Assembly: GCF_018599195.1 (NCBI RefSeq)
Contig: NZ_JAHFVK010000001.1
Location: 1-64,000, forward strand
DNA from: Croceibacterium selenioxidans
Lineage (GTDB): Bacteria; Pseudomonadota; Alphaproteobacteria; Sphingomonadales; Sphingomonadaceae
Direction: 5' to 3'
DNA length: 64,000 nucleotides
Part shown: positions 1 to 64,000 of the stretch, one piece after another
How the letters are laid out: each line of letters opens with the position of its first letter
Position numbering within the stretch: position 1 is the first letter of the stretch
The notes under the pieces: model-generated
What the model saw: only the letters and a program-made list of their open reading frames with translations
Database searches by the model: none
Told to the model about the DNA's origin: nothing
Program-made: the position numbers and the translations under genes

Positions 1-248
1 GGCAAAAGCAAAGCAATACGAAGCAGGCGCGATGGCATGCGCATGACGGTCATCCCCCTCAATCGGAACTGCGTGTCCCGTTCTTATTGGCTTGAGTTTC
101 TGCAACGGATCGCACGACTTGCCAAGCCGCGCGAATCGCAAGGTCTATGTTGACCAACCTGCCAAGGTCGTGGCAATCGGCGCCCGGATCGCTTGAGGTG
201 TAGGACGGACGGAGCCTCGGGATCGGTCTTGGCAGATTTTCGCCAATC
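1..248. other. Left chromosomal flank of the island, no confident gene
   Basis: This flank lies left of the tRNA-derived repeat. A short open frame at 2-46 on the plus strand ends in a stop and could be the last 14 codons of a gene that starts before the window. Another plus frame is open from base 1 to about 152. Neither has recognisable features. The region just upstream of 250 should contain the original promoter of the tRNA-Gly gene that was split by the integration. Confidence 0.4.
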
Positions 249-289
249 TGCGGGTGTAGCTCAATGGCAGAGCAGAAGCTTCCCAAGCT
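249..289 (+). repeat. attL: orphan 5' half of tRNA-Gly(CCC)
   Basis: These 41 bases are identical to 13283-13323. From 250 they read as a tRNA from the acceptor 5' strand through the D arm and the anticodon loop, ending in the 3' strand of the anticodon stem. After 289 the sequence diverges and no T arm or 3' acceptor strand follows, so this copy cannot fold as a tRNA. It is the left boundary of the integrated element. The strand shared with the real tRNA, plus the integrase beside the other copy, make an attachment-site reading secure. Confidence 0.9.
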
Positions 290-320
290 GGCCGATTTGG
301 CAGTTTTCTGCCACCTTCTT

Positions 321-384
321 TGTAAACCAGCCAGATTTTGTCCCTTTACCTATCAGACACTTGCGGGAGCAGTGTAAACTGCGT
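321..384 (+). repeat. Candidate integrase arm-type sites, left end
   Basis: TGTAAACCAGCC (321-332) and TGTAAACTGCGT (373-384) lie 32 and 84 bases inside the left attachment repeat. They resemble the tandem pair TGTAAACTGACC and TGTAAACTGGCC at the other end (13231-13254). Tyrosine integrases of this type bind short repeated arm sites on both sides of the core, so these are inferred arm sites. A small hairpin, GGCAG-TTTT-CTGCC, lies at 299-312 between core and arm sites. Confidence 0.45.
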
Positions 385-417
385 CGAACGACCCACAGTG
401 CAACGGGTTGCAACGGC

Positions 418-3400
418 TTATCGACCCATCGCTGCCTTGGCTGCCTCCTCCGCACCATACGCGCCAGCATCAAGCAACTTCTCGTAGACGTCCATTGCTC
501 TCGCCCGAAGTGGGGCGTCATTGCGTTGGAGGGCTATCGCGACCTGCACAAAATCGCGATCAATGAAGCCTCTGTGCATTCCTCCGCGTTGATCCACGAT
601 CAAGGTCGCGATGCGTTCGGTGACATACATCACTGGCTCGTCGAAGCCAGGATAGAGCAATAGAGACTGTAGACCGTCTGCAAATCGGCCAGTGAGAGAG
701 GCAGCCAAAACCGACGCATTGTCGGCAACGGCGACTATCAGTTCTCGCGTAAAATCATCGGGAGCAAGATTGTCAGTCTGGTCAACGGCCGCGGAAATTG
801 CATGGGCTTGATCGCCGCCAACTCGCGACACGTGCTCCATCAAAAACGCGTGTGCCTGAGCTTTTAAGGATCGTTCGTTTTCTCCCCAAGCTGATGCGGC
901 GGTGAACAAACGTCCGGTTAGTTCTGGGGAAACATCGTCGTTTACCAACGCTGCCAACGCCTTCGCGGTCACACTGTCGGGCTCAACAATGGCGAATGCC
1001 TCGGCTAACTCCGCAGCAGCCTGCCGAAATTCATCGTCCTCAGAAGCAAACCAAGCCTCACATACTCGAACGATAAGTTGATCCGGGAACATGGCTCGGG
1101 CGCTCCAAAGTAGGCCCACCAGATCGATGCTCATGAAGATGCGAAAGTCGAGATCGCTCAGTTTAGAGAGCAGTGCCTGCACTCGCGACCTATCCGCCCA
1201 AAATAGCCACTTGCCTTTGTCTGCAAGCAGAAAGGACCATATGTGAGGGTCTTCTGGTTTGGAGGCGTGTCGCTCCAAGACGTCCAGCCATGCTTCGTAG
1301 GCTGGTTCATCACGTCCGAGCAGGCCGTGAAAGATCGCTGCCAGAAGTGTGTAGTTCTCTTGGGGAACCATGCGCATCCCACCATAAGCGCGAAATAGGA
1401 AAGGCGAAGGCATCGCTCGCTCCTTCTTATTTCGGCGCTCATTTTCGGCCTCTGAGACTAAGCGCTTCTGGACTTGATCCGCGATTGTTTCAGGATCGTT
1501 TTCCAGCCAGCTTTCAAGCATGGTCAGCGTTTCGGTTGGTAGGCCTTTCAGTTCTCCGGAAAGGCGAGAGAGCGCCCACGCGGCGTGTGTCGTCCAAGTT
1601 CGCGATGCAAATCCCTTGGCTGAAAATTCGTGGATCAATCTTAGCACCTCGCGAGGCGGATAGATGCCGTCCTTCGAAAGCTCATCCATGAGGTAGCCAG
1701 CAGCATTCTCATGCTTCCCGGCAACGAACCTTTGCGCGACGCGAACCGCTCGTTCAGGATTGTTCTTCCCGAATTCACCGAAAGCGCGAGATAGCTCCGA
1801 GACACCCCCGTTCCGCGAGATGGGACGTCGCCGAGGGTACTCGGGCGATGTGTCGTGTATCGCGTCGAGCATACCGAAAATGTCGTGATCTGCCGCCCGT
1901 TCCATGGTCGACGCTGGCATGGGTGATCCGACCCACGTTGCCATTGTTGTCCCTCGCTTGCGTGGGATGGGGCGTCCCTTCGCCGCTCTCCATTCCTTGA
2001 TCTGGCGCTGACGACGCGGAGCCAAGATCGCTGGCGGCAGCCTTTCAAGCAGTTCCATGCGATGTTCATCGGACCATCGAAGGCGCATGCGTTTCAGTTC
2101 GGCGTCATCCTCCGTTCCATAGGCGGCGCCATAGAGGGACCAAGTCTCAATCGCGTCGCGAAGGTCCGCTAGTCGGTCAGTCGGAAGGTGCGCGCCAATC
2201 GCCTCGACTAGCTCCTGCGACGTCAAACCGGCCTCAATTGAAGAGAGGCCGGGTTCTACCATTACGTGGGTTTCCCCAAGATAGAACCGGCGCTCATCGG
2301 CTAGAACGTAACGAAGTGCGTGACAGGCCAGCGCAGCGCCCGCCGCGATGTAGTTTTGTGCGATCACTTCCTGCACTTGGTCAATCTCGACCGAACCCAT
2401 CATGCCTATAAGTCTGGTTGACGATGCTGCGTCGGCCTTTGCCACTGCGTTCATCGCGTCGCGAAACGCCTCAATGATGCTGCCTCGTTCTCGTTCAAAA
2501 TCCCAATCCCACGGTAGTGATTGGGATTTGGAGTATCGCTTGATCCCATCGCGATTGGGTTCGACATCCTTTGCTGCCTGCTCAAGAAACCAAGGCATCA
2601 GCGTTTCGGCAAACTCCAGCGGGGCCGCTTCCGCCAGTCTCTCGACGTCATAGAGTTGAGGGTTTTTGTCACGACCAACGTCAACAGTTTGGACCCAGAT
2701 CGCAACAACCCGACAGGCTTCGAGAAATCTGCCATCAGTCCTTAGCATGGTCACCAGATGGGAAACCGAATGCGGATCGATGGCTGTGCGTCTGAGCAGG
2801 ACGCCGATCAATTCCTCGACCCTTTCGGTTATGACGCCTGATTGCTCGACTATACGGAACACCAGTTCATCTCTCTCCGGATCGCTCCAATGCGAACGAA
2901 CGAGCGAGACGACACCATCTGGGTCTATTTTTGCTTCTTCGGCAAGCGCCTGCACGGCCGGCCAGTGATATTGCGTCTTTGCCATTAGCTCTGGTAGGCA
3001 TTTGGATAGAAACGGTCGCCAATTGGGCCAGTTCTGAACGACCCTCCCGAGGGCGCGGTTAGCCAATATCGGGTCCGTCCGGATTAACGTATCGACCCAA
3101 GCAGCTTCTTGCGCGGTAGGTGAGCGAACGGTCGAAATTGCATCCGTCACTAGGTGTCTAAGGTGACGACGCGTTTTTCCATCGCTGAGGAGCGCGAAGA
3201 CTGCTCGAACATAAGCACCTTCGTCCGTTGTCCGCAGTCGTTGTAGAGATCGCAACACCGTCGCACGGACAAACAGGCTATCTTGGTTTTGCCAAGCATA
3301 GTCAGCGAGGTCTTTGCCTGTCCGGAAGCCCTTTGCCTGAAAGTCATCTAGCCAAGATTGGTGGCTGAACCCAATTTTCTGGCCGCTACGAACAATCAAT

Positions 3401-4818
3401 CCGCAAGCTTCGCCCCGAGCGAGCGCTCCTTTGCTGCCTGCCTCATATACGTCTGCGGGTCGCCAGAGGGTCTCGGTTTCGAGCATTTCCGAAGCGAGGC
3501 TTTGCATCAATTTCAAGACTGATCTGCGCGTGTCGTCGGGTCCGAGGTCAGCAGTCGCCAACCAACGGTCCAGCAAATCGCCCGCTTCAACCGAGGCAGG
3601 GTCAACGCCTCGCTGGACCAACTGGACGAATAGCTTGAGCGCAAAGGGTCGACGAAGGGTCTCTTTCAACTCGTCGGAAATGCCAGCGCACTCAACTTGC
3701 AACTCACTGAGCAGGGCAACGACATCGTCAATTGAAGGGAGGGCTAGGCTGAATTCCTCTGCCTTGAGTTGTTGGAACCGCGCATCGTGAGCCGCCTCAA
3801 ACGGCCGCGAAGAGACAACGACGTGAACTGGAAGTGCTTGATCCCGGATGTTCTTCACCATCCTAAGTAGCACCTTCATTCGATCCGAGGAGCGATCCAT
3901 GACGTCACTGACCGCATCCAACTGGTCGATAATAACCGTCACGGGTGCGGATCGTGCGACGACGGCGATCTCTGTCGCCAGAGGCCCTGCCATGCCTAGC
4001 GCGATCCCGACGTCCTCAATCGACTGAATGGTCGCGGGTAATGTGTCAGCCTTGATCCCAAATACGACGTGGCCGCAGCTTTCAAGTTCGTCAGTCAGCG
4101 TGCCCATCAAAGCGGATTTTCCGGACCCCGCCTCCCCAATTAAGATCGACGTTCCGTAGGGCGCCTCTTGAATATGCTTTTTGAGGCGCTCCAGTTCGGG
4201 TCTGAGGATTTCGCGGCCCGCAATGTCTCTGGGCCACTCTCGCAGTTCATCTGAACCCGCCTTCGCATCACGGATCGCGGCATTGAAATCGATTGCCGCT
4301 TCCTCCCCCTCACGTTGCTGACGCTCTAAGATGGCTCGGATTGCAGCCGTGTTGGCCAACGTCGTCTCTACCGCAATGAAGTGACCGACCTCGCGCCAGT
4401 ATTTTGATCTGTTGAACTGAGACCGGAGTTCGCGAATGATGATCTCAAACGCAGCCACTAGGTCTTTGGGGTCCGTCAAAAATATGCGACGTAAAACCTC
4501 GTCAGTTGTGTCGTCCTTAACGAAACGCTGCACAAACGTTTCCACAAACTGCTTCGCCAAACCGTTCGGATCGGGGAGGTCCGATGGATCACTGATGACG
4601 GTTTCAAGGACAGGGACGAACACCCCTTTAACGAAACTGATAGACCGTAGATCGGCTGCGAGTGAGGGAGCGGATTGTATGCCAGCTTCGATGGCAGCAC
4701 AGCCAATCTCGGCGACTTCCTTCTTCGCTTCCTTTGATTTGAATAGTTCAAACCCCTTATCTGAGGCATAAGCCAGTGCGGCCTCTCCGACTACACTGAG
4801 AATGATTTCCACCAGCAC
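418..4818 (-). CDS. Large STAND-type P-loop NTPase with helical-repeat C-terminus
   Basis: The product is about 1,466 residues. A helical N-terminal region of about 200 residues precedes a nucleotide-binding domain with Walker A GEAGSGKS (about 228-235) and Walker B VTVIIDQLDA (about 294-303), followed by VVVSSRP, a typical STAND/NACHT sensor strand. About 900 residues of repeated Leu/Ala-rich helices follow, resembling HEAT or TPR arrays. This layout (effector-like N-terminus, NTPase switch, repeat sensor) is typical of bacterial STAND proteins, many of which are antiphage sensors. I do not recognise the N-terminal domain. The start is uncertain: GTG at 4818 has GGAG ten bases upstream; an ATG at 4884 and a TTG at 4899 are also in frame. 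It is divergent from the RusA-like gene. Its antiphage role is inference. Confidence 0.75.
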   Translation of the reverse strand: MLVEIILSVVGEAALAYASDKGFELFKSKEAKKEVAEIGCAAIEAGIQSAPSLAADLRSISFVKGVFVPVLETVISDPSDLPDPNGLAKQFVETFVQRFVKDDTTDEVLRRIFLTDPKDLVAAFEIIIRELRSQFNRSKYWREVGHFIAVETTLANTAAIRAILERQQREGEEAAIDFNAAIRDAKAGSDELREWPRDIAGREILRPELERLKKHIQEAPYGTSILIGEAGSGKSALMGTLTDELESCGHVVFGIKADTLPATIQSIEDVGIALGMAGPLATEIAVVARSAPVTVIIDQLDAVSDVMDRSSDRMKVLLRMVKNIRDQALPVHVVVSSRPFEAAHDARFQQLKAEEFSLALPSIDDVVALLSELQVECAGISDELKETLRRPFALKLFVQLVQRGVDPASVEAGDLLDRWLATADLGPDDTRRSVLKLMQSLASEMLETETLWRPADVYEAGSKGALARGEACGLIVRSGQKIGFSHQSWLDDFQAKGFRTGKDLADYAWQNQDSLFVRATVLRSLQRLRTTDEGAYVRAVFALLSDGKTRRHLRHLVTDAISTVRSPTAQEAAWVDTLIRTDPILANRALGRVVQNWPNWRPFLSKCLPELMAKTQYHWPAVQALAEEAKIDPDGVVSLVRSHWSDPERDELVFRIVEQSGVITERVEELIGVLLRRTAIDPHSVSHLVTMLRTDGRFLEACRVVAIWVQTVDVGRDKNPQLYDVERLAEAAPLEFAETLMPWFLEQAAKDVEPNRDGIKRYSKSQSLPWDWDFERERGSIIEAFRDAMNAVAKADAASSTRLIGMMGSVEIDQVQEVIAQNYIAAGAALACHALRYVLADERRFYLGETHVMVEPGLSSIEAGLTSQELVEAIGAHLPTDRLADLRDAIETWSLYGAAYGTEDDAELKRMRLRWSDEHRMELLERLPPAILAPRRQRQIKEWRAAKGRPIPRKRGTTMATWVGSPMPASTMERAADHDIFGMLDAIHDTSPEYPRRRPISRNGGVSELSRAFGEFGKNNPERAVRVAQRFVAGKHENAAGYLMDELSKDGIYPPREVLRLIHEFSAKGFASRTWTTHAAWALSRLSGELKGLPTETLTMLESWLENDPETIADQVQKRLVSEAENERRNKKERAMPSPFLFRAYGGMRMVPQENYTLLAAIFHGLLGRDEPAYEAWLDVLERHASKPEDPHIWSFLLADKGKWLFWADRSRVQALLSKLSDLDFRIFMSIDLVGLLWSARAMFPDQLIVRVCEAWFASEDDEFRQAAAELAEAFAIVEPDSVTAKALAALVNDDVSPELTGRLFTAASAWGENERSLKAQAHAFLMEHVSRVGGDQAHAISAAVDQTDNLAPDDFTRELIVAVADNASVLAASLTGRFADGLQSLLLYPGFDEPVMYVTERIATLIVDQRGGMHRGFIDRDFVQVAIALQRNDAPLRARAMDVYEKLLDAGAYGAEEAAKAAMGR

Positions 4819-5189
4819 TCTGAACAAACTCCATGGCCTTTTATGGCTAAATGGCCACGGGGGGATGCCCAGGGCAAGAGACATGCGCCTTTGGTGCAAG
4901 TTGGTTCGGCATTACACGTCGAATACCTGTGGAATGTGCCTCGCTGTCGGGTTTTCGGCGGGTGTCGACCCGACGATAAGGTCCAAGCGTGAGTTCCAAC
5001 ATGGCGTGTTGGTGACGCTCGCCACGCTCATGAAGCGTCAAGAGACATCTCGACGTGATGCGAAGAGGCACTGCGCAGCCAACGTAGCGAATGGCGCGGC
5101 GCTAGTGGGTGTTTGAGGTTAGAGGTTTGGCCGGCGATGTCTGCAATGGACTAGGTCGGGGGCCATGTCAGGGTCAACGCAAGACGAGC
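4819..5189. promoter_or_regulatory. Divergent intergenic region, NTPase and RusA-like genes
   Basis: These 371 bases separate two divergently transcribed genes and must hold both promoters. No clean -35/-10 pair stands out. The 11-mer ATGTCTGCAAT at 5137-5147, followed by ACTA, recurs at 6542-6552 upstream of the second HEPN-like gene, at a similar distance from its start. If the NTPase begins at 4884 or 4899 the gap is shorter. Confidence 0.4.
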
Positions 5190-5621
5190 ATGTCGGATCA
5201 GGAGACGCTCTTTCCGTTTGAGGTTGTGCTAGAAGGCACGCCCATTGCGTTGCAATGCAAGACAAGCGCAACACGTGAGGCTTGGAAGAAGCGGGTTAAC
5301 GACGCGGCCAGCGAGCGACAACGCGCCACATATCAGTTGGGTTTTTTGGATGATCGAGCGCTCGCGGTCACAATCTACTACTTCCCAAGTGCGCCCATGG
5401 AAGGCGATGTGGACAATATCGCCAAACTGATACTGGATGGGATGATCAGCATCGCTTATCTCGATGATAAGGTCGTTGAACGAGTGACGGTTCAGAAATT
5501 TGAACCAGATGGTGGTTGGGAGTTCGTTGTGACAAGCGACATGTTGGCTCTCGCTTTGGATACGGAACCTCCGGTCGTCTATATTCGAGTTGATGACGAT
5601 CTAAGTTGGAGGACGGTGTGA
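5190..5621 (+). CDS. RusA-family Holliday junction resolvase-like endonuclease
   Basis: The product is 143 residues, close to the usual RusA length of about 120. The core block EGDVDNIAKLILDGM followed by YLDDKVVE matches the RusA signature. D73, D75 and D92/D93 correspond to the three metal-binding aspartates known in E. coli RusA. RusA proteins cut four-way DNA junctions as dimers and usually belong to phages or mobile elements. The ATG at 5190 gives a protein that begins directly before the beta-strand region; a longer frame upstream lacks support. The stop overlaps the next start as GTGA (5618-5621), so the two genes are translationally coupled. It may act on DNA with its partner nuclease, but that is inference. 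Confidence 0.78.
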   Translation: MSDQETLFPFEVVLEGTPIALQCKTSATREAWKKRVNDAASERQRATYQLGFLDDRALAVTIYYFPSAPMEGDVDNIAKLILDGMISIAYLDDKVVERVTVQKFEPDGGWEFVVTSDMLALALDTEPPVVYIRVDDDLSWRTV

Positions 5622-6298
5622 CAAGTTCGCCGCGCCAGACAGCGTACGCTGACGCAGAACGTGAAGTTCTTGAGCGTCTAAGGTCACGATATGAGCAGCA
5701 AGGGTCCACATTTGTGGTCGCGCCCGATGCTTCCTTGTTGCCGGAGTTTCTTGGTCCTTACATTCCGGATGCCATCGTGCAGACCGGCGACAAGACCATC
5801 GCCATTGAGGTGAAGCACGGGCAATCGCCGGTAACTCAGGCCAGGTTGCGCGACCTTCGGCGTATCTTTGACGGGCACCCCGATTGGCAACTTCTAGTGG
5901 TCTATGCGCCGTCTGGGCCGCTCCAGTCCCTGACAATTCCGTCCGCCACGCCGAGTGCTATTCGTATGCGACTGGACGACGTCCATCGTTTGAACAAAGC
6001 AGGCTTTGTGGATGCGGCTCTCGTGATGGGTTGGTCACTGTTGGAGGCTTGCCTCCAGCTAGTCGGCGAGACAGACAGCGCGAAGCCCCGAACACCCGGC
6101 ACGGTTGTGCAGACGCTCGCAGCAAACGGACACATCTCTCCCGGGGAAGAACAACAACTTCGGTCTTTGATCGAAGTCCGCAACCGCATTGTGCACGGCG
6201 ACGTAGCGGCGCAGTCAACCGGCTCCGATGTCGAACTCGTTCTCCGAACCGTCGAGAATATTATATCCGACATCGAAAGTGGTGACACCGCAAAGTGA
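5618..6298 (+). CDS. PD-(D/E)XK nuclease-like protein with C-terminal HEPN-like domain
   Basis: The product is 226 residues. The N-terminal half carries PDAIV (D51) and IAIEVK (E64, K66), the D-x(n)-ExK arrangement of the PD-(D/E)XK nuclease fold; it resembles the REase_AHJR-like group. The C-terminal half is helical and ends with VRNRIVHGD, giving R188-x4-H193, which fits the Rx4-6H active-site motif of HEPN ribonuclease domains. HEPN proteins are common in toxin and antiphage systems. GTG at 5618 is preferred because GGAGGA lies at 5608-5613 and the start overlaps the RusA-like stop; a TTG at 5606 is also in frame. The two-domain reading rests on motifs only. Confidence 0.62.
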   Translation: MTSSPRQTAYADAEREVLERLRSRYEQQGSTFVVAPDASLLPEFLGPYIPDAIVQTGDKTIAIEVKHGQSPVTQARLRDLRRIFDGHPDWQLLVVYAPSGPLQSLTIPSATPSAIRMRLDDVHRLNKAGFVDAALVMGWSLLEACLQLVGETDSAKPRTPGTVVQTLAANGHISPGEEQQLRSLIEVRNRIVHGDVAAQSTGSDVELVLRTVENIISDIESGDTAK

Positions 6299-6589
6299 GC
6301 CTTCGGGCGAAACGTCCAGGCCAGTGCTGCCTGCTCGGTCCGACGATACTATAAGGAGCGTAGAGCTAACTTAGCTGGGTGTCCTTTTTCTCGCATGACC
6401 TTCCTTCTGATAGATGAGACGGAACTGTGGAGACGGCCCCCAATAAGGTCGGATCGTGCTCTCGGAAGACAATCTCACTGATGCCTTAGAAGCTAGTTGA
6501 ATGAAAGCGGGCATGCCAATGTTGTGGAGGCGTGACGATCAATGTCTGCAATACTATGTGATGATATCAGCAAGTAGGAGGTAACGGAT

Positions 6590-7441
6590 TTGCAGCCGAT
6601 CCACGGATATTATCTGTATGAACTAGGGGCGCAGGTTCACCCTCTCACTCAGTTTAATTTTCAAGCCACTACATGGCAGGCGGCGCATCATCCTACTCTG
6701 GTGGCCCAAGGGGCACTTGGTGCGCTGCTGAACAATAGCGTCTATCAGCTTCGAACCAGCCGACAGGAGGGCCTCGAACTTCTAAACCTGCTCGGAAACT
6801 TCTTGTTCAACCTGCCAGACTTCAATTCACAGGGGCAGTTCGTTCCTGTCGCGACAATGTGGCCAGTCATCGACAAAGCTACGAAGTTTGAGACGGTTTT
6901 TAAAGCTGAGTTAGGTGTAACTCCAATGTTCTACGTTCCGCCACGGCACAACGTAGACATGACGGGGTATCTTCAACAGGGGCACCTCAGCTTCCCAGTT
7001 GATCTGGCGACGAAAGTTCCCGAAGCAATCCTCGATGCGCAGCAGGCGGCAAGGTGCATCGCATACGACCTTCCAACCGCGGCTGGGTTTCATCTGCATC
7101 GGGCGAACGAGAGCGTATTGCGCCGATATTTTGATCGGGTCGCAGGACCGGAGCACCGGCCTGACAGCCGAAATATGGGTGATTATATCAACAAGTTAAG
7201 TCAATTAGAGAAGGGTGATCAGAGGGTTCGAGCAGCACTCCGCGATTTGAAAGACTTGCATCGGAACCCGCTGATGCATCCGGAGGAGCATATCTCGACC
7301 ACTGACGATGCTATTAGCTTGATGGGGGGTGTAAGGGCGGCGATGTCATTAATGTTGAAAGAACTCCCTGAACCTTCACCTTTGACCGCCGATGGATATG
7401 CGGCACTCTTACAGTCCACCGGCACTGACGCGCATGGTTAA
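6590..7441 (+). CDS. Hypothetical protein with C-terminal HEPN-like motif
   Basis: The product is 283 residues with no recognised N-terminal family. Near the C-terminus the segment LKDLHRNPLMHPEEH contains R225-N226-P227-x2-H230, an Rx4H arrangement resembling the catalytic motif of HEPN domains. The surrounding sequence is predicted helical. The start codon is TTG at 6590, chosen because a near-perfect AGGAGGT lies at 6576-6582, seven bases upstream. The gene and its 291-bp upstream region are AT-richer than the chromosome. It follows the nuclease-HEPN gene in the same direction but has its own leader, which shares an 11-mer with the RusA-like leader. An RNase toxin role is only an inference. 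Confidence 0.5.
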   Translation: MQPIHGYYLYELGAQVHPLTQFNFQATTWQAAHHPTLVAQGALGALLNNSVYQLRTSRQEGLELLNLLGNFLFNLPDFNSQGQFVPVATMWPVIDKATKFETVFKAELGVTPMFYVPPRHNVDMTGYLQQGHLSFPVDLATKVPEAILDAQQAARCIAYDLPTAAGFHLHRANESVLRRYFDRVAGPEHRPDSRNMGDYINKLSQLEKGDQRVRAALRDLKDLHRNPLMHPEEHISTTDDAISLMGGVRAAMSLMLKELPEPSPLTADGYAALLQSTGTDAHG

Positions 7442-7572
7442 CTCGCGCCGAAGCGTCCGTCGGTGTTCTTTCGCGCCCAGATAGGGGGGCTTGCGGCGCG
7501 CGAAGCCAAGTGGAGATGAGTTGGGAGCGGTCCTTTGCTTCGCCGTCAACCATGAGCCGAAGTGTGATTGCG

Positions 7573-8280
7573 TTAGGCCGTCAGTCGCACCCTATGCCCG
7601 GACCACCTCTCGCAAAACTGCGCTGTGCGGTCCTTAACTGCTTCGGACGGATTGACGATAAAGAAGGTTCGACAGCTATACGCGTTAGCCCGGACAGCTA
7701 TCGTCCCATCGCCAAGCTGAGATCGCCACCACTCGACCTCCAAATCATGCCGTCCCGGATAGCGCGTGTTGTGGTGATAGATCACGGCCTGTCGCCCGTG
7801 CGCCAACGATAGCGCCTCCGAGATCGGCAGCTGCTTTCCGAACTTCCGATCCCGCCTACGACGCGGGTGATCATCAACCAACCCGTTGTCCGGGTCGGCA
7901 AACACCAAGTCGCAACCGCGTAGCTGGTCGGTAGTTCGGCCAAACCACTGGTGGCGAAAATCGCAACGCTCTCCGGCAGGGATGGCATCTGTGGTGATCG
8001 GTTCGCGGGAGTATAGTGCGCCGGGAAGTGCTCCCGAGGCTTCCAATGCGGCAACTGTCCGTTGCTCGCGCACCGTCGCTTTCAGCGTGTCGAACAGGTC
8101 CGGATCAAGGTGCCGCCACCTTTCGGGCTGGTCGAGATAGCTGACATGCCTTCCATCCGAATTGTGGTTTTCGTCCGGAAAGAGATACCACGCCACTCCG
8201 AGCGAGAGATCGGAAGCGATGGCTCTTATTAGCGCTAGCTTCACGTAATCGCCGATGTCACCGGCATATCGGTTTTGCAT
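7573..8280 (-). CDS. Conserved hypothetical protein with DPDNG motif
   Basis: The product is 235 residues and begins MQNRYAGDIGDYVKLALIRAI. It contains WYLFPDENHNSDGRH near residue 42 and CDLVFADPDNGL near the middle. I recall this layout from uncharacterised bacterial proteins, but I cannot assign a family. The ADPDNG segment superficially resembles the acidic loop after a beta-strand in Rossmann-type methyltransferases, and that resemblance is not enough to call one. ATG at 8280 is chosen over a longer frame to 8559 because AAGGGGGG lies just upstream and the QNRY start is clean. It is convergent with the preceding HEPN-like gene and divergent from the recombinase. Confidence 0.55.
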   Translation of the reverse strand: MQNRYAGDIGDYVKLALIRAIASDLSLGVAWYLFPDENHNSDGRHVSYLDQPERWRHLDPDLFDTLKATVREQRTVAALEASGALPGALYSREPITTDAIPAGERCDFRHQWFGRTTDQLRGCDLVFADPDNGLVDDHPRRRRDRKFGKQLPISEALSLAHGRQAVIYHHNTRYPGRHDLEVEWWRSQLGDGTIAVRANAYSCRTFFIVNPSEAVKDRTAQFCERWSGHRVRLTA

Positions 8281-8520
8281 TTGCCCCCCCTTTGCAAGAC
8301 CTTCGCAGAGAAGGGGCGAGTGATCCAGAGCAGTGAACGCAATAGGAATAAGAAGGCGTTTGAAGACGCGACGATTGATGGATCGACTGAAAATCATAGA
8401 ACTAACAGCGACAAAGAGATCGGGAGCCACATCATCCCAAGGAGCTTTGGTGCCCCAATTCGGACTTGCCTGCGATCCACACTCTCCTAGACTTAGCAAG
8501 TAAGTTGCTAGGATTATCAG

Positions 8521-9081
8521 ATGCTTGTCGGATACGCTCGCACCTCGACGTTCGATCAAATCGCCGGTCTAGAGGCGCAGATCGAGCACCTGGTTGCAAC
8601 GGGTTGCAAGGTCTTTGCCGAGCAGGTCTCATCGGTCGCTGAACGTCCTCAACTCGATGCTGCGCTGGACTTCGTGCGTGAGGGCGACACACTCGTCGTC
8701 ACGCGGCTCGACCGCCTCGCTCGTTCTACCGCCGACCTGTTGCGGATCGTAAGCGTTCTGGAGGCCAAAGGGGTGTCGCTCCGGGTGATCGACTTCGGTG
8801 GAAGCGAGATGGACACCCAATCGCCCGCAGGCCGCCTGACGCTCACGATGTTCGGAGCTTTGGCCCAATTTGAGCGGGAGTTGATGCTTGTTCGTCAGCG
8901 CGAAGGCATTGAGCGGGCCAAGCGCTTGGGGCGCTATCGAGGAAGGGCACCGACCGCACGCGCCAAACTGCTCGATATCAAGCGCCTCGCGGGAGAAGGA
9001 TTAAGAGCGCCTGATATTGCCAAAAAACTGGGCGTCTCCCGAGCCTCGGTCTACCGTCTGTTGGCTGAGGCCCGCCCATGA
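8521..9081 (+). CDS. Serine recombinase (resolvase/invertase family)
   Basis: The product is 186 residues, the standard length of small serine recombinases such as Hin, Gin and Tn3 resolvase. VGYARTSTFDQ carries the nucleophilic serine near residue 9, VTRLDRLARS the catalytic arginines, and the long dimerisation helix QFERELMLVRQREGIERAK follows. A C-terminal helix-turn-helix ends the protein (APDIAKKLGVSRASVYRLLAE). AGGA lies seven bases before the ATG. An inverted repeat TAGCAA-N5-TTGCTA at 8494-8510, immediately upstream, could be an operator or recombination half-site. The stop overlaps the next gene as ATGA, so this is a two-gene unit. No invertible segment is obvious nearby. Confidence 0.9.
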   Translation: MLVGYARTSTFDQIAGLEAQIEHLVATGCKVFAEQVSSVAERPQLDAALDFVREGDTLVVTRLDRLARSTADLLRIVSVLEAKGVSLRVIDFGGSEMDTQSPAGRLTLTMFGALAQFERELMLVRQREGIERAKRLGRYRGRAPTARAKLLDIKRLAGEGLRAPDIAKKLGVSRASVYRLLAEARP

Positions 9082-9593
9082 GCAAACTTTTTGCCCGGCT
9101 TACCGGCGAACTCGAAGACATTTGCAGGCCAGGCTTTGACGACGACTTTCCCGAGGATGTTCTTATCCAGATGCAGGTTGAGAAGGCTATCGCGGCAGGC
9201 CATCCCTTACCTCGCTGGGGTTGGGGCACTCCTCGACCCTATAACGGCAGCAGTGGGATCGAACGAATAATGGGGTGGCAGAAGTTGCGGATCGCAGAAC
9301 AACTGCGGCTGCTCATCCCCGCTAATTGCTGCTCAATCTGCCGTACATCGGGAGCGGAGCACAGACATGCTGAGTGCTATTTCCGGCCCTTGGCGATCAA
9401 GCAAGTCTGCCGCTCATGCCATTTTCGCGTTCATAGACGCTTTTTCGATCCGCCTCGTTGGCGTGCTTTCGTTGAAGAACATTCGAGACCCGGCGACTGG
9501 GCCATCTCATTGCGAACGATTGAGTTGAACCGGGACGAGGCAATTCAGATCGCTGCGGCTCCGGATATATTCGCTTCCCTTGCGATGCGATGA
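9078..9593 (+). CDS. Cys/His zinc-binding protein, HNH-nuclease-like
   Basis: The product is 171 residues. Its central segment reads CCSICRTSGAEHRHAECYF, then RPLAIKQVCRSCHFRVHRRF. The Cys-x2-Cys, His-x-His, Cys-x2-Cys-His and final Val-His spacing resembles the zinc-supported beta-beta-alpha core of HNH endonucleases, although a canonical HNH triad is not certain. It starts inside the stop of the serine recombinase (ATGA at 9078-9081), which indicates co-translation. It could assist recombination or be an independent nuclease. A simple structural zinc finger is the main alternative. Confidence 0.5.
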   Translation: MSKLFARLTGELEDICRPGFDDDFPEDVLIQMQVEKAIAAGHPLPRWGWGTPRPYNGSSGIERIMGWQKLRIAEQLRLLIPANCCSICRTSGAEHRHAECYFRPLAIKQVCRSCHFRVHRRFFDPPRWRAFVEEHSRPGDWAISLRTIELNRDEAIQIAAAPDIFASLAMR

Positions 9594-9616
9594 CGCTAAC
9601 TTTTTCGGGGGTTTAA

Positions 9617-10195
9617 ATGGGGGGTTCGATGAGGGTTTGGGAGAAAGCGTGCCCGCGATGCCGGGAAACGATAAAAAAGGCCGCCCATCTTTGTAAGCAT
9701 TGCGGCCATCGGTTTTCCGAGGCGGAGATCGCGGCCGGTTCCAATGGACAACAGAACAACACGATCAAGGGTCTGACCTACTTCGCGATAGTCGTGGGGC
9801 TCGTGTTGCTCGCTCGGTTCTGCGCGTCGGATAAGGACGGGTCGAAAGTTGGCAATGCCAGTTCGGATACCAAGGCAAGCGAAAACCCATACGCGGACGG
9901 CGGTAAGCAGGTCGCGTGGATTGAGGTGTCAAAGGATGCAATCCGAACGCGCTTGAGAGACCCGGACAGTGCGCAATTCCGAGAAGTTCACTTCTATTCG
10001 GGTGGCAAAGCACCCGTCGCTTGCGGCGAGGTCAATGCCAAGAATGGCTTCGGAGGATACACAGGCTACGAACGTTTTGTCGCTGCGGGCAACGTCGACG
10101 GCCTAGCGTTTCTTGCCTCCGATCTCACCTCATCGTCCGAAATGGACAAGGTCTGGGAAACGATGTGCGTCAAGGCTCCGACCGACAGCCAGTAG
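9617..10195 (+). CDS. Zinc-ribbon membrane-anchored protein of unknown function
   Basis: The product is 192 residues. The N-terminus has a zinc ribbon (CPRCRETIKKAAHLCKHCG), then one hydrophobic segment at about 52-68 (LTYFAIVVGLVLLARF). The C-terminal domain contains IRTRLRDPDSAQFREVHF and CGEVNAKNGFGGYTGYERF, a block seen in many short phage and plasmid proteins of unknown function. The start may be the ATG at 9617 or the in-frame ATG at 9629. The topology places the zinc ribbon in the cytoplasm and the second domain probably outside. No function is proposed. Confidence 0.6.
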   Translation: MGGSMRVWEKACPRCRETIKKAAHLCKHCGHRFSEAEIAAGSNGQQNNTIKGLTYFAIVVGLVLLARFCASDKDGSKVGNASSDTKASENPYADGGKQVAWIEVSKDAIRTRLRDPDSAQFREVHFYSGGKAPVACGEVNAKNGFGGYTGYERFVAAGNVDGLAFLASDLTSSSEMDKVWETMCVKAPTDSQ

Positions 10196-10530
10196 ACCTG
10201 CCCCCCCTTGAAGGCTCCCCCGTGGAGGCGTTGGGGTGTGGTGATCTCGGTTGCTGGGTTCCGTGCCTCGGAATTGTCTCACCCTTCTTGGATCGCTCCG
10301 AATGGTTTCATCGCTGGGTTGGTTTGATCATCAACGACGCATTCTGCATCTTCGCTCAAAATGTTGTGATCAGTTAAGATGGTCGAATTGAGTAACTTCA
10401 TGGCAAATTATGAAATGGTAATCTACACGAGTAGAATACATGAAGAGATGAAACAAAATTCTTAGCTAAAATTGTTGATACCATGCGAAAATATGAATAA
10501 CTCACCGCCTCAAACGAAAGGTTGGTGTGT
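10196..10530. other. AT-rich leader before the replication-like gene
   Basis: This 335-bp gap changes from GC-rich to strongly AT-rich at about 10370-10505. An inverted repeat TCTAC-ACGA-GTAGA lies at 10422-10435. Its position directly upstream of a replication-initiator-like gene would suit a promoter or an origin of replication, but I see no clear iteron array and the origin idea is inference. Confidence 0.35.
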
Positions 10531-11805
10531 ATGACAGTAGTTGAATTTGACGTCGCCAAGCCAGCGGTGGTGAAGAAGCCTCCCACCGCGCTCACCGCCA
10601 CTCAGACGATCATCCGCGAATGGATGCCGCACCTCTCCGCCAGCGAGTTCGTCGTGGTGATGGTGCTGCTGGATCGTACCCTCGGCTGGCAGAAGACCCG
10701 CGCCACGTTCAGCCTCGACCGAGTGCTCAACGGCGACAAGATATACAGCGGCATGAGCAACACGGTGTCGCGGCGTTCGCTTTTTCGCGCCCTCGCTAGG
10801 CTCGAACTCAAGGGTATGATTGCTCGCCATCATCATCCGGAGGGCAAGCAAATCAAGGTATCTTCCGTCAATCTCGGGTGGTCTTCCGCCATGCTTAACG
10901 TCCCGGAGCGCCTCAAAACCGGTGCCGCTGTGACACTTGACCAGTGTCAGGCTGGCACGGGGGCAGTGCCACAGTGGCACACGAGAGAAAGTAATCCGGG
11001 AGAAGGAAGTCTGGAGAACGAAAACTATGCTGAGCCTGCGTCTCAGCGCACCATTGATCCGAGCGAATTGATCCGGGAAGCAAGAGAAGAAGTTTCCGCC
11101 CGCCGCAAGCCTCGCCCGGCCGCCAAGATCATGAAACTGAAAGACCGGGTCGACGCCGCTCAGGCTCAGTGGCGGGCTGCCATCAGCGAGGTTCACCCGA
11201 CCGGCGCTGTCCTGACGTGGAACGTCCGCGAAGTTCACATGGTCAAGAACAAGGCCAAGGGCTGGCTCCACACCGACCGCATCACCTTCCCGGACTTCAT
11301 CGGATGGTGCGCCAGAAGCTGGGCCAGCGTATGCCGGACCCAGCTTTCGTGGATGACCAAATCTTCGCCACCGAAGACGCCGAACATCGGGTTCTTGGTC
11401 TCGTTCATCGACCACTTCGCTGACGCTTGGGCGGGCGGCGATCTGGACGCGTGGATGAACGAGGATCAGCGCACCGTGTACGACAAGCTAGTCGCCTCCG
11501 GCCACAGTCACGACGAGGCGCTGCACGAGATGTCGAAGCGCGAGGCCGTGTCGATCATGCGGGACGAGAACCGCAAGGTGACTACCGACGCCAACCAGAA
11601 GCTGCGTGAGGCCGACCTCAAGGTGAAGCGAGCCGAGCGGCTGGAGAACATGCCGATCCATCCCCGGTCCCCGCTGGCGCAGCGCATCCGCCAAGGCGAT
11701 GCCGTGAACCCACCGCCCCGGACCCGCATCCGCACCGAGGAAGACCTCAAGGCTATCGACTGGGGCAACATGCCGGTACTTGATCCGAACTGGGAGCCGC
11801 TGTGA
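10531..11805 (+). CDS. Winged-helix replication-initiator-like protein
   Basis: The product is about 424 residues. The first 110 residues look like a winged helix (LSASEFVVVMVLLDRTLGWQ, then SRRSLFRALARLELKGMIAR), the arrangement found in N-terminal domains of phage replication proteins and plasmid initiators. The middle is lysine/arginine-rich. The C-terminal part has a long charged helical stretch (about 320-385), consistent with oligomerisation or helicase-loader contact. The ATG at 10531 has GAAAGG nine bases upstream; in-frame GTG 10525 and TTG 10522 are alternatives. An AT-rich leader precedes it. Assignment as a replication protein rests on domain architecture and island context, not on a specific family hit. 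Confidence 0.5.
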   Translation: MTVVEFDVAKPAVVKKPPTALTATQTIIREWMPHLSASEFVVVMVLLDRTLGWQKTRATFSLDRVLNGDKIYSGMSNTVSRRSLFRALARLELKGMIARHHHPEGKQIKVSSVNLGWSSAMLNVPERLKTGAAVTLDQCQAGTGAVPQWHTRESNPGEGSLENENYAEPASQRTIDPSELIREAREEVSARRKPRPAAKIMKLKDRVDAAQAQWRAAISEVHPTGAVLTWNVREVHMVKNKAKGWLHTDRITFPDFIGWCARSWASVCRTQLSWMTKSSPPKTPNIGFLVSFIDHFADAWAGGDLDAWMNEDQRTVYDKLVASGHSHDEALHEMSKREAVSIMRDENRKVTTDANQKLREADLKVKRAERLENMPIHPRSPLAQRIRQGDAVNPPPRTRIRTEEDLKAIDWGNMPVLDPNWEPL

Positions 11806-11912
11806 TCGCAGCAAATACTATATACCGTAAGTCATATTCGATTTGGGATGTCATCCAACTTTTTATGTCAATCTTTTTTTCTTGAAGTTTTCGGTGGATT
11901 TTCTAGTTTTTC

Positions 11913-12176
11913 ATGGTGTCTTTTTTACTTGGAACGCCAATGATCCGCCGTATTGCTCAAGAGCCGCAACTTCCTAATCCGCCGAGAAGGCGTAAGTTGC
12001 AGGCAACTTTCAAGAAGGTCGATCTCAAGCGGGCTGTTGATGCCGCGCTAAGCGTAGGGCTGCATATTGGCAGCGTTGAGATACGGCCAGACGGCACAAT
12101 TAGCCTGACTACCCTAGAAGCTGCACGGGGACACAGGCCAAGTGACGCTTTTTCGGAGTGGGCTGACAAGCTTTGA
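11913..12176 (+). CDS. Small protein upstream of integrase, excisionase-like candidate
   Basis: The product is 87 residues, or 78 if it starts at the ATG at 11940. It is basic at the N-terminus (PPRRRKLQATFKKVDLKRAVDAA) and carries VEIRPDGTISL. Short proteins with this K/R-rich start and an IxPDGxI strand are often encoded directly upstream of tyrosine integrases in alphaproteobacterial islands. Its stop overlaps the integrase start as TTGA (12173-12176), so the two are co-translated. It may control direction of recombination, but no excisionase fold is proven. The 107-bp leader upstream is very AT-rich. Confidence 0.5.
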   Translation: MVSFLLGTPMIRRIAQEPQLPNPPRRRKLQATFKKVDLKRAVDAALSVGLHIGSVEIRPDGTISLTTLEAARGHRPSDAFSEWADKL

Positions 12177-13240
12177 AGCGCACGCCTCACCTTGTGCGCA
12201 AGAAGACACGAGTTGGCATCGTCTGGTATATCTACGCTTGGCGCGGTGGACCGCAGGTCTTTCGGTCAGAAGGTCCGAAGCGGCCCCGCCTCGATGCCGA
12301 TATTATGCGGCGTATCGTCGCGGCGGACGAGATGGATAACAGTCCCGATCCTTCCACCCTGCTGGCCCTCATCAGAGATTGGCGTCGCAGCCCGGAATGG
12401 AAACAACTGGCGGACAGCACGAAAAAGACATGGGGATCAGCCCTCGACATGATTGAGGAGAAATGGGGCCGCATTCCTTTGGGCGTGTTCAACGACCCCC
12501 GAATGAAGTCGAAGGTCTTCGACTGGAGGGATAGCCGCAAGGATACGCCAAGAGCAGCGGACATCGGTGTCACGGTCTTGCGTGCCTTACTCAAGTTTGG
12601 CGTGCAGAGGGGGCGTCTCTCCACTAATGTGGCAGCTGATATTTCGAGCCTCTACCGGAACGGTCAGCGAGCCGAGATAATTTGGCTCCCTGACGACCTA
12701 AGGCGCTTCGCCGAGGCTGCGAACCAAGCTGTCAACGATGCCGTCCGACTTGCTTGCCTCACTGGTTTGCGATGCGCCGACTTAGCCGATCTGCGATGGA
12801 GTGAGATTGGAGAGAAGGCGATCATCCGCGTTGCTAGCAAAGTCAGCAGAGGCAAGAGACGCAGGGCGACGGTGACTGTTACACCCCAACTTAGCGAACT
12901 TCTCACAGAGCTTCGATCCCGCAAACGGAAACCTGACGTCGACACAGTGCTTGTTACGTCAGACGGGAGGAGATGGTCGTCGGATGGTCTGGGTAAGCGG
13001 GTCGGCGAAGCCGCCACCAAGGCGGGCATCGTTCACACGGATGGCCGCAGGAAACACTTGCACGATTGCCGTGGTACTTGCGCGACCCAGCTTATGCTTG
13101 ATGGCGCGACCGATCAGGATATTGCTCGGGTATTGGCATGGTCGCCGGAAAGAGTGGCCTCCATTCGGATGGTCTATATTGACCAAGCGAGGACCGTTGT
13201 GGCACTTGCCGACCGCCTTGCCGCTAAGGCTGTAAACTGA
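12173..13240 (+). CDS. Tyrosine recombinase / island integrase
   Basis: The product is 355 residues. The catalytic set is visible: R200 in LTGLRCADLADLRW, a lysine in the 222-229 beta-hairpin, H297-x2-R300 in HLHDCRGTCATQL, W323 at the usual His/Trp position, and the nucleophile Y335 in MVYID. The N-terminal 170 residues fit an arm-binding and core-binding region (DSTKKTWGSALDMIEEKWG). The start is TTG at 12173, overlapping the upstream stop. The gene ends 43 bp from the intact tRNA-Gly and transcribes toward it. It should integrate and excise the island at the tRNA anticodon-stem region. Confidence 0.92.
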   Translation: MKRTPHLVRKKTRVGIVWYIYAWRGGPQVFRSEGPKRPRLDADIMRRIVAADEMDNSPDPSTLLALIRDWRRSPEWKQLADSTKKTWGSALDMIEEKWGRIPLGVFNDPRMKSKVFDWRDSRKDTPRAADIGVTVLRALLKFGVQRGRLSTNVAADISSLYRNGQRAEIIWLPDDLRRFAEAANQAVNDAVRLACLTGLRCADLADLRWSEIGEKAIIRVASKVSRGKRRRATVTVTPQLSELLTELRSRKRKPDVDTVLVTSDGRRWSSDGLGKRVGEAATKAGIVHTDGRRKHLHDCRGTCATQLMLDGATDQDIARVLAWSPERVASIRMVYIDQARTVVALADRLAAKAVN

Positions 13241-13254
13241 CCTGTAAACTGGCC
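13231..13254 (+). repeat. Candidate integrase arm-type sites, right end
   Basis: Two 12-bp units stand in direct tandem: TGTAAACTGACC (13231-13242) and TGTAAACTGGCC (13243-13254), with one difference. They overlap the integrase stop codon and lie about 30 bp from the attachment core. Related sites occur inside the left end at 321 and 373. Presence at both ends and nowhere conspicuous between fits arm-type integrase binding sites. Confidence 0.5.
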
Positions 13255-13282
13255 GGTCTCGACAGTCCAAAAATGGCGGAAA

Positions 13283-13323
13283 TGCGGGTGTAGCTCAATG
13301 GCAGAGCAGAAGCTTCCCAAGCT
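13283..13323 (+). repeat. attR: element-side copy of the 41-bp repeat
   Basis: This copy is identical to 249-289 and forms the 5' half of the functional tRNA-Gly(CCC). Because it lies on the element side of the junction, the island itself supplies the 5' half of the tRNA and whatever promoter now drives it. The identity ends at T13323, in the 3' strand of the anticodon stem, so strand exchange occurred at or before that point. Confidence 0.88.
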
Positions 13324-13357
13324 TACGACGAGGGTTCGATTCCCTTCACCCGCTCCA
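13284..13357 (+). tRNA. tRNA-Gly (anticodon CCC)
   Basis: The gene is 74 bases with the encoded CCA end. It has acceptor strands GCGGGTG and CACCCGC with discriminator T, D-arm GCTC/GAGC, an anticodon loop TTCCCAA with CCC at 13316-13318, and T-loop GGTTCGATTCC. It matches the known bacterial glyU-type tRNA pattern. It reads GGG codons. The 5' half comes from the integrated island (see attR), the 3' half from the chromosome. Confidence 0.95.
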
Positions 13358-13613
13358 CCGCAATATCGATCGCCTGGTTTTCCATTTGGCCTTTGCAGTA
13401 GGGGCTGGCCGCGGACTCACTGAACGTCCGCGAGCCAGGCGCCCCTTGGCTGCTGCCTGGCACGCGGCGCATCGCCAGCGTTCCGTTCGAGGTGCCGGTC
13501 ATGCGCGAAACGATGCAATTCCACTCGACGCGGCAGTTCCACCCGGATTGGCGGCTGCTCCATTGGGAATAGAAGCATTTGGCGGGAAGGATAACCTGAG
13601 TTAGCGTCACCGG

Positions 13614-14636
13614 ATGACCGACAGCCGGCTTCTTGACCGTCTGATGCAAGTCGCCGGACGGGCACAGGCCTGGGCGGAGTCCCCGCTGGCTTCCAGGATA
13701 CGCAAGGGCTTCAACGCTCTCCTTTCGATCCTCATCCTGATGTTGCTCGCCCGGGCGATCGCGCAGGTCGGCTGGCACGAAGTGGTGGCGGTGGTTCCCG
13801 CTTCTGCGCTGTTCTGGATCTTGTTCGTAAGTTCCTATCTTCTGCAACCCTTCATGGAGTGGTTCATCTACCGGCACTGGTGGAAGTTCGGCTGGGGCGC
13901 GATGGGCATTTTCCTGCGCATGCGGGTGATGAACGACGCGCTGTTCAGTTACTCCGGCCACACCTACCTGCTGGTCTGGGCCGCGCGCCGGATGGGCATT
14001 CAGTTCGATCCCCAGGGACCCAAGCCAAAGATCTTCGGCCGGGGCGATGGCCCGGGCGTGGATCCGGCGAAGAACCCGTTTGCCGCCGTGAAGGACATGG
14101 CCATCACATCCGGCCTGGCCGGAAACTTCGCCACGCTGGTCCTGCTGTTGATCACGTTGACGATGGATGGCGCATCAGTGCTGAGCGCGGCCCTCGACCC
14201 CCGGACACTGCGAATCCTGACCTGGAGCTTCGTACTGATGATCCTGCTGAACATCGGGATTCTCGTGTTCAGGGGCAAAGTCATGAGCCTCCCGGTCAAG
14301 GAGAACATGTTCGCCTTCCGCTGGCACCTGTTCCGGGTGCTGGCGGTCCAGGCACTGCTGGTCGGAAGCTGGGCCGTGGCCTTGCCCGGAATCACCTTCC
14401 AGAACTGGTTCCTGCTCGGCGCGCTGCGCATGGTGATCATGCGCATGCCCATCCCCAACAAGGAAATCCTGTTTGCCGCTCTCGCGGTCAGCCTGACGGA
14501 GGACGCCTCGGTCGAAGTTGCCGCGTTGATGGCTGCGCAGGGCGCGCTCCAGCTGGTGTTCCACGCGCTATCGTGGGGCGCTGCGGCGGCTCTCGAGGCT
14601 TCCGCCGGCCAAGAGGATGCCCCCAACCGATCCTGA
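13614..14636 (+). CDS. Conserved multi-pass membrane protein
   Basis: The product is 340 residues with several hydrophobic segments, at roughly 35-55, 60-78, 105-125, 160-180, 200-222 and 235-260, and a soluble loop around 128-155. I do not recognise the family. The arrangement is loosely like lysylphosphatidylglycerol-synthase-type membrane domains, but no diagnostic motif is visible. The ATG at 13614 has only a weak ribosome site. GC-rich codon use fits the chromosome, so this is the first clear core gene right of the island. Confidence 0.6.
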   Translation: MTDSRLLDRLMQVAGRAQAWAESPLASRIRKGFNALLSILILMLLARAIAQVGWHEVVAVVPASALFWILFVSSYLLQPFMEWFIYRHWWKFGWGAMGIFLRMRVMNDALFSYSGHTYLLVWAARRMGIQFDPQGPKPKIFGRGDGPGVDPAKNPFAAVKDMAITSGLAGNFATLVLLLITLTMDGASVLSAALDPRTLRILTWSFVLMILLNIGILVFRGKVMSLPVKENMFAFRWHLFRVLAVQALLVGSWAVALPGITFQNWFLLGALRMVIMRMPIPNKEILFAALAVSLTEDASVEVAALMAAQGALQLVFHALSWGAAAALEASAGQEDAPNRS

Positions 14637-14695
14637 CCGGCGCTGTGGCTCAGCCTTGATCCAGTGATAGCAAGTCTATGCTCCCCGCGCGTTGA

Positions 14696-14730
14696 CTCAC
14701 ATTCTCAATTGAATAAGTTGAGAATGTGAG
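14696..14730. promoter_or_regulatory. 13-bp perfect inverted repeat
   Basis: CTCACATTCTCAA (14696-14708) and TTGAGAATGTGAG (14718-14730) are exact inverted copies with a 9-base loop. The site is notably AT-rich for the region and lies between the membrane protein gene and the amidotransferase gene. No T-run follows, so a regulator-binding operator is as likely as a terminator hairpin. The GAGAAT half resembles parts of Fur-type boxes, but this is only a resemblance. Confidence 0.45.
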
Positions 14731-14844
14731 GTGCCTGATTTCCACCTCGCCTTGCTCCCGGCAACCTGAGCCACGGGAAAGCGGCTGCCGCCCTGCTGAC
14801 GGTCGCTCCGAAGGGTTGCGGGGTCGTTTTTGGAGCAGACGAAG

Positions 14845-15543
14845 TTGAAGACCGGGTTGATCATTCGCCATGTGCCCTTTGAAGGGATTGCCGGTTACCG
14901 GGAACCGATCGAGGCTGCGGGTTATCATCTCGAACGGATCGACGTCGCCGATCCCGCATTCTCCACCTTGGACCTGCGCCAGCCCGATCTGCTGATCATG
15001 ATGGGCGGGCCGATGGGGGTCTATGAGCAAGAGCGCTATCCCTGGATCCGCTGCCAGCTGCGGCGTCTTGCGCTGCGGCTGGAACTCGACCGGCCGACGC
15101 TGGGGGTGTGCTTCGGGGCGCAGATGATCGCCGCGGCGCTAGGCGCCCAGGTCTATCGCGGACCGGTGAGCGAAGTTGGCTTTCATCAGTTGCAGATCGC
15201 CGAGATCCCCGCGGCCGGACCGCTACGTCATCTCGACGGAGTTCCGCTGCTGCACTGGCACAGCGATTCCTTCGAACTGCCCGAGGGCGCCGAACTGCTC
15301 GCCTCAAGCAAACTCTATCGCCACCAGGCTTTCCGCAGGGGGGTCAATACCCTGGGCCTGCAGTTCCACGCCGAGATGGGGGTCGACGAGCGATTCCATG
15401 CCTGGACCGCGAGTTGGCCGGAAGACATCGCTGCGAGCGGTACCACCGTCGAACGGTTGCGTGACGATCACGACCGGCATGGACCGCGCGCGGTCAAGGC
15501 CGGGCAGTCCATGATTGCCGAGTGGCTGACGACCTTGCACTGA
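14845..15543 (+). CDS. Class I glutamine amidotransferase-like protein
   Basis: The product is about 232 residues, a lone GATase1 domain like GMP-synthase-type amidotransferase proteins. The nucleophile elbow GVCFGAQMIAAALGA carries the catalytic Cys; LQFHAEM supplies His and Glu. MMGGPMGVYEQERYPW is the conserved oxyanion region. No synthetase domain is fused, so the acceptor reaction is unknown; members often release ammonia for, or hydrolyse, gamma-glutamyl compounds. TTG at 14845 has GGAG nine bases upstream and gives a clean MKTGLIIRH start; TTG at 14830 is the alternative. A 13-bp inverted repeat stands upstream. Confidence 0.82.
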   Translation: MKTGLIIRHVPFEGIAGYREPIEAAGYHLERIDVADPAFSTLDLRQPDLLIMMGGPMGVYEQERYPWIRCQLRRLALRLELDRPTLGVCFGAQMIAAALGAQVYRGPVSEVGFHQLQIAEIPAAGPLRHLDGVPLLHWHSDSFELPEGAELLASSKLYRHQAFRRGVNTLGLQFHAEMGVDERFHAWTASWPEDIAASGTTVERLRDDHDRHGPRAVKAGQSMIAEWLTTLH

Positions 15544-15545
15544 TA

Positions 15546-15569
15546 CGGGGTGGGCCGAAGCCCACCCCG
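15546..15569. terminator. Bidirectional hairpin between convergent genes
   Basis: CGGGGTGGGC (15546-15555), loop CGAA, GCCCACCCCG (15560-15569) form a ten-pair GC-rich stem. It sits between the amidotransferase stop and the convergent OmpA-like stop. There is no strong T-run, but the position fits a shared terminator. Confidence 0.65.
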
Positions 15570-15575
15570 CGTGTC

Positions 15576-16475
15576 TTACAGACCTTCGACAGCCTTGCTG
15601 ACGAGGATGTTGACCGCGACGCGGCGGTTCTGGGCCTTGCCCGCGGGAGTCTCATTGTCCGCAAGCGGGTCTGACTCGGCCATCCCGGTCGGAGTCAGCA
15701 TGCGATAGGGTGCCCAGCCGCACTTCTGCTGCAGATAGTTCACCACGCGGCCAGCCCGCCGCTCGCTGAGCTCCTGGTTGTAGTCCTCGCTACCAACCGC
15801 ATCGGTGTAGCCGACGACGAGCAACAGCGCGTTGTCCATGGAGTTGGCCTGGGCGGCGGCGGCGCAAAGTTCGCTTTCGGCGGACTGCGAAAGCGCCCAC
15901 TTGCCGGTGTCGAAGTACACGTTGGTCGTGCCCTTGATATTGTATTGGTCAATATCGCCCACGCGCCCGCGCAGGGCCTCCGCCGCCGCAGCGTTTTCGG
16001 CAATGGCGGTGTCATGTTCGCCAAAGCGCTGAGCGGTGCCGGTGCGGATCATCGAGGCCGTCGCGAGGTTGCTGTTCTTGAATCGCACCTGGCTCGCCAC
16101 CAGGCCACCGTCCCACTGCACGGTCTGCACCGTAACCGGCAGGCCGTTGAGGAGCGCGTCCGCGCCAAGCTTGGTACGGCCGAGGCCCAGAAGGCCACCG
16201 CTGGACTTGATGTCCGTGGCTTCGGAAACAAGGATCACGGTGTTAGCGCCATCGGCGCCAGTGACCTGCATCTGCTCGCCAGTGCGCGCGGAAATGTACC
16301 CCTCGATCTCAGGCCCTTCGGTGAGCCCGGTCAGATCGGTGGGAGCCGTGCCGACGACGGTAATTCGGTCGTCGCCGTTGGCGGGACCCTCCTGCGCGGA
16401 CAAGCCAGCCCAGGCTGGCATGGCAAGCGCGGCTAATACGAAAGGAACTTTCGACCCTTTGGAAAAAACCCTCAT
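15576..16475 (-). CDS. OmpA-family protein with signal peptide
   Basis: The product is 299 residues. A signal peptide ends near AMPAWAGLSAQ. Residues about 35-180 form a beta-rich domain of unknown role with a potential OB-like strand pattern (MQVTGADGANTVILV). The C-terminal domain is OmpA-like: VYFDTGKWALS, VVGYTDAVGSEDYNQELSERRAGRVVNYL and the final QNRRVAVNI, including the peptidoglycan-contacting Asp and Arg. It probably sits in the periplasm or outer membrane and binds the cell wall. ATG 16475 has AGGAG seven bases upstream. Confidence 0.85.
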   Translation of the reverse strand: MRVFSKGSKVPFVLAALAMPAWAGLSAQEGPANGDDRITVVGTAPTDLTGLTEGPEIEGYISARTGEQMQVTGADGANTVILVSEATDIKSSGGLLGLGRTKLGADALLNGLPVTVQTVQWDGGLVASQVRFKNSNLATASMIRTGTAQRFGEHDTAIAENAAAAEALRGRVGDIDQYNIKGTTNVYFDTGKWALSQSAESELCAAAAQANSMDNALLLVVGYTDAVGSEDYNQELSERRAGRVVNYLQQKCGWAPYRMLTPTGMAESDPLADNETPAGKAQNRRVAVNILVSKAVEGL

Positions 16476-16813
16476 CACTCTGCTCCTACAAACGTCAAAA
16501 TCCGCCTCCTCGCGTTCGCGACGTTCCGCCCGGCAGCGTCCGTGATGGAGTGCCTGGCGGTCAGAAGCCCATTCATCTCGCTGAACAACTTTGTGGCTTG
16601 CGACCAGTGCTCGAACGCGTCCGATGTCAGGACTGTTCAGGCTAACCTTGCTGGCAAATGAACGATTTTAACCACGTTGTTAACTTTACGGCCAGTCAGA
16701 CCGGCCCGAGCGGTGAACCGTTGCAAGCTGGTTGGCGCGAGAGGAGTCGACGCCCGGCCTTTCGCAATCGGACCTCGTTCGTATAGGGTCGCGCCACTGG
16801 GGGATTTGCCACG
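16476..16813. promoter_or_regulatory. Divergent intergenic region with TTAAC inverted repeat
   Basis: These 338 bases lie between the divergent OmpA-like and membrane-protein genes, so both promoters should be here. An inverted repeat TTAAC-N6-GTTAA at 16668-16683 resembles CtrA half-sites but has an eight-base gap between the TTAA cores instead of seven. No gene is supported. Confidence 0.35.
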
Positions 16814-17377
16814 ATGCCGTCGTTCTTTCTCGCTCTGCTCGTCGCCGCAGCGGCCGCCCTTGGCGGGCGCGAAGCGGTGCGGGTGGCGCGCCTTTCGGCG
16901 GGGCTGGGTCCGGCGCCAGGCTTACTGGTGGCGAGCTGGATAGCGTGCATCGCTGCCAGCGCGCTGGCGGCGTGGCTGGGCAGTGGCCTTGCGGCGCAGT
17001 TGGCCCCTCAGGCGCAGGCGCTGCTGGTTGCCATCGTACTGTTGCTGGCCGGCCTCGAACTCGCCGTGCTGGGCCCCGGCCGCTCCCCGCGCGAACCCAC
17101 TCGCTCGTTCGGCGCGATCCTGCTGGTCCTCGGCGTGGCGCAAGTAACAGGGGCGGCCGGTTTCCTGGTCTTCGCCCTCGCGGCCTCAACTGGGGCACCG
17201 GCACTCGCCGCGGCCGGCGGCGCGCTTGGCAGCGGGGCAGTACTGACCGCGGCCTGGTTCAAGGGCGCGGCATGGGAAGCCCGGGTTCCGCTGAAGCCAC
17301 TGCGCTTCTCGATCGCCGGGCTGCTGATCACCGCAGCGATGGTGACGGGGCTGGTCGGGCGAGGCATACTGGGCTGA
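16814..17377 (+). CDS. Small integral membrane protein
   Basis: The product is 187 residues with about five hydrophobic segments and very few charged residues. Two halves look loosely repeated (LLVASWIACIAASALAAWLG and FGAILLVLGVAQVTGAAGFLV), a pattern that recalls small transporters of the UPF0016/GDT1 type, though the diagnostic ExGD(K/R) motif is absent, so that link is weak. Its stop abuts the start of the 6-phosphogluconolactonase gene (TGA directly followed by ATG), so the two are probably one operon. Confidence 0.6.
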   Translation: MPSFFLALLVAAAAALGGREAVRVARLSAGLGPAPGLLVASWIACIAASALAAWLGSGLAAQLAPQAQALLVAIVLLLAGLELAVLGPGRSPREPTRSFGAILLVLGVAQVTGAAGFLVFALAASTGAPALAAAGGALGSGAVLTAAWFKGAAWEARVPLKPLRFSIAGLLITAAMVTGLVGRGILG

Positions 17378-17998
17378 ATGACCGAGATCGAGATCATTGA
17401 AGACGCCACCGACGACGAGATCGCAGTCTGGTTGTGTGGGCGGATCGAGGCCGCGCTCTCGCGCTCCCCCGAACCGGTGGCGATTACCGTGCCAGGGGGT
17501 TCAACGCCGTTCCCGATCCTGTCGGCCCTCGCCAGCACCTCGCTAGATTGGCGGCGGATGACGGTCTGGCCGGGCGACGACCGGCTGGTGCCGGAGGATC
17601 ATCCAGCCAGCAACACGGGCAAGATCCGCCGACTGCTCGAACCGGTCGGCGCCGAAGTCGTGACCCTGACGACCATGGAAGAGGTGCCGCATTTTGCGCT
17701 GGCCTGGCTCGGGATGGGCGGCGACGGGCATATCGCCTCGCTCTTTCCCAACACCGACCCGCGAGCTGACGACCCCCAGCGCGTCCGCCGGCTGACTCCC
17801 GATCCCCTGCCGCCCGAAGCGCCGTTCGACAGGATCACTCTGACGATCCCGGCGTTGCTCGATAGTGAAGAATTGCTGTTCGTCATCCGCGGCACAGAGA
17901 AGCGCTCCGTGTTCGAGACCGCGGCAAGAGGCGAACATGACCTGCCGGTAACGCGGCTGTTGCGGGAGGCCCGGCAGAAAGTGACATGCTTCACCTGA
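17378..17998 (+). CDS. pgl: 6-phosphogluconolactonase
   Basis: The product is 206 residues. It hydrolyses 6-phosphoglucono-1,5-lactone in the oxidative pentose phosphate or Entner-Doudoroff pathway. The sugar-isomerase-like fold is shown by VPGGSTPFPIL, GDDRLVPEDHPASNTG and LGMGGDGHIASLFP, all typical of the family. It is somewhat shorter than the usual 230-240 residues, mainly in the middle loop. It starts right after the membrane-protein stop and overlaps the following Nudix gene by 13 bases, so the three genes appear to be co-transcribed. No zwf or edd is adjacent in this window. Confidence 0.88.
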   Translation: MTEIEIIEDATDDEIAVWLCGRIEAALSRSPEPVAITVPGGSTPFPILSALASTSLDWRRMTVWPGDDRLVPEDHPASNTGKIRRLLEPVGAEVVTLTTMEEVPHFALAWLGMGGDGHIASLFPNTDPRADDPQRVRRLTPDPLPPEAPFDRITLTIPALLDSEELLFVIRGTEKRSVFETAARGEHDLPVTRLLREARQKVTCFT

Positions 17999-18483
17999 TC
18001 CCCGCTCCCTTGCACCGGCAGCTCTATCGCGTTGCCGACGGCCTGCGGAAGCGGTGGTGGGTCATCAGCCGCCCGCGCCGGACCAGCGTCGTGGTGCTGG
18101 CCTTCGACGAACAGGGGCGGGTTCTCCTAGTTCGCCATTCTTACGGCCTTCGGGTGTGGTCGGCTCCCGGTGGAGGGATGGGCGAACAGGAGGATCCGGC
18201 CCTGGCCGCCGCGCGCGAGTTTCGCGAAGAACTGTCCTGCGAGCTGTCGAACCTCACCCTTCTGGAAGCGCGCGAGCTCGATATTTCCGGATCGCGCGAC
18301 ACGGTGCACTTGTTCGCGGCGCGGCTCAATGGCACGCCGAGACCCGACATGCGTGAGATTGTCGAGGTCGGCCTGTTCGATCCCGCGCACCTACCGGCCG
18401 ACTGCGCGCGGCTGGTCCCCAGTCACGTCGAACTCGCCGTGACCGCTCTGAAGTCTGGCGCGCTTAAGTCAGAGCAGCGATAG
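17986..18483 (+). CDS. Nudix hydrolase
   Basis: The product is 165 residues. The Nudix box is visible as GGGMGEQEDPALAAAREFREEL, matching G-x5-E-x7-REUxEE, which binds metal and cleaves a nucleoside-diphosphate-linked substrate. The substrate cannot be told from the sequence. The start overlaps the pgl stop by 13 bases. The C-terminus overlaps the convergent dinB stop by 15 bases. Confidence 0.85.
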   Translation: MLHLIPAPLHRQLYRVADGLRKRWWVISRPRRTSVVVLAFDEQGRVLLVRHSYGLRVWSAPGGGMGEQEDPALAAAREFREELSCELSNLTLLEARELDISGSRDTVHLFAARLNGTPRPDMREIVEVGLFDPAHLPADCARLVPSHVELAVTALKSGALKSEQR

Positions 18484-19599
18484 CTGGGCGTCGTCCCGCG
18501 GCCGCTCCTCGGTCCCGGCATCGCGCTCGAGCGAGCTCAGGGTCAGGCCCATCAGCCGGATCGGCAGCGGCAAGGGCAGCTGTTCGTCGAGCAAGGCGCG
18601 GGCAACCTTGGCGAATTCGGCTTTGTCCTTGATCGGTTGCGAGAGAGATCGGGCGCGGGTGGAAAGCTGGAAGTCGGTATACTTCATCTTCAGCGTCACC
18701 GTGCGGCCGCGAGCGTCCTTCTCGGCGATCCGGTCCCAGACGATGTCGATGATGTTGTCGAGCGCCTCGCGCAGCGCCTGGCCGCTCGAAATGTCCTCGA
18801 AGAATGTGCGTTCCCCTCCGATCGACTTGCGAATCCGGTTGGCGCGAACCGGGCGCAGATCGATTCCCCGCGCCGCGCGGTAGAGATAGTCGGCAAAGCT
18901 GCCGAAGTGGCCGCGCAGCCAGGCGATGTCCCTGGCCGCAAGGTCGGCGCCCGTCTCGATACCGAGCCTCGCCATCTTCTCCGCCCCGCGCGGGCCGATG
19001 CCGTGGAAGCGCCGCACCGGCAGGCTCTGCACGAAGGCTGCACCCTGGCCCGGGCGGATAACGCACAGGCCGTCGGGCTTGTTCTGGTCGCTGGCCAGCT
19101 TGGCGAGGAATTTATTGTACGAGACACCCGCGCTGGCGGTGAGCTGGGTTTCCTCGCGGATGCGTTGGCGGATCAACTCGGCGATGCGCGTAGCGGAGCC
19201 GATCCCGCGCAAGTCCTCGGTCACGTCGAGATAGGCCTCGTCGAGGCTCAGCGGCTCGACGTGCGGGGTGAAGTCGAGGAAGATCGCGCGGATTTGCTGC
19301 GAGACCTCGGCATAGGCGTCGAAACGAGCCTTGCAGAAAATCAGGTCGGGGCAGAGCCGCTTGGCGGTGAGCGAGGGCATGGCGGAGCGGACGCCGAACT
19401 TCCTCGCCTCGTAGCTGGCTGCCGCGACCACACCGCGCCCGCTCGACCCGCCGACGGCGACCGGCCTGCCGCGCAGGTCCGGGTTGTCGCGCTGTTCCAC
19501 GCTGGCGAAGAAGGCATCCATGTCGACATGGATTATCTTGCGCAGGCCGAGCGCCGCCTCTTCGTCGTCGGAGGTCGGAGAAGGAACGGTACTCGTCAT
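18469..19599 (-). CDS. dinB: DNA polymerase IV (Y family)
   Basis: The product is 376 residues, slightly longer than E. coli Pol IV. Catalytic residues are in HVDMDAFFASVEQRD near the N-terminus and PLSLDEAYLDVT. The YNKFLAKLASDQNKP and FHGIGP segments (thumb helix-hairpin-helix) are typical. The C-terminus ends QLSLL, matching a sliding-clamp binding peptide. It performs translesion synthesis opposite damaged bases. ATG 19599 is used; the frame begins two codons earlier with TTG. No LexA box was recognised in the 53-bp divergent gap before the MFS gene. Confidence 0.93.
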   Translation of the reverse strand: MTSTVPSPTSDDEEAALGLRKIIHVDMDAFFASVEQRDNPDLRGRPVAVGGSSGRGVVAAASYEARKFGVRSAMPSLTAKRLCPDLIFCKARFDAYAEVSQQIRAIFLDFTPHVEPLSLDEAYLDVTEDLRGIGSATRIAELIRQRIREETQLTASAGVSYNKFLAKLASDQNKPDGLCVIRPGQGAAFVQSLPVRRFHGIGPRGAEKMARLGIETGADLAARDIAWLRGHFGSFADYLYRAARGIDLRPVRANRIRKSIGGERTFFEDISSGQALREALDNIIDIVWDRIAEKDARGRTVTLKMKYTDFQLSTRARSLSQPIKDKAEFAKVARALLDEQLPLPLPIRLMGLTLSSLERDAGTEERPRDDAQLSLL

Positions 19600-19652
19600 C
19601 AAAGCAATCTAACCGTTGTGTTGCACCGCAACATGGGGCTACGGGCGCCCGC

Positions 19653-20900
19653 ATGACGATAACCGGAGTCCCGCACGACAAGAAGACCATTGGCCGCAAG
19701 GAGCTGGTGGTAATGGTCGCCCTGTTGATGAGCCTCAACGCGCTGACGATCGACGGCATGCTGCCGGCGCTCGACGACATGGCGCGCGAGCTTGGTGCCG
19801 CAGGCGGCAACCAGCGCCAGTTGGTGGTGGCGGTATACTTGCTCGCCAACGGGATCGGCTGCCTGGTTCCGGGGGCCTTCGCCGACCGGTTCGGTCGGCG
19901 GCCGCTGCTATTGTTCTCGCTGGCGGCCTACACCGTGTTCTCGCTGCTGATCGCGCTGGTGCAGGACTTTTACGTGTTGCTGGCCCTGCGCGGGATGCAG
20001 GGGATGCTGACCGCCGGCCTGATGGTCGTTCCCACCGCGATTATCCGCGACCAGTATGAAGGCGACCGCATGGCCCGGCTTATGAGCCTGGTCAGCGCGG
20101 TGTTCATCGCCGTGCCGGTGATCGCTCCGAGCCTGGGCCAGGCCGTGCTGCTGTTCGCCGGATGGCGCTGGATCTTCGTGTTGCTGTCTCTGGTCGCGGT
20201 GGCGGCCGCGTGCTGGGTGTGGACCCGGCTTCCCGAGACGCTCGATCCGGCGCACCGCCAGCAGATCGACATTCCGGTGATCGCCAAGAACATGCGGGTG
20301 GCGCTGATCAACCGCGCCTCGATCGGCTACGTCCTCGGCACCATGCTGCTGATCGGCGCGGTATTCGGCTACGTTAACAGCGCGCAGCAGCTGATCGGCG
20401 AGCATTTCGGGATGGGCGACATGTTCCCCATCGTGTTCGGCGCCACGGCTGCGATGATGGTCGTCTCGAACCTCGTCAATTCGCGCATTGTCGAACGCTT
20501 CGGCGCCCGGCGCGTGTCGCATAGCGGCGTGCTGGTGTTCATTGTCGTGAGCATGGTGCAGGTATGGGCCTCGCACTACCGGCCCGACAGCATCGCCTGG
20601 TTCCTGCCCCTGATGGCGACGAACCTCGGCTTGCTCGGCTTCCTTGGCGCCAACTTCGGTTCGATCGCGATGCAGCCCTTCGCCACGATCGCTGGCGCGG
20701 CTAGCAGCATCCAGACCTTCTTCCGCATGTTCGGCGCGGCCGTGGTCGGGCTGATCATCGGCCAGGCCTACGACGGAACCGCCCAGCCTTTCGCCCACGC
20801 GCTGCTGATCTGCAGCGTCAGCGCGCTGGTGTTGGTCTCCTACAGCGAGAGGGGCAGGCTGTTCCGGCGCCTCAATCCACCCGCGAGGGTCATGGGCTAA
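19653..20900 (+). CDS. MFS drug-resistance transporter, Bcr/CflA type
   Basis: The product is 415 residues with about twelve membrane helices. The start (VMVALLMSLNALTIDGMLPALDDMAREL) is typical of DHA1 Bcr/CflA exporters, and GAFADRFGRRPLLLFSL is the MFS signature loop between helices 2 and 3. The antiporter motif region is PVIAPSLGQAVL. It likely expels a small drug or metabolite by proton antiport; the substrate is unknown. A GC-rich hairpin follows the stop. Confidence 0.85.
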   Translation: MTITGVPHDKKTIGRKELVVMVALLMSLNALTIDGMLPALDDMARELGAAGGNQRQLVVAVYLLANGIGCLVPGAFADRFGRRPLLLFSLAAYTVFSLLIALVQDFYVLLALRGMQGMLTAGLMVVPTAIIRDQYEGDRMARLMSLVSAVFIAVPVIAPSLGQAVLLFAGWRWIFVLLSLVAVAAACWVWTRLPETLDPAHRQQIDIPVIAKNMRVALINRASIGYVLGTMLLIGAVFGYVNSAQQLIGEHFGMGDMFPIVFGATAAMMVVSNLVNSRIVERFGARRVSHSGVLVFIVVSMVQVWASHYRPDSIAWFLPLMATNLGLLGFLGANFGSIAMQPFATIAGAASSIQTFFRMFGAAVVGLIIGQAYDGTAQPFAHALLICSVSALVLVSYSERGRLFRRLNPPARVMG

Positions 20901-20901
20901 C

Positions 20902-20926
20902 CCCCCTCTCGCTTTGCGGGAGGGGG
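20902..20926. terminator. GC-rich hairpin between convergent MFS genes
   Basis: CCCCCTCTCGC, loop TTT, GCGGGAGGGGG form an eleven-pair stem with one wobble. It lies directly after the Bcr/CflA-type stop and before the convergent MHS-family stop, so it can serve both. Confidence 0.65.
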
Positions 20927-20931
20927 TCAGC

Positions 20932-22557
20932 TCAATGCTGGTGGTCGATAGACCGCTTGAAGGTCTCGGGCAGGAACAACAGACCGACCACTACGGTCAA
21001 CGCCGCCACCCCGATCGGATACCAGAGCCCGGCGTAGATATCGCCGGAGGCGGCGACCATCGCGAAGGCGATCGTTGGCAGGAAGCCACCGAACCAGCCG
21101 TTGCCGATGTGATAGGGCAGGCTCATCGCGGTATAGCGGATGCGGCTCGGGAACAGCTCCACCAGCAGCGCGGCAATCGGGCCATAGACCATGGTCACCA
21201 GCAGCACGAGGACGGTGAGGATTGCCACGACCATCACGGTATTGGTCTGGGCCGGATCGGCCTTGAGCGGATAGCCTGCGGCCTCGAGCGCCGGCGTCAG
21301 CATGGCGTCGAACGAGGCCTTGTCGTGGATGTCGATCTGCACCTCGCCGACCATGACCACCGGATCGCCCGGTGTCTCCTCGTTGACGTAGGGAATGCCG
21401 GCCTTGGCGAGCGCGGACTTGGCGATGTCGCAACCGGTCTTGTCGAAAGTCGTCTTGCCGATCGGGTCGAACTGCACCGAGCAGGTCGCCGGATTCGCCA
21501 CCACCGACACCGGCGCGCGCGCCTGGGCGTGGGCGAGGGCGGGATTGGCCGCCTCGGTCAGCGCGCCGAACAGCGGGAAGTAGAGGATCGCGGCCAGCGC
21601 GCAGCCCGTCAGGATGATGGGCTTACGGCCAATCTTGTCGGATAGCCATCCGAACACCACGAAGAATGGCGTGCCGATAATCAGGGCGATCGCAATGAGA
21701 ACGTTGGCCGTGCCGCCGTCTACCTTGAGAATGCGCTCAAGATAGAACAGCGCGTAGAACTGGCCGGTGTACCAGACCACCGCTTGCCCGGCGACGGCAC
21801 CGAGCAGCGCGATCAGTACCAGCCGCAGGTTGCGCCACTTGCCAAAGGCCTCGGTCAGCGGCGCCTTGGAGGTCGTGCCTTCCTCCTTCATCTTCTGAAA
21901 CACCGGGCTCTCTTGCAGTTGCAGGCGGATCCACAGCGAAACGCCGAGCAGGATCGCCGAAAGCAGGAACGGCAGGCGCCACCCCCAGGCGGCGAAAGCA
22001 GCCTCGCCCATCCAGGTGCGCAGGCCGATCACCACCAGCAGCGCCGCGAAAAGGCCAAGCGTGGCGGTGGTCTGGATGAAGCTGGTGTAGAACCCGCGCT
22101 TCCCCTCCGGCGCATGCTCGGCGACGTAAGTGGCCGCGCCGCCGTATTCGCCGCCCAGAGCGAGGCCCTGGATCAGCCGCAGCCCGACCAGCATGAGCGG
22201 CGCGGCGACGCCGATCGAGGCATAGGACGGCAGCAATCCTACGGCGAAGGTCGAGGCGCCCATCAGGCCCATGGTCACGAGAAAGGTATTCTTGCGCCCG
22301 ACGAGGTCGCCGATCCGCCCGAACACCAGCGCTCCGAATGGCCGCACAGCAAAGCCGGCGGCGAAGGCGGCGAGGGCGAGGATGAAGCCCGTCGTTTCGT
22401 TCACACCGGAGAAGAACTGCGCAGTGATGATCGTGGCGAGCAGGCCGTAGAGATAAAAGTCATACCACTCGAACACCGTGCCGAGCGAGCTGGCCGCGAT
22501 CACCTTGACCTGGGATTCGCGCGAAGGTGCGTATGCTACGGCTGCGGTGCTTTCCAT
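20932..22557 (-). CDS. MFS transporter, metabolite:H+ symporter (MHS) family, with a long loop insertion
   Basis: The product is 541 residues, longer than the usual 430-450. SSLGTVFEWYDFYLYG and FGRIGDLVGRKNTFL are signatures of the MHS subfamily (ShiA, ProP, KgtP relatives), as is the GLALGGEYGGAATYVAEH helix. Residues about 335-438 form an inserted hydrophilic domain between transmembrane helices, containing two cysteines (TCSVQF and TGCDIAK). Some MHS members carry such an insertion; its role is unknown. The substrate is probably an organic acid or osmolyte, imported with protons. Confidence 0.85.
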   Translation of the reverse strand: MESTAAVAYAPSRESQVKVIAASSLGTVFEWYDFYLYGLLATIITAQFFSGVNETTGFILALAAFAAGFAVRPFGALVFGRIGDLVGRKNTFLVTMGLMGASTFAVGLLPSYASIGVAAPLMLVGLRLIQGLALGGEYGGAATYVAEHAPEGKRGFYTSFIQTTATLGLFAALLVVIGLRTWMGEAAFAAWGWRLPFLLSAILLGVSLWIRLQLQESPVFQKMKEEGTTSKAPLTEAFGKWRNLRLVLIALLGAVAGQAVVWYTGQFYALFYLERILKVDGGTANVLIAIALIIGTPFFVVFGWLSDKIGRKPIILTGCALAAILYFPLFGALTEAANPALAHAQARAPVSVVANPATCSVQFDPIGKTTFDKTGCDIAKSALAKAGIPYVNEETPGDPVVMVGEVQIDIHDKASFDAMLTPALEAAGYPLKADPAQTNTVMVVAILTVLVLLVTMVYGPIAALLVELFPSRIRYTAMSLPYHIGNGWFGGFLPTIAFAMVAASGDIYAGLWYPIGVAALTVVVGLLFLPETFKRSIDHQH

Positions 22558-22639
22558 CAGTATCCCCCTGAAAACAAAGTATTTCGCGCGAGAATGCCGC
22601 AGTGAACCAGACTGCGCAACCCCCGCATAGGGAAAGAAA

Positions 22640-24529
22640 CTAGGCGCCCTTTTCCACCCTTGCCAGCAGCGCTTCCACCTGCACCTGCTGACCCTCCGCC
22701 ACTTTGAGTTCCGCGACGGTTCCCGTGAACGGCGCGGTTAGCGAATGCTCCATCTTCATCGCCTCGAGCACCAGCAGGCGCTGGCCTTTGCTCACGATCT
22801 CACCCTCGGCCACATCGACCGCGATGACCTTGCCCGGCATGGGAGAGACGATTGCGCCGTCGGCGACAGAGGCTCCGGATGTCCCTTCGGCCCGCGGCCA
22901 GTCGATGACGAAGCTGTCCCCATCCAGGCTCAGGAGTTGAGCGTCGGATTGCGGCAAATCCCGGAAACCCTGTCGCGCGTCTTGGCCGGGCAGGGTCGGA
23001 GTGTAGGTGAACTCGGTGGGATGGCCGTCCACGTTCAGCACCTGCCTGGGCTGGCGCCGCGAATTGAGCCGAAAGGCCGCGAGGCCCGTCACTCGCGGAT
23101 CGCCATGGCTCGCCAGGCGCAGCAACCTGTCGAGGGCTTCGCTGAGGGAGCGCTCCGACGGCGCCGATCGAGTGGTCAACGTCTCCTCGTGGTCGGCAAT
23201 GAAGCCGGTCTCCACCTTGCCGATGGCGAACTGTTCGGTTTCGAGCAACCGCTTGAGAAACCAGGCGTTCGTCTTCACCGGCGCGCACGAGGTTTCACCG
23301 CAGGCCTCGGACAAGACGCGCCGCGCGGTTTCGCGATCTTCCGCAGACGCGACCAGCTTGGCGATCATGGGATCGTAAAAAGGCGAGATGGCGTCGCCCT
23401 CCTCGACACCGGTCTCGATACGCACCCCGGAGGGAAAATGCAGGCGATCGAGCCTTCCCGTGCTCGGCAGGAATCCCGTTGCCGGATCCTCTGCGTAGAG
23501 CCGGGCTTCCATCGCCCAGCCTTTGATGGACAACTCCTCCTGCCGCTTCGGCAGAGCCTCCCCGCTCGCCACCCGCAACTGCCACTCAACCAGGTCCACC
23601 CCGGTGATTTCCTCGGTCACCGGATGTTCGACTTGCAGGCGAGTGTTCATCTCCATGAAGAAAATGCGTTCGGCGCTAAGGCCCTCACGGGCATCGGCGA
23701 TGAACTCGATCGTGCCGGCGCCGACATAATCGACTGCCTTCGCCGCTCGCACCGCGGCGGCACATATCGCCTCTCGGGTGGCCGAATTCATGCCGGGAGC
23801 AGGGGCCTCCTCGATCACCTTCTGGTGTCGGCGTTGGAGCGAACAGTCGCGCTCGAACAAGTGTACCACGCTGCCGTGGGTGTCGCCGAACACCTGCACC
23901 TCGATGTGCCGAGGTGAGGTGATCCATCTTTCCAGCAGAACCTCGGCGTTGCCGAAGCTGGCCTTCGCTTCGCGCTGACAACTCTCCAGCATGTCGAGAA
24001 ACTGGTCGGCCGCATCGACCTTGCGCATGCCCTTGCCGCCGCCGCCCGCAACCGCCTTGATGAGCACGGGCCAGCCGATCGCTTCCGCTTCGGTCAGCAG
24101 GCGTTCGGGCGACTGGTCGTCGCCCATATACCCCGGGGTGACCGGCACGCCCGCATCCTGCATCAGCTTCTTGGCCGCGTCCTTGAGGCCCATGGCGCGT
24201 ATACTCGCCGGGCGCGGGCCTACCCAGATCAATCCGGCCGCCATCACCGCCTCGGCGAACTCGGCGTTCTCGCTGAGGAAACCGTAGCCGGGATGGATTG
24301 CCTCGGCTCCGGTGGCCAACGCTGCCTCGATAATCGTCTCGCCGCGCAGGTAGCTCTCTGCCGCGGCCGAAGGGCCGATGTGCACCGCCTCATCCGCCTG
24401 CCGCACGTGCAGTGCCCGGGCGTCGGCGTCCGAGTAGACTGCGATCGTCCGGATCCCCATCTCCCGCGCGGTGCGGATCACCCGACAGGCGATCTCTCCC
24501 CGGTTGGCGATCAGGAGCGAACGGATCAT
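22640..24529 (-). CDS. Biotin-dependent acyl-CoA carboxylase alpha subunit (methylcrotonyl-CoA type)
   Basis: The product is 629 codons including stop. Biotin carboxylase domain: LLIANRGEIACRVIRTAREMG, the ATP-grasp GGGGKGMR loop, HIEVQVFGD, and MNTRLQVEHPVTEE. The C-terminal biotinyl domain has EAMKMEH, with the biotinylated lysine near residue 591. Length and layout suit the 3-methylcrotonyl-CoA or another acyl-CoA carboxylase rather than pyruvate carboxylase. The expected carboxyltransferase beta subunit is not adjacent. ATG 24529 has GGGAGGA five bases upstream; the frame extends to 24565. It follows crtB by 22 bp in the same direction. Confidence 0.85.
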   Translation of the reverse strand: MIRSLLIANRGEIACRVIRTAREMGIRTIAVYSDADARALHVRQADEAVHIGPSAAAESYLRGETIIEAALATGAEAIHPGYGFLSENAEFAEAVMAAGLIWVGPRPASIRAMGLKDAAKKLMQDAGVPVTPGYMGDDQSPERLLTEAEAIGWPVLIKAVAGGGGKGMRKVDAADQFLDMLESCQREAKASFGNAEVLLERWITSPRHIEVQVFGDTHGSVVHLFERDCSLQRRHQKVIEEAPAPGMNSATREAICAAAVRAAKAVDYVGAGTIEFIADAREGLSAERIFFMEMNTRLQVEHPVTEEITGVDLVEWQLRVASGEALPKRQEELSIKGWAMEARLYAEDPATGFLPSTGRLDRLHFPSGVRIETGVEEGDAISPFYDPMIAKLVASAEDRETARRVLSEACGETSCAPVKTNAWFLKRLLETEQFAIGKVETGFIADHEETLTTRSAPSERSLSEALDRLLRLASHGDPRVTGLAAFRLNSRRQPRQVLNVDGHPTEFTYTPTLPGQDARQGFRDLPQSDAQLLSLDGDSFVIDWPRAEGTSGASVADGAIVSPMPGKVIAVDVAEGEIVSKGQRLLVLEAMKMEHSLTAPFTGTVAELKVAEGQQVQVEALLARVEKGA

Positions 24530-24551
24530 GAATCCTCCCTGGTCGGATTTG

Positions 24552-25634
24552 TCATGAATCCTCATCCGGCAGCGGGGTCATGGGGATCGGGGCGATCGGG
24601 CCTTCCATGCGTACGGCAAGCAAGATCTCTCCCCGCGTCCAGCGCGGCCATTGGGCAGGCTCCTGCGGACGAGCCAGAGCTTGCGAGAACGCCCGCAGTA
24701 CGGCGCCGATTTTTGCCGGCAGCGACACCGTCACTCGGTGATCCCAGGCCTTCACGCCACAGGCCCGCACCTTGCGCGCTATGGCGAGGTAAATGTTCGC
24801 CGCCGAAAGCACCGCCCAGCGTTGGCGGAACGGCAATTGCGCCGCCCCGATCCGAGCGGCGGCTTCGTGTTGTTCGGAAAGGTCGACCAGGCGCGCAACC
24901 AAGGCGACGAGCGCTTCTCGATGGTTCGGCTTCATGTGTTCGCCGGGCGGGATGTCAGCCTCCACCAGCCATTCGACGGGCAGGTAGCAGCGGCCGGCAG
25001 CGTCGTCCTCGGATATGTCGCGCGCGATGTTGGCGAGCTGGAACGCCAGGCCGAGATCGCATGCGCGGTCGAGCATGGTCTCGTCGTCGTCAGGCACCCC
25101 CATTACGTGGGCCATCATCACCCCGACCGCTCCCGCCACGTGGTAGCAATAGCGCATCAGGTCGCCCTCCGTACGGGGGCGCCAGCCTTCGGCGTCGAGT
25201 TCGAACCCGGCGATCACGTCATCGGCCATCTGTTCGGTCAGCCGGGCCTCCAGCGCGACCTGGCCGAAGGCGTCGAACGCGGGATCGGCGGTGGGCTGGC
25301 CGTCGAGCGCGCGGCGGGTGAGAACGCGCAGCGCCTGGATGCGGTGCTCGGCGAGTTCCTCGTCATCGGCCCGCCAGCCGAATTCCTGACCGTCGGCAAT
25401 GTCGTCGCAGCGGCGGCACCAGGCGTAGAGCAGCCAGGCCTTTTCGCGCGTGGGCCGATCGAACAGGCGGCTGGCCAGCGCGAAGCTCTTGCTGCCTTTG
25501 GCGATGGACTCGCGAGCCTCCTCAAGCAGCTCCTCGCGCTCGCGCCCGCCTCCGACTTGCCGCACCGGTGGCCGCAGTATGCGCGACGGCGCGAGCAGAC
25601 GGGGGCGACGGTCCTTGAAGCTGCGGATCGCCAT
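24552..25634 (-). CDS. crtB: Phytoene synthase
   Basis: The product is 360 residues. It condenses two geranylgeranyl diphosphates to phytoene, the first committed carotenoid step. Both aspartate-rich magnesium sites are visible: WCRRCDDIADG and ANIARDISEDD, along with GRCYLPVEWL. ATG 25634 lies ten bases after GGAGGAG, which overlaps the end of the LOG gene; a longer frame starts at 25655. The gene is fourth in a tightly packed minus-strand operon, crtY-crtI-LOG-crtB. Confidence 0.92.
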   Translation of the reverse strand: MAIRSFKDRRPRLLAPSRILRPPVRQVGGGREREELLEEARESIAKGSKSFALASRLFDRPTREKAWLLYAWCRRCDDIADGQEFGWRADDEELAEHRIQALRVLTRRALDGQPTADPAFDAFGQVALEARLTEQMADDVIAGFELDAEGWRPRTEGDLMRYCYHVAGAVGVMMAHVMGVPDDDETMLDRACDLGLAFQLANIARDISEDDAAGRCYLPVEWLVEADIPPGEHMKPNHREALVALVARLVDLSEQHEAAARIGAAQLPFRQRWAVLSAANIYLAIARKVRACGVKAWDHRVTVSLPAKIGAVLRAFSQALARPQEPAQWPRWTRGEILLAVRMEGPIAPIPMTPLPDEDS

Positions 25635-25638
25635 GGCG

Positions 25639-26220
25639 CTACAGCTCCTCCGCACTCATCCGGAAGATCGGTCGGTGCGGCACATAGCCTTCCATGCTCG
25701 CCACCAGCGGATCGAGTGACGGATGGTGGAGCAGGATGCCGCGGTGCTCGGCCCGGACGAACCCGCTCTCACCCATGCGGTGGTAGAATTCGATCAGCCC
25801 GTCGTAGAAGCCGTAGGCATTGAGCAGACCCACCGGTTTGGCGTGATATCCAAGCTGGGCCCAACTCAAAGCTTCCCACAACTCGTCCATCGTGCCGACG
25901 CCACCGGGCAGGGTGAGGAACCCGTCGGAAAGGTCTGTGAAGGCCTTCTTGCGCTCGTGCATGGTGGAGACGACGTGCAGTTCCGTACAGGCGCGATTGG
26001 CCAGCTCCGCGGCCACCAGCGCTTCGGGGATCACGCCGACGACCTCGCCCCCTTCGAGCAGGGCTCCGGCGGCAACGGCGCCCATAAGCCCGATCTTGCC
26101 GCCGCCGTAGACCACGCCGATGCCGCGCTGGGCGAGCGCCTTGCCGACATCCATCGCCAGTTCCTCATAACGAGGATCGGCGGGCGAGGCCGAGCCGCAG
26201 TAGACCGCCAGGCGTTTCAT
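25639..26220 (-). CDS. LOG-family nucleotide phosphoribohydrolase
   Basis: The product is 193 residues, the usual LOG length. Diagnostic motifs are VYCGSASPADPRY, VYGGGKIGLMGAVA, MHERKKAFTDLSDGFLTLPGGVGTMDEL (PGGxGTxxE) and GVIPEAL. LOG enzymes release the base from N6-modified AMP, giving cytokinin-like bases; bacterial members also act on AMP. The start overlaps the crtI stop (ATGA), and the stop is four bases before crtB. Its insertion into a carotenoid operon is unusual; prenyl metabolism is a possible link, but that is speculation. Confidence 0.88.
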   Translation of the reverse strand: MKRLAVYCGSASPADPRYEELAMDVGKALAQRGIGVVYGGGKIGLMGAVAAGALLEGGEVVGVIPEALVAAELANRACTELHVVSTMHERKKAFTDLSDGFLTLPGGVGTMDELWEALSWAQLGYHAKPVGLLNAYGFYDGLIEFYHRMGESGFVRAEHRGILLHHPSLDPLVASMEGYVPHRPIFRMSAEEL

Positions 26221-27713
26221 CGCGCGAGGTCCTCCAGCATCAGCCCCGCGGTCGCCTTCGCGCTCGCGACCACTCCGGGGATGCCCGCCCCAGGATGGGT
26301 CCCGGCGCCGACGAGGTAGAAGTTGTGCAGCACGTCGTCGCGGTTGTGACCGCGGAAATAGGCACTCTGCGTGAGGATCGGCTCGAGGCTGAACGCGCTA
26401 CCGACGTGGGCATTGAGGTCGAGCGCGAAATCGCGCGGGGCGTAGTGGAACTTGGTCAGGATGCGGTCGTGGATGTCCGGGATCAGCCGCCGGCCCACTT
26501 CGTCGAGGATGCGCTTCTCCAGCAGCGGGCCATACTGTTCCCAGTCGATGGCCAGCTTGCCCATGTGCGCGACCGGCACCAGGGCATAAAACGTGCTCAT
26601 GCCTTCTGGCGCCATCGTCGGGTCGGTCACCGTGGGGTGATGGAGGTAGATCGAGAAATCGGCCGGCAGCACGCCGTTGACGTAGATATCGTCGAGCAAA
26701 CCTTCGTAACGCGGACCGAACAGGATCATATGGTGGGGAATGCCCGGCCAGTGACCTTCGATCCCGAAATGCACCACGAACAACGAAGGGCTGAAGCGCT
26801 TCTTCGCCAGCCGCCGACCCATGACCTGCCCACGCTGGCTGGTACCAAGCAGGTCGCGGTAGGAGTGGACGATGTCGGCATTGCTGGCGATAGCGTGGAA
26901 CCGCCCTTGCCAGCCGCTTTGCGTTTCGACTTGCTCCACCCGGTTGCCGGTGCTGTCGATGCGCACCACGGGATCGTGCAGGCGAACCTCGCCGCCGAGC
27001 CGTTCGAAATGGCGCAGCATACCGGCGACCAGACGATTGGTGCCGCCCCGCGCCCACCATACGCCGCCGTCCTGCTCCAGCTTGTGGATCAGCGCGTAGA
27101 TGCTGCTGGCGGTCATCGGATTGCCGCCAACGAGCAGGGTGTGGAAGCTCAGCGCCTGGCGCAGCTTTTCGTTGCGGACGTGTTTGCTGACAAGGTCGTA
27201 GACCGAACGCCAGGCCTGGTGCTTCGCGAGCGTAGGTGCGGCCTTGATCATGCTCTGGAAGTCGAGGAACGGCACCGCGCCGAGCTTGACGTAACCTTCT
27301 TCGTAAACCGCGGCCGAGTACTGAAGGAAGGCGTCGTATCCGGCGATATCTCCCGGGTCGAGCCGCGCGATTTCCCGGCGCAGTTCGTTCTCGTCGTTCG
27401 AATAGTCGAACACCGTCCCATCGGGCCAGCTCAAGCGGTAGAACGGCATGACCGGGAGAAGCTCGACATCGGCCGCCATGTCATGGCCGGTGAGCGCCCA
27501 GAGTTCGCGCAGGCACTTGGGGTCGGTGATCACGGTTGGCCCGGCGTCGAAAGTGAAGCCGTCGCGTTGCCAGTAGTAGGCACGGCCGCCGGGTTTGTCG
27601 CGCGCCTCGACCAGCGTCGTCGCGACGCCTGCCGCCTGCAACCGGATGGCGAGTGCAAGCCCGCCGAACCCGGCGCCGATCACACAGGCGCGTCTGCCTT
27701 CGACACTGCTCAT
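26217..27713 (-). CDS. crtI: Phytoene desaturase
   Basis: The product is 498 residues, the usual CrtI length. A FAD-binding Rossmann motif starts near residue 9 (VIGAGFGGLALAIRLQAAG). The FAD-dependent desaturase features YYWQRDGFTFDAGPTVITDP and the C-terminal GAGTHPGAGIPGVVASAK are characteristic. It should convert phytoene to lycopene. The start overlaps the crtY stop as ATGA, and the stop overlaps the LOG start. The open frame continues far upstream through crtY but the ATG at 27713 is clearly the true start. Confidence 0.95.
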   Translation of the reverse strand: MSSVEGRRACVIGAGFGGLALAIRLQAAGVATTLVEARDKPGGRAYYWQRDGFTFDAGPTVITDPKCLRELWALTGHDMAADVELLPVMPFYRLSWPDGTVFDYSNDENELRREIARLDPGDIAGYDAFLQYSAAVYEEGYVKLGAVPFLDFQSMIKAAPTLAKHQAWRSVYDLVSKHVRNEKLRQALSFHTLLVGGNPMTASSIYALIHKLEQDGGVWWARGGTNRLVAGMLRHFERLGGEVRLHDPVVRIDSTGNRVEQVETQSGWQGRFHAIASNADIVHSYRDLLGTSQRGQVMGRRLAKKRFSPSLFVVHFGIEGHWPGIPHHMILFGPRYEGLLDDIYVNGVLPADFSIYLHHPTVTDPTMAPEGMSTFYALVPVAHMGKLAIDWEQYGPLLEKRILDEVGRRLIPDIHDRILTKFHYAPRDFALDLNAHVGSAFSLEPILTQSAYFRGHNRDDVLHNFYLVGAGTHPGAGIPGVVASAKATAGLMLEDLAR

Positions 27714-28870
27714 GCGGCCCCCAGCACGGCCTTCACCGCGCGATGGACGGGAACGGGCGGCCGCCCGCAAAGGATGCGAGCTTTGTCGGCGCGCGTCGAG
27801 CGGCCGGCGTAGAAGCGTTCGATGAGCCGACGATCCAGGCGATAAAACCGGTCGAAGATTTGCCAGCGGTCTTCGGGTCGGGCGGCGCGGAAGAGCATGA
27901 CGCCGAGCTTGCGGTAGAACCGTGTCGAACGCCAGTGGTGGCGGGCACGTTGTTCCAGCAATATCGCGATTTCTTCGCCCGAGAGGTGGGTCGCCTTCGC
28001 GATCGCAAGTGCCGTCTCCACCGCGAAGGGCAGGGTGTAGCTCGTCAGCGGATGAGCGAACCCGCCCCGCGCGCCGGCCACGCCGACGCCTTCGATGCGC
28101 TGGGCGTGCTGGAAAGCGGCAAAGTCGCCCCCCGTGATCACCGGCAAGACCCCGGTTTCGGTGTCGACGGTCTCGCCGGTCCAGCCGTTGTCCTGGCAAT
28201 AAGCGTCGATTCGCGCCGAAAGCGCCTTCCGGTCGAGCGTGGGTTCGTCCTGGTAATAAGTGTCCTCGACAAAGATTTCGTTCGGCCCGAGCGGCAGGAC
28301 GTAGACGAAGCGGTAACCGCCGATCTGTTCGACGTCCGCGTCCATGATCACCGGGTGCTCGATCCCGTGCGGGGCCGCGGTGTGTATGTGCCGACCCATG
28401 AAGACTTGCCAGCCGCCGCTTAGCTGCGAGGCCTGTTCGAAGCCCCGACAATCGATGACGGCCCCGGCCGTGACCCGCTCTGCCCCCGCCAGGGTGACAC
28501 CGTGCCGGTCGAGCGACCGAACATCGGTCCCGCAACGGATGGTCCCTTTGGCGAGGAGATTCTCGAGCCCTTGCGCAAAGTCGACGGACGCCAGCGAGCG
28601 GTAACGGGTGCCAAGGTGGCGCGAGACGCCCGGAAAGCACACGTCGTAGCCTCGTTCCCACCGCGTCAGCCGAAAGCCGTCGAGCAGCGCTGCGCCTTCG
28701 GGCGTGAGGTCGCTTTCGAACCAGCTCCAGCGATGATGGCCCCCGAGCCGATCGCCCGCTTCGAACAACGAGACCGTGAGTTCCGGCCTGTGCCGCGCCA
28801 GTGCCAGCGCGATCAGGCCGCCGGACAACCCGCCGCCGACGAGGGCGATATCGCAGTTCCGATCAGCCAT
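27710..28870 (-). CDS. crtY: Lycopene beta-cyclase
   Basis: The product is 386 residues. It cyclises lycopene to beta-carotene. The FAD-binding motif DIALVGGGLSGGLIALALAR opens the protein, followed by HHRWSWFESDL; EDTYYQDEPTL and GARGGFAHPLTSYTLPFAVETA are typical CrtY segments. ATG 28870 is chosen because the dinucleotide motif starts six residues later; the frame runs to 29008. It is first in the carotenoid operon, 106 bp from a divergent gene, so the operon promoter should be in 28871-28976. Confidence 0.92.
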   Translation of the reverse strand: MADRNCDIALVGGGLSGGLIALALARHRPELTVSLFEAGDRLGGHHRWSWFESDLTPEGAALLDGFRLTRWERGYDVCFPGVSRHLGTRYRSLASVDFAQGLENLLAKGTIRCGTDVRSLDRHGVTLAGAERVTAGAVIDCRGFEQASQLSGGWQVFMGRHIHTAAPHGIEHPVIMDADVEQIGGYRFVYVLPLGPNEIFVEDTYYQDEPTLDRKALSARIDAYCQDNGWTGETVDTETGVLPVITGGDFAAFQHAQRIEGVGVAGARGGFAHPLTSYTLPFAVETALAIAKATHLSGEEIAILLEQRARHHWRSTRFYRKLGVMLFRAARPEDRWQIFDRFYRLDRRLIERFYAGRSTRADKARILCGRPPVPVHRAVKAVLGAA

Positions 28871-28976
28871 GCTCAACCACTTAGCCGATGAAACAGGCGG
28901 CGCAACGCCCGCCCTCGCGTTGACCACCGCTGCATCTGTGATAGCTTCGACTCCCGGACCTTTTGGGAGAGAGGTC

Positions 28977-29537
28977 ATGAAACTGATCTTGTTCGCCGCC
29001 GGCTGCACAATCGCAGCCCTTTCGGTATCCGCCGCAGCGCAAGAAGGCGCTGGATCATCCTGTTATATTCAGGTGCCCAAGCTCGTGGCTGCTCCGCCGG
29101 GCGGGATCGATGAACTCGGCAGCGCGATCCGCAAGCTGGACGAGGCGCTGCGCCCGCAGGTCGAGGAAGTGAACCGCCTGAAGGCAGCGCTCGACCGCCT
29201 GCAGGCCGCGAACCGCCCGCAGCAGCAAGAGCTCGACGAAAACGGAGCGCCAGTTGAACGCGCCGAGGCGGGGCCTTCGGAAGAAGAGCAGCACCTGAGG
29301 GCGCAGCTCGCCGCCAGGCAGGATCAGCTCAAGGCCGACTATAGCGCGCGCCAGTCGGAACTTGTCGGTCCGGTCCAGGCCCGCATCAGCCAGGGCGCCC
29401 AGACATACGGCAGTGGCCGCGGGTGCAGCCAGATCAAGATGGCCAGGGCGACGGACCTTCCCGGGTTGCAAAGCGCAGGTGCACAGGACATCACCGCCGA
29501 ATTCGTCACCTGGTACGTGCAGAACGGGGCAACCTAG
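28977..29537 (+). CDS. Secreted coiled-coil protein of unknown function
   Basis: The product is 186 residues. A signal peptide precedes AAAQEGAGSSCYIQV. Residues about 45-130 are a long Glu/Gln/Leu-rich coiled coil, reminiscent of OmpH/Skp-type periplasmic proteins but without their diagnostic motifs. A segment near the end contains a lone second cysteine (GRGCSQIKM). ATG 28977 follows GGGAGAGAGG. It diverges from crtY. Function is unknown. Confidence 0.6.
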   Translation: MKLILFAAGCTIAALSVSAAAQEGAGSSCYIQVPKLVAAPPGGIDELGSAIRKLDEALRPQVEEVNRLKAALDRLQAANRPQQQELDENGAPVERAEAGPSEEEQHLRAQLAARQDQLKADYSARQSELVGPVQARISQGAQTYGSGRGCSQIKMARATDLPGLQSAGAQDITAEFVTWYVQNGAT

Positions 29538-29578
29538 GCTTAGCGCCAGCGGCGAAGTTCGTTTCCGGGGGGCAATCG

Positions 29579-30163
29579 ATGACACTGAAGCCGCACCGCG
29601 CCGCCTGGCTGGCGACGCTGGCCTTGTTCTTGCTGACGATCGCGATCCTGTTCGCGATGGACCGGCCGCCGATATGCACCTGCGGCGAGATCAAGCTCTG
29701 GCACGGCGTGGTCGAATCCAACGGCAATAGCCAGCACATTACCGACTGGTATTCGCCGAGCCACTTCACCCACGGCCTGATCATGTACTTCTTCGCCTGG
29801 CTGCTGTGGATCAAGCTCGGCCTGTTCGGGGGCAAGCCCGCGCGCTGGGCCTTGCCGATCGCGGTGCTTGTCGAGGCGACCTGGGAGATCGTGGAGAACA
29901 CGCCGATGGTGATCGACCGCTATCGCGCGGTCACCGTCAGCTTCGGCTACAGCGGCGACTCCATCATCAATTCGGCCGCCGACATCGCCTGGATGATTAT
30001 CGGCTTCATGGCAGCCTCGCGCCTGCCGACCTGGGCGAGCGTAGCGCTGGCGCTGTTTCTGGAGCTGCTGACGCTATGGGTGATCCGCGACAACCTGACG
30101 CTCAACGTCATCATGTTGTTCTGGCCGGTCGAAGCGATCCGGCAGTGGCAGGCGATGGGATAG
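29579..30163 (+). CDS. DUF2585-family membrane protein
   Basis: The product is 194 residues with about five transmembrane segments. CTCGEIKLWHG, SQHITDWYSPSHFTHGLIMYFF, EATWEIVENTPMVIDRYR and GYSGDSIINSAADIAW are the conserved blocks of the DUF2585 (UPF0314) family, which is common in alphaproteobacteria and functionally unknown. Conserved His, Glu and Asp residues near the membrane might bind a metal or substrate. ATG 29579 follows GGGGGG. Confidence 0.8.
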   Translation: MTLKPHRAAWLATLALFLLTIAILFAMDRPPICTCGEIKLWHGVVESNGNSQHITDWYSPSHFTHGLIMYFFAWLLWIKLGLFGGKPARWALPIAVLVEATWEIVENTPMVIDRYRAVTVSFGYSGDSIINSAADIAWMIIGFMAASRLPTWASVALALFLELLTLWVIRDNLTLNVIMLFWPVEAIRQWQAMG

Positions 30164-30180
30164 GACTTAATCCTCCCCCT

Positions 30181-31206
30181 CTAACGCCGCTTGACGCCCC
30201 ACCCTTCGTACTTCTCCGCAATCTTTGGATCTAGCGCGAGCGCCCGTTTGAAGTCCGCTTCGGCCTCATCGTCCCGATCGAGCCTTTGCAGTGCGATCGC
30301 ATGGCCGAAATAGGCTGACGCCGCGCCGGGATCGAGCGTGCGGGATGTCTCGTAGTCCTCCAGGGCAGCCTCCCACTCCTTCTGCTTGAGGTGCACCAGG
30401 CCGCGGCTATCGTGGGTGTCCGAGCTGTTGCCGTCGAGGTTGAGCGCCGCCTCGCAATCTGCCAGCGCCTTGTCCAGATTGCGCCCTTGCGCTCCGCGGG
30501 CCCAGCAGCGCGCGTTCCAGGTGCGACCATCCTGGGGGGCGAGTTCGATGGCCTCGGAGTAATCCTCGATCGCGTCGCGGTATTTCCTTTGGTCGAGATA
30601 GACATCGCCCCGGTAGAGGAACAGCGAGGCGTCGGGCCCGCCGATCGCTAGCGACCGGTCGTAATCCTGCAGCGCCCCCTTCAAGTCGCCAAGATGGGCC
30701 CGCGCCATTCCGCGGTTCTGGTACCAGCCTGCCGCGTCCCGTGAGTTAGGCTGAAGGGTTAGCGCCTTGGAATAATCGTCGAGCGCCTGCTCGTTCTCCC
30801 CCTGCTCAAGGTAGACATCGGCGCGCCAGCCATAACCGTCCGCCACTTCGGGCTGCAGGCGGATCTTCTCGGAGAACTTCTCCAGCGCCTCGTCATATTG
30901 CTGAAGCTCGTGGTGCGAGTACCCCAGCATGGCAATCACGTAGGGCCGGTCCTCGGCGAGCAAAGTGCGCGACTTGAGCAGGCCGTTGCAGCCCGCGATC
31001 CGCTGCTGGGGCGAATATTCCTGGTTCGCATCCCAGCACCAGGTTTCGTCCTCCTTGGCTCTTTGGGCTGCGGCGGTGGCGGCCCTCTGAGCGGCCGATG
31101 TTGCCCTTTGCGCGGACGAAGCGCGTCTTTGCGCGTCAGCGGGACTGGAGATCGAACCGAGCGTGGCCATGACAAGGGCCGCGCCGGCTAGCGACAGGCA
31201 CCGCAT
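30181..31206 (-). CDS. Secreted tetratricopeptide-repeat protein
   Basis: The product is 341 residues. A signal peptide ends near SSPADAQ, followed by an alanine-rich AQRA/AAQR stretch. Six or more TPR units follow (for example LGYSHHELQQYDEALEKFSEKIRLQP and RGDVYLDQRKYRDAIEDYSEAIELAP). TPR arrays bind peptides or scaffold protein complexes; the partner is unknown. The product is probably periplasmic. ATG 31206 gives a good signal peptide; a longer frame to 31296 does not. It is convergent with the DUF2585 gene. Confidence 0.75.
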   Translation of the reverse strand: MRCLSLAGAALVMATLGSISSPADAQRRASSAQRATSAAQRAATAAAQRAKEDETWCWDANQEYSPQQRIAGCNGLLKSRTLLAEDRPYVIAMLGYSHHELQQYDEALEKFSEKIRLQPEVADGYGWRADVYLEQGENEQALDDYSKALTLQPNSRDAAGWYQNRGMARAHLGDLKGALQDYDRSLAIGGPDASLFLYRGDVYLDQRKYRDAIEDYSEAIELAPQDGRTWNARCWARGAQGRNLDKALADCEAALNLDGNSSDTHDSRGLVHLKQKEWEAALEDYETSRTLDPGAASAYFGHAIALQRLDRDDEAEADFKRALALDPKIAEKYEGWGVKRR

Positions 31207-31299
31207 GAGTCGAAATCCTCCATCCAACACAACCGGCGGTATGCGGTCGCGCCCGGTGCCCGGCAAGGGGAGGGCGCGCCAGTCCGGGCCAGGCATGCG

Positions 31300-31692
31300 T
31301 CAGGCGGTCGGCTTCAACGTTTTTTCGCGCTGGGGATAGACGTCGTAGGTCTTCCCGCCGACGGTGATTGTCTCTCCCTTGAAGGCGAGGAGGTCGCGGT
31401 CGCGCGCCCGGTGACCCGTCACGACGACCTTGTCCCCGGCCTTTGCCGCGCCCGGACCAAAGCCCGAGCCTTGCGCGACGATCGGCGGCGAGAGGTCGAC
31501 TTCCCACACTCCGCCCTGCTCGGTGCGGACCTGGAGATGCATGTGCGGATTGCCATAACTGATCGACACGATCGTGCCGGTGAGGCGGCTTTCCTGATCT
31601 TCGGTCCAGGCCCAGCCGTGGTGTGCTGCGGCGCTGGCGGAAAGGCCCAGCGCTGCGGCGAGGCCGATTGCATATCTCGAGGTAGTCTTCAT
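31300..31692 (-). CDS. DUF6152-like secreted protein
   Basis: The product is 130 residues. A signal peptide is followed by AAHHGWAWTEDQESRLTGTI, SYGNPHMHLQV and VWEVDLSPP, a pattern I associate with the DUF6152 family of small periplasmic beta-rich proteins. The HH pair and YGNPHMH could bind copper or another metal, but that is inference. ATG 31692 has AAGGAG upstream. It lies 93 bp upstream of the next minus-strand gene, the TPR gene, and is divergent from the GH5 gene. Confidence 0.65.
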   Translation of the reverse strand: MKTTSRYAIGLAAALGLSASAAAHHGWAWTEDQESRLTGTIVSISYGNPHMHLQVRTEQGGVWEVDLSPPIVAQGSGFGPGAAKAGDKVVVTGHRARDRDLLAFKGETITVGGKTYDVYPQREKTLKPTA

Positions 31693-31801
31693 CGCGACAC
31701 TCCTTTCGGTGGCCACTGGCACGTGCCGTCGCAGCAGAGATCCCTTCGCACCGATCATATCATGCAGGCGAACGATTGACACCGTGCGCGGCGGCGCGGC
31801 A

Positions 31802-31815
31802 TGTTAGCGCTAACA
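31802..31815. promoter_or_regulatory. LacI-family-type operator (perfect palindrome)
   Basis: TGTTAGCGCTAACA is a perfect 14-bp palindrome with the central CG step typical of LacI/GalR-family operators; this exact sequence type is used by sugar-responsive regulators in related bacteria. It lies 21 bases upstream of the GH5 ATG, where a bound repressor would block transcription. No LacI gene is in the window. Confidence 0.7.
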
Positions 31816-31836
31816 CAAGAGGGGGAGGCAAGAACC

Positions 31837-32955
31837 ATGGGCGAAGGCAAGGCTCGATGGAGAAAGGCCCGGTGGTCCGGTGCGGTCGTCGCGTGCAGCC
31901 TCTTGGTGCTGTCTTCGTGCGGTGGCGGCTCTGGTCCGTCCACCGGAGGAGGAACGCCCACGCCCGCACCGACCGTCTCGCCGTCGCCTTCGCCGAGCCC
32001 GTCACCCTCCGCGACGCCGGTTCTCACCAACGCGAACACCCGCATCGGGCCCTGCGTCAACATGGGCAACCACCTCGAAGCACCGAAGGAGGGCGATTGG
32101 GGGCGGGCGATCGTCGACAGCGACTTCGCTGAGATCAAGGCTCACGGCTTCGAGACGGTGCGCCTGCCCGTGCGCTTCTCCAACCACGCCGCGACGACTG
32201 CGCCCTACACCATCGACGCCGCCTTCATGAATCGGGTCGAGCACCTGGTCGACACGGCACGGGCGGCGGGACTGCGGGTGATCCTCGACTTGCACCACTA
32301 CGACGATCCGCAGGGGAGCCTCTTCACCAACCCGACCGGGCAGACGGCGCGGTTTGCGGGGCTATGGAAGCAGATCGCCGCGCGGTTCCGCGACAAGGAT
32401 GACAAGGTGTGGTTCGAGCTGCTTAACGAACCGCACGACCAGATCACGCACGCCAACCTGCTTTCGGTGCTCGAACCGGCCCTGCGCGAAGTGCGCGCGA
32501 CCAATCCCACCCGCCCGGTGGTGATCGGGGGCGAGTTCTGGAGCGGGATCAACTCGCTGGCGACCTTGCCACTGCCCGACGACGCCTACCTCGTCGCGAC
32601 CTTCCACTACTACGACCCGTTCAACTTCACCCACCAGGGCGCATCGTGGGTAACGCCGACCCCGCCGTTCGGAGTGGCCTTCCCGATCGGCACCGACAGC
32701 GCCGATCTCGCCGCCAACGTGCAGAAGGCGAAAGATTTCATCGCCCGCACCGGCCGTCCCCTATTCATGGGAGAGTACGGCGCGATCGAGACCATCCCGC
32801 TCGCTCAACGGGCGACCTGGTATGGCACGGTCCACGACGCCTTCGCCGCGGGGGAGGTCGACGGTTGCGTGTGGGCCTATACCAACACGATGCCGGTGCG
32901 CGATCCGGCAACGGGCGCCTGGATCACCCAGTTGCTCGACGCGATCGGGCTCTAG
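31837..32955 (+). CDS. Glycoside hydrolase family 5 lipoprotein (endoglucanase-like)
   Basis: The product is 372 residues. A lipoprotein signal ends LVLSSC (C28), followed by a Gly-rich and Ser/Pro-rich linker (about 29-62). The GH5 (cellulase) domain has the acid/base E198 in FELLNEPHD and the nucleophile E313 in FMGEYGAIE; VRLPVRFSNH and LDLHHYDD are also family-typical. It likely hydrolyses a beta-1,4-glucan or mannan at the cell surface. ATG 31837 is preceded by GGGGGAGG. A LacI-type operator lies in the leader, suggesting induction by a sugar. Confidence 0.87.
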   Translation: MGEGKARWRKARWSGAVVACSLLVLSSCGGGSGPSTGGGTPTPAPTVSPSPSPSPSPSATPVLTNANTRIGPCVNMGNHLEAPKEGDWGRAIVDSDFAEIKAHGFETVRLPVRFSNHAATTAPYTIDAAFMNRVEHLVDTARAAGLRVILDLHHYDDPQGSLFTNPTGQTARFAGLWKQIAARFRDKDDKVWFELLNEPHDQITHANLLSVLEPALREVRATNPTRPVVIGGEFWSGINSLATLPLPDDAYLVATFHYYDPFNFTHQGASWVTPTPPFGVAFPIGTDSADLAANVQKAKDFIARTGRPLFMGEYGAIETIPLAQRATWYGTVHDAFAAGEVDGCVWAYTNTMPVRDPATGAWITQLLDAIGL

Positions 32956-32958
32956 CCA

Positions 32959-33786
32959 TTAGCTGGTAGGCCATGGTCGCAGAATAGTTGCCGGTTCGCT
33001 GAGATAGGCGTCATGGAGGATCGCCACCAGGGCATCAGGAGCAGGCATTTCGACCGGTCCCATACCCACTAACCCGATGCCGGGCGTCCAGGAATTCATG
33101 ACTGCCCCTGCCAAGCTTCTCACACGTTCCATCGTCACCACTTCCTGGCGTTGCGGAATGCCTCGCCGTGTCAACTGGCGTCGGACGATCGCCATTGTCA
33201 CGCCTGGCAAAACAGCCGCCTCGGGCCAGATGACCGCTTCGCCGTCCCAGAAGGCGAGGTTCCAAATTGTCGCCTCGCTAAGCCGTCCTCTCGAGTCGAT
33301 AAAGGCCGCATCATCGTAGCCCTCCACCACTGCCTTTCGGAGAAAGTAGGTCTTGGCCGATTCGCCGACGTGCTTGATGCCAGGAAGCGGACGTTCGTGT
33401 TCAACGACCGCGAGCCGCAGCGGGCCCTTAGGGCCGCTGGCCGGCGGTCCCGTGCGGATAAGGACGGCCGGAGTCTGCTCCCCGCCAACCGCGGTGAATT
33501 CGCCGGCACGCGAGAATACCGTAACCGTCAACGATTGCTCAGCCGGCCCGCCCTCGACTGCACGCCGCAAAAGAACATCAATATGACTGTCTGGGACTGC
33601 CCGACCAAAGAACTCGAGTGAGGCCGTGCGAAGGCGCGCGAGATGGAGATCCAACCCCCTTACGCGTCCCCCCTGCAATTGCATGGCGGTGAAATGCGCG
33701 AAGCCCGAAAACGCCAGCGGTATGAGGTCCTCACGCGTGGCCGGCCGACCATCGATTTGAGTTTGAAAGCTAGAAGTGTCCGACAT
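32959..33786 (-). CDS. Class IV aminotransferase-like PLP enzyme
   Basis: The product is 275 residues. LSEATIWNLAFWDGEAVIWP and LPGVTMAIVRRQL are fold type IV features (branched-chain aminotransferase, D-amino-acid aminotransferase, 4-amino-4-deoxychorismate lyase). HVGESAKTYFLRK supplies the probable PLP-binding lysine. The substrate is not clear. The start is ATG 33786, downstream of a MerR-type promoter with a long spacer (TTGACC at 33853-33848 on this strand), so it is probably controlled by the divergent MerR gene. Confidence 0.8.
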   Translation of the reverse strand: MSDTSSFQTQIDGRPATREDLIPLAFSGFAHFTAMQLQGGRVRGLDLHLARLRTASLEFFGRAVPDSHIDVLLRRAVEGGPAEQSLTVTVFSRAGEFTAVGGEQTPAVLIRTGPPASGPKGPLRLAVVEHERPLPGIKHVGESAKTYFLRKAVVEGYDDAAFIDSRGRLSEATIWNLAFWDGEAVIWPEAAVLPGVTMAIVRRQLTRRGIPQRQEVVTMERVRSLAGAVMNSWTPGIGLVGMGPVEMPAPDALVAILHDAYLSEPATILRPWPTS

Positions 33787-33828
33787 GGTGGTTGCCCTTG
33801 GAATTGACTTATTGGGCGGCGCGTTTAC

Positions 33829-33850
33829 ACCCTGACAGCGCTGTTAGGGT
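33829..33850 (-). promoter_or_regulatory. MerR-type operator-promoter
   Basis: ACCCT..ACAGCGCTGT..AGGGT forms a 22-bp palindrome with a single unmatched pair. It lies between a TTGACC -35 box and a TGTAAA/GTAAAC -10 region on the minus strand, giving an 18-19 bp spacer. Over-long spacers with a central dyad are the hallmark of promoters activated by MerR-family proteins through DNA untwisting. It faces the aminotransferase gene. Confidence 0.72.
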
Positions 33851-33862
33851 CAAGAGGCTATT

Positions 33863-34234
33863 GTGCGCATAGGTGAACTGTCCACGCGGACTGGCGTTAG
33901 CGTCCGAATGCTTCGCTATTACGAAGCTCAGGGGATTCTAACGCCTACTAGGACCCAGAACGGATATCGGGATTATGGACCGGCTGAGGAGGAGATCATC
34001 AGGCAAGTCCAGCACCTCGGCGAGGCGGGCATGACACTGCCTGTGATCCGCCAGTTTCTACCTTGCTCGCTGGAACGGTTGGCCGCCTATGAATCCTGCG
34101 ATGAGCTGAAACTGCTCTTGCGGGAACAGATCGAGCGCGTCGACGAACGTCTGAATAATTTGGCACTTAGTCGCCAAACGCTTTCTGCCCTGTTAGCGAC
34201 CTTCGAAGCTTCGAGTCCTGAGGTGGCCTGCTGA
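33863..34234 (+). CDS. MerR-family transcriptional regulator
   Basis: The product is 123 residues. The winged-helix start MRIGELSTRTGVSVRMLRYYEAQGIL is classic MerR, followed by NGYRDYG and a long dimerisation helix (about 75-110). The only conserved cysteines (C68, C79, C123) do not form an obvious metal site, so an organic or stress effector is more likely. The start is GTG 33863. It diverges from the aminotransferase gene and should bind the 22-bp palindrome between them, activating the aminotransferase and repressing itself. Confidence 0.85.
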   Translation: MRIGELSTRTGVSVRMLRYYEAQGILTPTRTQNGYRDYGPAEEEIIRQVQHLGEAGMTLPVIRQFLPCSLERLAAYESCDELKLLLREQIERVDERLNNLALSRQTLSALLATFEASSPEVAC

Positions 34235-34306
34235 TCGGGGCGGGCGAACTCGTCAAGCCAGCTTGTGACGCGGCGCGAAGTGCAATCCCGACGCTAGTGG
34301 ACCTGC

Positions 34307-34339
34307 GGCCTTTGAAGGCCTAACCTCTCGCTCGAGAGG
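34307..34339 (+). other. Two adjacent hairpins in a gene leader
   Basis: GGCCTTTGAAGGCC (34307-34320) and CCTCTCG-CT-CGAGAGG (34324-34339) are consecutive inverted repeats. The second contains part of the ribosome site AGGAG of the following membrane-protein gene, so it could dampen translation. They might instead be a weak terminator for merR. Confidence 0.4.
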
Positions 34340-34349
34340 AGACCGGTAT

Positions 34350-34757
34350 ATGGCCGCAAATACAGACGTTTCCGCCTGGATCCTGCTGTTTATCGGGTTC
34401 TACGCGCTGGCCGCGGCGGTGGGTGAGCTGCGGGCGCCTAACACCTGGTGGGCGATGCTCAAGGACTTCGAGCGCAGCCCGGCCTTGCGCTTCCTCACCG
34501 GCCTGGTCGCGCTGGCGCTGGGTGCCGCGATCTACCTCGTTAACCCCTGGCGGCCTGGCGACTGGCTGTCGATCACGGTCAGCGTGATCGGCGGCATCGC
34601 GGTCGCCGAGGGCGCGCTGATCCTCGCCTCGGGCGACCGCTTTCTCCACTTCGCGAGGGCGCTGGTGGGGCGAGCCGGGAGAGCCTGGGCCGGATTCGCG
34701 GCCTTGTTCGGCGTGGCGGCGGTACTGGCGGCGTTGTCCCGGCTGCAGATGTTTTGA
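34350..34757 (+). CDS. Small membrane protein of unknown function
   Basis: The product is 135 residues with four hydrophobic segments (about 10-27, 45-65, 74-92, 108-130). It contains GFYALAAAVGELRAPNTWWAML and FLTGLVALALGAAIYLV. I recognise no family motif. AGGAG lies about nine bases before ATG 34350. Confidence 0.6.
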   Translation: MAANTDVSAWILLFIGFYALAAAVGELRAPNTWWAMLKDFERSPALRFLTGLVALALGAAIYLVNPWRPGDWLSITVSVIGGIAVAEGALILASGDRFLHFARALVGRAGRAWAGFAALFGVAAVLAALSRLQMF

Positions 34758-34783
34758 GGCGGGCTTGAAATTGGACAACACTT

Positions 34784-34789
34784 TGTACA
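34784..34789. promoter_or_regulatory. YefM-type TGTACA operator core
   Basis: TGTACA, the core hexamer recognised by the YefM-YoeB complex in E. coli, lies 11 bases before the antitoxin start at 34800. Its flanks are CTT and TATG. A degenerate second half may be TTGGACAA at 34771-34778. Autorepression here is inference from the known system. Confidence 0.5.
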
Positions 34790-34799
34790 TATGAGGGGC

Positions 34800-35054
34800 G
34801 TGCAAACCATTAGCTATTCAGACGCACGCGAGAACTTGAAGTCGGTAATCGACAAGGTTGTCGCGGATCATGCGCCCATCGCGATCACTCGCCAGCGGGG
34901 GGAGGGCGCGGTGCTGGTGTCGGAGAGCGATTGGGCCTCGATCGAAGAGACGATGTACCTCCTGCGCTCACCGGCGAACGCGCGTGAGCTGCTGGCGAGC
35001 ATCGCCGAACTTGATGCAGGCAAGGGTGTTGAACGCGAGCTGATCGATCCGTGA
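34800..35054 (+). CDS. yefM: YefM/Phd-family antitoxin
   Basis: The product is 84 residues from GTG 34800, which has GAGGGG just upstream and gives the typical start MQTISYSDARENLKSVIDKV; ATG 34791 is in frame. The DNA-binding N-terminal half and the ISYSDARENL motif are characteristic of YefM. The acidic C-terminal tail (AELDAGKGVERELIDP) should wrap the toxin. It overlaps the toxin gene as GTGA. Confidence 0.88.
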   Translation: MQTISYSDARENLKSVIDKVVADHAPIAITRQRGEGAVLVSESDWASIEETMYLLRSPANARELLASIAELDAGKGVERELIDP

Positions 35055-35317
35055 AGCTTGTCTTCTCGGAACGCGCTTGGGGGCATTATCTTTACTGGCA
35101 GACCGAAGATCCGAAGGTGCTCAAGCGCCTGAACGGGCTCCTCAAGGAGTGCCTGCGGAACCCATTCCGCGGAACTGGCAAACCTGAGCCGCTAGGTGGG
35201 AATCTCGCGGGCTGGTGGTCTCGTAGAATCAACCAGGAACACCGGCTGGTATATCGCGTCAGCGGCAAAGGTGCGTCGCAAGCGCTCGAAGTGGCCCAGT
35301 GCCGGTACCACTACTAA
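35051..35317 (+). CDS. yoeB: YoeB-family mRNA interferase toxin
   Basis: The product is 88 residues. E46, R65 and the terminal H87-Y88 correspond to the catalytic Glu, Arg and C-terminal His-Tyr of YoeB. KLVFSERAWGHYLYWQTED and HRLVYRV are typical of the family. YoeB cleaves mRNA on the ribosome. GTG 35051 overlaps the antitoxin stop. The last four bases overlap the convergent SRAP gene. Confidence 0.9.
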   Translation: MKLVFSERAWGHYLYWQTEDPKVLKRLNGLLKECLRNPFRGTGKPEPLGGNLAGWWSRRINQEHRLVYRVSGKGASQALEVAQCRYHY

Positions 35318-35895
35318 GCGCGATTGACGTTCAGCGATCCACTCAGCAGCGGCTGGATGAAAGTCCCCTCCGGTTCCACAGCATCGAGCCAGCCGAAACA
35401 GGCCGCCGGACTTAGCAGCACGACCTGGCGGTTATGATAGGGTTCGATGTCGGGCCCCGGCTCGCAGGTGAGTAGCGTGAACGCCTCGCCCACCTTGGGA
35501 TCGGAGCGAACGATACCCGCGATGCCGAACCATTCGTGGCCCGGCCAGGTGAACAGCCAGCGATCCTTACGCTTGGCCTTGGGGTCTTCGGGCGCGGTGA
35601 ATTCGTAGAAGCCGTCGGTCAGTACAACGCAGCGCTCGGCCGGAGCGAAGCGGCGGCCTTCGCCCCGAAAATTGAAGACGGGCTTCCCGGTCGGAGCGGG
35701 CCAGCTCCAGCGGCGCTCGACCAGTTCCAGCCCTCCGCTCGCCGAAGTCCGCACGATCGGCGCCCGCTCGGTGATCCGCACGTCGCGCGGCTCGAAGTTG
35801 GGCACGCCGTCGGGAAAGGCGATCTCACGCCCGAGCTCGCGAGCAAGGCCGACGATCGCGTCGGGGGCTTTCTCCATGCGATAGAGGTTGCACAT
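35314..35895 (-). CDS. SRAP-family protein (YedK/HMCES-like)
   Basis: The product is 193 residues. The catalytic Cys2 (MCNLYRM), the Asn in NFRGEGRRF, the Glu in GFYEF and the His in YHNRQVVLL are the SRAP active-site set, which forms a covalent link with abasic sites in single-stranded DNA. It is shorter than E. coli YedK (222). The role is DNA-protein crosslink formation to protect abasic sites. It lies opposite the YoeB gene with a 4-bp overlap. Confidence 0.88.
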   Translation of the reverse strand: MCNLYRMEKAPDAIVGLARELGREIAFPDGVPNFEPRDVRITERAPIVRTSASGGLELVERRWSWPAPTGKPVFNFRGEGRRFAPAERCVVLTDGFYEFTAPEDPKAKRKDRWLFTWPGHEWFGIAGIVRSDPKVGEAFTLLTCEPGPDIEPYHNRQVVLLSPAACFGWLDAVEPEGTFIQPLLSGSLNVNRA

Positions 35896-35959
35896 CGCGC
35901 CACTCTAGCGCTTCGAATTGAACTCTTTAAGTCCCGCGCCAACACGCCTAGGGTGCGCG

Positions 35960-37978
<2,019 letters not shown>

Positions 37979-37979
<1 letters not shown>

Positions 37980-38134
37980 TGGCCGACCTCTACGCCAAGG
38001 CGCTGGATTCCGAACGCAAGGCCCTGTGGGCGACGTGCCGGCTCAAGGGGCTGGCGAAGGACACGCCGGAGAGGCAGCGGATTGCTGAGCTGGACCGGCT
38101 TATTGCGGAGCATAAGGCGAAGAAGGCGGGGTGA
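37979..38134 (+). CDS. Small basic helical protein coupled to thiC
   Basis: The product is 51 residues: MADLYAKALDSERKALWATC..., ending AEHKAKKAG. It is lysine-rich and helical. Its ATG overlaps the thiC TAA (TAATG), so it is very likely translated with thiC and regulated by the TPP riboswitch. I know no family for it. Confidence 0.6.
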
Positions 38135-38211
38135 GGCTTGGGGCGAGTTGCCGCATTTCCATTGACGGATTCCGCTGGAGTTACGATTATCGTAAATCGA
38201 AAGGAGGCGGT

Positions 38212-38385
38212 ATGAGTGAGCATCTGCAAAAGCTGATCGACGCCTCACGCGGTCGCGAGATGTCGGATGCGGAAAAGGAGGCGCAGCGGCAAAGCTTCGC
38301 CTACGGGAACGCCCATATTGAAAACTCGCGAGTGACGCGCGCAATGGTTGCTGAAGCGGCTGAGAAGCTGGCGAAAGCCAAATAG
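38212..38385 (+). CDS. Candidate Fic-toxin antitoxin (VbhA/FicA-like)
   Basis: The product is 57 residues: MSEHLQKLIDASRGREMSDA and then EKEAQRQSFAYGNAHIENSRV. The NAHIEN segment resembles the inhibitory motif (S/T)xxxE(G/N) that positions a glutamate in the Fic active site, with Asn replacing Ser/Thr. It lies two bases before the Fic gene. AAGGAGG lies before the ATG. The antitoxin role follows from motif and position. Confidence 0.7.
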   Translation: MSEHLQKLIDASRGREMSDAEKEAQRQSFAYGNAHIENSRVTRAMVAEAAEKLAKAK

Positions 38386-38387
38386 GA

Positions 38388-39074
38388 GTGAGCGACGGCG
38401 ACCGTCATAGCGTTGCGGCGCAGCCGTCGCTCATTTCCGATCCAGTCGAAGAAGCGCGTCGGGAGTCGGAAAACGCACTGGCGCAATTCGATCGGGTGCT
38501 AGACCTTATCGACGAGGTGGTCCGAGGCGCACGACCTTTCCGTCTTCGAACTTCAATGATCCTTGACTTGCATCGGCTCGCGCTCGACGGGCTAAGTCAA
38601 TACTCGGGCAACTTTCGGCCAGCCGATGTCGAAATCGGCCAGAGTAAGCATGTGCCGCCCAAGGCTCATTTAGTGGCCGAATTGATCGAGGACATGTGCG
38701 ACTATGTCATGGCCAAGTTCGACGACGCTCAAGCGCTTCATTTATGCGCATACGTGATGTGGCGCCTTAATTGGATTCATCCCTTTACCGACGGAAATGG
38801 CCGGACGTCGCGCGCTTTGGCATACTTCGTTCTATGCGCCAAAATTGGATATCGATTGCCCGGTCATGTCACGTTGCCTGAGCATATCGCCGCAGACAAA
38901 GCACCCTACTATAAGGCGCTCGAGAAAGCGGACGAGCAATGGAATGAGGGCAGTCTAGATCTCTCCGAACTTGAGGCATTGCTCGATGAAACTCTCGCCA
39001 AGCAGTTGGTCACCGCATACGAGGATGCAAGAGATCCAAGCTCTGGACCGCCTAAGGAGCGAAAACTCCACTAA
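38388..39074 (+). CDS. Fic-domain protein (AMP-transferase-like toxin)
   Basis: The product is 228 residues. The complete Fic core HPFTDGNGRTSR (131-142) is present, with the catalytic His and the ATP-binding Gly/Asn/Arg residues. Fic enzymes usually AMPylate hydroxyl groups on target proteins. No internal inhibitory motif is evident in the N-terminal half, consistent with a class I enzyme controlled by the upstream small protein. The start is GTG 38388; ribosome spacing is unusually short, so translation may depend on coupling to the upstream stop. Confidence 0.85.
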   Translation: MSDGDRHSVAAQPSLISDPVEEARRESENALAQFDRVLDLIDEVVRGARPFRLRTSMILDLHRLALDGLSQYSGNFRPADVEIGQSKHVPPKAHLVAELIEDMCDYVMAKFDDAQALHLCAYVMWRLNWIHPFTDGNGRTSRALAYFVLCAKIGYRLPGHVTLPEHIAADKAPYYKALEKADEQWNEGSLDLSELEALLDETLAKQLVTAYEDARDPSSGPPKERKLH

Positions 39075-39142
39075 TCTGGATGCATGAGGATCGCGAGATC
39101 CTGAAAGCGCCGGCAAAATCGTAGCTCCCGGCGCTCCACCCC

Positions 39143-39451
39143 TCACCGCTTCCGCACAAACTCCGCCCGCAATACCAGCCCCTTGATCCCCTCGAACCGG
39201 CAGTCGATTTCCTGCGCGTCGCCGGTCAGGCGGATCGACTTGATGAGCGTGCCCTGCTTGAGCGTGCGGCCCGCGCCTTTGACTTCGAGGTCCTTGATCA
39301 GCGTCACCTGGTCGCCATCGGCCAGCAGGTTGCCCACCGCATCTCGCACTTCCACCGCGCCCTCTGCGGCGCGCTTGGCCGCCAGTTCGGAGGCGGGGAG
39401 CCATTCGCCGGTGTCTTCGTCGTATACGTAGTCTTCGTCTTCACCGGACAT
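39143..39451 (-). CDS. PhnA/YjdM-domain protein
   Basis: The product is 102 residues. The C-terminal domain (VRDAVGNLLADGDQVTLIKDLEVKG followed by LKQGTLIKSIRLTGD) is the PhnA/YjdM beta-barrel. The N-terminal part has an acidic segment with DEDTGEWLPASE but lacks the zinc-ribbon cysteines often present in PhnA. Function is unsettled; the original link to phosphonates is not supported in many species. ATG 39451 has AAGGAG upstream. Confidence 0.75.
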   Translation of the reverse strand: MSGEDEDYVYDEDTGEWLPASELAAKRAAEGAVEVRDAVGNLLADGDQVTLIKDLEVKGAGRTLKQGTLIKSIRLTGDAQEIDCRFEGIKGLVLRAEFVRKR

Positions 39452-39521
39452 GGTTGGGGTCTCCTTTGCCGGATGCCTTGGCACTCTTGCGGGGGTTTGG
39501 CGAGGTTGGGGTTGGAAGCGA

Positions 39522-39986
39522 TCAATCCCCGTCGGACGATCCCGCGCTTTCCTGCCCGACGCCGAATTTGGCCATGACCTCGGGCCCGGTCAGCTTCTCG
39601 CTGTCGGCGTCGAACGCATAGTACGCCGGCTTCTCGTCGATGAAGATCTCTTCCGACAACGGCAAGAAGGCATCGTCGGGGAACAGGCCGGCGGTGAAGC
39701 TGTGATTGCCGTTGGGGATATAGTGATAGAACAGGCTGCTGCCGCAGCGGCCGCAGAAGCCGCGCTCGGCCCAGTCGGAGGAGCGGTAGCGGACGACATG
39801 GTCCTCGCCCCCGATCTCGACCTCGGGCCCGAACTGCGCGCCGAGGAAGGCGAGGCCGTTCCAGCGGCGGCACATTTCGCAATGGCAGGCTTCGACATGC
39901 CGCCGCACCGGCGTCCCGCGCACGGTGACCGCGCCGCACAGGCAGTGGCCTTCGATGGGCTGGTTTTCCAAGGGCTTGCTCGCCAT
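39522..39986 (-). CDS. GFA-family (glutathione-dependent formaldehyde-activating-like) protein
   Basis: The product is 154 residues. The zinc-binding pattern CLCGAV, ACHCEMCRRW, and CGRCGSSLFYH is the GFA/CENP-V fold signature. The family includes Gfa but most members have unknown substrates. FFVHY-type dehydrogenase partners are absent. ATG 39986 gives the compact domain; a longer frame reaches 40070. Confidence 0.82.
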   Translation of the reverse strand: MASKPLENQPIEGHCLCGAVTVRGTPVRRHVEACHCEMCRRWNGLAFLGAQFGPEVEIGGEDHVVRYRSSDWAERGFCGRCGSSLFYHYIPNGNHSFTAGLFPDDAFLPLSEEIFIDEKPAYYAFDADSEKLTGPEVMAKFGVGQESAGSSDGD

Positions 39987-40071
39987 GAATTGTCGGGAGT
40001 TCAGGGCTATCCCGGACGGGGAGGCGTGGCAACCTGCGGGAACTACGGAGAGTGTCGTCGGACCCTTCAAG

Positions 40072-40098
40072 TCCTCCCCGAGACGAGCTCGGGGAGGA
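40072..40098. repeat. CTCGGGGAGGA hairpin, dispersed copy 1
   Basis: TCCTCCCCGAG (40072-40082), loop ACGAG, CTCGGGGAGGA (40088-40098) form a perfect 11-bp stem followed by TCTTT. A near-identical hairpin occurs at 52472-52499. It could end transcription, but the repeat nature suggests a family of short palindromic elements. Confidence 0.6.
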
Positions 40099-40152
40099 TC
40101 TTTGAAGAAAAAACGTTTTCCTACATGACTTTAATTTGCTTCATCCTGCCGG

Positions 40153-40434
40153 ATGACACAGATCGCACCCCGCTCACCCGCTCCTCGATCTCAGCCGCGT
40201 GCCCACGCCGACTATCGCTGGACGCAGGAGAAAATGGTCGCCTTCCTCCGCGCTCTCGCCACCAGCGGCAAAGTGGCCGAGGCAGCACGCACCGTCGGCA
40301 TGACCCGGCATTCGGCTTATCGTTTACGCAAGCGGCTAGGACCGCAGTTTAGCGAAGTGTGGGAGAGGGCGCGCAAGATCGGCGTCGTCGCTCGCCAAAG
40401 TGACACTTTTCGCGGACCGGCAGCCGCAAGGTGA
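40153..40434 (+). CDS. Small helix-turn-helix protein
   Basis: The product is 93 residues. YRWTQEKMVAFLRALATSGKVAEAARTVGMTRHSAYRLRKRLG is a typical helix-turn-helix. It probably binds DNA. The codons for its final residues lie in the first two GTGACACTTTT copies (40400 and 40431), so the repeat cluster invades the 3' end of the gene. Similar small HTH genes are frequent in sphingomonads; I know no named family. Confidence 0.7.
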   Translation: MTQIAPRSPAPRSQPRAHADYRWTQEKMVAFLRALATSGKVAEAARTVGMTRHSAYRLRKRLGPQFSEVWERARKIGVVARQSDTFRGPAAAR

Positions 40435-40541
40435 CACTTTTCCAGACCAAGGTGACACTTTTGGCCGGAAAACTGTCACCTTGGACCGGCAAGGTGACAG
40501 AAATCGCTTGGACAGTGTCACCCCGTCACCCCTGTCACTTT
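40400..40541. repeat. GTGACACTTTT repeat cluster
   Basis: Three exact direct copies of GTGACACTTTT start at 40400, 40431 and 40452. Five shorter, mostly inverted variants follow (CTGTCACC 40473, GGTGACAG 40493, AGTGTCACC 40514, CGTCACC 40524, CTGTCACTTT 40532). An exact inverted copy occurs 16.6 kb away at 57152-57162. The spacing is irregular, so it is neither a CRISPR nor a simple tandem repeat. Confidence 0.7.
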
Positions 40542-40589
40542 GGCGATCCGGCGCGATCGGGTAAGCTGCCTAACGACAGGAGGTTCGCG

Positions 40590-41261
40590 ATGACACGTGA
40601 CGAAGCCCTGGCCCGCCTCGAAGCGCTTGGCAGCGAGAGGGTGCGCGAGCTGAACAGCAAGCGCGGCGTGACCGGCGACCAGTATGGTGTGATGATGGGC
40701 GACATCCGCAAGCTGGCAGACGAGATCAAGTCCGATCATTCGCTCGCGCTCGAGCTGTGGGACACGCGCATTCTCGAAGCGCGGCTGCTGGCGGTGCTGC
40801 TGATCAAGCCGAAGGAACTGTCGGGCGCGGCGCTCAACCAGTTGGTCCGCGCGAACCGGCAACTGCCGGTCTCCGATTGGCTCAATAGTTATGTAGTAAA
40901 GGTGCATCCGGAGAAGGAGGACTTGCGGCAGCGGTGGATGGAAAGCGACCATCCGATGGCGGCCCGGGCGGGCTGGAGCCTGACGGCAGAGCGAGTGGCG
41001 AAGAAGCCCGACGGCCTTGATCTGGCCCGGCTGCTCGACCGGATCGAGGCCGAGATGGCGACGGCCGATCCCGAACCGCAGTGGACCATGAACAACACCC
41101 TCGCCGCGATTGGGATCAACCACCCGCAGCACCGCGAGCGGGCGCTGGCGATCGGGGAGGCGCTCGGGGTTTATCGCGACTATCCGACCTCTGCCGGCTG
41201 CACCTCTCCCTTCGCTCCGGCCTGGATCGGCGAGATGGTCCGGCGTCAGGGAAATGCCTGA
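40590..41261 (+). CDS. AlkD-like DNA alkylation repair protein
   Basis: The product is 223 residues of paired helices, matching the HEAT-like AlkD fold (COG4912). MMGDIRKLADEIKSDHSLALELWDTRILEARLLAVLLI and VSDWLNSYVVKVHPEKEDLRQRW are characteristic; the conserved Trp/Asp in LWDT and the terminal SAGCTSPFAPAWIGEM are also typical. Members excise alkylated bases without base flipping; the catalytic Asp is only tentatively matched. ATG 40590 has AGGAGG upstream. Confidence 0.72.
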   Translation: MTRDEALARLEALGSERVRELNSKRGVTGDQYGVMMGDIRKLADEIKSDHSLALELWDTRILEARLLAVLLIKPKELSGAALNQLVRANRQLPVSDWLNSYVVKVHPEKEDLRQRWMESDHPMAARAGWSLTAERVAKKPDGLDLARLLDRIEAEMATADPEPQWTMNNTLAAIGINHPQHRERALAIGEALGVYRDYPTSAGCTSPFAPAWIGEMVRRQGNA

Positions 41262-41316
41262 GCCCGCCGGTAGGGATAACTGATATGATCGCCCCGCCTC
41301 GAACAGGAGCAAGCCG

Positions 41317-41763
41317 ATGAGCGACGACTTGTCGAACGCCACCCGCGTGGCGGCCGCCTATCGCCAGTGGGAGGAAAGCCTGGGCACCAATCCCGAACCG
41401 TTCATGGCCCTGGCCGACGAAAACGTCGAAATGGCCTCGGTACTCGATCCGCCCGATATGCACGAGCTTGCCAGCGACCACTACGGGCTCGACCGCATGC
41501 GCGAATACTTCGCGGCCATCGAGCAGGACTGGGAGATGATCGATTTCCCCAACGAGCGGGTGGTGGAGCAAGGCGATACGGTCGTGTGGATCGGCCGCTG
41601 CTCCTGGCGCAACCGCCATACCGGGCTCGTCATCAGTTCGCCTAAAGTCGACATCTGGACCTTCCGCGACGGTAAGGCCGTGCGCTTCCTGGAGCTGTTC
41701 GACACGCTCGGCTTCGCCCGGGCGGCGGGATTGCTGCCGCAACTCGCGGCGAGATTTGGCTGA
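41317..41763 (+). CDS. SnoaL/NTF2-like protein
   Basis: The product is 148 residues with the cone-shaped NTF2 fold pattern: an N-terminal helix (VAAAYRQWEESL), LADENVEMASVL, then YGLDRMREYFAAIEQDWEMIDF and the strands VVEQGDTVVWIGRCSW and KVDIWTFRDGKAVRFLEL. Such proteins are isomerases, dehydratases or binding proteins; no specific substrate can be named. AGGAG precedes ATG 41317. Confidence 0.75.
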   Translation: MSDDLSNATRVAAAYRQWEESLGTNPEPFMALADENVEMASVLDPPDMHELASDHYGLDRMREYFAAIEQDWEMIDFPNERVVEQGDTVVWIGRCSWRNRHTGLVISSPKVDIWTFRDGKAVRFLELFDTLGFARAAGLLPQLAARFG

Positions 41764-41781
41764 GTTATCCTGGGGGATCGC

Positions 41782-42075
41782 ATGAAGCATTTTCTGCTGA
41801 CTTACACGCTCGCGCCCGACTACCTCGAACGGCGCCCGGCCTTTCGAATGGAGCATTTGGCGCTGGCGAAAGAAGCCGTGGCGCGCGGGGAGCTTGTGCT
41901 GGGTGGACCGCTCAACCCTCCCGAGGAAGCGGTGCTGTTGTTCGCCGGTGACGATGCCTCCTCGGTCGAGGCCTTTGCGCGGGCCGATCCCTACGTGGTC
42001 AACGGCATCGTCAGGGAATGGCGTGTGCGGGAATGGACCACGGTTGTGGGCGAGGGGGCTATGTCTCCGGTTTGA
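41782..42075 (+). CDS. YciI-like protein
   Basis: The product is 97 residues. MKHFLLTYTLAPDYLERR, RMEHLALAKEAVARGELVLGGPL and ADPYVVNGIVREWRVREW match the ferredoxin-like YciI family, with a conserved His-Asp style pair (here EH at the helix). Function is unknown; a dehydrochlorinase-like role is known in one branch. It follows the SnoaL-like gene by 18 bases and is probably co-transcribed. Confidence 0.8.
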   Translation: MKHFLLTYTLAPDYLERRPAFRMEHLALAKEAVARGELVLGGPLNPPEEAVLLFAGDDASSVEAFARADPYVVNGIVREWRVREWTTVVGEGAMSPV

Positions 42076-42162
42076 AATACCTTTCTGTTCCGATTCCACT
42101 TCGCGGATGCAGCAAAAGCTATATCCTCCCGGCCGGTCGCGCCTGATTCGAGGAGTTTCCCG

Positions 42163-43008
42163 ATGACGCTTGCAGGTACCCCTATTCCTGAGGAAAAGTG
42201 GCTCGAAAGCAAAGGCGGGCTGAAGATATTCACCCGCCACTGGCGGCCGGAAGGCGAGCCGAAGGCAGCGCTGGTGATTTGCCACGGGGTCAATTCTCAC
42301 GGTGGGCAATACCTGCGCGCGGGCGAGGAGTTCGCCGCCGCCGGATACGCGGTGACCGCGCTCGACCTGCGCGGCCGAGGGCGGTCGGAGGGCGAGCGCT
42401 TCCATGTCGAGACGATCGACGACTACGTCGCCGACGTGGCGGTCACGGTGGAATTGGCCAAGTCGCTCGATCCGGGTCGCAAGTGCTTTCTGCTCGGTCA
42501 CAGCGCTGGCGGGGTGACATCGGTCAGCTACGCGCTCGATCACCAGGACCAGATCGACGGGCTGATCTGCGAGAGCTTCGCCTTCCGCGTGTTCGCTCCG
42601 GACTTCGCGCTGACCTTGCTCAAAGGCGCCAGCCACGTCGTGCCGGACCTGCCGGCGTTGAAGCTGAAGATGGAGGACTTCTCGCGGGATCCGGCCTGGG
42701 TCGAGCAGCTCCTGGCCGACCCTTACACCCTTGACGAGAAGCAGCCGGTCGAAACCGTCGCCGCCTTTGCCCGGGCGGGAGACCGGTTCGAAAAGGAGTT
42801 CGGCAAGATCACCCTGCCGGTGCTGATCCTCCACGGGACAGCCGACAAGGCGACGCGGCCAGATGGAAGCCAGGAGTTCTTCGACCACGCCAGCAGTGAG
42901 GACAAGCAGCTGATCCTCTACCAGGACTACTACCACGACCTCCTCAACGACCTGGGCCGGGAGAAGGTCATGGGCGACATCATTGGCTGGCTAGACGCGC
43001 GGGTCTAG
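42163..43008 (+). CDS. Alpha/beta hydrolase, monoacylglycerol-lipase-like
   Basis: The product is 281 residues. The nucleophile elbow GHSAGG, the acid in HGTADKATRPDGS and the His in YYHDLLND form the catalytic triad; VICHGVNSHGGQYLRAGEEFAAAGYAVTALDLRGRGRSEG is the typical monoglyceride lipase start. It should hydrolyse an ester such as monoacylglycerol. No signal peptide, so it is cytoplasmic or membrane-associated. Confidence 0.82.
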   Translation: MTLAGTPIPEEKWLESKGGLKIFTRHWRPEGEPKAALVICHGVNSHGGQYLRAGEEFAAAGYAVTALDLRGRGRSEGERFHVETIDDYVADVAVTVELAKSLDPGRKCFLLGHSAGGVTSVSYALDHQDQIDGLICESFAFRVFAPDFALTLLKGASHVVPDLPALKLKMEDFSRDPAWVEQLLADPYTLDEKQPVETVAAFARAGDRFEKEFGKITLPVLILHGTADKATRPDGSQEFFDHASSEDKQLILYQDYYHDLLNDLGREKVMGDIIGWLDARV

Positions 43009-43018
43009 CCAGCCGCCG

Positions 43019-43444
43019 TCAGTGGCGGGCCACGCGGCTACCGACGGAGACAAAGAAGGCGGTCGACCAGCCGAGCAGGATGATGCCGTTGATCCCCTCG
43101 ATCGCGGCGATCAGCTCCCAGGACCGCTCGATGCCTTCGTCGTCGTAGCCGACGGTGCCGTAGGTGATGGTCGAAAAGTACACCGCCTCGTGCATGTCGG
43201 GCAGCGCGCCGAGCAGCCGATAGAGCCCGGCATAGAGCCAGATCTCGATCCCATGGAGGACAAAGACACCCAGCACTACGGTCACGGTAACCGCAACCCC
43301 TCGCACGGTCACATGGGATTGCAGGTCGAGATGCGAATGCGTGAGCTCGAGCCCAACCACCCGACGCAAGCCCAGCAGACCGAGAGCATGGATAAGGATC
43401 GTCAGCAAGATCATGCCCGACGCAATGGCGAGTTGATCGATCAT
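43019..43444 (-). CDS. Two-TM ion channel protein (K+ channel-like)
   Basis: The product is 141 residues with three hydrophobic segments, the last two flanking a pore loop FSTITYGTVGYDDEG. TVGYD corresponds to the selectivity filter of K+ channels, with TVGYDD in place of TVGYGD, so it is an Ion_trans_2-type channel or a close relative. The subunit should assemble as a tetramer. Confidence 0.78.
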   Translation of the reverse strand: MIDQLAIASGMILLTILIHALGLLGLRRVVGLELTHSHLDLQSHVTVRGVAVTVTVVLGVFVLHGIEIWLYAGLYRLLGALPDMHEAVYFSTITYGTVGYDDEGIERSWELIAAIEGINGIILLGWSTAFFVSVGSRVARH

Positions 43445-43488
43445 TTACGCGTTGTGTGGATCCGCCTGGAAGGCGTCAATCCGCAAAC

Positions 43489-44199
43489 TCAGGTGTCGTA
43501 GCGATCGAACCACGAACAAGCGATGTCGGGACGAAGGGCCTTCAAGTCGTCAAACTGCCTCTTGGGCGCGAAGCGAGCACACTGCAGGTAGGCGAGATTG
43601 GGGCAGGCCGCGAGGGGGATCAGGTTCTTGTCGGCCAGGCGCACGGAAGTCATGAAAAGTGCCTCGAACCCGAAGCCGGTGAGGGGGGCGAGGCTGGGCA
43701 CTTTCTGCATGGTCCACATACTTCCCTCGACGCCGAGCGAGGTGAGCTGGTCCTTCAACGGGGAAATCCAGTCGAGGGAGCCCATGTGCTTGGCGTTCTC
43801 GACGAACAGGTGAGTGAGGGCCGGGAGCCGGGTAATAGGGTCGAAGTGAGCCACGTTCCGCGGGCTGTCGAGCTTCAGGTAGGTGAGGCGTCTCAACCGC
43901 TCGAGTCCCGAAAAATCAGCAGCAGTCACTGGCCAGCCCAGCCACAAGTATTCGAGCTCTTCCAGCTCGCAAATCTCGTCAAGGTACGCCTGATCCACTG
44001 CCGAGGCGAACAGCGTCATAATGGACTTCCTCTGCCCAATTCCCCGGTGCGATTTCTTGTTCCGGTTCAGGCTGACCAACGTGGCGCCTTCCGCGATGTC
44101 CTCGGCGGTGGCGACGTGAGCACGTCGCACGGCAGCCCAGTCTGGCAGCCGCCGCAGTTCGGCATTGCGCCCGTCGATCAAGCTGGTTTCGCCCACCAC
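43489..44199 (-). CDS. Leucine-rich-repeat-like protein
   Basis: The product is about 236 residues with LRR-like strands: LEELEYLWLGWPVTAADFSGLERLRRLTYLKLDS and LTHLFVENAKH. It begins at GTG 44199 or GTG 44196; AGGGGA precedes both. A longer frame upstream overlaps the preceding gene and is not favoured. LRR proteins bind other proteins; the target is unknown. It overlaps no neighbour but lies 56 bp downstream of the gene at 44256. Confidence 0.6.
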   Translation of the reverse strand: MVGETSLIDGRNAELRRLPDWAAVRRAHVATAEDIAEGATLVSLNRNKKSHRGIGQRKSIMTLFASAVDQAYLDEICELEELEYLWLGWPVTAADFSGLERLRRLTYLKLDSPRNVAHFDPITRLPALTHLFVENAKHMGSLDWISPLKDQLTSLGVEGSMWTMQKVPSLAPLTGFGFEALFMTSVRLADKNLIPLAACPNLAYLQCARFAPKRQFDDLKALRPDIACSWFDRYDT

Positions 44200-44255
44200 C
44201 CGTCCCCTGTTTATGACGGGATTAGCGGCAAGTGGTGAAGAAGGACTTGCCGTGC

Positions 44256-44702
44256 TCAGTACAGCCCCTCGGGGAGACTCGACTTGCGCACGGTCTCCGA
44301 TTGCCGAGCAGCGGCGGCCGCAGCGTCCTTCACGGCCTCTTCGGCTTCGTGCGCGATCTCTCGGGCGCTTTTGGGCTCCGCCACGTCCATGTCTTCCTGC
44401 GGCAAGGTCGATACCGGTTCCCATGGCTCGTAGACCGGTGCCGGATATTGCCAGATCGCGCCGTCATACGCATCCGACGGGCCATATGTGCCGGAGTATT
44501 CCACGGTCGTGCCCTGCAGATCCGGCTCGGCCCAGGATTGGGTCTCCGCAGGTACTCTTGCCCGACCGGAGTGAAGCGTGGGCTCGTAAGCGGGAGTCTT
44601 GGGCACAGGCGCGAAAAGCGGGGCAGTTAGTGCTCCGACCACGATGCCGACCGCCGCCAGCGAGGCGATTGTCAAAACGTCCCTTCGATTGGCAGACTTC
44701 AT
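44256..44702 (-). CDS. Single-TM protein of unknown function
   Basis: The product is 148 residues. Residues about 10-30 form a membrane segment (VLTIASLAAVGIVVGALTAPLF), then a Pro-rich and acidic periplasmic part (YEPWEPVSTLPQEDMDVAEPK) and a terminal alanine-rich helix. I recognise no family. It lies upstream of the LRR-like gene on the same strand and may be co-transcribed. Confidence 0.55.
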   Translation of the reverse strand: MKSANRRDVLTIASLAAVGIVVGALTAPLFAPVPKTPAYEPTLHSGRARVPAETQSWAEPDLQGTTVEYSGTYGPSDAYDGAIWQYPAPVYEPWEPVSTLPQEDMDVAEPKSAREIAHEAEEAVKDAAAAAARQSETVRKSSLPEGLY

Positions 44703-44819
44703 CGGTCCGGTCCACTTCTCGTCGAGAATCTAAATACCATTGCGAGTACGGGGTTTCCGAGTCTTTGTTTCCGCCTGCGTTTCGCTTAGCGTGGTTCAGG
44801 GGTTGAATCGGGGGGAAGC

Positions 44820-46370
44820 ATGAGGATCCTGGCAGCGCTTTGCGCGCTGGCGTTGTTGCCGTCAGCAGCACATGCCGAATGGCTCGAAGTTTCGAGCGCT
44901 CATTTCGTGGTCTACGCCGACGATACAGAGCGGGACGCGCGGAAGTTTTCCGAACAGCTCGAGCGGTATCACGCGGCCATGGAGATTGTCACCGGGCTGG
45001 AAGGCCAGATGCCGAGCCCGTCAAACCGGGTGACCGTCTTCGTGGTGAAGAACCCGCGCCAGGTGCAGCGCCTGGCCGGCAATCGGGACGTCTATGGATT
45101 TTACATTCCGCGAGCGGGAGGTTCGGTCGCCTTCGTGCCTCGGGTGGAGGTCAAGAGTGGGCAGCCGGACTTCTCGATGATCGCCCTCCTGCACGAGTAT
45201 GCTCACCATTTCCTCCTCTCCAGCAGCCGTTTTCCGAGTCCGCGATGGTTCGGAGAGGGAGGAGCGGAGTTCTTCGCTTCGGCCGAATTCACCACCAGCG
45301 GAGGCGTCAGCGTTGGCATGCCTGCCAATCACCGCGGCTGGGAACTAGCCCTCGCGCGCAACGTCAAAGTGGCCGAGCTGGTCGATCCGGAAGCTTATGA
45401 GAAGAAGTCGCGCCGGAATAGCTACGACGCCTTCTACGGCAAGAGCTGGCTTCTCTATCACTACCTGACGTTCACCCCCGACCGATCGGGCCAGCTTCGG
45501 CGCTATGTGCAAGCCATGGCTCGCGGGAAGACCTCGCGGGAAGCGGCAGAGGAAGTGTTCGGGGATCTCGACCAGCTGGAGCGCGAACTGCAGAGGTACC
45601 TTGAGCAGAAGACGATGCTCTCGCTTCGTTTCGCTCCAGAGCAACTCACGATCCAGCCGATTGCCGTGCGTCAGATCAGCAAGGGCGAGGAAGAGATGAT
45701 GCCCATACGGTTGCGCTCGCGGCGAGGCGTCTCGCGAGAGGAGGCGATGGAGATTCTCGTCGACGCCAGAAAGGTCGCGGCTCGATACCCGGCCGATGCT
45801 GCGGTGCTGGCCGCCTTGGCCGAAGCCGAGTTCGACGCGGGCAATGACGCAGAAGCGATAGCCGCGGCCGACGGGGCGCTGGCAATCGATCCGGGACAGG
45901 TTAACGCTTATGTTCAGAAGGGATTCGCGTTGTTCCGCGGGGCGGAAGAGGCCGAGGATCGAACAACCGCCTACCGGAAGGCAGTCGCTCCGTTCCTGGC
46001 GCTTAACAAGCTGGAAAACGACCATCCGTTGCCGCTCATTTTCTATTATCGCAGCTTCGTGGATAGTGGCCGGCAACCCCCTGAAACTGCGGTTCTGGGA
46101 CTGCAGCGCGCGGCGGAACTGGCGCCTTTCGATCTTGGCTTGCAGATGATGGTCGCTCGCGAACTGGCCTCGGAAGGCAAGTTTGCCGAGGCTCGCTACC
46201 ACCTGATTCCGGTTGCCTATTCACCTCATCCTGATGGGCTTTCGGAGCCAGCCCGCATGGCGATTGAAAAGATCGACAGCGGTTCGGTAGAGGATCGGCA
46301 AGAGCTGGTACGACTCATGAGTGGGGCAGAAATCGAGGAAGAACCGGCGGACGGCGGATCCGAGGGATAA
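44820..46370 (+). CDS. Secreted zinc metallopeptidase with TPR-like repeats
   Basis: The product is 516 residues. A signal peptide ends near SAAHAE. HEYAHH (125-130) with the following PRWFGEGGAEFF (E145) is a gluzincin/DUF1570-type zinc site. The C-terminal half (about 310-490) has TPR-like repeats such as AEAEFDAGNDAEAIAAADGALAIDP. The enzyme is probably periplasmic and cleaves peptides, with repeats for partner or substrate binding. Confidence 0.8.
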   Translation: MRILAALCALALLPSAAHAEWLEVSSAHFVVYADDTERDARKFSEQLERYHAAMEIVTGLEGQMPSPSNRVTVFVVKNPRQVQRLAGNRDVYGFYIPRAGGSVAFVPRVEVKSGQPDFSMIALLHEYAHHFLLSSSRFPSPRWFGEGGAEFFASAEFTTSGGVSVGMPANHRGWELALARNVKVAELVDPEAYEKKSRRNSYDAFYGKSWLLYHYLTFTPDRSGQLRRYVQAMARGKTSREAAEEVFGDLDQLERELQRYLEQKTMLSLRFAPEQLTIQPIAVRQISKGEEEMMPIRLRSRRGVSREEAMEILVDARKVAARYPADAAVLAALAEAEFDAGNDAEAIAAADGALAIDPGQVNAYVQKGFALFRGAEEAEDRTTAYRKAVAPFLALNKLENDHPLPLIFYYRSFVDSGRQPPETAVLGLQRAAELAPFDLGLQMMVARELASEGKFAEARYHLIPVAYSPHPDGLSEPARMAIEKIDSGSVEDRQELVRLMSGAEIEEEPADGGSEG

Positions 46371-46415
46371 GGCGCGCGAGGGAACTCATCGACAAGGCGA
46401 AGGATTGGTGTGGTC

Positions 46416-46871
46416 ATGACAGGAAAGACACTACTGGCGGTGGGCTCCGCATTTCTGCTGCTCACGGCGTGCCAGGCGAGTGACGGCACCGGGCAGGCAG
46501 GCGCGAACGTCCCTGATCCGGATTCGACCAAGCCCTATGATGGAATCTCCGAAACTGAAATCCTGCGTTTTTCCGGGACCGAGCCTTTCTGGGGAGGTCA
46601 GGTAAGGGGTTCCGCGCTGACCTATACCACGCCCGAAAACCCCGACGGCACCACGATCACGGTCGAGCGATTCGCGGGGCGAGGCGGTCTCTCGTTCAGC
46701 GGTGTTCTCGATCACGCCGATCTTGAAATGACAGTCACCCCCATGCGTTGCAGTGATGGCATGTCCGATCGCGTCTACCCCTTCGCCGTCATGCTCAAGA
46801 TCGGTGAGGAAACCCGCAACGGTTGCGCGTGGTCGGACAAGCATCGGTTCGAAGGCCCGGAACGGCCGTAG
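46416..46871 (+). CDS. Small lipoprotein, COG3650-like
   Basis: The product is 151 residues. The lipobox LLTAC ends a lipoprotein signal. The core has LRFSGTEPFWGGQV, TPENPDGTTITVERF, then DLEMTVTPMRCSDGMSDRVYPFAVMLKIG and GCAWS, a pattern seen in COG3650-type membrane-associated proteins. ATG 46416 is used; GTG 46410 is in frame. The function is unknown; members bind heme or are lysozyme-inhibitor-like. Confidence 0.68.
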   Translation: MTGKTLLAVGSAFLLLTACQASDGTGQAGANVPDPDSTKPYDGISETEILRFSGTEPFWGGQVRGSALTYTTPENPDGTTITVERFAGRGGLSFSGVLDHADLEMTVTPMRCSDGMSDRVYPFAVMLKIGEETRNGCAWSDKHRFEGPERP

Positions 46872-46908
46872 CGCTGGCCCTGGGCTCGAGGGTGCCTATA
46901 TCGGCACA

Positions 46909-47700
46909 GTGACGATACAACCGAGCCTGTTCATCCCGCACGGCGGCGGTCCGTGCTTTTTTATGCCTGATCCCCACGGGGTCTGGACAAAGATGGGCGA
47001 CTATCTTCGAGCCCTGCCGTTAACTCTGCCCGAAACTCCCAAGGCGATTCTGGTGATCTCCGGACATTGGGAAGAGCGCGCCTTTTCATTCACCGGCAGC
47101 GACGCGCATCCAGGACTGATCTTCGACTATTACGGTTTTCCTCCCGAAACCTACCGGCTTGTGTGGACTGCGCTCGGTGCGCCGTGGCTGGCCGAACGGG
47201 GTGCGGAGCTTCTGCGCGACGCCGGGCTGCAGGTGGCGATCGTTCAGGAGCGTGGATTCGACCATGGGGTATTCATCCCCCTCAAGGTCGCCTTTCCCGA
47301 CGCGGACGTGCCGGTGGTGCAGATGTCGCTTCACGCCTCGCTCGATCCCTCCTTGCACCTCGCGGCCGGACGGGCGCTGGCGCCGTTGCGGGAAGAGGGC
47401 GTGCTCGTGCTCGGCTCTGGGATGAGCTTTCACAATCTGCGCGCCATGGGCGATCCGCGCGTTGCCGAACCTTCAGCCGAGTTCGACCGATGGCTCGCGG
47501 CCGCCGCGGAATCGTCATCGGAAGAACGAGCCGAGCGACTTGCCCGGTGGGACACCGCACCCTGGGCCCGGCTTTGCCATCCTCGCGAAGAGCACCTGAT
47601 CCCCCTGATGGTGGCCGCCGGCGCCTCCGGGGAGGTCGGTATTCAGGACTATCGCGAATTCGTGTTGGGCGGCGCGGTTTCCGCATTCCGCTTCGCCTGA
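46909..47700 (+). CDS. DODA-type class III extradiol dioxygenase
   Basis: The product is 263 residues. FIPHGGGPCFFMPDP, ISGHWEE, YYGFPPETYRLVW, RGFDHGVFIPLKVAFPDADVPVVQMSL and LGSGMSFHN match the LigB/DODA superfamily (4,5-DOPA dioxygenase or ring-opening of catechols). The iron-binding His residues are H11 or H22-like, H52 and H117-like. Start is GTG 46909 with no strong ribosome site. A cupin gene lies convergent right after it. Substrate unknown. Confidence 0.8.
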   Translation: MTIQPSLFIPHGGGPCFFMPDPHGVWTKMGDYLRALPLTLPETPKAILVISGHWEERAFSFTGSDAHPGLIFDYYGFPPETYRLVWTALGAPWLAERGAELLRDAGLQVAIVQERGFDHGVFIPLKVAFPDADVPVVQMSLHASLDPSLHLAAGRALAPLREEGVLVLGSGMSFHNLRAMGDPRVAEPSAEFDRWLAAAAESSSEERAERLARWDTAPWARLCHPREEHLIPLMVAAGASGEVGIQDYREFVLGGAVSAFRFA

Positions 47701-47707
47701 CGCCCTG

Positions 47708-48223
47708 TCATTCCATCAGTTGCAGGGGCTTCGGCAATTTGGCCAGAAGTTCATCCGAGAACTCGCCCGCGATGTGGAAAAAGGCCATGCGGGCGATCTT
47801 GTCCCCGCGGTTTTCCCACGCATGGTCAGTGCCGCGCTGCACGACCACTTCGCCGGGCTTAAGTACGACTTCGCTGTCGTCGAGAACGAGCACGATCTCG
47901 CCTTCGATCACCACGGCGTAGTCGAGCGTTCGTGTTCGGTGCATCACCGTGCGATGCCCGCCCTTGTGCGGGGGATAAATGTCGATGATTCGGATAAGGT
48001 GACCGCTGTTCGGCATGATTTCGAACGGCCGAGCTGTGGGTTCTCCGCCAGGCAGCGAGGTTAGTGTCGGAACGGCCTCGGCCGAGTTCCAGATCTCGTT
48101 GAAGTCCGCGCCCACAGCCGCGCCGAGCATGGGATGATTTTGCGGTGGAAGGCCGTCCGAGACGACAATCGATTTGCCATTCGCATCATGGCCGGTGACC
48201 ACGCGCCTAACTTTGCCCACCAT
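47708..48223 (-). CDS. Cupin-domain protein
   Basis: The product is 171 residues. The cupin core has GHLIRIIDIYPPHKGGHRTVMHRTRTLDYAVVIEGEIVLVLDDSEVVLKPGEVVVQRGTDHAW, with two or three metal-ligand His residues. N-terminal HDANGKSIVVSDG is typical of dioxygenase-like cupins. Convergent to the DODA-type dioxygenase gene with an 8-bp gap; association in aromatic breakdown is possible, but not proven. Confidence 0.75.
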   Translation of the reverse strand: MVGKVRRVVTGHDANGKSIVVSDGLPPQNHPMLGAAVGADFNEIWNSAEAVPTLTSLPGGEPTARPFEIMPNSGHLIRIIDIYPPHKGGHRTVMHRTRTLDYAVVIEGEIVLVLDDSEVVLKPGEVVVQRGTDHAWENRGDKIARMAFFHIAGEFSDELLAKLPKPLQLME

Positions 48224-48260
48224 GCTTGATCCTCTCCAGTTTGGGAGAAGTTAGGCGGCG

Positions 48261-48410
48261 TCAGTGGTGCTTGAAATACTGAACTTCGCGTTCGTGTTTC
48301 AGAGCCGCCTCCTTGTTGTCAAACGTTCCCAGGTTGCGGCGCTTGCCGGTTTTGGGGTCCTTCTTACGCGAATAGAGCCGGTACTGGCCCGACGTGAGCT
48401 TGCGGATCAT
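48261..48410 (-). CDS. Small basic conserved protein
   Basis: The product is 49 residues: MIRKLTSGQYRLYSRKKD followed by PKTGKRRNLGTFDNKEAALKHEREVQYFKHH. It is lysine- and arginine-rich, reminiscent of an AP2-like or nucleic-acid-binding hairpin. It is widespread as a short conserved protein in proteobacteria. GGAGG lies seven bases before ATG 48410. Confidence 0.65.
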   Translation of the reverse strand: MIRKLTSGQYRLYSRKKDPKTGKRRNLGTFDNKEAALKHEREVQYFKHH

Positions 48411-48474
48411 GGTCCAACCTCCGGGACTGCCCGTTACCGCCAACGGGCGCAGGCGACCGGTGTTCCGGAGTACA

Positions 48475-49956
48475 TCAGTGGACGCCCGGCAGCTCCAGAT
48501 CGGTCGCTCGCCGCGGCTGGGCGGGTGTCAGCAGGTTCCGCTGCGGCGCCGAAGTTTCGACCTTGCCGGAGATGGAAGCCGTCGCGGCAGTGGAGACTGA
48601 CGCGATAGCTGTGCAACTGCGCCCCGCCAGGAAGTCGAGAGCCGTTCTCACCATCGCTTCGTTCGGATCGCCGAGCTGGTGACCGATGTCGTCGCTTGCC
48701 CGGCATGTGTTCGGCACGGTGGAGGCAAGCCCGTTGTAATACTCTCCCTGATGGTCGGCGTTTTCCACCTTCAGCGCAATTGCCCGCAAACGGTCGTCGC
48801 AGTCGGGCCTGTCGAGGGCGATCTGTCCAACGGGCTTGCCGTAGGTATTGGTCCCGATCAGCGCCATGCCAGTACCCAGGTAGGGTTGCATCCCGTTGAT
48901 GACCATTTCGCTCGCTGAGGCAGTGCCGCTCGTACCGATGAACGCGATCCGCGTTGGCGCGATCGATTCTGCCTGTGGCTCGAATGCGATTGTCTCGTTT
49001 TCGGCGGACTTGGAGTCGCGAAAGGTGACGTAGCCAAAGTCCTGACCACTGCGGCCGGCTGCCATGAGGTCGCCCATGAAGGCGGCGATCGAAATCAGTC
49101 CGCCACCGTTATAACGGAGGTCGATAATCAGCTCGGTGACGCCATGGGCCTTGAACTCCGCAAATGCCGCGCGAAGATCGGGCTCGGCGGTGTCGATGAA
49201 AGTCCGCAGGTTGATGTAGCCGACTTTTCGCCCGCCATCGTCGATGATCTTCGAGCCGAAACGATCGGAGACCGGGTCGAGATCGAACACGGATTTTGAC
49301 AAACTGACTGTTCGCGTCGTTCCTGACAGGTCGCGGACCACCAGTTGCCGGGTGAGCCCTACGGTGTCTGCTCCTAGTGCGTCTATTACCGAATAAGGTC
49401 CTCCGGCCCCCATCAGGGTCGAGACGTTTTGTCCGCCAATCTGGACGATCTCCACACCACGGTCGATACCCGCGGCGAGTGCTGGCGCTCCCTCGAACGC
49501 CTCAATGACGAACACGCGGTTCGACGATGAATCATAGCCCAGACGGAACCCGAAGCTCGCGTCGACCTGACCCTGCTCGTAGTAGGCGTTTTCCTCGGCG
49601 ATCGAGGTCAAATAGGTGAAATAGCGGTCGCGATTCTGCGCTCTGGCTGGGGCCACCAGCGCATCGACGTAGTCTTCCAGGGTGCTGTTCGCCGTCTGGC
49701 TCGCGCTCAGGTCGAGCAAGCTGGGGAAGAGGTACCATTCGCCGAGCTGGTTTTTCACCCAGTCCTTGCGTGTAGCGAGGGAGCACCCGGTCGTCGTCGC
49801 GGGCGTCGGGGTGGGACTGGGCGCGGGAGCGACGCTACCTGTTGCGCTGCCCGAACCACCCGATCCGCCTCCTCCTCCGCAAGCTGCCACCATCGCCACA
49901 CATGCGGCAGTCAGCGCAAGATTCTTGCTCCGTCGCAAGAAAACTGAAGTTTTCAC
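48475..49956 (-). CDS. S41-family peptidase lipoprotein
   Basis: The product is 493 residues. The lipobox VAACGGG (C26) is followed by a Gly/Ser-rich and Pro/Thr-rich linker. A PDZ-like region (FRLGYDSSSNRVFVIEAFEGAPALAAGIDRGVEIVQIGG) precedes the S41 core: LIIDLRYNGGGL, TSGTASASEMVINGM (Ser nucleophile) and TYGKPVGQ (Lys). It is a C-terminal-processing-type protease at the envelope. Start is GTG 49956. Confidence 0.85.
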   Translation of the reverse strand: MKTSVFLRRSKNLALTAACVAMVAACGGGGGSGGSGSATGSVAPAPSPTPTPATTTGCSLATRKDWVKNQLGEWYLFPSLLDLSASQTANSTLEDYVDALVAPARAQNRDRYFTYLTSIAEENAYYEQGQVDASFGFRLGYDSSSNRVFVIEAFEGAPALAAGIDRGVEIVQIGGQNVSTLMGAGGPYSVIDALGADTVGLTRQLVVRDLSGTTRTVSLSKSVFDLDPVSDRFGSKIIDDGGRKVGYINLRTFIDTAEPDLRAAFAEFKAHGVTELIIDLRYNGGGLISIAAFMGDLMAAGRSGQDFGYVTFRDSKSAENETIAFEPQAESIAPTRIAFIGTSGTASASEMVINGMQPYLGTGMALIGTNTYGKPVGQIALDRPDCDDRLRAIALKVENADHQGEYYNGLASTVPNTCRASDDIGHQLGDPNEAMVRTALDFLAGRSCTAIASVSTAATASISGKVETSAPQRNLLTPAQPRRATDLELPGVH

Positions 49957-50156
49957 AGTCGCTTAGTCACCCGTCTGCGGGCCAAGCTATGGCGAGGCAC
50001 GGATTGCCGCAAGCGGTCTGGTGCCGTCGTGACGCCATTATCTATCGAAACCTGTGGGAAATTCTTCGACAGGTACGAGGGGAGTGGCCCTTGCCATCGG
50101 GCGGGCGAAGGGGCAGAGCGCCCAAAATTCGATCGCCGCAAGCAAGAGAAGGCTAA

Positions 50157-50756
50157 ATGCCCGCACAGATACCCGCATGGCTCGGCGAGGCGCTGCCCGA
50201 CGCCCGGCCTGGGCATGCCAGGCTGATTGTCGCTGCGCTTGGCGACGAAGGGCTGCTCAATCGCGGTGGCTTCAGGCTACGTTCCGCAGCTTTCGAAGAT
50301 GGCGAGGAACTCGATCCGAGCTTCACGGCCAGTGAAGAAGATGCCGTCGCCCCGCCTCTCGAATGGACCACGCCCCCTGCAGGAGCGCAGGAACTCGTTC
50401 TGGTGGTCGAGGATCCGGACGCCCCCGGGGCTGAGCCGTTTTGCCACTGGCTCGTCTGGGGCCTTGCACCACAGAAGGGGCAGTTGCTCGAGGGCGAAAC
50501 GCCCCCGCGCGTTGGCAAGAATGCGTTTGGCAACTCCGAGTGGCTTTTGCCTGATCCGCCGACAGGGCAGGATCCGCATGATTACGTATTTCAGCTCTTC
50601 GCGCTTGACGAAACGCTCGCGCTAATGCCCGGGGCAACGCGCGCCGACCTCGTCGCAGCGATGAAAGGGCACGTTATCGCCGTCGCGGTCTTGACCGCGA
50701 CCTATCAGCGCAGCGATGAAGACGAATATGACTGGGATGAGGACGACGGGGGCTGA
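50157..50756 (+). CDS. YbhB/YbcL phosphatidylethanolamine-binding-like protein
   Basis: The product is 199 residues. FTASEEDAVAPPLEWTTPPAGAQELVLVVEDPDAPG, FCHWLVWGL and the terminal AMKGHVIAVAVLTATYQR match the Raf-kinase-inhibitor-like PEBP family. It has an acidic C-terminus (RSDEDEYDWDEDDGG). Bacterial members are poorly understood. The ATG at 50157 gives a compact family-like protein. Confidence 0.82.
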   Translation: MPAQIPAWLGEALPDARPGHARLIVAALGDEGLLNRGGFRLRSAAFEDGEELDPSFTASEEDAVAPPLEWTTPPAGAQELVLVVEDPDAPGAEPFCHWLVWGLAPQKGQLLEGETPPRVGKNAFGNSEWLLPDPPTGQDPHDYVFQLFALDETLALMPGATRADLVAAMKGHVIAVAVLTATYQRSDEDEYDWDEDDGG

Positions 50757-50791
50757 TCTCGGCGTCAGGTGAGCAAGGAAAGGACAATCTT

Positions 50792-51043
50792 ATGGCCGCC
50801 AAGAACAATGCACTTAGCAAACCGGTGAATCTTTCGCCTGAACTGGAGGCCGTCGTCGGCAAGGGTCCGCTCAGCCGCGCCCAGGTCACCTCGAAGGTGT
50901 GGGAACACATCAAGGCGAACGGCCTGCAAGACTCCAAGGACAAGCGCATGATCAACCCAGACGCCAAGCTCGGCGCGGTGATCGGCAAGGATCAGATCTC
51001 GATGTTCAAGATGACGTCGGCGGTCAACAAGCACCTCAGCTGA
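50792..51043 (+). CDS. SWIB-domain protein
   Basis: The product is 83 residues, almost wholly a SWIB/MDM2 domain: LSPELEAVVGKGPLSRAQVTSKVWEHIKANGLQDSKDKRMINPDAKLGAVIG. SWIB domains are typical of eukaryotic chromatin proteins and also occur in chlamydiae and some proteobacteria. The bacterial function is unclear; binding to DNA or nucleoid proteins is suspected. A strong terminator follows. Confidence 0.88.
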   Translation: MAAKNNALSKPVNLSPELEAVVGKGPLSRAQVTSKVWEHIKANGLQDSKDKRMINPDAKLGAVIGKDQISMFKMTSAVNKHLS

Positions 51044-51094
51044 TTTCGGACGAAGCGGGCCCCGCGTCCGCTTCGCGCCAATGAAGCGAAAATG

Positions 51095-51142
51095 GCTGGC
51101 CCGCGTGCCTCGCTGATGGCATGCGGGCCAGCGTCGTTTTTT
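51095..51142 (+). terminator. Rho-independent terminator after the SWIB gene
   Basis: GCTGGCCCGCGTGCC (51095-51109) and GGCATGCGGGCCAGC (51118-51132) pair over 15 bp with one wobble, followed by GTCG and TTTTTT. This is the clearest intrinsic terminator in the window and isolates the SWIB gene from the dioxygenase gene. Confidence 0.9.
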
Positions 51143-51203
51143 GGGGTCGACTTTTTTGAGAGCCGTCAAGGAAGAGGCCGCCCGAGAGGAATAGAAGAAC
51201 AGC

Positions 51204-52463
51204 ATGGCAAAGATCGTCGGCGGCATCGCCACTTCGCACACCCCAACCATCGCCTTCGCCAAGGATGCGAAGAAGTTCGACGATCCGGTATGGAAGCCGA
51301 TCTTCGAAGGTTACGAACCGGTGCAGCAGTGGTTTCGCGAAAAAAAGCCGGACGTGCTGATTTACATCTACAACGATCACATGACTTCGTTCTTCGACCA
51401 CTACAGCCACTTCGCGCTGGGTGTAGGAGAAAGGTTCGAACCGGCCGACGAGGGTGGCGGACCGCGTGACATCCCGGCGATCATGGGCGATCCGAAATTC
51501 GCAGAGCATGTCGCCAAGGTCATGGTCGCGAACGAATTCGACCTCAGCTATTTCCAGGGCAAGGGTCTCGACCACGGGGCCTTTTCACCGCTTTCGGTGA
51601 TGGTCGATCATGACGAAAACGGCTGGGCCGTGAAGTTGCTGCCCGTCGTCTGTGGGGTTCTGACCGTGCCGCTGCCTTCGGCGCGCCGGTTCTACAAATT
51701 CGGCAAGTCGCTGCGTCAGGCGATCCTGTCCTATCCGGAAGACATCAAGGTCGCCATCGCCGGTACCGGCGGTCTCAGCCATCAGGTCCACGGCGAAGCC
51801 TGCGGCTTCAACAATCCCGATTGGGACATGAAGTTCATGGACATGCTCGAGAAGGATCCCGAGGCCCTGCTCGACTATCCGATCGCCAAGCTGGCCGAAC
51901 TGGGGGGTTGGGAAGGCGCCGAGGTGGTCATGTGGCTGATGATGCGCGGCGCGCTTTCGGCCGAGGTCGAGTGCACCCACAAGACCTACTTCCTGCCTTC
52001 GATGTGCCCGATCGCGACGATGATCATGGAAGAGCGTTCGAACGACGCCCCGGTTGAAGACCCGGCCAAGACGCTAGAACGCATCAATTGGGACTATGCC
52101 GGTTCGGAAAAGATGGAGGGCACTTATCCCTTCACTATCGAGCGTTCGGTCAAGGGTTTCCGGCTCAATCACTTCCTCCACTCCCTGACCGATCCCACGG
52201 TCCGCAAGCTGTTCCGGGATGACGAGGAAGCGGCGATGACCCAGGCCGGACTCAGCGAGGAAGAAAAGCGCCTCGTGCGTGAACGGGACTGGATCGGCAT
52301 GATCCACTATGGCGTGATCTTCTTCATGCTGGAAAAGCTTGGCGCAGTAACCGGCATCGGCAACATCGACATCTATGCCGCGATGAAGGGGCTCTCGGTT
52401 CCCGACTTCCAGAAGACCCGCAACGCCCAGATCAACTACGGCGTGGCCGGCAAGGAAGACTAA
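51204..52463 (+). CDS. Fused LigB-LigA-type dioxygenase (gallate dioxygenase-like)
   Basis: The product is 419 residues. The first about 280 residues form a LigB-type catalytic domain with H12, H59 and E240 as the expected iron ligands, and H124 and H193 in the pocket (GLDHGAFSPL, GGLSHQVHGEACGFNNPDWDM). The last about 110 residues form a LigA-type helical domain (FLHSLTDPTVRKLF, ERDWIGMIHYGVIFFMLEKL, FQKTRNAQI). The fused arrangement and length match the DesB/GalA gallate dioxygenases. No ring-fission pathway genes neighbour it. ATG 51204. Confidence 0.88.
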   Translation: MAKIVGGIATSHTPTIAFAKDAKKFDDPVWKPIFEGYEPVQQWFREKKPDVLIYIYNDHMTSFFDHYSHFALGVGERFEPADEGGGPRDIPAIMGDPKFAEHVAKVMVANEFDLSYFQGKGLDHGAFSPLSVMVDHDENGWAVKLLPVVCGVLTVPLPSARRFYKFGKSLRQAILSYPEDIKVAIAGTGGLSHQVHGEACGFNNPDWDMKFMDMLEKDPEALLDYPIAKLAELGGWEGAEVVMWLMMRGALSAEVECTHKTYFLPSMCPIATMIMEERSNDAPVEDPAKTLERINWDYAGSEKMEGTYPFTIERSVKGFRLNHFLHSLTDPTVRKLFRDDEEAAMTQAGLSEEEKRLVRERDWIGMIHYGVIFFMLEKLGAVTGIGNIDIYAAMKGLSVPDFQKTRNAQINYGVAGKED

Positions 52464-52471
52464 AGTTCAAG

Positions 52472-52499
52472 TTCCTCCCTGAGCTAGCTCGGGGAGGAA
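52472..52499. repeat. CTCGGGGAGGA hairpin, dispersed copy 2
   Basis: TTCCTCCCTGAGC and GCTCGGGGAGGAA pair across TA, with one wobble. It lies nine bases after the dioxygenase stop. The CTCGGGGAGGA arm is identical to 40088-40098. It is a repeat-family hairpin and may also serve as a terminator. Confidence 0.65.
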
Positions 52500-52619
52500 A
52501 ATCTCCTGCCAAAGTCGGCGATGGGGAGCCGGTCCGCGCGAGAAACCGGTCAGCCGCTTGCCGAGACCCTCCCAAACCCATCGCTCTGCGACTGGAGCGA
52601 CTTCGTCTTCCCTGGTCGC

Positions 52620-53030
52620 TCAGGAGAGCGCTGTTGGGCCGAGGCCGGCTGGGACCTGCGTGCCTTCGGGGAGCAGCCGCGCAATCGCGGCAAGGAAAGG
52701 CTTGATTGAAATCGGTTTGGCCAGAAAATCGCTGGCACCTGCCCGCCGGATGCGGGCTTCCTCCCCCTTGCCGACGTAGGCCGTCACCGCGAGAATGGGA
52801 ATCTGCTGCAGCTTCGGATCGGCCTGCAGGCGCTGGATCAGCTCGAAGCCGGAAACGCTGGGCAAATTGATGTCCATCGTAATCAGGTCCGGCGAAAATT
52901 CTTTGGTCTTCTTCAGCACGTGCTTGCCGTCGGTAACCGCCTGCACCAGGAAGCCCGAGTTCTCAAGGACGGTGCACAGCAGCATCCGATTGAGAAGATC
53001 GTCTTCGACTACGAGGATGCGTTTCGACAC
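52620..53030 (-). CDS. DivK-like single-domain response regulator
   Basis: The product is 136 residues, essentially a receiver domain. ILVVEDDLLNRMLLCTVLE gives the acidic pair, LITMDINLPSVSG the phosphorylated Asp, and LAVTAYVGKGEEARIRRAGASDFLAKPI the Thr and Lys. The single-domain form and sequence style resemble DivK. The start is GTG 53030. No sensor kinase is adjacent. Confidence 0.85.
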   Translation of the reverse strand: MSKRILVVEDDLLNRMLLCTVLENSGFLVQAVTDGKHVLKKTKEFSPDLITMDINLPSVSGFELIQRLQADPKLQQIPILAVTAYVGKGEEARIRRAGASDFLAKPISIKPFLAAIARLLPEGTQVPAGLGPTALS

Positions 53031-53255
53031 CGCGACCTAACGCGCGCAGACGCGAAAAGTGCCCGTGGGCCCACACCAGTGCGGCGACAGATTCACCTTC
53101 GACATCTTCCTCGTCCGTGGCGATCTGTGTCGCGCAACTATCAGTGATTCCCTGTATTGGCCTGTGGCGAGCCGTCAAAGATAATGCGGCGAACAGCCTC
53201 TCGCGCCCGATCTTTGGGTTTTTTTGGTGCAAGGCTCAAGCTCGGGAAGGAGCTC

Positions 53256-53696
53256 ATGTACCGGCATATTCTCATCGCCACCGACGGTTCGGAGATCGCT
53301 CAAAAGGGGTTGGATCACGGTCTTGAGCTTGCCAAAACGATCGATGCTAAAGTGACGATCGTTGCGGTTGCCGAGAGTCAGCTGCCTTACCTCGCGGCGG
53401 GTGCCGATGTCAGCGTCTTTGCCTATCAGGAATACGCGGCCGTCCAGAAAGACCTCACCGAGAAGATACTGACTGCTGCAAAAATGGAGGCCCGCAGCGC
53501 GGGCGTCTCGGCGGAGACGGACTGTCTGGAGAACGCTTCGCCCGCCGAAGCGATCGTCGGAGCCGCAAAGGTGCACGACTGTGATCTGATCGTCATGTCT
53601 TCGCATGGGCGGCGGGGCCTTCGCCGAATGATCCTTGGCAGCGTGACCTCGGAAGTGTTGGTGCTGAGTTCGATCCCGGTACTGGTCGTGCGCTAA
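53256..53696 (+). CDS. Universal stress protein (UspA family)
   Basis: The product is 146 residues. MYRHILIATDGSEIAQKGLDHGLELAK begins the fold. The ATP-binding motif is G-x2-G-x9-G(S/T) at SSHGRRGLRRMILGSVTSEVL. The protein should bind ATP and help in stress survival. GGAAGGAG precedes ATG 53256. It is convergent to the DUF985 gene. Confidence 0.9.
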   Translation: MYRHILIATDGSEIAQKGLDHGLELAKTIDAKVTIVAVAESQLPYLAAGADVSVFAYQEYAAVQKDLTEKILTAAKMEARSAGVSAETDCLENASPAEAIVGAAKVHDCDLIVMSSHGRRGLRRMILGSVTSEVLVLSSIPVLVVR

Positions 53697-53705
53697 GGTC
53701 AGCCG

Positions 53706-54143
53706 TCAACGGCCGGGACGCCAACCCGGCTCCGCAAGAGTGAAGCCGGCGAACTCGAACCCGGGCGTCACGATGCAGGACACGAGCGTGTAACCGGCCC
53801 GGCCCGGCAACGGCGCGGCGGCTTGCCATTCAAACGGAGCAACCACGTATTGGGGGACGTCCTCGGCCAGGACATCGGGACCGAGACGCACCTCGCGAAC
53901 CGGACCTTCGACGCCCGCCGACAGACTTAACAGCAGTGGGTCGCCTGCGTGCCACAGCCACACTTCCGCGGCGTCCACTTTGTGCCAGTGCGAACGCTGA
54001 TGGGCTTCGAGCAGAAACAGGATCGCCGTCGCTCCAGACCGCTGCCCTTCAGGAGCTTCGGCCCGCCAGGTCTCACGATACCAGCCGCCTTCCGGGTGGG
54101 GGACCAGCCGAAGGTCTTCGATGAGCGCTTTGACGGGGCTCAC
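53706..54143 (-). CDS. DUF985 cupin-like protein
   Basis: The product is 145 residues. LIEDLRLVPHPEGGWYRETWRA, ATAILFLLEAHQRSHWHKVDAAEVWLWHAGDPL and the terminal PGFEFAGFTLAEP are typical of the DUF985 cupins, with SHWHK supplying metal-type His residues. Function is unknown. The start is GTG 54143, overlapping the DUF427 stop as GTGA. Confidence 0.85.
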   Translation of the reverse strand: MSPVKALIEDLRLVPHPEGGWYRETWRAEAPEGQRSGATAILFLLEAHQRSHWHKVDAAEVWLWHAGDPLLLSLSAGVEGPVREVRLGPDVLAEDVPQYVVAPFEWQAAAPLPGRAGYTLVSCIVTPGFEFAGFTLAEPGWRPGR

Positions 54144-54430
54144 ACTTCGATCACTTCCACTCCGTTCCAGAAGGCGATGCGGTCACGGATTGTCTCAGCC
54201 TTCGGCTTGGGCTCCGGATAATACCACGCGGCATCGACGTTCCGGTCACCGTCGAGATCTAGCGTATAGTAATGGGCCGTACCCTTCCACGGGCATTCAG
54301 TGGTCGTGGAACTCTTCTCCAGTACCGAGGGATCGACATCTTCGCGTGGAAAATAGTGGTTGCCTTCGACCACGACTGTGCGGTCACTATGGGCTATGAC
54401 CTGGTCGTTCCAGATAGCCTCCACCGCCAT
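54140..54430 (-). CDS. DUF427 protein
   Basis: The product is 96 residues. VEAIWNDQVIAHSDRTVVVEGNHYFPREDV, TECPWKGTAHYYTL and AAWYYPEPKPKAETIRDRIAFWNGVEV are diagnostic of DUF427, which is widespread and uncharacterised. The four-base overlap with the DUF985 gene makes the two a likely operon. GGGAG lies upstream of ATG 54430. It is divergent from the DUF72 gene. Confidence 0.88.
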   Translation of the reverse strand: MAVEAIWNDQVIAHSDRTVVVEGNHYFPREDVDPSVLEKSSTTTECPWKGTAHYYTLDLDGDRNVDAAWYYPEPKPKAETIRDRIAFWNGVEVIEV

Positions 54431-54511
54431 GGGTAGCTCCCTTCTGCACATCCTTCCTCGAACAAATCGCGGATCGCGGACTTCGGTTCCATTGTCGCGA
54501 AGGAGAGCTGG

Positions 54512-55312
54512 GTGATTCGCACCGGCATCGGCGGTTGGGTCTATCCCCCATGGCGCAAGGGTACCTTCTATCCCGAAGGGCTTCCGCAGAAGCGCGAGCT
54601 TGAGTGGGCTTCGCGCCAGCTCGGCGCGATCGAGATCAACGGAACCTACCACAGCCTGCAGAAGCCGGAGAGCTTCCGCAAATGGCGCGAAGCGACGCCC
54701 GATGGCTTCGTGTTTGCGGTCAAGGGATCGTCCTACGTCACCAACCGCAAGGTTCTGGCTTCGACGGGAGAGGCGATGGCGAGGTTTTTTGGCCAAGGCC
54801 TCGAGGAGCTTGGCGATCGGCTCGGCCCGATCCTGTGGCAGCTGATGGGCACCAAGCGGTTCGATGCCGAAGACATCGCGGCGTTCTTCGATCTGTTGCC
54901 GCGCGATCTGAAGGGTGTGCCGCTGCGCCACGCGATCGAGACCGGACATGAAAGCTTCGCCTGTCCCGAGTTCGTCGAACTGGCACGAGCGGCGGGCGTG
55001 GCGATCGTCTGGTGCGAACAGGAGAGCCGCACTCCGATCGCGGACCGCACCGCGGATTTCGCCTATCTGCGCTGCAAGAACCTCGATGCCGATCAGCCGA
55101 CCGGCTATGCGCCCACCGACCTCGCGCGCATTGCCGGCCTGTGCCGAGGATGGGAGGCTGGCGAAGCGATCAAGGGTCTGCCCTACGCTGGCGATGCGGC
55201 GCAAAGCAGCGGCAAGGGCGGTGATGTTTTCGCCTTCATGATTAACGGCGCCAAGCACCGTGCGCCCGCGGCGGCCATGGCGCTGGCGGAGCTGGTGAGC
55301 GCATCAGACTAA
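54512..55312 (+). CDS. DUF72-family protein
   Basis: The product is 266 residues. RTGIGGWVYPPWRKGTFYPEGLPQKRELEWASRQLGAIEINGTYHSL is the classic DUF72 start. The family adopts a TIM-barrel fold; its role is unknown, with suggestions of nucleic acid or sugar binding. The start is GTG 54512 after AAGGAG. The C-terminus continues with FAFMINGAKHRAPAAAMALAEL. Confidence 0.88.
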   Translation: MIRTGIGGWVYPPWRKGTFYPEGLPQKRELEWASRQLGAIEINGTYHSLQKPESFRKWREATPDGFVFAVKGSSYVTNRKVLASTGEAMARFFGQGLEELGDRLGPILWQLMGTKRFDAEDIAAFFDLLPRDLKGVPLRHAIETGHESFACPEFVELARAAGVAIVWCEQESRTPIADRTADFAYLRCKNLDADQPTGYAPTDLARIAGLCRGWEAGEAIKGLPYAGDAAQSSGKGGDVFAFMINGAKHRAPAAAMALAELVSASD

Positions 55313-55355
55313 GCTTTGCCTTGCGCCTGGCCGAGATACGGCTAGCCCCGCGCCA

Positions 55356-56501
55356 ATGGAAATGACCTCATTCGACCACCAGCAATTCCTACGCGAATTC
55401 TGGCAGAAGAAGCCGCTCCTGATCAGGAACCCCTGGAAATCATGGAGCAACCCGCTCGAGCCTGACGAGCTCGCCGGGCTGGCTTGCGAAAGCGAGGTCG
55501 AGAGCCGCCTCGTCACGCTGGCCGCGGACAACTGGGAGCTGAAGCACGGGCCCCTGGCGGAAAGCCAGTTCGGCCGGCTGGGCAGGGCGCCCTGGACGCT
55601 GTTGGTCCAGGCGGTCGACCACCACGTTCCTTCAGTGGCCGCACTGCTCGAGCCGTTTCGCTTCATCCCGAACTGGCGGGTTGATGACGTGATGGTCAGT
55701 TACGCGACCGACGGTGGTGGGGTCGGTCCGCATTTCGATCAGTACGACGTGTTCCTGGTGCAAGGTCTTGGCAAGCGCCTCTGGCAACTGGGCGCGACGT
55801 GTGGCCCCGACGCTGAGCTATTGTCGCACGACGACTTGCGGCTGCTCGCGAATTTCGAGGCGACCGAAGAATGGCTGCTTGAGCCTGGCGACATCCTCTA
55901 CGTCCCGCCGCGTGTCGCGCACAACGGCATTGCCGTCGGCGACGACTGCATGACCTATTCGGTCGGGTTCCGGGCACCGTCGCGGACCGAGCTGATCACC
56001 GATCTGGCCGAGGCCGTTGCGGCTGACCTCGAGGATGACGATCGCTACTCTGATCCGAACCTGACGGCGCAGGACAATCCCGGCGAGATTTCACCGGAAG
56101 CCATCGAGCACCTGCTTGGGATGGTTGCCGAACGAATGCTCGATCGCGACGCCTTCACACGCTGGTTCGCGGGATACAGCACCACGCCCAAGCGGCCCGA
56201 GATCAGCTGGCAGCCCGATGATCCCTTCGCAGTCGATGATGTGCGTCGCATCCTGGCCGAGCCCGCCCAACTGCTGCGCAATCCCGCCAGCCGCTTTGCC
56301 TTCGTTCGCCAGGAGTCAGGTTCGGTGCTGTTGGCGGTCGACGGCCACTGCTTCGACTGTGCGGGCGAGACGACCTCCTTCGCCGAGCGGCTCGCAGGGC
56401 AAGAGCGGGTATCAGTCGGCCCCGATGCGTCCGAGCCCACGGTGGAACTGATCACGATCCTGCTCAATCAGGGAAGCGTCGCTTTCGACGAGGAGGACTG
56501 A
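55356..56501 (+). CDS. roxA: JmjC/cupin-4 oxygenase, ribosomal protein uL16 hydroxylase-like
   Basis: The product is 381 residues. H126-x-D128 in GPHFDQYDVF and H189 in PPRVAHNG are the iron ligands, and the start FLREFWQKKPLLIRN is typical of RoxA (YcfD), which hydroxylates an arginine of ribosomal protein uL16 using 2-oxoglutarate. The C-terminal half has the winged-helix region ending VELITILLNQGSVAFDEED. The target is presumed from the family. Confidence 0.88.
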   Translation: MEMTSFDHQQFLREFWQKKPLLIRNPWKSWSNPLEPDELAGLACESEVESRLVTLAADNWELKHGPLAESQFGRLGRAPWTLLVQAVDHHVPSVAALLEPFRFIPNWRVDDVMVSYATDGGGVGPHFDQYDVFLVQGLGKRLWQLGATCGPDAELLSHDDLRLLANFEATEEWLLEPGDILYVPPRVAHNGIAVGDDCMTYSVGFRAPSRTELITDLAEAVAADLEDDDRYSDPNLTAQDNPGEISPEAIEHLLGMVAERMLDRDAFTRWFAGYSTTPKRPEISWQPDDPFAVDDVRRILAEPAQLLRNPASRFAFVRQESGSVLLAVDGHCFDCAGETTSFAERLAGQERVSVGPDASEPTVELITILLNQGSVAFDEED

Positions 56502-56515
56502 GGCAGCCCCGGCGC

Positions 56516-57067
56516 CTAGGACACCGCGATCTCCCGCCACTGGCCCGGTGCCAGGCCCTCCACCGTCAAGTCGCCGATCGACCATCGAACCAGCCTGAGC
56601 GTCGGGTGGCCCACAGCGGCGGTCATCCTGCGGACCTGGCGGTTCCGACCTTCGCTGATCGTCAGCTTGAGCCAGCTGTCGGGGATGGTCTTGCGAACCC
56701 GTATCGGCGGATCGCGTGGCCACAGGTCCGGAGCCGGAATGCGGTCGGCCTTGGCGGGCCGGGTAGGACCATCCTTCAGCTGGACCCCCGCGCGCAACTG
56801 GTCGAGATTAGCGTCGCCCGGCTCCCCTTCGACTTGGACGAGGTAGGTCTTCGGCATCTTGAAGCGGGGATCAGCAATCCGCGCCTGCAGCCGCCCATCG
56901 TCGCACAGCAGCAGCAGGCCTTCGCTGTCGAGGTCGAGCCGTCCGGCGGGATAGACGCCGGGCAGGTCGATGAAGTCCGACAGCGTTCTGCGAGCCGCAT
57001 CGAGGCTGCGGTCGGTGAACTGCGACAGCACGCCATAGGGTTTGTTGAACAGAATCAGCCGGGCCAC
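56516..57067 (-). CDS. rluE: Pseudouridine synthase, RluE type
   Basis: The product is 183 residues. [35 protein letters not shown] (catalytic Asp in RLD) and [26 protein letters not shown] match RsuA-family pseudouridine synthases. No S4 domain is present, as in RluE, which modifies 23S rRNA. The start is GTG 57067. Confidence 0.88.
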
Positions 57068-57649
57068 GTGTCGAGGATCCTTGGTCTGCTATCCGCGAGT
57101 AAGTTGACGCTTTTGGGGTGACGGGGTGACACTGTCGTGCGCCATTTGCGCAAAAGTGTCACCTTGCCGATTTTCCGCAGAAAACCGCCAATATTTCCGC
57201 CAACTTGCATCGACGAGTGTAACCTTTGGGCCTCTTGCCATTGTCGCAAGCTGACAGTTTTTCGCGCTTGGGCGACAGTCCACGAAGAGTATCCAACATT
57301 GGGAAAGAGCCGGAATCACCCTGGACCAGGGGCGGGCCTGTAGGAAAGTGTTTTCCGCGACTTCCGGCCCGGAGCCCCCCTTGCGAGGGTGGATGATGCG
57401 CTGTCGATGCGTCCGGCAAACCAACCCGCTGCAGTGTCGTGACCTCAAGTGGTCATGCCTCTTTGGACAAAGCGGCCTGTCACGGCTTCCAAGGTGTCCG
57501 TTACGATCCTGCCCGGGATGAGCAAGGAAACGCAGTTCCTGGGACCTTTCGCACTGCCTGGGTGTGGAGCCTTAAACGGTAGGCGGTCAGTCCACCTCGC
57601 AGTTGGAATGCCAGGCTGGAGCCGGAGCGGTGAATGGCACCCCAAACCC
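57068..57649. other. 582-bp gap with GTGACA repeats; no gene supported
   Basis: The region lies upstream of the RluE-type gene and downstream of the gene at 57650. It contains GTGAC (57118), GGTGACACTGTC (57125-57136) and AAAAGTGTCAC (57152-57162), the exact inverse of GTGACACTTTT at 40400. Weaker variants follow: GAGTGTAACC (57215) and CTGACAGTTTTT (57251). Beyond about 57300 I see no coding pattern, only GC-rich potential hairpins such as TGACC-TCAAG-TGGTCA near 57440. A structured RNA or a decayed gene cannot be excluded. Confidence 0.5.
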
Positions 57650-58159
57650 TCAAGCCGAGTTCGCAGGCAAGGGTGAACCCGATCCGCTGCGGACGATCCA
57701 GTCGTCGATCTTGCGCGCGATCGGTTCGACAGGGGCCTTTCCCGATCCGCCGTTGGCGATGCTGACCGCAAGGTTTCCGCGCGCGAAGGTCAGCGCGACC
57801 GCCGCGGCATAGGAGAACGCCACGTCGCCGGGCGCGTCTTGCAGCTGATGCACTTCGGGGGCCTGCATGTTGCCGAGCAGTTCGAGCAGCACCTCGTGCG
57901 CCGCCTCGCGCGAAGGGCATTCGCGGATGTCGAGCAGCAGCAGTGCGTCGGGCTTGTCGGGCGGGGTCCACGAGGCTCGCAGCAGCCGGGTGCCGTCGCC
58001 CGGGTCGATCAGCCGCACCCGTCCCGCGTCGAGGCCGGGGATCAGGTCCCAGGGCAGCGCGACGTCGTGCAGCTCAAGATCCTGTTCCAGCCGGTTGGTG
58101 CCCTTCCAATCATCGAACCCGAACCGTTCGCGGAGAGCTTCATATTGCTGCGTGACCAT
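57650..58159 (-). CDS. Hypothetical partner of the transglutaminase-like protein
   Basis: The product is 169 residues. It contains LLRASWTPPDKPDALLLLDIRECPSREAAHEVLLELLGNMQ and VAFSYAAAVALTFARGNLAVSIAN, a mixed alpha/beta pattern without a known family. GGAGGAG precedes ATG 58159. It starts 17 bases after the transglutaminase-like gene and is almost certainly in the same operon. A role as a binding, immunity or regulatory partner is inference. Confidence 0.6.
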   Translation of the reverse strand: MVTQQYEALRERFGFDDWKGTNRLEQDLELHDVALPWDLIPGLDAGRVRLIDPGDGTRLLRASWTPPDKPDALLLLDIRECPSREAAHEVLLELLGNMQAPEVHQLQDAPGDVAFSYAAAVALTFARGNLAVSIANGGSGKAPVEPIARKIDDWIVRSGSGSPLPANSA

Positions 58160-58176
58160 TTGCGCTCCTCCGATAG

Positions 58177-59364
58177 TCAGAACACGCTGCGCCGGACACG
58201 CGTCGAGGGTTGCGGGTCGCAGTTGCCCGAGGGCGAGAGTTTGTCGCGATAGTCGCCGCTGCCCGGCGTCCCGAAGACCATGTTGGCCGGCAGAAGGGGC
58301 GTGTGCGGGGCGCTTGTGGGATCGGCGTCGCCATCGACCTGCAGGCAAGCGTCGTAGACGCGGTCCGCCGCTCCGCAGGCATCCTTCCACGGGATTTCGT
58401 GATAGCTGAAGCCGGACCAGCCGCAGGCCGTCTGCCAGGTCGAAGATCCGATCGCGAGCAGGGGATTGAGCTGGAAGCCCCAACCCATCCGCGATTGCCA
58501 GAGATCGCAACCAAGGGCGTTGGCGAAAGTGGAGACGAACGTCGCGCAGTCGGTGCAGTTGACGTACTGGCCGCGGCCGGGGCCTCCGGCGATCCGTTCG
58601 AGGAACGCCGTGCAGTCGAAGTCCGGATAGGCATAGCGCGTGCTGCCGCCGCCAGGGCAGTCATACTCTATGACCGAATGGCCGAGATCGTAGACCATCT
58701 GGGTGATCTGGCCGGCGGCGGTGTCCCGGTCGACCGCGCCGAACGCCCAGCCGCAGGCCTTGTCGAGCACTTCGGTCCAGGGAAGCTGGGTGTTGGAAGA
58801 GGCATAGGGAGCCTGCTGCCAGGGTGCCGTCGGAGTTTCGAGCAGCACGTAGATCCGGTGGTTGGAGGTATCGAAATCCTTCCAGGGCCCGCGCTTGCGC
58901 CGGTACTGCCAGCGCCACGAGGTGATGCGAATGCCCACGCCGACCTTGTGCAGTCTCGTCTTGCGCAGTTCGAACGTCTCCCAGCTGCTCAGGCCTGGAC
59001 CGTTGAAGTCGACATGCCGCGCCTTGACCTCTCCCAACACGTTGCCGAACAGCGCCCGGAACAAGCGGAGCAGCCAACCCAGACAGCCTGAAGGTCCATG
59101 ACCTCGGATCGTCGCGTCGATCGCTCGAATTCGCACGCGGGCAGGCTTGGAGGTCCAGCGAAAGCGCGCCTGGATCGTCAGCGTGTGGCCGGCGGTTTCT
59201 TTCTTGACGTAGGCCGCGGGCGAGTCTTCTGCATTGACGCTGACACCGGCCCGCCATTCGGGGACCGTGACGAAAGTCGTGCCGTTTCGCCGGATATTAA
59301 TGGCGTTGTTATGAACGGTGTTAGGATCGTGGTTGAACTTGATCGCATCGAGCCTCAGGGGCAT
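58177..59364 (-). CDS. Transglutaminase-like cysteine protease-fold protein
   Basis: The product is 395 residues, without a signal peptide. The C-terminal half has YVNCTDCATFVSTFANALG, with a likely catalytic Cys, then FSYHEIPWKDACGAADRVYDACLQVDGD, where a His and Asp follow at distances typical of transglutaminase/papain-like domains. The N-terminal half is beta-rich (WRAGVSVNAEDSPAAYVKKETAGHTLTIQARFRW). GGGGAG precedes ATG 59364. Substrate and location are unknown. Confidence 0.55.
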   Translation of the reverse strand: MPLRLDAIKFNHDPNTVHNNAINIRRNGTTFVTVPEWRAGVSVNAEDSPAAYVKKETAGHTLTIQARFRWTSKPARVRIRAIDATIRGHGPSGCLGWLLRLFRALFGNVLGEVKARHVDFNGPGLSSWETFELRKTRLHKVGVGIRITSWRWQYRRKRGPWKDFDTSNHRIYVLLETPTAPWQQAPYASSNTQLPWTEVLDKACGWAFGAVDRDTAAGQITQMVYDLGHSVIEYDCPGGGSTRYAYPDFDCTAFLERIAGGPGRGQYVNCTDCATFVSTFANALGCDLWQSRMGWGFQLNPLLAIGSSTWQTACGWSGFSYHEIPWKDACGAADRVYDACLQVDGDADPTSAPHTPLLPANMVFGTPGSGDYRDKLSPSGNCDPQPSTRVRRSVF

Positions 59365-59608
59365 TTTGCATCTCCCCGATCGCAGCGTTCTATTCAGGTT
59401 ATATTGCCATAAACTTGCTATTTTAACAACGAGTGCCGGGCCGGTATTTGAAACAACTCGTCCCGTATGAAGCATTTGGAGTACTGGTGCGAAGCGGGGC
59501 CTAGGCTCGCCCGGGCAAGTCGCTCGCTGAATACGTGATTTTACCTATATCATTGAGAAGGTGACGCTTACCATAATCGCCTACGCGGGTGATGGGAGGT
59601 CGTTAGAC

Positions 59609-60166
59609 GTGGACGCACAACGAGATGGGAAGCGCGCTCATTCGCGAACCAGTATGTTCGTGCTCGCCACCATGGCCACTACTTCGGCCTCTGGACCCAT
59701 CAAGATCAGGAACATGTCGGCCGGCGGGGCCCTCATCGAAGGTGAGTCGCTTCCCAATATCGGGGAACACTTGAAGCTGGTGCGCTCTGGTCTGAGCGTC
59801 TCCGGCAAAGTCGTCTGGCGCCAGCCCCGGAAGGCCGGCATGTGCTTCGATCGCGAAGTCCAGGTCTCCGATTGGCTCCCCGCTGGAAGCGGCACAACGC
59901 AGCAGGATGTGGACCGGATAGTTCACGAAGTGAAGGAGGGCAGGGTCGACACCAAGCCTGAGCCGCGGACGGATCTCGAACCGACGCCGATCACGGGTAC
60001 GGACTTGATGAACGTCGCCGTCGCGATCGAGGCGCTGGCCGATGCGTTGGCCGAAGACGGCTCTGTCGTGGCCAAGTATGCCACCCAGCTACAGATTCTG
60101 GATATTGCTTCGCAGGTCATGCGCAAGATGGCCGAACCTCGGCCGGCCGCTGCTGCGGGCGCCTAG
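59609..60166 (+). CDS. PilZ-domain protein
   Basis: The product is 185 residues. RAHSR matches the RxxxR c-di-GMP motif, and RNMSAGGALIEG the D/NxSxxG motif of PilZ domains, with the usual spacing. It therefore may bind cyclic di-GMP. The C-terminal helical part (about 125-185) is family-unspecific. GTG 59609 is preferred (GGGAGG nine bases upstream); GTG 59561 is in frame. Confidence 0.75.
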   Translation: MDAQRDGKRAHSRTSMFVLATMATTSASGPIKIRNMSAGGALIEGESLPNIGEHLKLVRSGLSVSGKVVWRQPRKAGMCFDREVQVSDWLPAGSGTTQQDVDRIVHEVKEGRVDTKPEPRTDLEPTPITGTDLMNVAVAIEALADALAEDGSVVAKYATQLQILDIASQVMRKMAEPRPAAAAGA

Positions 60167-60186
60167 GGCTGGAGGGGCTCCCGGGG

Positions 60187-60522
60187 TCAGTTGCCGGTAT
60201 TGGCTGTCGGTGAAGGGGCGGGTTCCGCCTGGTTCTCGACGGTGGGAAGCGGGGCTGAGCCGACGTCGCCCGCCTTCGGCGCTTGCAGCTTGTCGGCGTT
60301 ATCGCTCACTATACTTTCGGTCGAGCTACCCTGAGCGGCCTCTGAGTATTCGACGTTCTGCGGGCCTGGGCCACGGGTGGCGGCGCCGGTAATCCAGATT
60401 AGCGAGAGCAACACTATCGCTGCGAAAAGGCTCAGAATCAGGATCCAGCGGACGATGTGCGGCGTCGACCCTGCCCGTGCGGCATCGGTCTCGGCGTGGA
60501 TTTCGTCTTGCTCGTTAGCCAT
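60187..60522 (-). CDS. Single-TM protein of unknown function
   Basis: The product is 111 residues. A short charged N-terminus precedes a membrane segment at about 23-46 (IVRWILILSLFAAIVLLSLIWITG), followed by a low-complexity Ser/Pro/Glu-rich tail. No family is visible. Its stop lies 20 bases from the convergent PilZ stop. Confidence 0.5.
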   Translation of the reverse strand: MANEQDEIHAETDAARAGSTPHIVRWILILSLFAAIVLLSLIWITGAATRGPGPQNVEYSEAAQGSSTESIVSDNADKLQAPKAGDVGSAPLPTVENQAEPAPSPTANTGN

Positions 60523-60647
60523 TCACGGCCTCCCGTTCCGCCCGCACGCGAGCGGGACCACCGGGAAACTACGGTTCGGGCCAGAGAATGTTCCGTTGGA
60601 GGCGGCCGGGAAAGTCCTCGAACTTGCCCGGCTACCCGGCCATGCGC

Positions 60648-61487
60648 CTAGTCGCGCAGCAGCTCGTTGATCCCGGTCTTGGAGCGCGTCTGGGCGTCGA
60701 CGGTCTTCACGATCACCGCGCAATAGAGCGACGGGCCCGGGGTGCCGTCGGGTAGCGGCTTGCCCGGCAGGTTGCCCGGTACGACGACCGCGTAGGGCGG
60801 CACCACGCCCTGGTGGACCTCGCCGGTCGCCCGGTCGACGATCTTGGTCGAGGCGCCGAGGTAGACGCCCATCGAAAGCACCGCGCCTTCGCCCACGCGA
60901 ACGCCCTCGGCCACTTCGGCGCGCGCACCGATGAAGGCGCCGTCGCCGATGATCACCGGCCCGGCCTGCAGCGGCTCAAGCACGCCGCCAATGCCTGCAC
61001 CGCCGGAGATGTGGACGTTCTTGCCGATCTGGGCGCAGCTGCCGACGGTGGCCCAGGTATCGACCATGGTGCCTTCGTCGACATAGGCGCCGATGTTCAC
61101 GAAGCTCGGCATCAGCACCACGCCCTTGGCGATATAGCTGCCACGGCGGGCCACCGCACCCGGCACCACGCGGAAGCCGGCGTCACGGAAGCGGTTCTCG
61201 CCCCAGCCGTCGAACTTGCTCGGCACCTTGTCGAACGCAGGGGCTCCGGCCGCGCCGCCTTCGATGAGATGGTTGTCGTTGAGGCGGAAGGACAGCAGAA
61301 CCGCTTGCTTCAACCACTGGTTGACGCGCCAGCCGCCTTCACCGTCGGGCTCCGCCACGCGGGCCTTGCCGCTGTCGAGCAACTCGAGCGCGGCCTCGAC
61401 CGGCTCGCGCACCTGGCTGCTGGCCGGCGTGACATTGGCACGGTCTTCCCAAGCCTGGGCGATAGCTTTCTCGAGGTCGGCGGACAT
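60648..61487 (-). CDS. dapD: Tetrahydrodipicolinate N-succinyltransferase
   Basis: The product is 279 residues. It catalyses the succinyl transfer in lysine and diaminopimelate synthesis. The hexapeptide-repeat left-handed beta-helix ([57 protein letters not shown]) is diagnostic. AGGAG precedes ATG 61487. Confidence 0.96.
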
Positions 61488-61645
61488 GGTATCTCCTGTG
61501 TGGGCCATGGGTCGGGGCCCGTTGCGCTTGCGCCGCTAGCTTCGCGAGGGGGGAGGGGCAAGGCGCGATAGCAAATTCTCTCGACCCGATGACGACTTTC
61601 ACGCGGGGTGCCACTTGTCCCCGGGCGGGTCACTGGGCGGGTAAG

Positions 61646-64000
61646 ATGTTGGTGGCGAAAGAATTTTCTCGAGCAACTCCACTGGTCTTGGTCTTGGCGC
61701 CCGTCGGACTCCTCGCAGCCTGTGGGGGAGGATCGGGAGGGGGCCCGATCAGTACACCGCCACCGATCGTGGGGCCAACTCCGTCCCCCACTCCAGCGCC
61801 GAGCCCGACCCCTACACCCGCGCCTGCCCCGACCCCGACGCCGGCCTCCGGTTTGCCGCCGGCCCAACCGGTGCCCACGGCATTCAATACCGCCGAATTC
61901 CGGCGCTCGGATGGGCCCGTCGCCCATAACGCGGCCACGGCCTGGGGCGGCGGGAGTACCGGCAAGGGCGTTACGATCGCGTTCGTCGACACCGGCATCG
62001 ACGTGGACAACCCCGAGTTCGCCGGGCGGATTTCGCCGCTCTCCAAGGACATCCTCAATGCCGGCCGGGATATCTCGGGTTCGGACAATCACGGCACGCG
62101 GGTGGCGACTTTCGCCAGCGCCGCCCGGAACGACAGCGGCGTCGTCGGGATCGCCTATGACTCGACGATATTGGCCTTGCGGACCGACGACGTGGGCTCT
62201 TGCGTACCGGGAAGTTCGGGCTCGGCTTCGGGCTGTCTCTTTTCGGATGGCGCCATCGCCGACGCGGTGACCTATGCCGCCGACAACGGAGCCAAGGTCA
62301 TCAACATCTCGCTCGGAGGGGACGGCGCCACGGCGCAAGTCCGTAACGCCGTCGCCGCGGCCGCCAACCGCGGGGTGCTGATCGTCCTGGCGGCTGGGAA
62401 CGGCGGAGAGGACGAGCCCGAAAGCTTCGCCACGCTGCTCGACACCGCGGCCGCTGGCGGGGTTATCATCGTGGGTTCGGTGGACGCCAACGGAGCCCTG
62501 TCCAGCTTCAGTAACAAGGCGGGTGCGCAGAACAGCCATTACATGGCCGCTCTCGGAGAGGACGTCTGCTGCGTCTACGAGAGTGGGACTGCCTATCTTC
62601 TGTCCGGCACCAGCTTTTCGACGCCCCAGGTGTCGGCCGCCGCGGCCCTGCTGGCGCAGGCCTTTCCCAACCTGACGGGGCGCGAGCTTGCCGAGATCCT
62701 GTTGAGTTCGGCGTATGATGTGGGCGCGCCTGGAACTGACGCGGTCTTTGGCCGCGGTATCCTCGACATTGCCAAGGCGTTCCAGCCCATCGGCACCCTG
62801 TCGCTGGCAGGCAGCGGCGCCCCGGTCGCGCTGGCCGACGTGACCGGAGCGGGGGCTTCGGCGATGGGCGACGCGTTTGCCACTGCCGCGCTTCCGGCGA
62901 TCGTGCTCGATAAATATCGGCGAGCGTTCGAAACCGACCTCGCAGGGACCTTGCGCGGCGCCCGGCCCGCCGAACGACTCCGCAACGCCGTAGGGGGGCA
63001 GCAGAGGCAGATTTCGCTGGGCTCGGCGAAGATTTCGCTGGCCTTTTCGATCGATGCTTCGGACCCCCACCTCGGGTTACGGCAGGGTGATCTGCATCTC
63101 GGCATCGAGGACGCCGAACAGGCCAGAGTTCTCGCCGCGCGAGTCGCCACCCGCCTCGCCCCCGACCTGGCCATGGGCTTCGCCTTTGCCGAAGGGGCGA
63201 ACGGGCTGGTCGCGCAGCTGCAGGGGCAGGATCGACCCGCGTTCATGATTGCCCAGGAAGCAGCCGGCGACACCGGTTCGCTCAACCGGAGCGATGTCTC
63301 TTTCGCGCTGCGAAAGCAGCTGGACGGCTGGGGGCTGACCTTTGCTGCCGAGCGCGGCGCAATCCTGAGCGGAGCGGAGATCCGCCGCGCCTACGAGATG
63401 CGCGGACGGCAGCTCGAAAGTGGCGCTTCGACTTATTCGGTCGCTTTCGACCGGCGCTTCGGTGACCTCGACGCTTCCCTGGCGCTTTCGTTGCTGGCCG
63501 AGGAGCGGACTCTCCTGGGCGGTCGGTTCCACGATGCGTTCGGCCTGGCAGGCGCGGATACGATCTTCCTTGATGCTCGGCTCGGCTGGGAGCTTGCGGC
63601 CGGCTGGCGGCTGGGCGCGGCCCTGCGTCACGGGCAGACCAAGGTGCATTCGGGCGGGCTGGTCGCTCGCGGCTCGCCCATTTCGAGCACGGCGTGGTCT
63701 TTCGATCTCGAGCGGCGCGCGGTCGTTGCTGAGGACGATGCGCTGGGCTTCCGCGTCTCGCAACCGCTCCGGGTCGAGGCGGGTGCGCTCAACCTGCTCC
63801 TTCCGAGCAGCTACAGCTACGAGACGCTGCTGCCAGGCTATGCCGTTCGCGAACTCGGCCTTTCGCCTACGGGTCGGGAACTGCTGGTCGAACTGGCCTG
63901 GCGAGGATTCCTGCTGGAGGGCAGCGCCGCGGTGAGCCTGTTCTATCGTGCCGATCCCGGTCACTACGCGACGCTGCCCGACGACACAGGCGCGGCTGTT
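61646..64000 (+). CDS. S8 subtilase autotransporter lipoprotein (3' end outside the window)
   Basis: The reading frame is open for 785 codons to the window end. A lipobox LLAACGGG (C26) is followed by a Pro/Thr-rich linker (about 36-72). The subtilisin triad is D115 (FVDTGID), H149 (DNHGTRVA) and S323 (SGTSFSTPQVS), with oxyanion N252 (AAGNGG). The part after about residue 390 has alternating aromatic/small beta-strand segments (for example TYSVAFDRRFGDLDASLALSLLAEE) typical of an autotransporter beta-barrel. It should be a surface-anchored or released protease. Confidence 0.88.
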   Translation, partial: MLVAKEFSRATPLVLVLAPVGLLAACGGGSGGGPISTPPPIVGPTPSPTPAPSPTPTPAPAPTPTPASGLPPAQPVPTAFNTAEFRRSDGPVAHNAATAWGGGSTGKGVTIAFVDTGIDVDNPEFAGRISPLSKDILNAGRDISGSDNHGTRVATFASAARNDSGVVGIAYDSTILALRTDDVGSCVPGSSGSASGCLFSDGAIADAVTYAADNGAKVINISLGGDGATAQVRNAVAAAANRGVLIVLAAGNGGEDEPESFATLLDTAAAGGVIIVGSVDANGALSSFSNKAGAQNSHYMAALGEDVCCVYESGTAYLLSGTSFSTPQVSAAAALLAQAFPNLTGRELAEILLSSAYDVGAPGTDAVFGRGILDIAKAFQPIGTLSLAGSGAPVALADVTGAGASAMGDAFATAALPAIVLDKYRRAFETDLAGTLRGARPAERLRNAVGGQQRQISLGSAKISLAFSIDASDPHLGLRQGDLHLGIEDAEQARVLAARVATRLAPDLAMGFAFAEGANGLVAQLQGQDRPAFMIAQEAAGDTGSLNRSDVSFALRKQLDGWGLTFAAERGAILSGAEIRRAYEMRGRQLESGASTYSVAFDRRFGDLDASLALSLLAEERTLLGGRFHDAFGLAGADTIFLDARLGWELAAGWRLGAALRHGQTKVHSGGLVARGSPISSTAWSFDLERRAVVAEDDALGFRVSQPLRVEAGALNLLLPSSYSYETLLPGYAVRELGLSPTGRELLVELAWRGFLLEGSAAVSLFYRADPGHYATLPDDTGAAV

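What the first reader, a model, noticed from the sequence alone, without database searches (positions are those of the whole stretch)
58177..59364. Cysteine-protease-fold protein with no signal peptide and a beta-rich N-terminus
The NCTDC segment and later His and Asp look like a transglutaminase/papain-type active site fused to an unknown beta domain, followed directly by an unknown 169-residue protein. The architecture could be an effector-immunity or enzyme-regulator pair.
Basis: inference. Interest (0 to 1): 0.55.

Follow-up and report, generated by a model that had tools for sequence, protein, structure and literature searches.

The report
Rare thiol-enzyme-like protein with partner
A bacterial gene for an uncharacterised protein that looks like a transglutaminase-type cysteine enzyme sits next to, and in one distant relative is joined to, the gene of a small partner protein, so the two probably work as one unit whose job is still unknown.

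Summary
Window 58177-59364 (minus strand) encodes a 395-aa protein with the NCTDC segment and later His and Asp. A 169-aa protein starts 17 bases downstream (57650-58159). Neither matches Pfam, NCBIfam, PADLOC or PDB sequences; PHROGs gave one weak hit for the enzyme only (E 0.52). I found the pair at six distinct loci in four lineages: three genomes of the window's genus (one is Porphyrobacter sp. BIN49), two Pyrinomonadales, and one other Pseudomonadota. Partner sequence lies beside the enzyme in 6 of 6. In one Pyrinomonadaceae MAG both are one continuous 581-aa reading frame. In the other Pseudomonadota genome the enzyme gene is a broken remnant and the partner is open. C270, H322 and D338 are invariant in 5 of 5 full-length enzymes, with transglutaminase-like spacing. 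The fold is not proven: AlphaFold models were poor (pLDDT 37 and 36.5) and profile comparison was weak. Both genes are under strong purifying selection in the genus. Best reading: a cytosolic transglutaminase-like thiol enzyme with a dedicated partner that recognises substrate or controls activity. The fusion and the lack of delivery features argue against secreted effector-immunity; intracellular toxin-antitoxin is not excluded.

The parts
58177..59364 (-). Enzyme-like gene, 395 aa: beta-rich N-terminal part (about residues 1-180) and alpha/beta C-terminal part with candidate triad C270/H322/D338
   Evidence: Translation; homologues; alignment A7; models; no family match (PHROGs one weak hit, E 0.52)
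57650..58159 (-). Partner gene, 169 aa, 17 bases downstream of the enzyme; homologous to the C-terminal part of the 581-aa fusion in L004
   Evidence: Translation; BLASTP to L004 C-terminus E 3e-13, to the G1017 partner 2e-22, to the G549 partner 4e-8; alignment A8
58555..58557 (-). Codon of C270, candidate nucleophile, at the start of a predicted helix
   Evidence: Invariant in 5 of 5 full-length enzymes; helix 270-283 and, in L004 numbering, 270-284
58399..58401 (-). Codon of H322, candidate catalytic His
   Evidence: Invariant in 5 of 5; also present in the G549 remnant
58351..58353 (-). Codon of D338, candidate catalytic Asp, 16 residues after H322
   Evidence: Invariant in 5 of 5; the same +16 offset in the 11 of 29 Transglut_core segments in which both search patterns were found
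59372..59377 (-). Shine-Dalgarno-like GGGGAG before the enzyme ATG
   Evidence: Read directly from sequence
58165..58171 (-). Shine-Dalgarno-like GGAGGAG before the partner ATG
   Evidence: Read directly from sequence

Best explanation
The two genes encode a two-part intracellular module: a transglutaminase-like (papain-superfamily) thiol enzyme, and a dedicated small partner that binds it and either presents the substrate or holds it in check until needed. SHOWN: a conserved, tightly linked and once fused gene pair; invariant Cys, His and Asp with transglutaminase-like spacing; long-term purifying selection in one genus. INFERRED: the fold, that C270-H322-D338 form a catalytic triad, that the two proteins touch, that they stay in the cytosol, and that the reaction is amide-bond hydrolysis or acyl transfer. 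The substrate is unknown.
For: Pairing: partner sequence lies beside the enzyme at 6 of 6 distinct loci (window; L002; L003, the same locus as L005 by eye; L004; L068; L008/L009). In L004 both are one 581-aa frame, and its C-terminal part is homologous to the window partner (E 3e-13). Active site: C270, D272, A274, G285, H322 and D338 are invariant in 5 of 5. The spacing pattern C.D.A(10)G(25-75)H(15)D is met by 5 of 5 family members, 3 of 29 Transglut_core segments, 0 of 27 NLPC_P60 segments and 8 of 20,000 shuffles of the window protein. A helix starts at C270 in both models. A profile comparison places C270 on the Transglut_core nucleophile; 3 of 300 column shuffles score as high. Selection: dN/dS 0.04-0.08 for the enzyme and 0.10-0.13 for the partner. 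The enzyme's GC (0.642) and GC3 (0.803) are like those of its neighbours, so it is not a recent foreign gene.
Against: No Pfam, NCBIfam or PDB-sequence match above a cut-off (weak hits that I reject as chance). Both AlphaFold models are poor over the catalytic part, and the Foldseek search of the second gave nothing at E <= 0.001. The profile match covers only 19 columns and is nearly as good for NLPC_P60 (5 of 300 shuffles). HMMER scores of the window protein against locally built Transglut_core and NLPC_P60 models were not above shuffles. The motif was chosen after seeing the sequence. The fusion rests on one MAG contig. No interaction was predicted or shown.
Confidence: 0.45

Rival explanations
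1. Intracellular toxin-antitoxin or defence-type module: the thiol enzyme damages the cell's own proteins when released, and the partner is its antidote.
For: Two-gene cassette, rare and patchy (3 of 6 genus genomes; 2 of 119 in Pyrinomonadales). In G549 the enzyme gene is a broken remnant while the partner frame is open, as expected if the antidote outlives its toxin. Fused toxin-antitoxin proteins exist (recalled, no call).
Against: No PADLOC match. Enzyme gene comes first, while classic antitoxins come first more often (recalled). No match on plasmids or phages. Very low dN/dS. The G549 case is a single one.
Confidence: 0.2
2. Secreted antibacterial effector and its immunity protein.
For: Order enzyme then partner; papain-like toxins are common in polymorphic toxin systems (passages of PMC3482391), and a transglutaminase-like contractile-injection effector is reported (passages of PMC11297309).
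Against: Partner fused to the enzyme in L004. No delivery domain found and no secretion gene among the neighbours examined. No sign of toxin-domain swapping: the five full-length enzymes align over nearly their whole length.
Confidence: 0.12
3. Peptide-maturation enzyme: a transglutaminase-like leader peptidase with a separate recognition protein, working like lasso-peptide B2 plus B1, which occur split or joined.
For: Same split/joined pattern and same enzyme class (abstract and passages of PMC10368454).
Against: Partner has no Pfam match to any recognition element. No precursor peptide or asparagine-synthetase-like cyclase was identified among the neighbours examined in the window, L004 or L069; small precursor genes were not searched for systematically.
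Confidence: 0.12
4. Non-catalytic binding protein: a beta-sandwich adhesion or scaffold protein whose conserved Cys, His and Asp serve structure or metal binding.
For: Four invariant cysteines (C204, C251, C270, C286) and an acidic D-x-D-x-D stretch (D344, D346, D348). The N-terminal beta-sandwich is of a common kind (Z at most 6.8).
Against: The transglutaminase-like spacing of Cys, His and Asp is kept down to 40% identity.
Confidence: 0.11

Closest known systems
Transglutaminase-like superfamily, Pfam Transglut_core PF01841
   Same: C-x-D-x-A motif, G at +15, His and Asp 16 apart with an aromatic or hydrophobic residue before the Asp; a beta-sandwich before the catalytic core, as in animal transglutaminases (recalled; weak factor XIII rows)
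   Different: No PF01841 match even at E 1; longer Cys-His gap than in the relatives' segments read; extra invariant cysteines; separate partner protein
Lasso-peptide leader peptidase B2 with recognition protein B1 (McjB type)
   Same: Transglutaminase-like cysteine peptidase with a small partner, split or joined (abstract and passages of PMC10368454)
   Different: Partner is not a recognised RRE; no cyclase or precursor gene identified nearby; enzyme has a beta-rich N-terminal part
BTLCP / LapG-type bacterial transglutaminase-like cysteine proteinases
   Same: Bacterial transglutaminase-like thiol peptidase with a dedicated regulator (BTLCP seen only as a reference in PMC10318531; regulator recalled)
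   Different: No Pfam match; no signal-peptide-like start; partner unrelated by any search
NlpC/P60 peptidases (PF00877)
   Same: Cys at a helix start, His and acidic residue (recalled); a 17-column profile match
   Different: That match would make C273 the nucleophile, and C273 is Phe in L004; strict motif in 0 of 27 NLPC_P60 segments

Membership tests
Transglut_core PF01841 | Match to the curated profile | tested here: not met
   0 Pfam families at E <= 1 for the window enzyme, the L004 enzyme and the G1017 enzyme
Transglut_core PF01841 | Cys-His-Asp triad with transglutaminase-like spacing | tested here: met
   5 of 5 enzymes; 8 of 20,000 shuffles; pattern set after seeing the protein
Transglut_core PF01841 | Papain-like alpha/beta core with Cys at a helix start | tested here: inconclusive
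   Helix begins at C270 in both models, but pLDDT is under 50 there; hhalign 3 of 300 shuffles
NlpC/P60 PF00877 | Match to the curated profile | tested here: not met
   No Pfam match; HMMER with a model of 27 relatives' segments not above shuffles for the window protein
Effector-immunity pair | Delivery domain or secretion genes nearby | tested here: not met
   None by Pfam in the genes examined; whole genomes were not searched for secretion systems
Effector-immunity or toxin-antitoxin pair | Enzyme toxic, partner neutralises it | not testable with these tools
   Needs expression tests
Lasso-peptide B1/B2 | RRE domain (PqqD-like, PF05402; accession recalled) in the partner | tested here: not met
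   0 Pfam families for the partners
Lasso-peptide B1/B2 | Precursor peptide and cyclase genes adjacent | tested here: inconclusive
   Not seen among the neighbours examined; short ORFs not screened
BTLCP / LapG (PF06035; accession recalled) | Match to the curated profile | tested here: not met
   0 Pfam families at E <= 1 for the enzymes

The most novel reading that the evidence does not exclude
A previously undescribed intracellular protein-modifying or protein-cutting module: a divergent transglutaminase-like thiol enzyme whose activity is gated by an obligate partner found both as a separate protein and as a fused domain, possibly a conflict or cell-suicide device.
Probability: 0.2. Interest if true: 0.6.

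Novelty: new variant of a known kind. Interest (0 to 1): 0.38.

Why it matters
If right, it is an uncharacterised thiol-enzyme family that curated profiles miss, with a partner whose fusion in one lineage points to a direct working relationship. That makes the regulation question testable with two proteins and one point mutant. Its rarity, and the broken copy in one genome, would also help to separate a housekeeping role from a conflict role.

Tried and rejected
Relatives in phages, plasmids and viral contigs: no confirmed relative of the enzyme and none of the partner on plasmids or phages (phages with the G549 partner only, and with the L004 fusion). The viral-contig calls are pattern scans; stretches matched a pattern but none was confirmed.

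G308 (E 4.6e-4) was dropped as spurious: 54 residues with three stops inside, and no homologous ORF at the place.

Structure: two AlphaFold jobs, mean pLDDT 37.1 (window enzyme, 3 sequences) and 36.5 (L004 fusion, 6 sequences). Foldseek of the second model gave no match at E <= 0.001. VIA-align rows, Z at most 6.8, lie almost wholly in residues 1-180 and show only a common beta-sandwich arrangement. No fold claim is made for the catalytic part or the partner.

Direct profile proof of transglutaminase membership failed: HMMER with --max scored the window enzyme no better than shuffles. The hhalign run used some loci in the wrong orientation and is void; it was redone, where L029 was dropped for a stop, leaving 29 of 30 Transglut_core segments and 27 of 27 NLPC_P60.

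The NCBIfam hit of the G549 partner to Csx31 (18.3 bits against a cut-off of 150, 32 residues), the NCBIfam hit of the L004 fusion to FeaR (12.9 bits against 199), the PDB hits of the partner profile (E 0.34 and above) and the PHROGs hit of the enzyme (E 0.52) were rejected as chance.

Neighbourhood clues: a PilZ gene is divergent in the window, but neighbours differ in L004 and G1017, so no functional inference was drawn. A promoter/terminator scan of 57000-60000 gave nothing above shuffles.

Full report
WHAT IS THERE. The reading frame at 58177-59364 (minus strand) encodes 395 aa, and a second gene at 57650-58159 encodes 169 aa, 17 bases downstream. Both have Shine-Dalgarno-like sequences (read). 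Neither has a signal-peptide-like start by eye; no program was run. Neither matches Pfam, NCBIfam or PADLOC at E <= 1, or PDB sequences at E <= 10. PHROGs gave one weak chance-level hit for the enzyme (E 0.52). The window's genome has no second copy.

DISTRIBUTION. With the window protein as query, 2 of 149 genomes sampled from the family match, own genome included, and 3 of 6 in the genus. A pattern scan of the named genome collection gave 2 loci: L003 (Porphyrobacter sp. BIN49 MAG, 93%) and L004 (Pyrinomonadaceae MAG, 44%). With alignments of the enzyme: 2 of 396 in the phylum sample of L004's genome, one of them spurious; 2 of 398 in the window's phylum sample (own and G549); 2 of 119 in L004's order (G152, which holds L004, and G1017); 2 of 162 in its class, the same two. 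With the partner alignment: 1 of 4 in the family and 1 of 48 in the class of G549, both G549. L003 and L005 (G150) read the same by eye, so I count six distinct loci. The collections are samples and the first scan used exact peptide patterns, so the family may be more widespread than these counts show.

THE PAIR HOLDS TOGETHER. At all six loci partner sequence lies directly beside the enzyme: separate genes in the window, L002, L003 and G1017; one continuous 581-aa frame in L004, whose C-terminal part matches the window partner at E 3e-13; and in G549 a 163-aa partner frame (E 4e-8) after a frameshifted remnant that keeps only the C-terminal region with the His and Asp. The G1017 partner is longer, 258 aa, with a C-terminal extension (E 2e-22). 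The neighbouring genes differ between the window, L004 and G1017, so the pair itself is the conserved unit. The fusion is seen in one MAG contig only.

ACTIVE SITE. In five full-length enzymes (the four others are 40-96% identical to the window protein), C270, D272, A274, G285, H322 and D338 are invariant. Four cysteines are invariant in all (C204, C251, C270, C286), and an acidic stretch D344/D346/D348 follows. C273, the second Cys of NCTDC, is Phe in L004, so C270 is the better nucleophile. The spacing C-x-D-x-A with G at +15, then H with D at +16, follows the transglutaminase pattern: the H-D offset is 16 in the 11 of 29 Transglut_core segments in which both of my search patterns were found. 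The full strict pattern occurs in 5 of 5 family members, 3 of 29 Transglut_core segments, 0 of 27 NLPC_P60 segments, 3 of 715 background ORFs and 8 of 20,000 shuffles. The background includes the Transglut_core loci; at the looser pattern 20 of 715 match, 13 of them evident transglutaminases by eye, and 532 of 20,000 shuffles. The pattern was set after seeing the protein, so this is support and not proof.

FOLD. AlphaFold models had mean pLDDT 37.1 and 36.5. Only N-terminal strands are fairly confident. Foldseek and VIA-align matched that part to generic beta-sandwiches (Z at most 6.8, a level the tool calls common). A helix starts at C270 in both models but with low confidence. Profile comparison with Transglut_core aligned 19 columns at the nucleophile (3 of 300 column shuffles as good), and with NLPC_P60 17 columns (5 of 300). 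HMMER against the same alignments did not rise above shuffles for the window protein. The superfamily assignment is therefore likely but unproven.

SELECTION AND HISTORY. Among three genus members dN/dS is 0.039-0.084 for the enzyme and 0.101-0.134 for the partner, with dS 0.49-0.80. GC and GC3 of the genes resemble their neighbours. The pair is therefore a long-standing, functional resident of those genus members that carry it. Sequence similarity to L002 and L003 ends just after the partner stop (57645-57649).

HOW IT PROBABLY WORKS. The best reading is an intracellular transglutaminase-like thiol enzyme whose partner recognises substrate or controls activity; the steps of catalysis, binding and location are inferred. 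The closest functional analogy is the lasso-peptide leader peptidase, whose recognition part occurs joined (B) or split (B1 and B2) (abstract and passages of PMC10368454); no precursor or cyclase gene was identified here. Toxin-antitoxin is the main rival; the open partner beside the broken enzyme in G549 fits it. Secreted effector-immunity is less likely, because an immunity protein fused to its effector would travel with it and no delivery feature was found.

LITERATURE. Four searches listed no paper that I recognised as being on this family. Only listings, abstracts or passages were read: PMC11297309 (passages), PMC10318531 (passages), PMC3482391 (passages) and PMC10368454 (abstract and passages). 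The library holds open-licence papers only, so this is not proof that nothing is in print.

Noticed in passing
window 1-13357: Low-GC stretch (0.55-0.57) that ends at a phage-type integrase gene (12167-13240) next to tRNA-Gly(ccc) at 13284-13357. It also holds a resolvase (8512-9081), a 1497-aa NACHT-like ORF (418-4911, minus) and a REase_AHJR plus HepT-like fusion (5597-6298). It looks like a mobile island with possible defence genes.
   Followed up: partly
window 57068-57649: About 580 bases of lower-GC DNA (0.584) between the partner stop and the pseudouridine synthase gene. Similarity to two congeners ends exactly at its edge, which suggests a rearrangement site.
   Followed up: no
L009 5600-6250: In G549 the enzyme gene is a frameshifted remnant with no recognisable N-terminal part, while the partner frame behind it is open.
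   Followed up: partly
L068 2734-3510: The G1017 partner has a C-terminal extension of about 85 residues; the whole protein has no Pfam match.
   Followed up: partly
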